From the IMG/VR virus record IMGVR_UViG_3300042090_000958, positions 1 through 27,261 of that record: 27,261 nt of DNA; one strand, written 5' to 3'. Position numbers and translations under genes: made by a program. This DNA is from a virus. Below are positions 1 through 27,261 of this stretch, one piece after another (positions within the stretch are counted from its first letter, which is position 1; each line of letters starts with the position of its first letter). The notes beneath the pieces are model-generated. The model made no database searches. It was not told the origin of the DNA and was given only the letters and a program-made list of their open reading frames with translations.

Positions 1-1282
1 TCGGCTGCACGCTGCTCACGAACTGGACAAGGAAGTAGATATTTCGATCCGCTGCCAGAAAGGGCTGACTGCACAGGCTCACGCCGGTCACTGCCTGGAA
101 CGTCGGGGCGATTGTGCCCGTGAATACCACTGCGCAGTTCACCTGCTGCAGCGATGGCGTCGGGTTCGTTGTCTCCCACAGCACCAGCGCGTTGGCTGTC
201 TGATACGGCATGCAGGTAAGGCGCGCAATGGCATTCGCTGACGCTGTCGCCAGAGGCAGAACGCCAGTCACCAGATCGTTGATGGATGTATCGAATACGA
301 AGGCAAGCGCGTCGAACTGGAAGTTGTTCTCGACAACGGCCCCAATGAACACATGCGTGGTCGAAGCGGTGCCCATGGCACACGCGCACAGAGCAGTTAC
401 CGTAAGGCCGATCGGCAACGTCCCAGGGCTCGATGGCTGCCACGTTGTCGTGTTGATTGCCGTGACCACCAGGCTCGATCCCTGAGAGACCACTGCAACG
501 AGGCTAGTCCCGACGTGGCACACGTCATAGATGGCCTCATTCGTTCCCTGCGTAATGGCCGGAACGATCGTTGTGGCATAGGCGCTGGGAACAGCCTGCG
601 GGACGCTGGGGTTGATGAGCGCCACATATAGCTCGCCGCTTCTGGTGGTCGGATTGCTAGTGGACCCGTTCACGCCAACCAGGAAGACCGCGATAATGCT
701 GCCGACAACGATGCACTTCGGCGCATAGGACCCAATCGTCAGGTTCGACACATAGCTAGGCAGAACCGACCGGAACAGGTCCGCCGTTTGGTAGTAGACG
801 CTCTTGGACGCCTCATCGAGCACCTTGAGACCCACCGCGCCATTCAGCTCATAGGCAAAGACCGAAATCCCATTCAAGGAAGCCGTGTCTGAGTTGGTCG
901 CGCCCATGGCGCCAGAGTAGATCTGCGTCTCTGTCGGAAGGATGTTCGGGATGGGCCCGCGATTGACCCACTTATCTAGAGACGGCGGCAGCGTGTAGAA
1001 CTGCGACGGCCGACTATTGGGCACCGGTGCAGAGACAAGCCCAAGCTCATTATTGAACGAAACGAGCGACTGTCCATTGCGGACCACGCCACCGTATTCG
1101 GTACTTATCGCCGACGTGAGCGCGGTGTACCCGTTCCGCTTGTGCAGCTGCCCCAACGCACCCTTGTCAAACACCACGTTCTGCAGCTCGATAAACCTGT
1201 CGTTCCCCACGAGCACGGAGTTGTTCTCGAGATCAACCCCCGCCTGCAATGGGATGGAAACGACCTGTTTATCTAGGCCCAT
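1..1282 (-). CDS. Large tail/neck structural protein, 3' end cut off
   Basis: An open frame of 427 codons begins at ATG 1282-1280 and runs off the left edge without a stop. The start overlaps the stop of the upstream fiber gene by one base (TAATG), so the two are translationally coupled. The N-terminus reads MGLDKQVVSIPLQAGVDLE, followed by a segment on a first-strand 'ENVVF..GALGQLHKRNGY' pattern. From memory, this opening (IPL.AG.D....., then LENVVF and a KRNGY-type turn) is typical of large podoviral tail hub or DNA-stabilisation proteins that sit below the portal. The rest is rich in beta-prone, Val/Thr/Ser stretches and has no signal peptide. Position after the adaptor and fiber genes fits a tail component. 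The exact family is not certain. Confidence 0.75.
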   Translation of the reverse strand, partial: MGLDKQVVSIPLQAGVDLENNSVLVGNDRFIELQNVVFDKGALGQLHKRNGYTALTSAISTEYGGVVRNGQSLVSFNNELGLVSAPVPNSRPSQFYTLPPSLDKWVNRGPIPNILPTETQIYSGAMGATNSDTASLNGISVFAYELNGAVGLKVLDEASKSVYYQTADLFRSVLPSYVSNLTIGSYAPKCIVVGSIIAVFLVGVNGSTSNPTTRSGELYVALINPSVPQAVPSAYATTIVPAITQGTNEAIYDVCHVGTSLVAVVSQGSSLVVTAINTTTWQPSSPGTLPIGLTVTALCACAMGTASTTHVFIGAVVENNFQFDALAFVFDTSINDLVTGVLPLATASANAIARLTCMPYQTANALVLWETTNPTPSLQQVNCAVVFTGTIAPTFQAVTGVSLCSQPFLAADRNIYFLVQFVSSVQP

Positions 1283-2937
1283 TAGTACCCAACACAGATG
1301 TAGTTGATAATCGTAGGTGACGATCCTCCGTTCTGAACTGTGATCCCTGTCGTGGATGTAGAACACGTAGATACCCATGCGGTGTTGATCGTGTTGTCCA
1401 CAATCGAACAGTTGCAGATTGGCGCAACGGTAAAGTTTCGCGTCGAATCGCCTGAGCCTGAGAATGTGACCGTGTAGGACGTGTTCGCCGATGCCAGAGG
1501 AATGGATCCACCGCTAATCTTCGGGGACGCGGTAAACGAACTTCCTCCATCGAACGTGCTCAACGATGGCACCAACCCATTGCCGGTGTAAATCGGCAAT
1601 GTTCCGGCATCGAGTGAGCCAACAATGACCCCATTCGTCCAAATCGGCCCACCATCGACAATCAACGGCTCGCCGATGATCGTCTTATAAGCCGCTATGT
1701 CCGTCTGAAAGTGGGGCAGCAGGATGTTTACGCCGGTGTATTGCCCCGAAAGCTCGAGGGTCGATGCATTCATGTCGAATGCGTACATCTCCGAGCCAGC
1801 ATCGACAGCCTGCGCAATTAACTGTCCGTTGGCGTAAGTGAACAGATCGTTAAACTGCAGCCCATAGCCGGTTGTGATGGAAGTCGGTGTTGTGCCGGAA
1901 CCGCCCGTGACATTCCAAACCGTTTTCCCGCCATCGTCCGTGTAATACTGAACGTTAGCCCCCGAATAGATGTTGTTCACGGTGATGTCGGGGAGGTTTG
2001 CCAAAACAGGCACCTGAATCGTTGCGAAATCGCCAGCGTCCGCGATGAATGTCCCTAGGTACGGATTGGACAGCCCACCCGATGGCCAGCTCGTGATGCA
2101 GCCGTTGCCGCTGATGCAATACTTAGCAGCGTATGCCTCTGCACCAGCATCCACGACAGCCGCCGCGAGCTCGCCTGTCGTCTGTAGTTTGAAGATGCCT
2201 GACGGAGTGGCTTTCAGAACGATATCGCCGCTCACGTCCTCATAGACAGACGACGTGTTGGTGATATCTAGCCCCACCTGGGCCCCCGAAACGACCATGA
2301 TCCCGGCGTCGAACTGCGTCTCCGGGCAGTACATCACGCCGCCCGAGTAGTAGCAGCCTCCCGCACCAGGCCAGCTCGTCAGGCATGTTCCATTGAGGCA
2401 ATACTGCGCAGCGTTGGACACGCCAAAGAATCCTGCGTCGACGACTTCCGTCTGCGCATAGCCCAGATTCGTCGACGTCGAATAGCACCACCAATAGGCG
2501 CCCTGATGTGGATTGCCGCTCGGAAACGCGTACAGCACACAGTCGAAATTAGGGGAATTGATGCCCAGGTCAGAGTAACCAAAATTAAGCGTCCCGCTGC
2601 TAGACGCTTCCATGATCATTCCATAGCCACCGTCAGGCCAATAGCCACCGGCGTCCCACATCGCTGCGGTGTTGTTGCCCAGGAAGATGTACGGATAGGA
2701 CGAGACTGCGTAAAGCCCGTAGCTATCGATCTCCGACGCCAGCGGCGCACCAGCATCGAACGGGAACGGGAAGAAGAAGTTGGCGCCAGGAAACGACGTG
2801 CTGCCGTTGATCTCGAGCTGCTGATTCTCGGGGTTGATGTTCTGCGTCACCACCTGCCCGAAATAGCCAGAGTCAGCGCTGATCCCGGGGAATCCCTGGC
2901 CAGCCGTCAAAGCTGCAATGAGTGCGAAGGCATGCAT
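1282..2937 (-). CDS. Tail-fiber-like protein with hydrophobic leader and DAG motifs
   Basis: A 551-residue protein. The frame is open upstream to 3072, but ATG 2937 is chosen because TGAGGA lies just before it and it follows the stop of the upstream gene by a few bases; the longer form would overlap that gene by more than 100 bases. The N-terminus (MHAFALIAALTAGQGFPG) is a short hydrophobic leader without a basic n-region. Eight Asp-Ala-Gly and four Asp-Gly-Gly motifs are spread along the chain. Two related modules contain YCLNGTCLTSWPG and YCISGNGCITSWPS. The C-terminal about 60 residues (FTVAPICNC to NYICVGY) resemble the beta-rich terminal knob of many phage fiber proteins. It lies between the head-tail genes and a large tail gene. 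Likely an adhesin or receptor-binding protein; host receptor unknown. Confidence 0.7.
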   Translation of the reverse strand: MHAFALIAALTAGQGFPGISADSGYFGQVVTQNINPENQQLEINGSTSFPGANFFFPFPFDAGAPLASEIDSYGLYAVSSYPYIFLGNNTAAMWDAGGYWPDGGYGMIMEASSSGTLNFGYSDLGINSPNFDCVLYAFPSGNPHQGAYWWCYSTSTNLGYAQTEVVDAGFFGVSNAAQYCLNGTCLTSWPGAGGCYYSGGVMYCPETQFDAGIMVVSGAQVGLDITNTSSVYEDVSGDIVLKATPSGIFKLQTTGELAAAVVDAGAEAYAAKYCISGNGCITSWPSGGLSNPYLGTFIADAGDFATIQVPVLANLPDITVNNIYSGANVQYYTDDGGKTVWNVTGGSGTTPTSITTGYGLQFNDLFTYANGQLIAQAVDAGSEMYAFDMNASTLELSGQYTGVNILLPHFQTDIAAYKTIIGEPLIVDGGPIWTNGVIVGSLDAGTLPIYTGNGLVPSLSTFDGGSSFTASPKISGGSIPLASANTSYTVTFSGSGDSTRNFTVAPICNCSIVDNTINTAWVSTCSTSTTGITVQNGGSSPTIINYICVGY

Positions 2938-2944
2938 TGATTCC

Positions 2945-3268
2945 TCAGGGGGAGATGGGGCCGAAAGCCTTCCATGTGCCGGGGGATCCTGCCGTGGTGC
3001 ATACCCAGCCAACGATCCCGCCGGGGATGGGGTTGGAATTCCACACGATGGCTCCGAGTGCGTAGGGTCCACCTGTCGTTGGAAATGTCACATTCACAGT
3101 GAAGCTCGGCCCTGGCGGCGGATTGTTGGCGGAATAGACCAGCGAATCGATCAGCTCGAGATTCACGGCTTCGATGTACGGATAAGTGCCCGGGGTCGTG
3201 TTGTTCGTGGCTCCCGGCGTTGTCCCACCGACCGGAATCGTCAGCCCAAGATTTGGAGTCGTGGCCAT
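2945..3268 (-). CDS. Small structural protein, probable fiber or tail accessory
   Basis: A 107-residue protein starting at ATG 3268, one base after the stop of the upstream gene. The N-terminal half is Pro/Gly/Thr rich (LGLTIPVGGTTPGATNN). The C-terminal part (GGIVGWVCTTAGSPGTWKAF) matches a short pattern, GW-[VI]-C-x-T-x-G-x-P-G-x-W-K, that recurs at the ends of phage tail or fiber proteins. No signal peptide or membrane segment is visible. It sits between the adaptor group and the fiber gene, so a role in attaching or trimming the fiber is plausible, but this is inferred from position. Confidence 0.65.
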   Translation of the reverse strand: MATTPNLGLTIPVGGTTPGATNNTTPGTYPYIEAVNLELIDSLVYSANNPPPGPSFTVNVTFPTTGGPYALGAIVWNSNPIPGGIVGWVCTTAGSPGTWKAFGPISP

Positions 3269-3269
3269 C

Positions 3270-3623
3270 TCACCCGCCGTTGAAGAAGTAGAGTGGAACC
3301 TTCAACGCCGTGGTGAGCGCCGTCGGGCTATTCGCCGTCCCGTAAGCCAGCTGAAGAACGATCGTCCCTGCCGCCGGCACTGTCGGGCTGATAAACACCG
3401 TCGCCCCGGCTAGCGAGCTGAGGCCCGGTAGGCACGTAATACCCGCCGACGATGCGAGTTTGTGGCTCACGACGACGTCGGTATACGTTTTGACGAACGT
3501 CGCCGACACCAGCGTCCCGCTGAGCAGCGTATTGCCCAGAAATTGCTGGAACGCGCTGCTTATGTTCGACTGAATACGCTGCAGCAGCGAGTCGCCTGTT
3601 TGAATGGGCTGGAACGGTGTCAC
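3270..3623 (-). CDS. Hypothetical structural protein
   Basis: A 117-residue protein with a GTG start that overlaps the stop of the adaptor gene as GTGA. The N-terminus (PFQPIQTGDSLLQRIQSNIS) is predicted helical. The remainder is beta-prone, with Val/Thr/Ala-rich strands, and ends in LKVPLYFFNGG. Similar small proteins between adaptor and fiber genes in podoviruses are virion components, so a tail or head accessory role is likely. I do not recognise a family. Confidence 0.65.
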   Translation of the reverse strand: MTPFQPIQTGDSLLQRIQSNISSAFQQFLGNTLLSGTLVSATFVKTYTDVVVSHKLASSAGITCLPGLSSLAGATVFISPTVPAAGTIVLQLAYGTANSPTALTTALKVPLYFFNGG

Positions 3624-4582
3624 CAGCTACCCCCGCCGACACCCCAGCCACTGTCGCTACCCACGCCGCCATCCCAGCCATAGCCACCTGTTACGACCTC
3701 CGGATCCCCAGCCTGTCTATTGGACTTCTCTGCATCGATGCGCATCAGCATCGCCTGTCGCTGCGCCAATAGCGCACTGACGTCCATCTCTTGCTTCACT
3801 GCGCATTTGATCGCAGAGTCCAGGATGACGTAGTCCTCCCACCCAGCAATCCCGTCGAACGTCGTAGCGCAGAGCGAAAGCGGACAAGAGTAGGTCCATA
3901 GGATGCTATTGTCCTGTGTCGTCCCAGGCACGTTCCATGAAGGCGCCGTCCCGCCGCTGGTGCCGGCACTCAGCGCCGTGAACACCTGCTGCGTAGCGTT
4001 GCCAGTTGCTGGCGTAAGCGTCACCGTTACCTGCGCGCCCTGGGCATAGGCCGTGCTCGTCGCGTAAGCCGTGGGCAGCGTGGCGCACAGCAAAGGCGGC
4101 TCTGGAATGTATTGCAGCCGAATCGGGCCCGGGATGTTACCCGTGTTCGGCAGAAACGAGATGTTCTGCCCCTGCAGCTGGTAACTCAGGTTGATCCATC
4201 CCAGATACTGCTGCCCGCCACCGACGAAGCCCGGGCTCTGATTGCGCTGGTGGATGTTGTACGGCCGGATCGAACGCCACGTAATGCCGGAACTGTCTAG
4301 GCCAAGGTCTACGTTGACCAGCTTGTAGAAGTCCTGCGGCAGGGCATAGACGTAAGTGCCGGATACGATGGGCAGGAAGTAATCTGGCGCCCAATAGTAG
4401 TTGTCCCCATAGGCACTAACGAGAAGGCCGAAGAGCTCGCAGACCGACGCATTGAGGTAAGACGTCATCTCGACGTCTGTCACGTTGTCGTCTGCGTTCT
4501 GCCCGAAAGCGTTGTTCTGGCCGCCAAGATCCACGCGCTGACGCACCGCTAACGCCATTTGAGCTAGAGATTGTGCGCGCAT
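3620..4582 (-). CDS. Head-tail adaptor protein with an inserted beta module
   Basis: A 320-residue protein with a strong GAGGAG site before ATG 4582. Residues 1-165 (RAQSLAQMALAVRQRVDLGG, then LPQDFYKLVNVDL and GPIRLQYIPEPP) and residues 242-300 (FDGIAGWEDYVILDSAIKCA, then a helical KQEMDVSALLAQRQAMLMRI) fit the podoviral adaptor proteins that bind under the portal. Between them, residues about 172-232 read like a separate beta module: an AY.QGAQV strand, then FTALSAGTSGGTAPSWN and a W near the end. That pattern (Y-x-x-G-x-x-V, A-G-T-S-G, P-x-W) is familiar from carbohydrate-binding-like inserts in tail proteins. The C-terminus is Gly/Trp rich. Confidence 0.75.
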   Translation of the reverse strand: MRAQSLAQMALAVRQRVDLGGQNNAFGQNADDNVTDVEMTSYLNASVCELFGLLVSAYGDNYYWAPDYFLPIVSGTYVYALPQDFYKLVNVDLGLDSSGITWRSIRPYNIHQRNQSPGFVGGGQQYLGWINLSYQLQGQNISFLPNTGNIPGPIRLQYIPEPPLLCATLPTAYATSTAYAQGAQVTVTLTPATGNATQQVFTALSAGTSGGTAPSWNVPGTTQDNSILWTYSCPLSLCATTFDGIAGWEDYVILDSAIKCAVKQEMDVSALLAQRQAMLMRIDAEKSNRQAGDPEVVTGGYGWDGGVGSDSGWGVGGGSW

Positions 4583-4585
4583 TGG

Positions 4586-4849
4586 CTACTCCTCGGGCTC
4601 TTCGTCTTCCTCACCACCCTCGTGCGGCCCCTCTTCGTGCGGCGCGCCATCGCAGATAGTGAAAGCGTCGTGGAACGCCTTCGCCATCGCCATGTGGTCC
4701 TTGGCGTCGTAAGCGTCGCACCAGTCGGCCATGGCATCCTCGAGCCCAGGCGGCACGCCATCGCCATCAGGCGCAGCGTCGCCGCCCATATCGTCTTCCT
4801 TCTTTTTCTTGGCCAGAATCAGGAGCAGCGGGTTTTTCTTAGGTTCCAT
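4586..4849 (-). CDS. Small acidic protein
   Basis: An 87-residue protein with AAGGAG before ATG 4849. It starts with a basic stretch (LILAKKKKEDD) and becomes strongly acidic, ending in a run rich in Glu and Asp (GGEEDEEPEE). A central helical segment contains MADWCDAYDAKDHMAMAKAF. Acidic small proteins in this position, between capsid-associated genes and the adaptor, can be capsid accessory or internal proteins. No family is recognised. Confidence 0.65.
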   Translation of the reverse strand: MEPKKNPLLLILAKKKKEDDMGGDAAPDGDGVPPGLEDAMADWCDAYDAKDHMAMAKAFHDAFTICDGAPHEEGPHEGGEEDEEPEE

Positions 4850-4858
4850 TAGTGCTCC

Positions 4859-5335
4859 TTACGGGATAGCCGAGAACGAAGGCTGATAGAGAACCTGCGT
4901 GTTGTCGTTGCTGGCCAGCAGCGACCAGTGGATGAACGAGCCCTGATTCGTCGGGCTGCCTGGCTGCGTGATGTCGGCCAGCGCATTCGTCTCGGTGTTC
5001 CAAACGTTGATAACGAACGTGTTGCCCGTGACTGCCCCGATGGTCGATGCCAGCGTCAGCGTCGACGCAGCCGGGTCAATCTGCAGACACGTGCGCAGGC
5101 TATTAATTTTGGCGATCGTTCCGGCCTTCCCGAAGTTACCAATCAGCGTGACGAGGAAGATCCCAGTGCCAGTGCGAGACACTGTCCAGCGAGACGATCC
5201 AACAGTCGCAGCCGTCGGAGTGCCAGAGCCAGCCGGCTTAATAGCCCCACCATACAGGCCCATTTGATTCTCATTCCCCTGCACAGGGAACGGGTATGAG
5301 TTGATGATCCCATTGTAGTAATTGGCCAGAGCCAT
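4859..5335 (-). CDS. Beta-rich capsid-associated protein, paralogue of the next gene upstream
   Basis: A 158-residue protein, ATG 5335, with GGAG eight bases ahead. It contains WTVSRTGTGIFLVTLIGNFG, which parallels VTSVTRTGTGAFTVTLANQF in the gene just upstream. Both are then followed by a short strand, a GAVTG or GANVTG turn, and an N-x-x-T-x-A-x-A-D-I motif. The two genes therefore look like an ancient tandem duplication. Their place right after the capsid gene suggests decoration or head-fiber proteins. This is inference from order; no enzymatic motif is visible. Confidence 0.65.
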   Translation of the reverse strand: MALANYYNGIINSYPFPVQGNENQMGLYGGAIKPAGSGTPTAATVGSSRWTVSRTGTGIFLVTLIGNFGKAGTIAKINSLRTCLQIDPAASTLTLASTIGAVTGNTFVINVWNTETNALADITQPGSPTNQGSFIHWSLLASNDNTQVLYQPSFSAIP

Positions 5336-5339
5336 GGGA

Positions 5340-5762
5340 TTACTCCACCCCGCCCGCCGGGTATGACGTCCCGGAGGACTTCACGAAGAGAGAAAGGTTG
5401 ATGATGTTCCCGGCATTCTCCGAGATGTCAGCCGCCGCACCCGTGCTCGCGTTCTGAACCAACAGAGTCACGGTCTGAGCGCCGGTGCCTGCACCCGTCA
5501 CGTTGGCACCGGTGATCACACACTGGTAGGCAACGCCGCCCGGACTAGCCAGCTGCATCGTGGTCTGAGCGCTGACGAGTGCGCGAAATTGATTCGCAAG
5601 CGTCACGGTAAAAGCGCCGGTGCCGGTGCGCGTGACACTAGTCACACCCTGACCGCTCACGATAACCGGTGCGCTTGATCCCTGCGGCTGGAAGCTAATC
5701 CCGATCAGCTTCCCATCACGAACCATGCTCTTGAGGCTTGAAGGCCATGCAAAATTGGACAC
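5340..5762 (-). CDS. Beta-rich capsid-associated protein, possible decoration protein
   Basis: A 140-residue protein with a GTG start and a clean AAAAGGAG site seven bases ahead, which decides the start. It shares the RTGTGAFTVTL core and the later AADISENAGNIINLSLFV segment with its downstream neighbour. It is the first gene after the capsid terminator, so its level may be set by read-through of that hairpin. Decoration or head-completion proteins commonly follow the major capsid gene, hence the suggestion. No signal peptide, no cysteine pairs and no catalytic motif are seen. Confidence 0.65.
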   Translation of the reverse strand: MSNFAWPSSLKSMVRDGKLIGISFQPQGSSAPVIVSGQGVTSVTRTGTGAFTVTLANQFRALVSAQTTMQLASPGGVAYQCVITGANVTGAGTGAQTVTLLVQNASTGAAADISENAGNIINLSLFVKSSGTSYPAGGVE

Positions 5763-5786
5763 TTGGGACTCCTTTTACGCTTGAGG

Positions 5787-5832
5787 GGAAAACCAAAGTG
5801 AGGGGGCCAGCGGTAATCCCGCCGACCCCCTC
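5787..5832 (-). terminator. Rho-independent terminator after the capsid gene
   Basis: On the minus strand, ten bases after the capsid stop, GAGGGGGTCGGCGG pairs with CCGCTGGCCCCCTC around a five-base GATTA loop: 14 pairs, two of them G-T wobbles. A T-rich stretch (ACTTTGGTTTTCC) follows. This is a strong intrinsic terminator or attenuator that would reduce transcription from capsid into the downstream genes. The stem spans 5800-5832 and the T-rich part about 5787-5799. Confidence 0.8.
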
Positions 5833-5841
5833 AACCGTTCA

Positions 5842-7266
5842 TTACCCGTTGGGGAGGAGCACAACCGCATTGTGCCCAGGAGCTCGCGAAGCAAGCTGGT
5901 AATAGGCTTTAAGTTGGTACTGAAATTGATTGGCATTCTGCAGACGCAGGAAATAGTTCCCAATGTCCGCTTCCTCGAGGTGAGGGATTTCGCCCTTCCC
6001 GAAGATTCCCCAGGTATCCTCTTCGAGCACGAATGCCGTCATGGCGCCGCTGTAGCCGGAGCTGGGCGGGTACGTGCTGTTGAGGAACGGCGCGCACTGG
6101 GGATCCGAAACGACGCGGATCATTCCGTGCGGGGTTGGCAGCTCGAGCTCCGAGAAGCCGAAGCTGCCGGTGTCCGACGGGCCCTCTCCCATCCGGCCTG
6201 GATACATACCCTGCGATTGCAGGCTCAGGCTGAGGTTGTAGAACGCCACCGGGTTGAGGATGATCATCGACGGCCGGGCGCTGACCTGGTGCAGCTGCGA
6301 GACCGCCAGGGTCAAAGCCTCGCGGATGCTGCCGAGGTTCAGACCCGCCGCAGTGGCATCGATCACCTGTCCGTAGGCGAAGCCGTTCTGATAGCGAGGA
6401 ACGCTGAAGAAGCTGTCATTCGAAGCCGGCCCACCAGGCGGGCACCAAGCAAGGACGCCCTGCGGCACCGCGCTGTTGGCCGTCGTGAACGGGATCACGG
6501 ACGAACCGTTACCCGTGCTCGAGAAGTCGCCGGCCATGTAGATCACATCGCCTGCTGCAATCGACGTCCAGATGGTGTTTAGCGCGATAGCAGTCGTTGC
6601 GCCAACACCGCTCAGCGTCATCTGGCCAGCGTTCGGGCCGGTGTAAATGACGTTGATCACCTGAGCGCAGCCAGTCACAACGCTGCCGAGCGTGGTGTTT
6701 GTGCCGGCCGTGCGCTGCGTTCCGCCAGGCGCCGAGGCCGTCTGAACCCAATCGCCCTTCTGGAAGCGCACCGCCGTGCTTGGATCCGCAAGCGTCAGCG
6801 TGGTCGAGGATACCGTCTGCGAGCTCGAGATCTGAGCCATCACGCCGGTGCCGTCGCCATAGCAATATGCCGCCATGAGCTGGGCAACGCGCCGCTTCTT
6901 GGTGTCGACTTCGAGCGTCAGGTCTGCAATGAACGCGTCGGAAGGCGACTCCGAAGCAACCATCGCTTCACCATCGATCAGGCCAACGCCGAAGGTAAGC
7001 GCGCGGGTGAGCTGGAAGGCCAGCGACGTGGCAGGCGATGCACCGCCGGCGCAAGCCGCGAAGTTCGTTCCAACGCCACCGCCAGAGCCCGTGATGAGCG
7101 GGATCGGGATGTTTGCGCCACCACTAGACGTGTCTGCACGCTCGAGAAGCTCCGTGACAAAAGGACCAGCCTCGATCATCACGTTCTCAACTTCATCTTT
7201 GGAAATATAGTGTTGCTTCAGAACAGCCGTAAGGCTTTGCAGAGATGACGGGGTAGGAATAGCCAT
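5842..7266 (-). CDS. Major capsid protein
   Basis: A 474-residue protein with GAGG six bases before ATG 7266. The N-terminus (LTAVLKQHYISKDEVENVM) followed by a P-F-V-T-E-L-L-E-R helix and a Gly-rich loop (ITGSGGGVGTNF) fits the N-arm and E-loop area of HK97-fold coat proteins. Later features are a DLTLEVDTKKRRVAQLMAAY helix and a C-terminal region with HLEEADIGNYFLRLQNANQF. Length, position straight after a scaffold gene, and the strong terminator after it all fit a highly expressed coat protein. The family assignment rests on pattern and order, not on a search. Confidence 0.85.
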   Translation of the reverse strand: MAIPTPSSLQSLTAVLKQHYISKDEVENVMIEAGPFVTELLERADTSSGGANIPIPLITGSGGGVGTNFAACAGGASPATSLAFQLTRALTFGVGLIDGEAMVASESPSDAFIADLTLEVDTKKRRVAQLMAAYCYGDGTGVMAQISSSQTVSSTTLTLADPSTAVRFQKGDWVQTASAPGGTQRTAGTNTTLGSVVTGCAQVINVIYTGPNAGQMTLSGVGATTAIALNTIWTSIAAGDVIYMAGDFSSTGNGSSVIPFTTANSAVPQGVLAWCPPGGPASNDSFFSVPRYQNGFAYGQVIDATAAGLNLGSIREALTLAVSQLHQVSARPSMIILNPVAFYNLSLSLQSQGMYPGRMGEGPSDTGSFGFSELELPTPHGMIRVVSDPQCAPFLNSTYPPSSGYSGAMTAFVLEEDTWGIFGKGEIPHLEEADIGNYFLRLQNANQFQYQLKAYYQLASRAPGHNAVVLLPNG

Positions 7267-7281
7267 TTAAACCTCAAAAGT

Positions 7282-8370
7282 TTAGTGCTTTTCGGCCTTC
7301 GCTTCGGCCATAAGCCTTGCGGCTTTGGCTAATTCGATGCGCTCTGGCCTACTAAGCATCCTGGCTTTGGGCTTGGGCTGAGCCGAAGCTTGTTCGCCAG
7401 GTGGAGTGGATGCGGACTGTCGCCGAAAAAACCCTGTCTTGGTGACGCCCTGCTTGGCAGCTTCGATCAACGCTGCCTTATCCTTCTCCAGCTTATCTTT
7501 TGCGGCTTGTTCCTCTTCCGCTTTCAGACGTTGCTGAATTTTCTTAGAGCTACGGTACTCCTCAAAAGACTCTTCCAACAGTGTGGATTCTACCGCTTCA
7601 AGGGCGAATGTAAATAGCTGGGAAGTGTTGAGCGGGTTGAACAGCTCAGCGATGTCTGCCGGTGTAGTGTCTTTCAGCTGGCCAGTTTTCGGATCACTGT
7701 GCTGCGCGTATGTGTCCTCAATGAGTTTCCAAGCGCGCTCCTGGCCGTTTTTACGCGAACAAAGCTCATACTTGTCTTTGTCGGAGTCGATCATCCGCTT
7801 CATTTGCTTCTGATTGTTATCGATGAACTGTTTCGTGTTCTCAGTGGCCTGCTGCTCACGCGTTCGGCGGTCGACCTCTTCGCGTTCGGCCTTCATCTTC
7901 ATTTCGAACTTTTGAAGCTCGGCCTGGACAATCTGCTCCGGCGTGCGCTTGTCGCCCTGAATTTTCCGCTTGGCTAGCTCCTCGAAGCTCAGGCCCAATC
8001 GGCCCAAAAGTTCGTCAGGGTTTTCCTTGGCCAGTCGCTTGGCCTCTGCCAGCTCTGCCTTGGCGCGTTGTGCCTCTTGCAGTTCCGTGCGCTGGCTCTC
8101 GAGCCATTTCTCACGCTCGGCCTTCAGCTGCTCGCGTTCACGGTAAAGCTTGGCCTCATCGCGCTTGAGACGGGCTGCAGACTCAGCGCGGCGCTCGATA
8201 TCCTTCTTCTTCTTTTCCTCTTCGGCCGGAGACGCTTCGGCAGTTAGCCCAAGCGGGGACTTGGCAACAGCAGGCGCGGCAGGTTCTGCCGGTTTTGCCG
8301 GTGCGGCAGGCTTGAGCGGATTGGCAGGGGCGGCGGGCGAAGCGGGAGCGGCAGGAGCAGCCTCAGGCAT
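7282..8370 (-). CDS. Capsid scaffolding protein
   Basis: A 362-residue protein. ATG 8370 overlaps the end of the small upstream gene by eight bases. The first about 45 residues are almost only Ala, Pro and Lys (low complexity). Residues about 50-120 are a long charged coiled coil (KKKKDIERRAESAARLKRDE and onward, with KAEREKWLESQRTELQEAQR). Further helices follow, and the C-terminus is basic (SRPERIELAKAARLMAEAKA). High Glu/Lys/Ala content, no globular motif and a place directly before the capsid gene are the usual signs of a scaffold that is released during head maturation. Confidence 0.85.
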   Translation of the reverse strand: MPEAAPAAPASPAAPANPLKPAAPAKPAEPAAPAVAKSPLGLTAEASPAEEEKKKKDIERRAESAARLKRDEAKLYREREQLKAEREKWLESQRTELQEAQRAKAELAEAKRLAKENPDELLGRLGLSFEELAKRKIQGDKRTPEQIVQAELQKFEMKMKAEREEVDRRTREQQATENTKQFIDNNQKQMKRMIDSDKDKYELCSRKNGQERAWKLIEDTYAQHSDPKTGQLKDTTPADIAELFNPLNTSQLFTFALEAVESTLLEESFEEYRSSKKIQQRLKAEEEQAAKDKLEKDKAALIEAAKQGVTKTGFFRRQSASTPPGEQASAQPKPKARMLSRPERIELAKAARLMAEAKAEKH

Positions 8371-8512
8371 TTTGGGTGTCCTTCTTTTTTTTCTTCTTCC
8401 TTGAATTGTGCAGCGCTATCGCAATCGATTGCTTTTGCCCGTAGCCTGACTGCATGAGCTCCCGGATATTGTTGGATATGACAGCGCGGCTCTTACCCGG
8501 AGCTAATGGCAT
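8363..8512 (-). CDS. Small basic phage protein between portal and scaffold
   Basis: A 49-residue protein found by hand translation. ATG 8512-8510 overlaps the portal stop (TGATG) and its TGA at 8365-8363 overlaps the scaffold start by eight bases, so it fills the gap exactly. It starts MPLAPGKSRAVISNN and continues with an ELMQSG turn and a QKQSIAIAL helix, then a run of six lysines. From memory, the pattern MPL..GKS..VIS.NI.EL...G...KQA.AIAL is a very common small phage protein near portal genes; its function is not known. The run of eight A residues encoding the lysines is noted separately. Confidence 0.85.
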   Translation of the reverse strand: MPLAPGKSRAVISNNIRELMQSGYGQKQSIAIALHNSRKKKKKKDTQNA

Positions 8513-10434
8513 CACGCACCCTTGGGCTGTTGGAACGGCATCAGGTTGCTGACGGGCGGCGGCGCGCCTTTCGCCATAACCGGCGCAGGAGCTCCCGGTC
8601 CCGGGGGTGGAACTGCCGGCATCGGTGGCGGAGGCGGCTTAGCGCGGACCAGCCAATTGCGAAGCAGATCGATGCGCTCGGGAGGCGCGTCTTGGACAAT
8701 CGCACGGTTCAGCTCTTTCGTTACGGTATCGACACAAGCCGGAAGGTTCGCAGCGCCATCGACAGGCATCGGCTTGCCCTCATGAAGCATCTGATAGACC
8801 AGCCAATCGGCGTAATCCTGGAACGCGTTCTCACGTTCCATCGTCGCGTCCAGGTCCGGGAACTGGAGCAGCTTCTTCCCATCCTGCGGGGAAATCAGCT
8901 GCGCCTGCATCATCTCCTGAACAGCCGCCAAGCGCCCTGACGGTGTGCGCGGCAAAGACGACACAGGGTAGGCCTTCAGCGTGTACTCATCGGACTCAAG
9001 CCGGATGTCCCGCCAATCAAGCTCTTTGACGAAGTTCTTACCCGTTACTTTGATGACGTATGACTTGTTGCCCCATACACGGCTGCCGCACGATACAATT
9101 CGCTTAGCAAGTTCCACGTGGAACTGCCCCCACTTCTCAGAGAGGACTGCGAAGCGGTTCTGCTGAATGTCGGCGTATTCGCGCTGGGCTGCACCACTAT
9201 CGAGCCCCTGCGGTTTGTTGCCGGACGACATGAACGTCGAGACACCGCAGAACTGGTGCGCCGATTCAATGATCCACTCCTTGTAGGCTACGAAGTTGGG
9301 ATGCGTCGCTGACCAGTTCAGAACCTGGATCGCCTGGTCCGCTGGCAGCATCCCCTCGAGGATGAGCCCCGACTTGCTTGACGTGGCGTGGTTCTTGTTC
9401 AGCTTCGCCGCGATGTTCATATACAGGCGCGGCAGACCGAACTGACTCCAGGCGTGAGCTTCTGCGTACTCTACGCGTGCCAGCGTCGTCTGATGGCCGT
9501 AAAGCAGCTCTCCAAGGCCACGGCCATAGTAACCAGTGGTCTTGTCTTCATATCTAATCACCGCGAACGGGAAGTCGTCATCGTCAAAGTCTTCGTCGAC
9601 TAGCGTCACGCTATCGATGGCCAGAACGTGCCGCCCGTCGCCTGCGTCTTTGTAGCTGGGAAGCCGCCACGCCTCGTAGTAGGGGATTTGTCGTGACGCA
9701 TAGAGATCGGACATGAAGCCCGTGGTGTTCAGGGCCGACGCATCCATGATCTCTTTCTTCTTGTTCGGGAAGCGCGCCGCGAGCATGTCCTTGTCGACGA
9801 GATCGATCTGGTACAGGCAGCGCGGCTTCTCGTCGCGGCCGTCATACATGTCCGTCCAGATGTTCCCGGGCCACACGTTATCGACGATGATGTTCTTATC
9901 GTTCGGGTTCGCCGAGACCTTGATGAAGCCGGTTCCGAACACCAGCGCGTCCTGTAGAGCTCGCGTAGAAGCTGACGGCACATCGCACTGATAGAAGATG
10001 CCATCGATGAACTGGTTCAGCAGCTGCGCCTTGTGCTGCAGCTCAAACGTGCCCTTGTTCGTCAGGAACGTTACGGCAGGTGAGCCAGGGGCCAGAAGCA
10101 TGGCCTTGACGGTCGAGACCAGCTCATAGACCAGATTGTAGCTAGGCCCTTTGCGTGAGCCCATCCCCATCGTGCCGGAACCGATGCCGTTCGTGATGGT
10201 TCCGCTGCCCGCCATGATGTTCGGCGCGTACCTGCCGCCGCTCATGAAGTTCGAGCCTTCAAACAGCTGCTGACAGCGGTAGTTTCGCGTCGTGACGCCA
10301 AGCTGCAGCTGCTGAATGCTCCGAGCAGCTGCTACAACCTGGTCGCCAACGTCGCGATCGTTGGCCTGCCACCATAGCGCCGGGACTTTATCCTGCTTTA
10401 CAGGCCGATAGCGTTTCGCGAAGCCGGTGCCCAT
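8512..10434 (-). CDS. Portal protein
   Basis: A 640-residue protein with GGAGTAATT before ATG 10434. The N-terminus contains WWQANDRDVGDQVVAAARSI. Central parts include YYEAWRLPSYKD and the stem-to-wing-like segment VIRYEDKTTGYYGRGLGELL, then a long helical part with REYADIQQNRFAVLSEKWGQ, as in podoviral portals. The last about 40 residues are Pro-rich (AKPPPPPMPAVPPPGPGAP). Order terminase, portal, small gene, scaffold, capsid is the standard head module. The portal is the dodecameric ring at one capsid vertex through which DNA is packaged. It is longer than many portals because of the Pro-rich tail. Confidence 0.85.
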   Translation of the reverse strand: MGTGFAKRYRPVKQDKVPALWWQANDRDVGDQVVAAARSIQQLQLGVTTRNYRCQQLFEGSNFMSGGRYAPNIMAGSGTITNGIGSGTMGMGSRKGPSYNLVYELVSTVKAMLLAPGSPAVTFLTNKGTFELQHKAQLLNQFIDGIFYQCDVPSASTRALQDALVFGTGFIKVSANPNDKNIIVDNVWPGNIWTDMYDGRDEKPRCLYQIDLVDKDMLAARFPNKKKEIMDASALNTTGFMSDLYASRQIPYYEAWRLPSYKDAGDGRHVLAIDSVTLVDEDFDDDDFPFAVIRYEDKTTGYYGRGLGELLYGHQTTLARVEYAEAHAWSQFGLPRLYMNIAAKLNKNHATSSKSGLILEGMLPADQAIQVLNWSATHPNFVAYKEWIIESAHQFCGVSTFMSSGNKPQGLDSGAAQREYADIQQNRFAVLSEKWGQFHVELAKRIVSCGSRVWGNKSYVIKVTGKNFVKELDWRDIRLESDEYTLKAYPVSSLPRTPSGRLAAVQEMMQAQLISPQDGKKLLQFPDLDATMERENAFQDYADWLVYQMLHEGKPMPVDGAANLPACVDTVTKELNRAIVQDAPPERIDLLRNWLVRAKPPPPPMPAVPPPGPGAPAPVMAKGAPPPVSNLMPFQQPKGA

Positions 10435-10501
10435 AATTACTCCACGCCGATCCGGCGCTCGAAACCGGATTGCGGCCCAGTGAAATCACCCCGGCGTGTG
10501 C

Positions 10502-10906
10502 TCAAGGCTGTGGCCAGCCCGGAACCTCGGGTGCAGCCGGGAAATCGCTGCTGAAGTCGACCGGGTTCTCTGGATTCAGAAGATTCGAAGCGTCCACAAC
10601 GCGCTCACCGTCAGGCGTGAGCTTCGGCTTAGGTGGCCGGCCGCGTTTACGCTTCACAGGCGTCCCAGGAGGCGTATACGGCGACGTTGGCTCGAGATCC
10701 GGAGCACCAGGGTCAGCCGGCAGCCCCAAATCCTCAGGCTCCATCTCAGCAACGTCCAGCTTCGGCGGCGTCGGCTGCAGTGTGAATTCAATATCGCCAA
10801 GCTTCAGTTGCAGAACGTCAGCAGCCCTGGCCACTTTCAGCAGCTTCTCGAGATATCCGAGGTCAATCACACCACTCCCCTTGAAGTAGCCGCCATCCAT
10901 GGTCAT
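10502..10906 (-). CDS. AT-hook-containing protein between terminase and portal
   Basis: A 134-residue protein whose ATG 10906 overlaps the stop of the small upstream gene (ATGA). The first 45 residues are a helix-rich segment (GYLEKLLKVARAADVLQLKL). The middle is acidic and Pro-rich. It then has KRKRGRPPKPKL, a good match to the AT-hook core (Arg-Gly-Arg-Pro flanked by basic residues), which binds the minor groove of AT-rich DNA. The place between terminase and portal suggests a DNA-packaging or head role, but this is inference. RGRP also occurs by chance in basic linkers, so DNA binding is only likely. Confidence 0.7.
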   Translation of the reverse strand: MTMDGGYFKGSGVIDLGYLEKLLKVARAADVLQLKLGDIEFTLQPTPPKLDVAEMEPEDLGLPADPGAPDLEPTSPYTPPGTPVKRKRGRPPKPKLTPDGERVVDASNLLNPENPVDFSSDFPAAPEVPGWPQP

Positions 10907-11079
10907 CGCTTGATGGGCGGCAGCCCGTGGCCACGGCCGCCCTCCTGAATGCCTGGGGCTGGAGCAGCAGGCGCTGTGACAGCTGCCGGCTTCGTGTGTT
11001 CCTTAGCGTTCAGGTAGCCAATGCCGGCGCCTGCCAGTGTTCCGGCGGCAAGTACGCCAATGGCCACGGGTTTGTTCAC
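10903..11079 (-). CDS. Small glycine-zipper membrane protein
   Basis: A 58-residue protein found by hand. It starts at GTG 11079-11077 and ends in CGATGA, whose TGA overlaps the next gene's ATG. Residues 3-22 (KPVAIGVLAAGTLAGAGIGY) form a hydrophobic segment with Gly and Ala at small-residue spacing, like glycine-zipper membrane helices. The tail is Pro/Ala-rich then basic (GHGLPPIKR). No good Shine-Dalgarno is present, and a promoter-like sequence lies immediately upstream, so the message may be leaderless. Function unknown; a holin-like or membrane-anchored packaging role is possible. Confidence 0.7.
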   Translation of the reverse strand: MNKPVAIGVLAAGTLAGAGIGYLNAKEHTKPAAVTAPAAPAPGIQEGGRGHGLPPIKR

Positions 11080-11083
11080 CCGG

Positions 11084-11114
11084 ATAATGTGCCACTGTGT
11101 ACCTATACGGTCAA
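11084..11114 (-). promoter_or_regulatory. Possible promoter for a leaderless portal-operon transcript
   Basis: On the minus strand TTGACC (11114-11109) is followed 19 bases later by CATTAT (11089-11084). The predicted start of transcription would be at or next to the GTG at 11079. The spacer is longer than ideal and the -10 box is imperfect, so this is a weak call. Confidence 0.3.
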
Positions 11115-11130
11115 GGTGTACGTTTCGGTA

Positions 11131-12567
11131 CTATTCCGGCCAGTCGAGCAGTTCGGGCGCTTCGGGATTTAGAAACTCTTCCTCGTCGAGCTCTTCCTGA
11201 GTCTGGAATTGCTTCACCGTTCGCTGCCACCGCTCTTCGTCTTCAACAGCAAGCCGTTCCGGGACACTAAGCGGAGGTGGCTCGGGCGTGTGCAGGAAAC
11301 TATAGACATGACTGAATCCATAGACGAACGCATCCGCATAATCGCATGGATCCGCTTTGTTCTCGATTTGTGTGGCTTCATCGAAGCGCACCATTTGCAA
11401 TTGATCCCGCAGGGCGCCTGTAGCGTCGCTTTTAAGAGCAATTCGATTGAGTCGGAACTGATCATTGATGATCCTCACCATGCCAGCCTTATAGCCAGGC
11501 GTTTTGGTTTTCCCGATCGCAGGAATGCGCCAGCGGTTCTGAAGCTCTTTCAGGTACCCAGCGCCTAGAGCTCCGTCATCCATGATGACAGTCAGCTCTG
11601 GAATGGTCCGATAGTATTTGTCTACGTTCTGACAGAATCCAGTCACGTCACGCCCGGGCAGGCCTTCCGCATTCACCACGTAGCAGGTGGGCGTCTGCAT
11701 CGACCAGGCAATCAGCACAAACGCGGACAAATCTCTGGTTGCGCCAACATCCGCGCCGAGAGTGTACCTCCATGAGAAACCAGTTGGTAAGGATTGCACT
11801 TCGTTCTTGATGACCTGGAACCCTTCGAATAAGAGGCTTCGGTTGTCTTTTGTCCATTCCCCACACCATTCTGAGATGAATTCGGGTTCGGAGCCATTCC
11901 AACCATGTTGAGCTTTGACTGCCTTGATGAAGTCATCTTTATTCGCCCAGCCAGGATTGTCCGCCCAGCTCCAGCGAGTAGTGCTCCACCCGAGCTGGGA
12001 GTCCCGTTTCGTCACGTCAAAGAAGAAGCCGTTGCAGATTGTATCCGGAGTGCCGCAAAGCGCCAATGTGCCGCCGTGTCGGAACAGGCACGCATCGAGG
12101 ACCTTCTCCAAAAGATATTTCAGAATCTCGGGCCGGAAGCCTTGTGCCTCGTCAATGATGATCAGCCGGCAGATCAAGCCACGAAAGCGATCCGCATCTT
12201 CTTGGTCTTGCGCCCCTGAGATGTACAGCACACTACCGTTTTCAAACGTCAGGCTCTGTTCGTTCTGATTGGCCTTTACTTTGATGTCAAAGCGGTTGAA
12301 GAACTGCCGGAACCGCTGCCAGATGACAGCTTTCGCCTGTTTCAGCGTGCGATTGATGTACACGCAGTTGCTATTCGGTGCCGACAGACACAGGTGAGTG
12401 AGATACGCGATGGCCGCTTCGGTCTTGCCCGCCTGCCGAGTGCACAACGCCGCTTTGAACTTGCTTTTGTCTTGTATGAACTGAAGCTGTGGCGGGCTCA
12501 GGCCATCGAATACGTTTTTGCCCTGATTGGCGTGCAGGATGCGTAGAAGGTCTTCTACCGTTGCCAT
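11131..12567 (-). CDS. terL: Terminase large subunit
   Basis: A 478-residue protein. The ATPase half has a Walker A motif TRQAGKT at residues 43-49 and a Walker B LIIIDEAQ at about 135-142, followed by the coupling segment ALCGTPDTICNG. The nuclease half has the RNase-H-like acidic triad: D273 in GADVGATRDLSAF, D330/D331 in VIMDDGALG, and D409/D412 in DPCDYADAF. This fits the motor that translocates DNA into the prohead and cuts it at the end of packaging. It overlaps the upstream gene by 13 bases and precedes the portal module, the usual order. Length is normal for the family. Confidence 0.92.
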   Translation of the reverse strand: MATVEDLLRILHANQGKNVFDGLSPPQLQFIQDKSKFKAALCTRQAGKTEAAIAYLTHLCLSAPNSNCVYINRTLKQAKAVIWQRFRQFFNRFDIKVKANQNEQSLTFENGSVLYISGAQDQEDADRFRGLICRLIIIDEAQGFRPEILKYLLEKVLDACLFRHGGTLALCGTPDTICNGFFFDVTKRDSQLGWSTTRWSWADNPGWANKDDFIKAVKAQHGWNGSEPEFISEWCGEWTKDNRSLLFEGFQVIKNEVQSLPTGFSWRYTLGADVGATRDLSAFVLIAWSMQTPTCYVVNAEGLPGRDVTGFCQNVDKYYRTIPELTVIMDDGALGAGYLKELQNRWRIPAIGKTKTPGYKAGMVRIINDQFRLNRIALKSDATGALRDQLQMVRFDEATQIENKADPCDYADAFVYGFSHVYSFLHTPEPPPLSVPERLAVEDEERWQRTVKQFQTQEELDEEEFLNPEAPELLDWPE

Positions 12568-13163
12568 GTCCAGATCCGTTGGCCTGCCCTAGTCATAGCA
12601 GTGTAACGGCTCTCAGGCGTGAATCCCAAGCCACGCAATAGAAACTTGGCATAGTCGCGGTCACGGAAGTTCTGCTTCACGTAGACGTAATTCACGACGC
12701 CAGGAAGCCCGTGCATCCAGCCGATGAGGAAGTCAGGCGTCTCCTCGTCGTACAGAACAACAGGCGGCACGGCCTCGAGCTGCCTGCCGATGAACGGCTT
12801 TAGGTCCGCGTCTAGCACCCCATGCGTCAGCAGCCGCGCCCGGTATTCCTTCTCCTGCTGCGCGGCTAGCAGGCTCTGCAGCCGCTTCTCTTGTGGCGTG
12901 TTGGTGCCGGTCCAGTTCTCGAGCTGGTGCTCAATGCTGTCGATGTAGCGCTGCGCGATAGCCCTGTGACGCGCTGAGCGCTTGGCTGCGACTGCGGCGT
13001 GCTCAGATAGGGGTAGCAGCGCGCCTTGCTTGATGAATGCGTCTTTTGCTGACGTGAGCCACGAAGCCGCGACGAATTTGAGATCTAGCGGCAGCGCCCA
13101 GCGGAAGCCGATGCCTGCTCGTGAGAGCTCTTCGGGGACTTCGGGCGGATGAAACGCAGTCAT
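12555..13163 (-). CDS. GNAT-like phage protein next to terminase
   Basis: A 202-residue protein from ATG 13163; the longer frame to 13259 overlaps the upstream gene. No clear Shine-Dalgarno precedes it, so the start is uncertain. The N-terminus (FRWALPLDLKFVAASWLTSA) matches the opening of GNAT-fold phage proteins (LR..T..DL.FV..SWL.S). The C-terminus has FLIGWMHGLPGVVNYVYVKQ followed by a helix with LLRGLG, the usual strand and acetyl-CoA-loop region. The canonical Q/R-x-x-G-x-G/A loop is degraded (NFRDRDYAKF), so catalysis is doubtful. Similar proteins sit beside terminases in other phages, from memory; their role is not known. Confidence 0.6.
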   Translation of the reverse strand: MTAFHPPEVPEELSRAGIGFRWALPLDLKFVAASWLTSAKDAFIKQGALLPLSEHAAVAAKRSARHRAIAQRYIDSIEHQLENWTGTNTPQEKRLQSLLAAQQEKEYRARLLTHGVLDADLKPFIGRQLEAVPPVVLYDEETPDFLIGWMHGLPGVVNYVYVKQNFRDRDYAKFLLRGLGFTPESRYTAMTRAGQRIWTWQR

Positions 13164-13185
13164 TCGGTGGAGGCACCGAACCGCT

Positions 13186-13449
13186 TCAGTCAGCGAATCC
13201 AAGCTCTGCAGTGTAGTCCCCGCCCTTGCTCTTGAAGATGAATGTGGCCCCATGCCCATCTTGGCGTGCCACGCTGCATGTGTAGGGCGCAGTCACGCGC
13301 TGCATGGTCAGCGAGCCAACAGCTTGCCCGGGCTTGATCAGGTTCAAGGCTTCGACGAAGGCCATGCATTCCGAGAACGCTCCGACGAAGGCGAGCTTGT
13401 CCAGCTTCTTCCCCGCGTGCTCGAGCAGCGTAACTTTGTATGGGCTCAC
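13186..13449 (-). CDS. Hypothetical small protein
   Basis: An 87-residue protein. The chosen start is GTG 13449, which forms GTGA with the upstream stop and has AGGA about ten bases ahead. A longer form from 13557 would overlap the upstream gene by over 100 bases. The sequence runs helix (LLEHAGKKLDKLAFVGAF), then a strand-rich end (CSVARQDGHGATFIFKSKGG). No family is recognised. It belongs to the run of tightly coupled small genes leading to terminase. Confidence 0.6.
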   Translation of the reverse strand: MSPYKVTLLEHAGKKLDKLAFVGAFSECMAFVEALNLIKPGQAVGSLTMQRVTAPYTCSVARQDGHGATFIFKSKGGDYTAELGFAD

Positions 13450-13700
13450 TGTTTGTTGTTCCTGTCTAGCTTTCGCTTGTAAAAAGGCGACGTCGTGTCC
13501 TGGGGGAGTCTTGTCTTCGACCACTTCTCGTGGAACAGGTCCCACTGTTTTCGCCATTTCGGATCCAGTCTGTTTCTAGCGTTGGCCATCAGCTCGTCTT
13601 CGATGAACTGCTGGTATTCGATCTTCGCGCGCTCTTCCTGTGCCCGCTTTCGCATGCGAGCGTATTCGGCGTCTAGGAATTCTTCGCGCTTAGATTTCAT
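13446..13700 (-). CDS. Small charged helical protein
   Basis: An 84-residue protein, ATG 13700, coupled to the upstream gene by ATGA. It is highly charged and helical (REEFLDAEYARMRKRAQEER), with a Trp-containing C-terminal half (KWRKQWDLFHEKWSKTRLPQ). No cysteine pairs or membrane segment. Function not recognised; helical nucleic-acid-binding or packaging accessory roles would fit the charge pattern but are unproven. Confidence 0.65.
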   Translation of the reverse strand: MKSKREEFLDAEYARMRKRAQEERAKIEYQQFIEDELMANARNRLDPKWRKQWDLFHEKWSKTRLPQDTTSPFYKRKLDRNNKQ

Positions 13701-13843
13701 TGCACGTTGCGCCGCTCGAGGTCAGCGATGCGCTGCTTCTGCTGCTCGAGCTCTTCGACGATCTTCTCGATGCCAGCGACTAAAGGCCCAGCGGCCTTAA
13801 ACACCAGCTCGGCGATCTTCTCGTGGATCTCTTTGTCGGTCAT
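13697..13843 (-). CDS. Short coiled-coil protein
   Basis: A 48-residue protein starting at ATG 13843 (ATGA overlap with the upstream stop, GAGGA ten bases ahead). An in-frame extension to 13900 is rejected because it would lie inside the upstream gene. The C-terminal half (IEKIVEELEQQKQRIADLER) has a heptad pattern of Ile/Val/Leu and is a likely parallel coiled coil. Function unknown. Confidence 0.6.
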   Translation of the reverse strand: MTDKEIHEKIAELVFKAAGPLVAGIEKIVEELEQQKQRIADLERRNVQ

Positions 13844-14142
13844 AGCTTGAACATCCTCCGCGCCTGCAGATGTTTTTGATACAGTCGCCGCCCACGCCAT
13901 GCCGCGTGCTGACGCGTAATCCAGTTAATGCCCAACAGTGTTTTAATTGTCGGCCACACAGTGTTAACCGGCGGCATCCCTAACTGTTGTCTAACAGTGT
14001 TAGGCTGTGCGTCGATTGTATATGTCAGCCAAGCTGAACCAGGCGCCGGCGTCGTGAGCACTGTCGTCTTGCCCTTAGGTGCAGGTCCTACGTGATGCAC
14101 GGTGTGCCCGCTAGTCTCGCGCATGAATTCCTCGAGCGTCAT
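13840..14142 (-). CDS. Hypothetical protein containing repeated DNA motif
   Basis: A 100-residue protein, ATG 14142, coupled to the upstream gene by ATGA. The N-terminus (MTLEEFMRETSGHTVHHVG) resembles MTFEEYVADMITPV of the gene at 15053-15316 in its first six residues only. The C-terminus is basic (RQHAAWRGRRLYQKHLQARR). The middle of the gene carries three copies of ACAGTGTT, described separately. No family recognised. Confidence 0.6.
   Translation of the reverse strand: MTLEEFMRETSGHTVHHVGPAPKGKTTVLTTPAPGSAWLTYTIDAQPNTVRQQLGMPPVNTVWPTIKTLLGINWITRQHAAWRGRRLYQKHLQARRMFKL
13935..14001. repeat. Three direct copies of ACAGTGTT
   Basis: ACAGTGTT occurs at 13935-13942, 13958-13965 and 13994-14001, with the third copy facing an inverted half (TAACTGTTGTCTAACAGTGTTA). 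The stretch is more AT-rich than its surroundings and lies inside a coding gene just upstream of the terminase genes. It could be a protein-binding cluster such as a packaging site or iterons; the sequence alone does not decide. Confidence 0.45.
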
Positions 14143-14525
14143 TCATCACCCGGCTCGTCAGGAGGCGGCGGCGGCAGCGTCAAGGTCTGCGGCATGAGCT
14201 GCTTGGAAGCCGTCATGACCTGATCCCATGTCGCGGGGTCTAACCGAGCCTGCAGCAGCTGAAGGAACTGAACGGCAAGTTGCAGGTTATCACCGTTGCC
14301 CTCAGGTTTCTTCACAGGCTTCACACCGTGGCCCTGACGGATGATTTCGATCAGCAGCTGGGGGGACTGCTCAGCCATTGCTCGGGCGTAGATTTCGTCA
14401 CGATTCGCCGCAACGAAGTCACGGCACGCTGCACGCCAACCAGAAACAGGCTTGCCGGCGGGATTCCCTGACTGCCCCTTCTGCCAGCGATGTGGTCCTG
14501 GTTTGGTCTTGGGTACATCTGACAC
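14139..14525 (-). CDS. DUF5681-like protein, candidate terminase small subunit
   Basis: A 128-residue protein if GTG 14525 is the start; GTG 14543 and TTG 14579 are in-frame alternatives, none with a good ribosome-binding site, and TTG 14579 lies inside the upstream gene. The stretch PHRWQKGQSGNPAGKPVSGW matches the DUF5681 signature (F/W-x-x-G-Q-S-G-N-P-x-G-[RK]-P). It is followed by helices (ACRDFVAANRDEIYARAMAE) and a Pro-rich acidic tail (LPPPPPDEPGDE). DUF5681 proteins occur in phages near terminases, and a DNA-recognition role is possible. This is the best small-terminase candidate here but not a firm one. Confidence 0.6.
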   Translation of the reverse strand: MSDVPKTKPGPHRWQKGQSGNPAGKPVSGWRAACRDFVAANRDEIYARAMAEQSPQLLIEIIRQGHGVKPVKKPEGNGDNLQLAVQFLQLLQARLDPATWDQVMTASKQLMPQTLTLPPPPPDEPGDE

Positions 14526-14550
14526 AACTATCTCGCCCAACACGTGGTAA

Positions 14551-14889
14551 TTACTTAAGTTCTGCGGTGTCCCCGGCAACAGAAGCCTGGGGCGGTGTGG
14601 GGGCGGATGCGGCGGGCTCGGAAACGGAGTCGATTACCGCGTCGAGCCCGTCGATGGCGGTGTCTAGCGTGTCGGCAGTGGCGCCGAGAACGACGGCAGC
14701 GGCGGCCGCGTCTTTGAGAATCGTGCCGGCCACGGGGATGGCCTCGGCGATCTTCGCGAGGATGCCCGCATCGAGCTTGTTGATCTCTGCGACGATGCCG
14801 TCGATGGCGGTGCGGATTTTGTCGGCCTCAGCCCTGACAGCATCGGCGGCGGGCTTGATTTTGGCGAGAGCTGCGGTGATGTCATCCAC
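14551..14889 (-). CDS. Ala-rich helical protein, first gene of the packaging operon
   Basis: A 112-residue protein starting at GTG 14889, chosen because AGGAG lies six bases ahead. The apparent ATG at 14919 falls within the -10 box of the promoter and is rejected. The chain is almost all helix (DDITAALAKIKPAADAVRAE, then EADKIRTAIDGIVAEINKL), with a hydrophobic Ala/Val-rich segment (GTILKDAAAAAVVLGATADT) and a Pro/Ala tail. It looks like a coiled-coil or membrane-associated amphipathic protein. Function not recognised. Confidence 0.65.
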   Translation of the reverse strand: MDDITAALAKIKPAADAVRAEADKIRTAIDGIVAEINKLDAGILAKIAEAIPVAGTILKDAAAAAVVLGATADTLDTAIDGLDAVIDSVSEPAASAPTPPQASVAGDTAELK

Positions 14890-14914
14890 GGGGGCTCCTG
14901 GCTTAAGTGGGCCA

Positions 14915-14942
14915 AGCATACCGAGGCGTCTGACGAAGTCAA
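14915..14942 (-). promoter_or_regulatory. Leftward sigma70-type promoter of the packaging/head operon
   Basis: On the minus strand TTGACT (14942-14937), a 16-base spacer and TATGCT (14920-14915). Predicted transcription start is near 14908, about 20 bases before the GTG with its AGGAG site. From here genes run leftward without a large gap to the capsid terminator. Confidence 0.55.
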
Positions 14943-15052
14943 CACGTATTCGTGCCGCCCGGGACCGTGAAGTGGGTGAAACTGTGACTGCGTCGGAACC
15001 CACCGCTCAGACACCCCGTCAAGATTCCAAAATTGAGCGCTGTTGCATTTTT

Positions 15053-15316
15053 TTAACGACCGAGGGGATACATGGCTGAAAGAGATTTAAATTCGACTGG
15101 CGTCGATTTAGGCCCATTAGGCGAGAACACCTTTCTCGCAATGGTTGAAACTGCACCTGTAACGTCCTGGGGCGCATCGGGGTGGTTCCTCGCGAGCTCG
15201 AGAGCAAGGGCAAGATCCAACCCTTGGCCGTAGTCGTACCACGACAGCCCACAGCATTTGCAGGCCACCTTTGCCACAGGTGTGATCATGTCCGCCACGT
15301 ATTCCTCGAACGTCAT
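15053..15316 (-). CDS. Small Cys-containing hypothetical protein
   Basis: An 87-residue protein, ATG 15316, with GGGGAG about ten bases ahead. It begins MTFEEYVADMITPVAKVACK, then CCGLSWYDYGQGLDLALALE, giving a CxCC cluster and a short helix. The C-terminal third is polar. It lies between the AT-rich island and the packaging promoter, so it may be the last gene of the replication block. Not recognised. Confidence 0.6.
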   Translation of the reverse strand: MTFEEYVADMITPVAKVACKCCGLSWYDYGQGLDLALALELARNHPDAPQDVTGAVSTIARKVFSPNGPKSTPVEFKSLSAMYPLGR

Positions 15317-15456
<140 letters not shown>

Positions 15457-16818
15457 TTAGTTGTTTTTTTCCCTGGCTAACCTTCTGGACCAACCTTCGC
15501 CGGGCTCCCAAGGATAATGACGAACGCCGTCTATCATCGTTTGTGGCAATTTTACCCAGCCTAAATGCCTTAAAATGTCGGCGATCCTCATTTCGTCCCT
15601 CTTTGACTGCTTATCATCTGGCACTCCGATGGTGCTCAATCCGGCGTTTGTAGTGACCAGGGTTGGCTCCTTAATGAGCCATGCCTCTATCTTCTCTGAC
15701 CAAGGATCTGACTCCATGAGCTTGGCGGCCTCGAGTTTCAAGGCATCCTTGTCCATGGTTTCGTCCGGGAAGAACTTTTCCCCGCTCTCCCAGGCTGCCA
15801 CGGCTTCGGCCCAAAGCTGATCACGGAACTGGGCGATGATCTCGAGATCGATCTCTTTGTTGATATGGATCGGGTGCGTTCGCCTATTACCGGTCGCGTC
15901 TGTTAGGAATTGGCGTTCATTCGTCGTTCCAACAAATACACATGATCGTGGCCGGCTGACTTCTCCCCCATCGCGTCCACCTCCGAACGGAATGAAATTG
16001 TCGGTGGGACTGCCAAGAAACTGTTTGATCTCGTGGCCTCTTTTACTCCTAAAGCTCTTGAGCTCGGCAATCTCGTGGACCCAGAACCTATTGAGCATGG
16101 ATAGCGCCCGCTTGGGATCATTTAGATCCAGTTCTGTGTCGCTAACCCAAGGGTCGCAAAGGGCTTTTATCGATCTAGACTTGTTAACATCCTCGTTTCC
16201 TATCAGCACCAGGAAGTGATCGTGCTTCGATCCTGGCTTCATGGCCCTGGCGACAGCCCCAATGAAGAACCAGCGGAGCAGCTTTAGCGCTAGAGGGTCG
16301 GTCTGGTGAAAGGCTTTGCGTGCCACGATATCGATGGCCGACGGCAGTTCCTGGACCCACGTCAGCCCACTCAGGTACTCGCGCACCGGGTGGTACGGGT
16401 TCTCACTGGCGAGCACGTCGAAGGCTTCGTGAGATGTCTCATTGGGTAGTTGGATCAGTTTGGACTTGCGACCGTCCGTGCCGCGGATCTTGAGCTCAAC
16501 GGTTTCGCGCCACCTAACAACGTCAGCCCTGAGTAGGGGCTTGCGGTTGAACTCAACTCGCTCGGTGAGCTCGTTCAGTTCGATCTCCCCGGGCCCGAGC
16601 GTCAGTTCACGCAGCGCCGGGTCCCTCAGTATGCGACACGCAGACGCCAGCGACTTAGTCAGCCCCGGGACGACGTGATAGGACCTGGTCCTATTACCAC
16701 CGCCCTGGATGACCGACAGGTTCGGGGGTGCGTCGGAATCGTCCGGTGGTGGTGGGTCATTTAAGCCGGGGGGTGCATACTCATCACCCGGCGGAGGCGG
16801 CGGAGGCGGCATTTCCAT
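15457..16818 (-). CDS. VirE-type primase-helicase ATPase
   Basis: A 453-residue protein. The first about 35 residues are Pro-rich. The ATPase core matches the virulence-associated E (VirE, pfam05272) family used by phages and plasmids as a replicative helicase: LVLIGNEDVNKSRSIKAL at residues 203-220 is the P-loop, FWVHEIAEL (246-254) is the Walker B segment, and TTNERQFLTDATGNRRTHPI (298-317) is the sensor and arginine-finger segment. In the P-loop the usual Gly before Lys-Ser is Asn (N212). It lies beside the AT-rich island. The start has only a weak GGGGA, and ATG 16812 is also possible. Confidence 0.82.
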   Translation of the reverse strand: MEMPPPPPPPGDEYAPPGLNDPPPPDDSDAPPNLSVIQGGGNRTRSYHVVPGLTKSLASACRILRDPALRELTLGPGEIELNELTERVEFNRKPLLRADVVRWRETVELKIRGTDGRKSKLIQLPNETSHEAFDVLASENPYHPVREYLSGLTWVQELPSAIDIVARKAFHQTDPLALKLLRWFFIGAVARAMKPGSKHDHFLVLIGNEDVNKSRSIKALCDPWVSDTELDLNDPKRALSMLNRFWVHEIAELKSFRSKRGHEIKQFLGSPTDNFIPFGGGRDGGEVSRPRSCVFVGTTNERQFLTDATGNRRTHPIHINKEIDLEIIAQFRDQLWAEAVAAWESGEKFFPDETMDKDALKLEAAKLMESDPWSEKIEAWLIKEPTLVTTNAGLSTIGVPDDKQSKRDEMRIADILRHLGWVKLPQTMIDGVRHYPWEPGEGWSRRLAREKNN

Positions 16819-16847
16819 GTAAGTGGGTCCCCAAAATAAATCTGCCC

Positions 16848-16868
16848 CCCACCGGGGCGGCCGGTGGG
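16848..16868 (-). terminator. Weak terminator-like hairpin
   Basis: CCCACCGG (16848-16855) and CCGGTGGG (16861-16868) form an eight-pair stem with a five-base loop. On the minus strand a T-rich stretch (TTTATTTT, 16840-16833) follows seven bases later. It lies in the 143-base gap between the nuclease and ATPase genes and may weaken read-through. The gap holds no convincing gene. Confidence 0.4.
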
Positions 16869-16961
16869 AGGCAGTGGATTTAGGCTAGGCCCTATCCAAA
16901 CAGGTTTGAGATCGTGGCCGAGCCGCCCGCTGGCATTACGCATCTGTACCCAACGGGGCCG

Positions 16962-17264
16962 CTACTCGTCAAGTGCCTCGAGCACGTCGCTGACGCTGCG
17001 GGCGATTACGTAGACGCCGCCGGCGCGTTCGACGGCTTGCTGGAACAGCTTCTGGCGCTGTGACTGCCGGCCCGTTTCGGTCTTGGCCTCGATCGCTATG
17101 TAGCGGCCTTGGTGTATGGCGAGGATGTCGGGGTGGCCGTTGGGCAGGCTGCGCACCTGCTTCCGGCCGCGCTTGGCGACTACCACGTTGCAGCGGTAGA
17201 CGAGCACGTCGGGGCGGGAGCCGAGCTCGACTAGGATCGCTCTCACTACAGCGCCTTCAGCCAT
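16962..17264 (-). CDS. VRR-NUC domain nuclease
   Basis: A 100-residue protein, ATG 17264, overlapping the helicase gene end by 19 bases, with AAGGA ahead. It is a complete minimal VRR-NUC domain (pfam08774), a PD-(D/E)xK-type fold: EGAVVRAILVELGSRPDVLV, then the metal-binding NGHPDILAI (Asp) and IAIEAKTETG (Glu and Lys), then QSQRQKLFQQ and AGGVYVIARSV. Such stand-alone phage nucleases act as structure-specific or single-strand nucleases in replication or recombination. Pairing with an SF2 helicase supports that role. Confidence 0.85.
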   Translation of the reverse strand: MAEGAVVRAILVELGSRPDVLVYRCNVVVAKRGRKQVRSLPNGHPDILAIHQGRYIAIEAKTETGRQSQRQKLFQQAVERAGGVYVIARSVSDVLEALDE

Positions 17265-18610
17265 TGCTTATCCTTGCCGACCAGTTCCCTCCATATACCC
17301 CAGGGCATCGGCTCTTGAGGGAACTTTTCTTTGTAGCGATGGACCACGTACCCGGGCTTTCTGCCCATAGCACGGGCCTCGAGCATCCATGCCCGGAACA
17401 TGTCGCGAGGCGAGCCTTGGCCGATCGGGCGGGCCACTGCGTTCTCGACGACCAGCTTGGTGACCTTCTTGACCCGCTCGGCCCCGCAGTTCGGACACAC
17501 GTCGCCCTCGAAGATGGCGTAGCACTGGGCGCAGGTGTGCAGCGGCAGCTCCTCAGCCGCGGTTAGGTCCTTCGCCACCTTGTCGCGGTCCTTCTGTAGC
17601 GAGTAGTCTCGATCCTGCTCTGGCAGCCCGTGGCGGCGTAGCAACTTGGAGTGGTCGTGGATACGGGCCAGAGCTTTGCCGGGCGCGGGGCGCATGATTC
17701 TGCCGACCATCTGCAGGTAGAGGGATGTGGACATCGTCGGCCGGCACAGCAGCGCCGTCTCGAGGTCGGGGATGTCCACGCCCTCGGTCAGGATCGTCAC
17801 GTTGCACAGCACGCGCGTCTCGCCTGAGCGTAGGCGCTCGAGGATGGCAGAACGCTCGGCCAGCGGCGTCTTGAAGTCCAAGTGCTCGGCTTTGACGCCA
17901 ACGCTCTGGAACTCTGCGCACAGGCGCATGCTGTGCTCGATGTCTACGGCGAAGACGATCGTGCGGCTGCCGGCGCAGTGCTTGACCCACTGTTCGACGA
18001 CATTGCCGAGGATCGTCTTGGTGCTCATGGCCATCGAGAGCGACCTGGTGTCGAAGTCGCCGTTGACGATCTTGATGTCCGTGAGGTCGGCCGTTACGTA
18101 CTCAAAGCCCGTGTAGCGACACAGGTGCCCCGCGTCCATCAGCTCACGCGGTTTGGCTGCGACCACTAACGAGTCGAACCACTCGCCCAGGCCTTTACCG
18201 TCCAGGCGGAACGGTGTTGCGGTTAACCCGACGATCGGCGCTCCGACGTCGAAGAGATCGCGATAACTTATAGATTGAGAATGATGCGCTTCATCGATGA
18301 TGATCAGGTCCGCAGCTGGCATATGCCGCCGGTTAAGCGTCTGAATGCTCGCCAGCTGCACAGAGTGGTCTGTGCGCGGATGGCCGGCCATGATCACGCC
18401 GTGCGGGATGTGGGCGAAGCGCTTCGATGTCTGCTCGATGATCTCACGACGGTGCACGACGAACAGCACGCGGCCGCCGCGCTCGATCAGGTGCTGGGCG
18501 ATAACGCTCTTGCCTGAACCTGTAGGGGAAACGAGCAGAACTCTGGCCTTACCAGCGGCCAGCTCAGCGAGGATGCTATCCACCGCCGTTTGCTGGTAGT
18601 CCCTAAGCAT
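17246..18610 (-). CDS. SF2 DEAH helicase with C-terminal zinc ribbon
   Basis: A 454-residue protein from ATG 18610; the longer frame to 18667 runs into the small upstream gene. It opens MLRDYQQTAVDSILAELAAG, the Q-like start of DNA-dependent SF2 helicases. Motif I SPTGSGKS (28-35), motif II DEAH (106-109), motif III LTATP (129-133) and motif VI QMVGRIMRP are all present. After the RecA-like domains a zinc ribbon follows (CAQCYAIFEGDVCPNCG). The C-terminal tail has WMLEARAMGRKPGYVVHRYK. It belongs to the Type III restriction/UvsW-like helicases used in phage replication and recombination. It overlaps the nuclease gene. Confidence 0.88.
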   Translation of the reverse strand: MLRDYQQTAVDSILAELAAGKARVLLVSPTGSGKSVIAQHLIERGGRVLFVVHRREIIEQTSKRFAHIPHGVIMAGHPRTDHSVQLASIQTLNRRHMPAADLIIIDEAHHSQSISYRDLFDVGAPIVGLTATPFRLDGKGLGEWFDSLVVAAKPRELMDAGHLCRYTGFEYVTADLTDIKIVNGDFDTRSLSMAMSTKTILGNVVEQWVKHCAGSRTIVFAVDIEHSMRLCAEFQSVGVKAEHLDFKTPLAERSAILERLRSGETRVLCNVTILTEGVDIPDLETALLCRPTMSTSLYLQMVGRIMRPAPGKALARIHDHSKLLRRHGLPEQDRDYSLQKDRDKVAKDLTAAEELPLHTCAQCYAIFEGDVCPNCGAERVKKVTKLVVENAVARPIGQGSPRDMFRAWMLEARAMGRKPGYVVHRYKEKFPQEPMPWGIWRELVGKDKQWLKAL

Positions 18611-18710
18611 CGCGTGACTTCTTCCTCTGCGCCGCATTGTGCCCGGCGATAGCGCCGAGGATCTCATAGACGAGCGGTACGATGAGCATCATCGCGAAGA
18701 TCCATTGCAT
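18603..18710 (-). CDS. Small membrane protein
   Basis: A 35-residue protein at ATG 18710 with AAAGGA six to seven bases ahead. The first 23 residues (MQWIFAMMLIVPLVYEILGA) are one transmembrane helix; the tail is basic (AAQRKKSRDA). Its end overlaps the helicase start by eight bases. Small early membrane proteins in phages often modulate host functions; nothing specific can be said here. Confidence 0.6.
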   Translation of the reverse strand: MQWIFAMMLIVPLVYEILGAIAGHNAAQRKKSRDA

Positions 18711-18721
18711 GGTTGGTCCTT

Positions 18722-18925
18722 TCACTTGATTCCCCCGTTCCTCAGCATGAGTTTCTTCCTCGCTTCGGGTTCCATGGCGTCCATGGTGTGCATCTCTTTG
18801 AGCGCGCATTTCGCGCAGACGTCCCTGTCTGGGCCTGAGATGGTCCATGACATCCGGATGCTCGCGGGCCTGCCACAGGTGCCGCAGACTGCCGGCGTAA
18901 CCCGTTTATTGAACCCTTTTGGCAT
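18722..18925 (-). CDS. Zinc-ribbon protein, first leftward early gene
   Basis: A 67-residue protein with a perfect GGAGG five bases before ATG 18925. It has two Cys pairs, VCGTCGRP near residue 14 and VCAKCALKE near residue 36, spaced like a zinc ribbon. The C-terminus is helical and basic (EPEARKKLMLRNGG). As the first gene after the control region it could be a small nucleic-acid-binding or regulatory protein. The family is not identified. Confidence 0.7.
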   Translation of the reverse strand: MPKGFNKRVTPAVCGTCGRPASIRMSWTISGPDRDVCAKCALKEMHTMDAMEPEARKKLMLRNGGIK

Positions 18926-19022
18926 CAGACCTCCGGCGCTTTCGTTCGTTTAGTTTGTGTATTTCCGCATGGATACGGCATCTAGACTGCCCTTCGACGG
19001 CATTTCGTTGGCAGCCTAGCCA

Positions 19023-19048
19023 GGTGCATTTTCGTTTGGGCATGCACC
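19023..19048. promoter_or_regulatory. Candidate operator: GGTGCAT-N12-ATGCACC
   Basis: A perfect seven-base inverted repeat with a 12-base gap, 26 bases overall. It lies next to the rightward -35 box and over the predicted leftward transcript start. Size and place fit the binding site of a dimeric repressor. Two related tracts, GCATTTCGTTGG at 19000 and GCATTTTCGTTTGG at 19026, form a direct repeat here. Confidence 0.5.
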
Positions 19049-19050
19049 GA

Positions 19051-19079
19051 TGTATATCCGATGTTGACAGCGAACGCAA
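19051..19079 (-). promoter_or_regulatory. Possible leftward early promoter overlapping the rightward one
   Basis: On the minus strand TTGCGT (19079-19074), a 17-base spacer and TATACA (19056-19051). It would start transcripts near 19044 toward the zinc-ribbon gene. The rightward -35 box lies within its spacer, so the two promoters would compete. The boxes are weaker than those of the rightward promoter. Confidence 0.4.
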
Positions 19080-19092
19080 TCGGGTGTATATT
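19064..19092 (+). promoter_or_regulatory. Strong rightward sigma70 promoter
   Basis: TTGACA (19064-19069), a 17-base spacer and TATATT (19087-19092). This is nearly consensus. The predicted transcript starts near 19099 and reaches the first gene after about 33 bases, through GGAGGT at 19121-19126. Confidence 0.75.
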
Positions 19093-19131
19093 CACATCGC
19101 CGGCATTCCGGCCGGTTCTAGGAGGTACCAA

Positions 19132-19359
19132 ATGAAGATGGACCACAAGGATGATCGTTACGCCGACGCCTGGGAGCGCTTCTGCGAGGAGGAAGTGGAC
19201 GTGCCACTGGCGCGTTGGCAGGTGATGGAAATCATTGAGCTGACCAGGGCCCACGGCACGCCATCGGCGAAATCGTTGATCCCGGACCTGGAGGAATTCA
19301 CCGAAATGCCCGACAGCGGGACCGGGATGGACTGCGAGCCGGATGGGGACGAGCGATGA
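19132..19359 (+). CDS. Small acidic early protein
   Basis: A 75-residue protein. ATG 19132 is set by GGAGGT six bases upstream; the frame continues open to 18919 but that part is the promoter. It is acidic with a helical core (DDRYADAWERFCEEEVDVPL, then RWQVMEIIELTRAHGT) and an acidic tail. As the first gene of a strongly promoted early operon it may act on the host or on transcription; nothing in the sequence says which. Confidence 0.65.
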   Translation: MKMDHKDDRYADAWERFCEEEVDVPLARWQVMEIIELTRAHGTPSAKSLIPDLEEFTEMPDSGTGMDCEPDGDER

Positions 19360-19637
19360 ACGTCTTTTTCTACGAGGCCCTCTTGATCACTAAAGCCAAT
19401 GCCCTTTTCCAGGGCGAAGCGCTAAAATTCCAAAACGTCGCGACAGGTGCAGGAGACGCGAAAGCGGACCTCCCCCCGGCGCCGGTCGGAAGCGTGGCGC
19501 CTCAGCACGTGCGGCAGAACTGGGGCAATTTCTATGACGCATGCGTCCGGCTGGATCGCTACCTGCGAGACCAGGGGGATCAACAGCCGTTCGAGGACTG
19601 GCTTTATATCCGTAAATTCCTGGAGGGAATCAAATGA
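19356..19637 (+). CDS. Hypothetical early protein
   Basis: A 93-residue protein coupled to the upstream gene by ATGA. The first 30 residues are helix-like (FYEALLITKANALFQGEALK), followed by a Pro/Ala linker (ADLPPAPVGSVAPQHVRQNW) and a second helical part (ACVRLDRYLRDQGDQQPFED). It is directly upstream of the recombination gene, to which it is also coupled. No family recognised. Confidence 0.65.
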   Translation: MNVFFYEALLITKANALFQGEALKFQNVATGAGDAKADLPPAPVGSVAPQHVRQNWGNFYDACVRLDRYLRDQGDQQPFEDWLYIRKFLEGIK

Positions 19638-20704
19638 GCGAGTCTCTGGAAGATGTAGCCAAGGCAAAGGCTGAGGCCGCGGCCCTGGCAAAGGCCAAAA
19701 GGGACGCCTTTGCCAGGGCGTGGGAGGCCTCAATGAGCATTTACGATCCGCACAACATCGAATCCGCAGTGACCCTGGCAGCCATGCTGGCTAAATCGCA
19801 GATCCTCCCGCGGCATCTGCACGGGAAGCCGGCTGACGTGCTGGCCATAATGATTAAGGGGCGAGAGCTCGGAATCTCGACCATGAAGGCGCTGTCTGGA
19901 ATGTACTGCATCAATGGCAAAGTCGAGCTCGATGCTGCGACCCTGGCGGGCGTGGTCATGTCGCGAACCGACCTGTGCGAGTATTTGACGCTCATCGAGA
20001 GCACTGACAAGGTGGCAACCTATGAAACTAAGCGAAAAGGGAGTCCGAAGTCTGTTGTAATGGGCTTCACGATGGTCCAGGCAGAACGGGCTGGTTTACT
20101 TCGTAATGATGTTTGGCGAAAATTCCCTGAGGCGATGCTTCGCGCAAGAGCCATCTCTGTTGTCGCCAGAGCTGTTTACCCTGATCTTGCCGCAGGTCTA
20201 TACGTCCAAGGAGAGATTGGAGGCGATGATCCAAAATACGTACCTGCCACGAGCCAAGTCGAGGCGAAACCCACCCGCCCCGCTTTCCCCGTCACTGACG
20301 CAGACTTCGAAGTCATCCGCGAGAGCCTCAAAACGCCGCCGGTCGCGGAAGACGAAGTAGCGGAACCCGCACCGGCAGCCAGGGGCACGTGGACGGATTC
20401 GGAGCCTGACTTCAGCCCTGACGACAAGATCAGCGCCGAGGCTGCGCGGGAGAATCAGTTCGCGGGAGTGAAGATGTCAAGCGGGCCCCTGAAGGGGCAG
20501 TTCGTCAGCGCTCAGCCGCTGGCGTGGCTGGTGAAGGCCGCCAAGCACCTGCAGACGATCGTCGACCTGGCCACAGAGTCCGGGCAGCCGCAGAAGGTGG
20601 GCAATATCAAGATGCTCGAGGCGCTGGCGTACTACATTGAGAAGAAGAGCGCAGAGGACTACACGGACGCGGAAATTAACGCAGCACAGGAGGAGACGAA
20701 ATGA
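19634..20704 (+). CDS. RecT-like single-strand annealing protein
   Basis: A 356-residue protein, GGAGGG ahead of ATG 19634 and ATGA-coupled. After an Ala/Lys-rich helix, residues about 45-180 carry the run ILPRHLHGKPADVLAIMIKG, RELGISTMKALSGMYCINGK, VELDAATLAGVV, then a beta-rich part and KFPEAMLRARAISVVARAVY. This order (a helix, AGRELG.S.M.AL.G..I..GK..L.A..M, then W.K.P..M..ARA.S) is that of phage RecT-superfamily annealing proteins. They coat single-stranded DNA and anneal complementary strands. The C-terminal third is linker-like, then a helix-rich tail (LAWLVKAAKHLQTIVDLATE). No exonuclease partner lies alongside; the VRR-NUC is on the other side. Confidence 0.7.
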   Translation: MSESLEDVAKAKAEAAALAKAKRDAFARAWEASMSIYDPHNIESAVTLAAMLAKSQILPRHLHGKPADVLAIMIKGRELGISTMKALSGMYCINGKVELDAATLAGVVMSRTDLCEYLTLIESTDKVATYETKRKGSPKSVVMGFTMVQAERAGLLRNDVWRKFPEAMLRARAISVVARAVYPDLAAGLYVQGEIGGDDPKYVPATSQVEAKPTRPAFPVTDADFEVIRESLKTPPVAEDEVAEPAPAARGTWTDSEPDFSPDDKISAEAARENQFAGVKMSSGPLKGQFVSAQPLAWLVKAAKHLQTIVDLATESGQPQKVGNIKMLEALAYYIEKKSAEDYTDAEINAAQEETK

Positions 20705-21027
20705 CAACGCGACGCCAGGGCGATGTGTTCATCCGTAGTCTGACGAAGGCTGCGGCCGAGAAGCTCAAGGCTGGCATGAAGGAGATCCCGCGTGACAAGG
20801 GGCGGGTGGTGCTGGCCTACGGAGAGGTGACCGGGCACAGTCACGCCATTTCTGAGCAGGCTGTTAGGTTTCTCACGAACGATGCAGCGCTTCGGATTCT
20901 AGAGATCCGAGAGCCGGCGACACTCCGTCATGAGGAGCATCGCGCCTTCGAGCTTCCGGTCGGCGATTATGAGGTGACCATTCAAAGGGAGTGGCACCGT
21001 AAATCCATCTTCACCGTAGCGGATTAG
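20701..21027 (+). CDS. Small conserved beta protein (GEVTGHSHAI family)
   Basis: A 108-residue protein with GGAGGAGACGAA before ATG 20701. The sequence GRVVLAYGEVTGHSHAISEQ, then PATLRHEEHRAFELPVGDYE and VTIQREWHR, follows a conserved small-protein pattern I recall from bacterial and phage genomes: G-D-V, then VLA-x-GE-x-TGH-x-HA, HEEH, LP-x-G-x-Y and QRE. The four conserved His residues suggest metal binding or a cupin-like shape, but no function is known to me. In other genomes it is, from memory, found beside DUF6745-like genes, as here. Confidence 0.65.
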   Translation: MTTRRQGDVFIRSLTKAAAEKLKAGMKEIPRDKGRVVLAYGEVTGHSHAISEQAVRFLTNDAALRILEIREPATLRHEEHRAFELPVGDYEVTIQREWHRKSIFTVAD

Positions 21028-21029
21028 CC

Positions 21030-23210
21030 ATGGCCAATAAAAAACGGTACGAATTAACGGAAGAACATCGTTCGCAATTTGAACCGTGGGCAAGGCGCTG
21101 GATCGCCAATGCAATGAACACGAAGCCGCTCACGGCTGACGAGAAGCAGCGAGTTCACGCGGCAATCAAGGGGCTATACGAGGCGGCTGGCCTGAAGCCA
21201 CCGCCGGACGAGCGGATCATTTTCGTCCCGTCGCCAGCCGTGGCCAGGTTCGCAGGCGGATTCGCTGCCTGGGTTTGGTACACGAGGAAGCATGGAGTGG
21301 ACGCCGCTACGTACGCCGCTACGGCCGCCGCTACGGTCGACGCTACGGTCGCCGCTACGGCCGACGCTACGGACGCCGCTACGGCCGCCGCTACGGCCGA
21401 CGCTACGTACGACGCTACGGTCGCCGCTACGGCCGACGCTACGTACGACGCTACGTACGCCGCTACGAACGCCGCTACGCGCGCCGCTACGGACGCCGCT
21501 ACGAACGCCGCTACGCGCGCCGCTACGAACGACGCTACGCGCGCCGCTACGGTCGCCGCTACGGACGCCGCTACGAACGACGCTACGCGCGCCGCTACGG
21601 TCGCCGCTACGTACGCCGCTACGTACGACGCTACGGTCGCCGCTACGGTCGCCGCTACGCGCGCCGCTACGTACGCCGCTACGAACGCCGCTACGCGCGC
21701 CGCTACGGCCGCCGCTACGGCCGACGCTACGTACGCCGCTACGGTCGACGCTACGGTCGCCGCTACGCGCGCCGCTACGGACGCCGCTACGTACGCCGCT
21801 ACGTACGCCGCTACGGTCGCCGCTACGGCCGCCGCTACGAACGCCGCTACGGTCGACGCTACGGTCGCCGCTACGGCCGCCGCTACGGTCGACGCTACGG
21901 TCGCCGCTACGTACGCCGCTACGCGCGCCGCTACGGACGACGCTACGCGCGCCGCTACGGCCGACGCTACGGCCGACGCTACGTACGCCGCTACGGACGC
22001 CGCTACGCGCGACGCTACATACGCCGCTACGTACGCCGCTACGAACGCCGCTACGCGCGCCGCTACGGCCGACGCTACGCACGACGCTACGGCCGCCGCT
22101 ACGCGTGCCGCTACGGACGCCGCTACGGCCGCCGCTACGGCCGCCGCTACGGCCGACGCTACGTACGCCGCTACGAACGCCGCTACGGACGACGCTACGG
22201 TCGCCGCTACGTACGCCGCTACGTACGCCGCTACGTACGACGCTACGCGCGCCGCTACGGCCGCCGCTACGGACGACGCTACGCACGCCGCTACGAACGA
22301 CGCTACGCGCGCCGCTACGGTCGCCGCTACGGACGCCGCTACGCGCGACGCTACGGCCGCCGCTACGTACGCCGCTACGGACGCCGCTACGGACGCCGCT
22401 ACGCGCGACGCTACGGTCGACGCTACGGACGCCGCTAGCGGCACCCGCGATCTTTCCCGCTGGTACGTGATCGATGATCTTGTTCCATTGTCTGAGAAGT
22501 TCGGCGGAAAACAGGCTCTTGAATGCGCCTACCTTGCCTATCGGATGTGGAACGGCGGAAACCAGTGGTCGGCGTGGCCCGCGTTCCTGTCGTTCTTCAG
22601 GCATGTGGCAAAGCTCGCTCTGGACTACAGCAAGTGGGATCACTATGAGGTCGCGGCAATCGCTGGCCATCGCGTGATGCACCCGGATTTTTGTTTGGTT
22701 TCGGACAGGCCCGAGATCCTTACCGTGGACTCCGAGAACCGACCGCACGGGGAAAACGGCCCGTTCTGTAGGTGGCGCGATGGCTTCGCATTGTATTCCT
22801 GGCACGGAAATAGGATCCCCGCCTGGATGATTGAGCACAAGGAACGGATCACTCCGGAGCTAATCGACGCAGAGAATAATACTGAGATCCGGCGCGCCAT
22901 GACTGAGATCTACGGCGAGGCCCGCTACATGCAGGATTCTGGGGCTGAGATCATTCACCGTGATGAGTTCGGCGAGCTGATGCGAAAGGAGATCCCTGGG
23001 GACGAGCCACTCGTGATGGTGCGCGTGAAAAACTCAACGCAGGAGCCTGACGGGAGCTTCAAGACGTATTTCTTGCCCGTGCACCCGGAATTGCGGCCGC
23101 TGTTGCCAGGCGGGGAGCTGGGCGAGCCTCAGGAACTGACGGCAAAGGCGGCAGTCGCCTCGACGTTTGGTTTGCGCGCCGAGGAGTATGACCCGGTGAT
23201 TGAGACATGA
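21030..23210 (+). CDS. Giant tetrapeptide-repeat protein with DUF6745-like C-terminus
   Basis: A 726-residue protein in three parts. Residues 1-91 are a folded N-terminal part (RYELTEEHRSQFEPWARRWI, ending FAAWVWYTRKHG). Residues 92-470 are 94 perfect [Ala/Asp]-Ala-Thr-X tetrapeptides plus a final AAS. Residues 471-726 (LSRWYVIDDLVPLSEKFGGK, then the run EILTVDSENRPHGENGPFCR and WRDGFALYSWHGNRIPAWMI) resemble, from memory, the DUF6745 family, whose members can also carry Ala-rich repeats. No signal peptide. No clear ribosome site, so it is probably translated by coupling from the gene three bases upstream. Function unknown. Confidence 0.7.
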   Translation: MANKKRYELTEEHRSQFEPWARRWIANAMNTKPLTADEKQRVHAAIKGLYEAAGLKPPPDERIIFVPSPAVARFAGGFAAWVWYTRKHGVDAATYAATAAATVDATVAATADATDAATAAATADATYDATVAATADATYDATYAATNAATRAATDAATNAATRAATNDATRAATVAATDAATNDATRAATVAATYAATYDATVAATVAATRAATYAATNAATRAATAAATADATYAATVDATVAATRAATDAATYAATYAATVAATAAATNAATVDATVAATAAATVDATVAATYAATRAATDDATRAATADATADATYAATDAATRDATYAATYAATNAATRAATADATHDATAAATRAATDAATAAATAAATADATYAATNAATDDATVAATYAATYAATYDATRAATAAATDDATHAATNDATRAATVAATDAATRDATAAATYAATDAATDAATRDATVDATDAASGTRDLSRWYVIDDLVPLSEKFGGKQALECAYLAYRMWNGGNQWSAWPAFLSFFRHVAKLALDYSKWDHYEVAAIAGHRVMHPDFCLVSDRPEILTVDSENRPHGENGPFCRWRDGFALYSWHGNRIPAWMIEHKERITPELIDAENNTEIRRAMTEIYGEARYMQDSGAEIIHRDEFGELMRKEIPGDEPLVMVRVKNSTQEPDGSFKTYFLPVHPELRPLLPGGELGEPQELTAKAAVASTFGLRAEEYDPVIET
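21303..22439 (+). repeat. 94-unit 12-bp coding tandem repeat (GMCGCTACGNNC)
   Basis: Each unit is G[C/A]C GCT ACG NNC, in perfect 12-base phase over about 1.1 kb. Codons 2 and 3 are almost invariant: one ACA near 22018 and a final AGC are the only changes seen. Codon 1 is Ala or Asp. Codon 4 always ends in C (one CGT excepted) and encodes only Tyr, Ala, Val, Asp, Asn, Arg or His. As a result five of six reading frames stay open; the sixth has TAG in every unit. Confidence 0.95.
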
Positions 23211-23320
23211 TGAGCGCCCCAAGCGCATGGCAGATCGCCCTCGGGAAGGCTGCGGCGTCGAGGACCCCAGATGAATTCCGAGACGTGCTGCTTTCTATTG
23301 CGAGAAGCGCTAAGCAGTAG
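23207..23320 (+). CDS. 37-residue protein ending the rightward operon
   Basis: Found by hand. ATG 23207 overlaps the stop of the repeat-protein gene (ATGA), with a second in-frame ATG directly after. The protein begins MMSAPSAWQIALGKAAASRT and ends in a helix (DEFRDVLLSIARSAKQ). Its stop overlaps the convergent leftward gene by 11 bases. It is short, but coupling and codon pattern support it. Confidence 0.6.
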   Translation: MMSAPSAWQIALGKAAASRTPDEFRDVLLSIARSAKQ

Positions 23321-23702
23321 CCGGAGGCACGATCACGCAAAGCACCTTGTGCTGGGCGATGATCTCCCTCACCCGCCTAGAGCAGACGATGCACCCATCT
23401 GACGCGGTGTGATTCTGCTGTGGGTTGTCGCCGTGGCAATAGAAATCACCCCTGCCCCACATCTCATTGGTCGGATCTGGCGTGAGCGGAATCGAAAACT
23501 CACCCGTCGACTGTAGTCGGTCTTCCGGCGTCCCGATCATATACATGCCCGGGGGAAGCGGCCCCTCACCGTGCTGGTCGATGGCGTCAGGATTGTTCAT
23601 CCACACGCCGTGACCAGCGTAGCCAGTGCCCAGGGTCAGCGTCTCGCCTGTGTCATCGTCTATCGAGCTGATCTTGCCTGTGGGGATCTCGTAGACGATC
23701 AT
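23310..23702 (-). CDS. Tlde1/DUF2778-type cell-wall enzyme, probable endolysin
   Basis: A 130-residue protein from ATG 23702, chosen for AGGAGG seven bases ahead; the frame to 23732 is open. It follows the DUF2778 (Tlde1) pattern: Y-x-x-x-TGK at the start, GYAGHGVWMNNPDAIDQHGE, GPLPPGMYMIG, PLTPDP, GRGDFYCHGDNPQQNHTASD and the catalytic SDGCIVCSRR (Cys with the upstream His). Known Tlde1 proteins are L,D-carboxypeptidase/transpeptidase-fold enzymes acting on peptidoglycan stem peptides, described as type VI secretion effectors. Here no signal peptide is present and a single-TM protein lies two genes upstream, so a phage lysis role is likely. Confidence 0.75.
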   Translation of the reverse strand: MIVYEIPTGKISSIDDDTGETLTLGTGYAGHGVWMNNPDAIDQHGEGPLPPGMYMIGTPEDRLQSTGEFSIPLTPDPTNEMWGRGDFYCHGDNPQQNHTASDGCIVCSRRVREIIAQHKVLCVIVPPATA

Positions 23703-23838
23703 CGATTGCCTCCTGAAGAATGCGGCGTGCACTGATGGGACTGGCTTCCGGCTTCCCCTTTTGCCTTTCGTCCTTGTAGCCCTTGCAGAACAGGCAGCCG
23801 TTGCGTTGGTGCTTGGGGCGTCGGCGCTTGAAGTTCAT
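23653..23838 (-). CDS. Small basic CxxC protein
   Basis: A 61-residue protein, ATG 23838, coupled to the upstream stop by ATGA with GGAGGGATGAGGA ahead. It is very basic (FKRRRPKHQRNGCLFCKGYK) and has one Cys pair. From memory this resembles short bacterial and phage proteins with the pattern RRRPK...GC..CK..K. Its end overlaps the enzyme gene by 50 bases, so the C-terminus (RDPHRQDQLDRR) may not be essential. Function unknown. Confidence 0.55.
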   Translation of the reverse strand: MNFKRRRPKHQRNGCLFCKGYKDERQKGKPEASPISARRILQEAIDDRLRDPHRQDQLDRR

Positions 23839-24134
23839 TCCTCATCCCTCCGGCGCCGAGCCTCAAACTCCTCCGGGCTGAGCGGACGCATCCCGGAACG
23901 TGACTGTGGTGAGCGCTGCACCACCTGCGTTGGGGCGTCCAGGATCCCATTCCGTAGCATGGCGTCGCGCATGTCATTAACCACGCTCTCAATGTGGTCG
24001 AACCGCCGGTGCATCCCGACCACGCTCTTCTGCTGGACGGCGTTATGGACCAGCCAGCCAACGAATCCCACCGCAGCGGGAACCAGGATCAGGCCAACGG
24101 CTTCGACGATGAGGAGGGCGCTCTCGGTGGTCAT
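23835..24134 (-). CDS. Single-TM coiled-coil protein, candidate holin or spanin
   Basis: A 99-residue protein, ATG 24134, coupled by ATGA with AGGGG ahead. Residues about 6-28 (ALLIVEAVGLILVPAAVGFV) form one transmembrane helix, followed by a helical, partly coiled-coil domain (RRFDHIESVVNDMRDAMLRN) and an acidic-basic tail. One N-terminal helix plus a coiled coil, just upstream of a cell-wall enzyme, fits a class III-like holin or an inner-membrane spanin. The family is not identified, so this is a position-based call. Confidence 0.6.
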   Translation of the reverse strand: MTTESALLIVEAVGLILVPAAVGFVGWLVHNAVQQKSVVGMHRRFDHIESVVNDMRDAMLRNGILDAPTQVVQRSPQSRSGMRPLSPEEFEARRRRDEE

Positions 24135-24352
24135 GCTAGCCCCTGGTCATTTTCGTGATCCCTCATCAGGGAGAACATCATGTCGCTCAAGTGCAGCTCG
24201 TCCCGTCCCTGATCGGCACACATCCGCACCCCGACGGTAAACAGCAGAGCAGCGGCGGACTTCTCGTCCCCACCAGTAAGTTTCAGCGCTGATTGGATCA
24301 GCTCCGTTACCCGTCGGCAGTATTCCAGCTCCCGTTCCGTTAGAGTGTTCAT
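24131..24352 (-). CDS. Hypothetical small helical protein
   Basis: A 73-residue protein, ATG 24352, ending in ATGA with the next gene. It is helical (NTLTERELEYCRRVTELIQS, then SAAALLFTVGVRMCADQGRD). An overlapping frame starts at GTG 24359 with a better-spaced AGGAGG, but its product looks compositionally random and does not couple to the next gene, so the ATG frame is preferred. Confidence 0.6.
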   Translation of the reverse strand: MNTLTERELEYCRRVTELIQSALKLTGGDEKSAAALLFTVGVRMCADQGRDELHLSDMMFSLMRDHENDQGLA

Positions 24353-24367
24353 TAGCCACGGCGCCTC

Positions 24368-24673
24368 CTACCGAGCTGGGGTGAGGTCGATGTAGTAGTA
24401 ACCGCCGAGGGTAGGGGCAGGCCCGAAACTGGCCGGGAGGCTGATCTTGAACTGAATCGTCCCCTGATTCGTGACTGCCTGGTAGGCCGCATCCTGAGAT
24501 GCTTGGCTCTGACGCAACGTAACCACGTAGCTAACGCTGGAACCGGCATCGCCGATCCCGTAGCTCGAGATCGTCTCGACGTTCACGCATTGATAGATAA
24601 GCGCGTGAGGGTTAACGCCACCGTCGCCGATGGTTCCAAGTGCCAAGTATGCTGCCAAAACGAGAGCGTGCAT
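24368..24673 (-). CDS. Small secreted-type or virion protein with leader
   Basis: A 101-residue protein with AGGAGG six bases before ATG 24673. It starts MHALVLAAYLALGTIGDGG, a short hydrophobic leader closely like that of the fiber gene at 2937 (MHAFALIAALTAGQG). A YGIGDAGSSV motif contains the Asp-Ala-Gly signature. The remainder is beta-rich (VSYVVTLRQ, then GGYYYIDLTPAR). It lies next to the Cys-rich repeat gene. A virion-surface or exported role is likely; exact function unknown. Confidence 0.65.
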   Translation of the reverse strand: MHALVLAAYLALGTIGDGGVNPHALIYQCVNVETISSYGIGDAGSSVSYVVTLRQSQASQDAAYQAVTNQGTIQFKISLPASFGPAPTLGGYYYIDLTPAR

Positions 24674-24682
24674 TGTGTCCTC

Positions 24683-26200
24683 CTAGCAGCAAGAGCCGCT
24701 ACAACAGTTTGTGAATCCAATCGTCGTACAATTGTTGCCACACGAGCCGCAGTTGTAGGGGTCGGTGTTGCTGTCTGAGCATGTCGCGTTGCAGCACTGA
24801 TTGTCTTCGTAGTTCGAGCAAGGGTTGTCGCACTCGCCGCAGTTGAAGACGTCGGTGTTCCCGTTCACGCAAGAGCCAGAGCAGCAAAGGTCATCGCCCT
24901 CGTTGTAACAGTTGTTTCCGCAACCGCCGCAGTTGGTGGGACTGCTGGATGTATCGGTGCACTCGCCACCGCAGCATGGCTCACTGGTGCAGAATGTTCC
25001 GCAACCGCCGCAGTTATCTGGGTCCGTGTTGGTGTTTGAGCAGCTCCAGTAACTACCAAAATAGCAGCACGCGTTATCGCCTTCGCTCAAGCAGTCATTT
25101 CCACAACCACCGCAGTTTGCAATCGTATTGGCGCACTGCCCATCACCGTCGACTACGCAGCAATAAGGGGTTTGCGCCTCATAGGGACACGAGTAGCCAC
25201 AAGACCCGCAGTTGTTCGGGTCCATTGATGTATCGATGCATTCCTCGCCAGAGCAAACGGTGACCGGCGGGTAAGGCCCGCAACACATGCCGTAAAGACA
25301 CGCCCACTCCCCCGAGCCGCAGTTGTAACCGCACGTCCCGCAGTTGTTGGGGTCTTGCTCGGTGTTGGTGCAAGTCCCGTTGCAACATGTGTTGGTGTTG
25401 CAGATGTTGCTGCAAGTCCCGCAGTTGTTGTCGTCAGTGAGCTGATCGACGCAGCTACCCCCGCAGCAGATCTCCTGTGCGATGGCACCTGCGTCATCCG
25501 TGATTTCGGGACAGACGTTTCCGCATCCGCCACAGTTGTCGTTGTCGTACTGCGTATTGACGCAATTGCCGTAACCGCCCGCGTCGTAGCAGTAGGTCGG
25601 TGCGCCCGTCGCAGAACAGCACTGGCCATTGACGCAACCGTCTTGGTATCCGCTGCAGTAGATACCGCATCCACCGCAGTTGTAGTTATTGGTAAGGCTA
25701 TTCGAGCATCCGCTGCTGGGGCAGCATTGATTCTGCTGACCCCCATCGTAATATCCTGCGTCAAAGCAGTTGCTGCCACACGTCAGGCAGTTGAGCGGGT
25801 CGGTGGCCGTGTTGGTGCAGTCACCAGCGCAACACGTCGCGCCACCGCCAGCATCGCAGAAGACCCCGCATCCCCCGCAATTGTTCGTATCGGTCGCGGT
25901 GTTGATGCACATGAAATCAAAGCCGCAACGACCGTTTGGGCATTCGGTGAAGTAGGTGTCGCCGCCATCGTAGGACACCCACCCGCAGTCACTGAACCCC
26001 GCGTCGCACTCGCAATCGTTTGCGGTGCAACTTGCCCCGAAGTCGCAAGCCACACCGCATCCAGCGCAGTTGTCGGATGTGTTCAGCGGGACGCACCCGC
26101 TCGTCGGAGTGCACTGGTAGCTACCCTCGGGGCAGCACATGCTAGCCTGCTGCGAGATGTAGCCTGGTGGCCCGATGGCCAATAGCAGAGCAAGGATCAT
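24683..26200 (-). CDS. Cys-rich NCGGCG repeat protein with signal-like leader
   Basis: A 505-residue protein, coupled to the upstream stop by ATGA. After a hydrophobic leader (MILALLLAIGPPGYISQQAS) it holds 13 repeats on the pattern C-C-x-G-x-C-x(n)-D-x-x-N-C-G-x-C-G-x-x-C, with about 90 Cys (near 18%). Unit spacing is 30-45 residues. Between units are five Asp-Ala-Gly motifs. Such repeats are well known in exported proteins of Myxococcota and relatives. So many Cys would need an oxidising place outside the cytoplasm or the mature virion surface to pair. It sits in a block of other leader-bearing genes. Role unknown: host-surface mimic, adhesin or coat component are options. Confidence 0.8.
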   Translation of the reverse strand: MILALLLAIGPPGYISQQASMCCPEGSYQCTPTSGCVPLNTSDNCAGCGVACDFGASCTANDCECDAGFSDCGWVSYDGGDTYFTECPNGRCGFDFMCINTATDTNNCGGCGVFCDAGGGATCCAGDCTNTATDPLNCLTCGSNCFDAGYYDGGQQNQCCPSSGCSNSLTNNYNCGGCGIYCSGYQDGCVNGQCCSATGAPTYCYDAGGYGNCVNTQYDNDNCGGCGNVCPEITDDAGAIAQEICCGGSCVDQLTDDNNCGTCSNICNTNTCCNGTCTNTEQDPNNCGTCGYNCGSGEWACLYGMCCGPYPPVTVCSGEECIDTSMDPNNCGSCGYSCPYEAQTPYCCVVDGDGQCANTIANCGGCGNDCLSEGDNACCYFGSYWSCSNTNTDPDNCGGCGTFCTSEPCCGGECTDTSSSPTNCGGCGNNCYNEGDDLCCSGSCVNGNTDVFNCGECDNPCSNYEDNQCCNATCSDSNTDPYNCGSCGNNCTTIGFTNCCSGSCC

Positions 26201-26697
26201 CGAATCCCGTTGGAAGGCGTGCCGGCGTCAGGTGAATTTTGCTCCTGACCTGGCGTAGCAACGCACCAGACTTTGGTTCCGGCGCCCCATTGCACGCATT
26301 GATTGCTGGGAAGCATCGTGCCGACATTCGTGCCGGCATCGATGGCGAACTGACCGCTAAGGGCCGGCGTCTGCCCATACCAGATGGGGTTGCTGCCATT
26401 GTTGCAGAACTGCGCCGAGGAATAGCCGCTAATACACCCGATCTGCGTCCCATAGCCCTGGCATAGCGTCATGCAGCTCGAGCCGGCATCCTGGCCGTTT
26501 TCGACGTATACCGGCAGAGTGCCGCCGCTATTGCCGCCGTCACCATTGCCGATCTGGGATGACAGAATCAGCCGCCCATACTGGTCCACCGCAACGGGTA
26601 CGTTGTTGCCGGCGTCGACCTGGCCAACCATCAGGTTCGGAGGTGAATTGTTCCAGGGGTTAGTGGCTAGCAGCCAGGCCGCGACGAGCTTCCACAT
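26197..26697 (-). CDS. DAG-motif protein with hydrophobic leader
   Basis: A 166-residue protein. ATG 26697 follows the upstream stop (26700) directly; the longer frame to 26898 lies inside that gene and reads as a shadow. The start, MWKLVAAWLLATNPWNNSPP, is hydrophobic and signal-like. Four Asp-Ala-Gly motifs occur (QVDAGNNV, GQDAGSSC, AIDAGTNV, SPDAGTPS), along with six cysteines and beta-prone stretches (VAVDQYGRLILSSQ). It shares leader type and motif with its neighbours and with the fiber gene. A virion or exported surface protein is likely. Confidence 0.65.
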   Translation of the reverse strand: MWKLVAAWLLATNPWNNSPPNLMVGQVDAGNNVPVAVDQYGRLILSSQIGNGDGGNSGGTLPVYVENGQDAGSSCMTLCQGYGTQIGCISGYSSAQFCNNGSNPIWYGQTPALSGQFAIDAGTNVGTMLPSNQCVQWGAGTKVWCVATPGQEQNSPDAGTPSNGIR

Positions 26698-26699
26698 GG

Positions 26700-27023
26700 C
26701 TATTGCCCAACACGCGCTTTGATGAAGCTGACTTGCCCGGTGCCAGTCGATGCCAAAGCGTGCACCACAAGGCCGGGGGCGAGCCGGATGGGCTGGTGCG
26801 GGAAGGTGGATGTCACCGGGATCAGAGCGTTGGCGCTGGTCGCAGCGGCACCGGTGTTGATGTAAGCCGGCTCGCCAGCCACAACAAAATACCACCATGA
26901 GCTCTGATCCGTCATTTGCCCGGAATTGCCCTGAGCCGGGATGGTCCCGCTGGCATCCGTGCCGGACGTGGCAATCACTACAGTCGTGGTGAAATCAGGC
27001 GTGAACAGTGAAAGCGAAGCCAT
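26700..27023 (-). CDS. Beta-rich structural protein, tandem paralogue
   Basis: A 107-residue protein with TAGGAG before ATG 27023. It is beta-rich: SLFTPDFTTTVVIATSGTDA, then QMTDQSSWWYFVVAGEPAYI and LAPGLVVHALASTGTGQVSF, ending IKARVGQ. The partial gene just upstream has the same DQSSWWY, PG.VVHAL and RARVGQ segments, so the two are paralogues. No leader and no enzymatic motif. A virion subunit is likely; not recognised. Confidence 0.65.
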   Translation of the reverse strand: MASLSLFTPDFTTTVVIATSGTDASGTIPAQGNSGQMTDQSSWWYFVVAGEPAYINTGAAATSANALIPVTSTFPHQPIRLAPGLVVHALASTGTGQVSFIKARVGQ

Positions 27024-27032
27024 TGTTGTCTC

Positions 27033-27261
27033 CTATTGCCCAACCCGGGCACGAACCAAAGAAACCTGACCCTGTACCGAAGTCCCCAGGGCATGGACAA
27101 CCGTTCCCGGGACTATCCTTACCGGAAGCGAAAGCATACCCTGGGGGATTAGAGCGCAGCTGCCGTCATTGAGCGCTGCACTGTTGTAATTGATAAAGGT
27201 CGCACCGCCGGCAATGACGATGTACCACCAGGATGATTGGTCAATCATGGCGCCGGAATTG
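27033..27261 (-). CDS. Beta-rich structural protein, 5' end cut off
   Basis: The last 75 codons of a gene that enters from the right edge. An internal ATG at 27248 is not the true start: the codons before it (NSGA) align with NSGQ in the paralogue before MTDQSSWW. Here the sequence is NSGAMIDQSSWWYIVIAGGA, then VRIVPGTVVHAL and VSLVRARVGQ. It ends at TAG 27035-27033, which is part of the next gene's ribosome site. Confidence 0.65.
   Translation of the reverse strand, partial: NSGAMIDQSSWWYIVIAGGATFINYNSAALNDGSCALIPQGMLSLPVRIVPGTVVHALGTSVQGQVSLVRARVGQ

Follow-up and report, generated by a model that had tools for sequence, protein, structure and literature searches.

The window analysed here is an entire virus record, 27,261 bases long, in which a rightward set of genes parts from leftward genes at a divergent junction. 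A strong, nearly consensus sigma70-type promoter faces the rightward set at this junction, a candidate leftward promoter overlaps it, and a 45-residue open frame, P0013, with a zinc knuckle like those at the N-termini of phage HNH endonucleases, runs leftward beside them. With moderate confidence, we read the junction as an early control region in which the strong rightward promoter would compete for RNA polymerase with an overlapping and weaker leftward one, P0013 would be carried on a near-leaderless message, and any part played by a palindrome over its start would be secondary.

In the proposed mechanism, a strong host-type promoter would drive the rightward RecT operon of a tailed phage, and the weaker leftward one, which shares 16 bp with it inside an 88-bp gap, would serve the replication genes that lie to the left. 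Given this overlap of the cores, RNA polymerase bound to either promoter should exclude the other, so that the strong promoter would dominate by itself and the weak one would come into play once the strong one is empty or blocked. The leftward transcript would begin at, or a few bases from, the ATG of P0013 and would probably be leaderless or nearly so. Any operator role of the palindrome that covers this start would be putative and secondary. The coordinates of the features are collected in Table 1.

Table 1. Features at and around the divergent junction (window coordinates).
Feature	Position	Strand	Remarks
DNA helicase, leftward set	17246..18610 (ATG 18610; frame open to 18667)	-	phrog_16 E 3.5e-99
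P0001, 67-aa zinc-ribbon-like, first recognised leftward gene	18722..18925	-	Shine-Dalgarno 18930-18934
P0013, 45 aa, zinc knuckle C-x4-C-x10-C-x2-H and basic tail	18906..19043	-	like phage HNH endonuclease N-termini
Second, imperfect inverted repeat CTAGACTGCC-N18-GGCAGCCTAG, inside the P0013 frame	18982..19019	.	32/400 shuffles as good
Inverted repeat GGTGCAT-N12-ATGCACC	19023..19048	.	perfect 7-bp arms
Alternative leftward promoter TATACA-17-GAAAAT	19028..19056	-	8.0 bits; 533/1000 shuffles as good
Gap between divergent starts, 88 bp, both core promoters inside	19044..19131	.	gene layout and promoter scan
Candidate weak leftward promoter TTGCGT-17-TATACA	19051..19079	-	score at chance; predicted start ~19043-19045
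Rightward sigma70-type promoter TTGACA-17-TATATT	19064..19092	+	11/12 matches; predicted start ~19096-19099
P0010, 75-aa acidic protein, first rightward gene	19132..19359	+	perfect Shine-Dalgarno AGGAGG 19120-19125
RecT-like annealing protein, third rightward gene	19634..20704	+	phrog_561 E 6.3e-28

The Virus Record and Its Relatives

The only other contig found for this virus, IMGVR_UViG_3300014658_000106, is 36,739 bases long and differs from window 13634-22331 at 2 positions in 8,698 aligned bases. Window 22322-27261 is identical to its first 4,940 bases, and its base 14,409 corresponds to window base 1. The two contigs thus overlap at both ends, as would be expected if the genome were circular or circularly permuted and about 36.7 kb in size; 9,468 bases (~9.5 kb) of it lie outside the window and are known from the partner contig. 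Since neither of the two differences falls inside the region under study, the partner contig is uninformative on conservation. Both of its ends fall inside a 726-aa repeat gene, which in window 21299-22442 holds about 1.1 kb of repeats encoding AAT/DAT-rich units.

Diverged relatives did not come to light in IMG/VR peptide-pattern scans with P0001, P0003 (RecT), P0009 (portal), and TerL, which returned the partner contig only. The genome_contigs collection held no relative of P0003 or TerL, the portal was unmatched in phages, and the matches of TerL and RecT in phages were distant ones only. At the nucleotide level, the single match consisted of 129 bases in a helicase. The best 80 of 592 relatives of the helicase were 34-41% identical, and they are useless for the control region.

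Gene Layout at the Divergent Junction

The rightward set spans 19132-23210 and encodes, in order, the 75-aa acidic protein P0010, a 93-aa protein, the RecT-like protein, a 108-aa protein, and the 726-aa repeat protein; leftward frames appear again beyond 23210. Leftward from the junction, the order is the 67-aa zinc-ribbon-like P0001, a helicase, an endonuclease-like protein, and a VapE-type primase/helicase, with TerL and the portal further on. The Shine-Dalgarno energies of the genes nearest the junction are strong (P0010, -11.5 kcal/mol; P0001, -10.2 kcal/mol). An N-terminal extension of P0010, whose frame is open upstream to 18919, was rejected for its poor coding (-0.36 per codon). The 206-bp stretch 18926-19131 is not wholly intergenic, much of it being taken up by the open frame of P0013, which overlaps P0001 by 20 bp and which the earlier note had overlooked.

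Several other parts of the window have features of their own. The gap at 15317-15456, which separates the VapE-type gene from the leftward genes that follow it, is AT-rich and includes a long (AT)n stretch; it contains promoter-like matches on both strands and is perhaps a second control point. A 140-aa frame at 23310-23732 (minus strand) matches the Pfam family Tlde1_dom (E 7.7e-13) and also phrog_24118, and a Cys-rich protein of 505 aa with repeated NNCGxCG-type units is encoded at 24683-26200 (minus strand). Window 7001-9000 has a strong AT skew (-0.16 to -0.33) over a 362-aa gene that has no PHROGs match.

Proposed Overlapping Promoters

The strong core promoter of an overlapping divergent pair is present at the junction as the rightward promoter. 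Scored with an E. coli matrix of the sigma70 type, it reaches 17.3 bits and outranks every other candidate on either strand of the window, the runner-up scoring 13.9. None of 1000 shuffles of the 206-bp region reached this score, nor did any of 20 whole-window shuffles, the highest of which gave 16.6. The nearly consensus rightward promoter that the earlier note had proposed is supported, and it is likely the main early promoter of the phage.

The leftward genes would need a promoter of their own, so that one is to be expected, and its presence in the gap is plausible by position only. The candidate TTGCGT-17-TATACA lacks the final T of the -10 box. At 4.9 bits it falls short of the best score that shuffled regions reach on average (8.3), and 976 of 1000 shuffles did about as well or better. 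The alternative TATACA-17-GAAAAT comes near that mean; a further leftward candidate at 19633-19603 (9.4 bits) lies within the rightward genes. The divergent control region with overlapping promoters that had been described at this site therefore stands as far as its rightward member and the arrangement of the genes are concerned, but its candidate leftward promoters score at chance. The geometry also needs correction. The rightward promoter had been placed inside the spacer of the leftward one, which is true only of its -35 box; the leftward -35 box lies in turn within the rightward spacer, and the two cores share 16 bp.

The Zinc-Knuckle Frame P0013

P0013 translates as MPKRKCTWLGCQRNAVEGQSRCRIHAEIHKLNERKRRRSDAKRVQ and contains 14 Lys or Arg and 4 Asp or Glu residues. 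Its ATG lies 8 nt beyond the leftward -10 box and lacks a Shine-Dalgarno sequence: the energy of -3.5 kcal/mol is ordinary, with 46.6% of random 20-mers at -3.0 or below. This start fits a leaderless message and also fits the absence of a gene. The GC3 of the frame (0.49) is the lowest among 19 small frames compared, the others ranging from 0.53 to 0.83, and the codon score of the enclosing frame 18906-19079 is -0.42 versus 0.11 to 0.37 in 14 gene frames. P0013 had no match in PHROGs at E up to 10, and its best match in Pfam was at E 0.26 only.

The N-terminal zinc knuckle of a subgroup of phage HNH proteins is present in P0013 and is identical at 13 of 24 positions to the N-terminus of the HNH endonuclease of Ruminococcus phage NatCom_38182, a match that by itself reaches only E 0.5 in direct tblastn against phages. 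With an HNH endonuclease as the query, P0013 is picked out in the window at E 1.2e-5. A profile of six phage HNH N-termini gives P0013 20.2 bits, compared with 13.3 for the best of 2000 residue shuffles, and ranks it first among 522 stop-to-stop frames of the window (19.0 versus 6.6). After removal of the row that P0013 itself had found, P0013 is still first (18.1 versus 15.8 for the best shuffle), and omission of further rows gives 16.6 versus 15.7 and then 15.3 versus 12.3; these margins of the reduced profiles are modest, and the rows are linked to the frame, one HNH locus (L121) having been found with P0013 and the others through L121. The motif C...GC.{8,12}C..H, which was defined after P0013 was seen, occurs in 0 of 3000 region shuffles, and in 1.14 Mb of other loci it is confined to the HNH locus to which P0013 had led. 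The looser C.{2,4}C.{6,16}C.{2,4}[CH] turns up in 54 of 3000 such shuffles of the region. Nine plasmid records matched P0013 at E 3 to 9, two of which were translated in the match frame, as was a second phage match (L124); none of these was used.

P0013 shares with phage HNH endonucleases such as L121, Ruminococcus phage NatCom_38182, the pattern (K/R)-R-x-C-x3-GC ... AVEG ... C-x2-H at the protein start. Unlike them, it has nothing beyond the knuckle but a short basic tail and ends 40 residues after the first Cys (this Cys counted), and the HNH catalytic domain is absent; a search for the catalytic part in the window and the additional 9.5 kb found none. An IMG/VR scan for C-x3-GC-x-R-x-AVEG returned 14 stretches, comprising 10 HNH-type N-termini (one cut within the motif by a contig end), three short frames of 23-27 residues in no HNH-type context, and this virus. 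Among these 10 N-termini and P0013, 11 in all, P0013 alone breaks off shortly beyond its knuckle with no contig end there; another, L141, ends 65 residues from the first Cys and has HNH-like sequence up to that point. We consider that P0013 is probably made as a protein.

The Inverted Repeat and the Search for a Regulator

The palindrome GGTGCAT-N12-ATGCACC exists exactly as the earlier note had described it. On the minus strand, one arm contains the ATG of P0013 and the other corresponds to codons 5-7. Some perfect 7-bp inverted repeat with a spacer of 0-20 occurs in 14.4% of 2000 region shuffles, and one with a spacer of exactly 12, a length chosen post hoc, in 0.85% of 2000. A search for the same palindrome elsewhere found no further exact copy in either contig; it is unchanged and single-copy in the partner contig, which is the same virus. 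The several related operators of a lambda-type switch were likewise not seen, as there is one palindrome and the window has two sites at three or fewer mismatches, with 1.6 expected. An IMG/VR scan for the arms followed by TTGACA within 5-35 bases gave 33 stretches including this virus. These were rejected as evidence, a rough estimate of chance being tens; among the other 32, five have a 5-of-6 -10 box, and three of those are copies of one sequence. The second inverted repeat, three occurrences of TTTCGTT, and CGATGT were judged chance or near chance.

Regulator genes were sought by a PHROGs scan of 47 frames, some of them overlapping alternatives, and by a Pfam scan of 20 frames. The search covered most frames of the virus, including the additional 9.5 kb outside the window; the PHROGs scan took in the neighbours P0001, P0002, P0010, and P0013, and P0004, P0007, and P0008 were excepted. 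Neither scan matched a helix-turn-helix (HTH) or repressor family, and an HTH repressor gene beside the operators, as in a lambda-type switch, was thus not found in the frames scanned. The statement that no repressor gene is visible agrees with these scans, but it had overlooked the basic zinc-knuckle frame within the region itself. P0001 and P0010 were set aside as candidate regulators; their single-sequence models have mean pLDDT values of 69 and 54, every match of P0001 to PDB folds has an E above 0.3, and sequence searches gave no usable match to solved structures. Folding of the region is ordinary as single-stranded DNA (z -0.77), as the leader RNA 18926-19045 (z -0.77), and as the rightward leader (z -0.56), and Rfam and tRNA scans gave no match. 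A replication origin at the region was also rejected, as DnaA-type boxes number 0 in the window and 1 in the additional 9.5 kb.

Alternative Explanations

Three readings of the repeat are open to consideration, namely an operator, a hairpin in the RNA at the AUG, and chance. As the operator of a dimeric regulator, it would block leftward transcription and might activate the rightward promoter. Its perfect arms suit this role, and it would span roughly +1 to +21 relative to the leftward start, the usual position for a repressor, with its centre near -63.5 of the rightward promoter, which would be usual for an upstream activator. However, the repeat is at chance level and single in each contig, its arm centres are 19 bp or about 1.8 turns apart and would thus be off-face for a simple dimer, neither family scan offers an HTH protein to bind it, and the arms with TTGACA are about as frequent among viral stretches as roughly estimated for chance. 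From its sequence, an operator is neither supported nor excluded, and we regard this explanation as unlikely. The repeat might instead act in the leftward RNA, where a start at or before 19048 would allow a 7-bp hairpin to hide the AUG at its stem and repress translation of P0013. With both arms transcribed in full, the predicted hairpin GGUGCAU/AUGCACC has -9.0 kcal/mol, and 1 of 200 shuffles is as stable, but this fold test was made on a stretch picked for its repeat, and the predicted start at 19043-19045 omits part of the 5' arm. We consider this alternative quite improbable. More elaborate still would be a free-standing HNH-derived zinc knuckle, expressed from a leaderless mRNA, that autoregulates the overlapping divergent early promoters through the palindrome over its own start and dispenses with an HTH repressor; this seems very improbable.

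A different explanation is that P0013 is not made and is either the decayed remnant of an HNH endonuclease or a chance frame, which would reduce the region to a promoter pair. Its GC3 and codon score, which differ from those of the other genes, its missing Shine-Dalgarno sequence, and the fact that the relatives by motif are full HNH proteins and that a catalytic part is found nowhere in the window or the additional 9.5 kb all favour this explanation. On the other hand, all four metal ligands are kept, the ATG stands where HNH proteins start, and the frame overlaps P0001 and runs in the same direction. A remnant or chance frame is a serious possibility, albeit a doubtful one.

Comparison with Known Systems

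The arrangement proposed here, with overlapping promoters in competition and P0013 read from a near-leaderless message, can be compared with three systems in the literature. The Pr/Pc switch of the Bacillus subtilis plasmid pLS20 is described as two divergent promoters that overlap, differ in strength, and are served by a regulator (PMC4207663). In pLS20 the weak promoter starts just upstream of the strong -35 box, at 6 bp, and here it would do so at a predicted ~20. For pLS20 the regulator is known, operators and looping are part of the account, and activities have been measured, in contrast to the phage region, which is known as sequence only. In phage PY54, the cI and cro mRNAs have been proved to be leaderless and to start at the AUG (PMC4488713). 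Like PY54 and the lambda-type cI-cro regions as portrayed there, the present region separates divergent phage genes and may produce a leaderless message, but it has no HTH repressor match and one palindrome, and its possible leaderless gene encodes a zinc knuckle. The EcoRV restriction-modification system is reported to have overlapping divergent core promoters that RNA polymerase cannot both occupy (PMC5333194). The core promoters proposed here would overlap in a similar way; EcoRV differs, according to that report, in its genes, its control by a C protein, and a C message that is not leaderless. A literature search on early divergent phage promoters returned nothing relevant, and we make no claim that such an arrangement is unpublished.

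Biological Significance

For an uncultured phage that has no close relatives, this analysis locates what is likely the main early promoter, and the presumed intergenic operator beside that promoter overlaps a small gene-like frame. If P0013 is made, a nuclease domain would have been put to use on its own at a point of control, and the leaderless messages of phage control regions would include an example other than the lambda-like repressors.

Follow-up and report, generated by a model that had tools for sequence, protein, structure and literature searches.

A phage-resident cysteine-rich repeat protein encoded in a late gene module

Why does a phage encode a cysteine-rich repeat protein of a type typical of exported bacterial proteins? 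The question arose from a sequence-only reading of the window, a DNA stretch of 27,261 nucleotides that is the whole of IMG/VR record IMGVR_UViG_3300042090_000958. In that reading the gene was considered unusual for a phage, possibly captured from its host, and a strong clue to the identity of that host. The analyses described here favour the view that the 505-aa product is a surface protein resident in the phage, its gene being part of the late module for virion assembly.

The cysteine-rich gene and its place in the phage genome

The gene runs from 24683 to 26200; these boundaries had been given exactly, and the strand, which had not been named, is minus. The protein contains 91 Cys (18.0%), a single Arg, and no Lys or His. 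The Cys content of the other proteins of the phage is 0–3.6%. The pattern NCxxC-x(1-3)-C was found 13 times, at residues 44, 107, 137, 174, 222, 259, 286, 330, 362, 396, 423, 453, and 483. The counts of about 18% Cys and 13 units thus agreed with the original description, but the regularity ascribed to the units did not, as the unit-to-unit spacing ranged from 27 to 63 residues (mostly 27–37). The DNA of the 13 units was also diverged, with a mean identity of 67% across 27-base cores. The units are therefore no fresh tandem duplication. When the protein was compared with Pfam, it matched PF04885 (Stig1) with an E of 1.7e-37 and 128.2 bits (gathering cut-off, 24.1 bits), five stretches being over the threshold. 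This score and the low Cys content of the other phage proteins rule out a chance pattern. Its score for the NCBIfam family NF041328 (MXAN_6577-like Cys-rich protein) was 89.2 bits (E 2.3e-25), below the curated cut-off of 100.

A second record, IMGVR_UViG_3300014658_000106 (36,739 bases), was found to represent the same phage at 99.99–100% identity. It carries an identical copy of the gene, which makes an assembly error unlikely. The two ends of this record share a 10-base overlap, and the window reads across the join, indicating a circular map of ~36.73 kb with complete gene content; the window covers three quarters of the ~36.7-kb map. Searches of IMG/VR with the terminase, portal, 107-aa, and 551-aa proteins returned the second record alone as a close relative. 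Nothing was found among 50,697 phage records with the capsid, portal, and tail proteins, searched by tblastn, or with the 166-aa protein.

The genes of the phage include a terminase large subunit (11131..12567, minus), a P22/SU10-type portal protein (8512..10434, minus), a helicase, a VapE-type helicase/primase, and a RecT protein. Judged from these genes, the phage is tailed and probably podovirus-like. The late order begins with the terminase, the portal, a scaffold-like protein (362 aa), a protein with a weak major-head match (474 aa), small virion-type proteins, and proteins of 320, 117, and 107 aa. It continues with proteins of 551, 1417, 610, 563, 956, 109, 107, 166, 505, 101, 73, 99, 61, and 140 aa, the last being a Tlde1 protein. 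By inspection, the 1417-aa protein is nozzle-like. Connector-like genes lie between that for the presumed capsid and the 551-aa gene. The 505-aa gene stands after the genes of three large late proteins, for which an internal or ejection role is probable, and ahead of the lysis genes. On the circular map it therefore occupies a tail or fibre position in the late module. Its ATG overlaps the stop of the upstream 166-aa gene (ATGA).

Several other genes of this region may be described here. Close to the end of the 610-aa protein (L006 9602-11434, minus), which is rich in Q/N and A, there is a Peptidase_S74 (endosialidase chaperone) domain; such domains usually occur at the ends of fibres or spikes. 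The second 107-aa protein of the late order (26700..27023, minus) is 52% identical to the product of the 109-aa gene next upstream, also on the minus strand, which leaves the window at 27261 and is complete in L006 at 4712-5041. These neighbouring paralogues have a DQSSWWY motif in common and belong to no known family. Between the 101-aa gene and the lysis genes lies a 73-aa gene (24131..24352, minus). It is followed by the gene of a 99-aa protein (23835..24134, minus), which has a single hydrophobic segment at its N-terminus and is holin-like in its location, and by that of the Tlde1-domain (PF10908) protein (23310..23732, minus), a presumed murein-active lysis protein. The latter is the sole clear lysis candidate, its domain being known from peptidoglycan-acting bacterial effectors. 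Beside the RecT-like protein, one of the few plus-strand genes (21030-23210) encodes a DUF6745 protein of 726 aa, which contains an internal series of AAT/DAAT-like repeats.

Hydrophobic leaders and a shared D[AG]G motif

The 505-aa protein begins with the stretch MILALLLAIGPPGYISQQA (26144..26200, minus). Among the 37 genes examined, this N-terminus was the most hydrophobic (mean hydropathy 3.48 over 8 residues), in agreement with the leader noticed originally. However, this leader, MILALLLAIGPP, is only ~9 residues long and has neither a basic n-region, nor a lipobox, nor a good signal-peptidase site. Hence, the term leader is apt, while a signal peptide is at most putative.

Four late proteins start at Met with such a short leader. 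The 551-aa fibre-like protein of the tail block (1282..2937, minus; start placed at an inner ATG of the listed ORF 1282..3072) begins with MHAFALIAALTAG, has 2.2% Cys and 12 D[AG]G motifs, and found no family in family-profile searches. The other three are encoded consecutively. The 166-aa protein (26197..26697, minus), whose stop overlaps the start of the 505-aa gene, has the leader MWKLVAAWLLATNP, 6 Cys, and 5 D[AG]G. Directly downstream of the 505-aa gene is the 101-aa gene (24368..24673, minus), which has a strong Shine-Dalgarno sequence and whose product has the leader MHALVLAAYLALG and 2 D[AG]G. The leaders of the set are ~9–13 residues long, and three of the four contain no basic residue, which makes them atypical as Sec signals. 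Two further genes, of 99 aa and 100 aa, have equally hydrophobic N-termini, so hydrophobicity by itself cannot define the set.

The D[AG]G motif separates the four proteins from the rest. They contain 26 such motifs, where shuffling of each sequence gave an expectation of 2.4; in the remaining 33 proteins, 9 were counted and 8.9 expected. The test was post hoc, the motif having been noticed by eye, but the contrast is large. Since the codons encoding the motif vary, it is a motif of the protein, and a DNA-level repeat is ruled out. Nor is DAG a signature of Myxococcota, as it was not enriched in cellular homologues of the 505-aa protein (48 seen, 64 expected).

The leader might drive export of the 505-aa protein through Sec, followed by oxidation in the periplasm and display on or in the host envelope late in infection. 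There the protein, which would then be no part of the virion, could block superinfection or stiffen or weaken the envelope. The strength of the hydrophobic N-terminus, the two adjacent leader genes, and the closeness of the lysis genes are consistent with such a route. Many cellular homologues also look like exported lipoproteins, and ~45 disulphides per chain are, from general knowledge, hard to make in a reducing cytoplasm. Against it stand the shortness of the leaders, the rarity of basic residues in them, and the features missing from the 505-aa leader. Moreover, a leader is not a mark of non-virion proteins, because the 551-aa protein of the tail block has a similar one. We regard export to the envelope as the main rival reading, less likely than a virion role.

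Cellular and phage relatives, and the origin of the gene

A multi-unit profile was searched against 84,980 genomes (one per species), giving 211 confirmed stretches. By title, the best 80 of the 211 were mostly from Myxococcales, Myxococcaceae, Polyangiaceae, Sandaracinaceae, or Deltaproteobacteria; single cases among these 80 were from Omnitrophica (the top match), Acidobacteria, Thermomicrobiales, Eremiobacterota, and Pedosphaera. Phylum samples were then compared for PF04885 at E<=1e-7. In Myxococcota, 12 of 94 genomes not known beforehand were positive (14/96 with two known ones). The corresponding figures were 0/98 for Acidobacteriota (1/99 counting the chosen centre genome), 0/100 for Chloroflexota (1/101 counting the centre genome), and 0/96 for Verrucomicrobiota, which is the weakest control, its centre genome also being unmatched at this strict threshold. 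A lipobox-like motif was present near the start in 54 of 90 cellular homologues. The sequence-only reading was thus borne out, for the repeat family as a whole, in linking the repeat to proteins that Myxococcota typically export. For NF041328, two Myxococcota proteins scored 697 and 1754, one phage protein (L009) 219, and the 505-aa protein 89. Expressed per unit, these scores correspond to 33–76 bits in the two Myxococcota proteins, ~5 in the L009 protein, and ~7 in the 505-aa protein.

In deposited phages the gene is indeed unusual. A BLAST search against 50,697 deposited phage genomes gave no match, although the low-complexity filter may have masked part of the Cys-rich query; a PHROG search with the protein gave no family, and nothing on such Cys-rich repeat proteins in phages was found in the literature. 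When IMG/VR was searched with the multi-unit profile, 22 further records with Stig1-repeat proteins appeared, and one more was found by a separate search. The largest of these proteins has 2654 aa and 455 Cys. No match to the other genes of our phage was found in the records with giant Cys-rich proteins. Second halves of the type CC-x(2-4)-C made up 115 of 155 units (74%) in 12 distinct phage proteins (duplicates removed), which belong to a small number of phage groups and so represent fewer independent cases than appears. The same type accounted for 43 of 839 units (5%) in 90 cellular proteins, and for 8 of 13 (62%) in the 505-aa protein.

The surroundings of the phage relatives differ. In one group (L022 and L030), the Stig1 gene adjoins genes for a collagen-like tail fibre and a tail collar, and the C-terminal domain of its product is common to neighbouring genes, both of which argue for a tail part. 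Around the gene of the L009 group, no clear structural character is seen in the neighbours. Where the start was complete, the Stig1 proteins examined from large phages had no such leader as the 505-aa protein. In a separate observation, giant Cys-rich genes in L009 (10708-15984), L018 (10543-14990), and L125 were seen by inspection to have PHP-domain DNA polymerase-like and SpoVR/YeaH-type neighbours, which is odd company for a phage gene.

The sequence-only reading had proposed that a host surface-protein gene was taken up. A recent capture from Myxococcota, with the gene carried as cargo, would fit the enrichment of the family in that phylum, the NCBI name derived from MXAN_6577, and the fact that the top-scoring single homologues are Myxococcota proteins. 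However, the codon log-odds of the gene was 0.084, within 1.2 SD of the value expected for the phage (0.107 +/- 0.019). Its GC3 of 0.71 lies inside the phage range (0.61–0.80), whereas the median for cellular homologues is 0.86. Such composition suggests long residence in this phage or in compositionally similar ones. The gene also lacks the features of a recent host-derived moron, there being no codon deviation and only ~32–49% identity in the multi-unit matches. Moreover, the units are of the phage CC type, there is no lipobox, the NCBIfam cut-off is not reached, the D[AG]G motif is common to other proteins of the phage, and the start overlaps the stop of the preceding gene inside the late block. 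Recent capture is thus largely refuted and appears improbable, while an ancient bacterial origin is possible.

The gene did not serve as the strong host clue it was taken for. The GC3 of the other phages with such repeats is 0.15–0.49, and they are therefore unlikely to infect high-GC Myxococcota. Assignment of the host through the terminase was also rejected, as the matches (2 of 379 Myxococcota and 5 of 396 Acidobacteriota genomes) were all weak and favoured neither phylum. A host search with the DUF6745 protein matched 1 of 149 Acidobacteriota genomes. Stig1/MXAN_6577-type repeats should accordingly be treated with caution, being no proof of a Myxococcota host.

Structure, probable role and comparison with known systems

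Residues 405-505 (101 aa) were modelled by AlphaFold2 with 27 related segments aligned. The best model reached a pLDDT of 84, the other four being poor (55–64), and short hairpins recur along the modelled stretch. Foldseek searches of PDB and BFVD returned no fold like the repeat, and PHROG, family, and fold searches found neither an anchor domain nor a match to a known virion protein. A reduced cytoplasmic protein for metal binding or redox buffering, metallothionein- or zinc-finger-like, is very improbable: the protein is CxxC-rich and a PDB profile search returned mainly zinc-finger proteins, but these matches were weak spacing artefacts (the best had an E of 1e-3, and for single domains E was above 0.3), the cellular homologues appear to be exported to where Cys pair up, Lys, Arg, and His are almost absent, and a hydrophobic leader is present.

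Our best estimate, with a rough probability of 0.5, is that the 505-aa protein serves the virion as an accessory adhesin or fibre protein. Of the coat on virion or host suggested in the sequence-only reading, it may be said that the gene context favours a role in the virion or at a surface. We infer that it forms disulphides, enters the virion, and takes part in adhesion. Each unit of ~30 residues, with about six Cys (NC-x2-C-x3-C ... CC-x2/4-C), would probably close into a small disulphide-locked module, and 13 such modules in a row would form a stiff, acidic, protease-resistant rod. The rod would work with the 551-aa, 166-aa, and 101-aa proteins of the leader and D[AG]G set, and would bind the host surface or hold the podovirus-like particle there. 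The adhesin or fibre role is argued for by the location of the gene, after those of the large late proteins and before the lysis genes (by analogy, the fibre slot of T7-like phages), by membership of the four-protein leader and D[AG]G set, by the tail neighbourhoods in L022 and L030 together with CC-type units and phage codon use, and by the fairly confident best model of the 101-aa stretch. It is weakened by the leader, which, if working, would export the protein from the cytoplasm, where tailed virions assemble. Further points against it are the leaderless Stig1 proteins of large phages, the want of an anchor domain or virion-protein match, and the want of relatives of the phage in collections. 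In a further reading, part of the outer appendages would be made outside the cytoplasm: the four leader proteins, led by the Cys rod, would be exported, gain disulphides in the host periplasm, and join finished particles only at lysis. Such a route, which would amount to two-compartment virion assembly for a tailed phage, seems quite doubtful.

Stig1/MXAN_6577-type repeats were already known from secreted proteins of bacteria and plants. What is new is a phage-resident sub-type in several unrelated environmental phages, not found in the 50,697 deposited phage genomes or in PHROGs, and a set of four late proteins, one of them a presumed fibre, joined by leader and D[AG]G. If the proteins are virion rods, phage adhesins would here be made of an uncommon material, and the place where a tailed phage forms ~45 disulphides per chain becomes a question.

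The protein may finally be set beside known systems. In T7-like phages the tail fibre gene (gp17) lies between internal-core and lysis genes, and the 505-aa gene holds an equal relative position in the late order. The likeness is one of position alone, as gp17 has no sequence similarity to the 505-aa protein; kinship with the T7 group was not found, the terminase matches being distant and mixed and the portal P22/SU10-like. Plant STIG1, a stigma-specific protein, is a small secreted protein of one domain. The 505-aa protein scores well above the gathering score of this family of plant proteins and bacterial repeats, but has 13 short units. With the MXAN_6577-like Myxococcota proteins of NF041328 it has the NCGxCG repeat in common, and differs from them in the missing lipobox, the mostly CC-type units, and the phage codon use. 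The giant IMG/VR proteins (L009, L016, L019, L021, L022) are about 1000–2650 aa long, have no N-terminal leader and a low GC3, and those of the L022 group have T-rich linkers and a common C-terminal domain, all unlike the 505-aa protein. Like it, however, they are built of Stig1 repeats that are mostly of the CC type.
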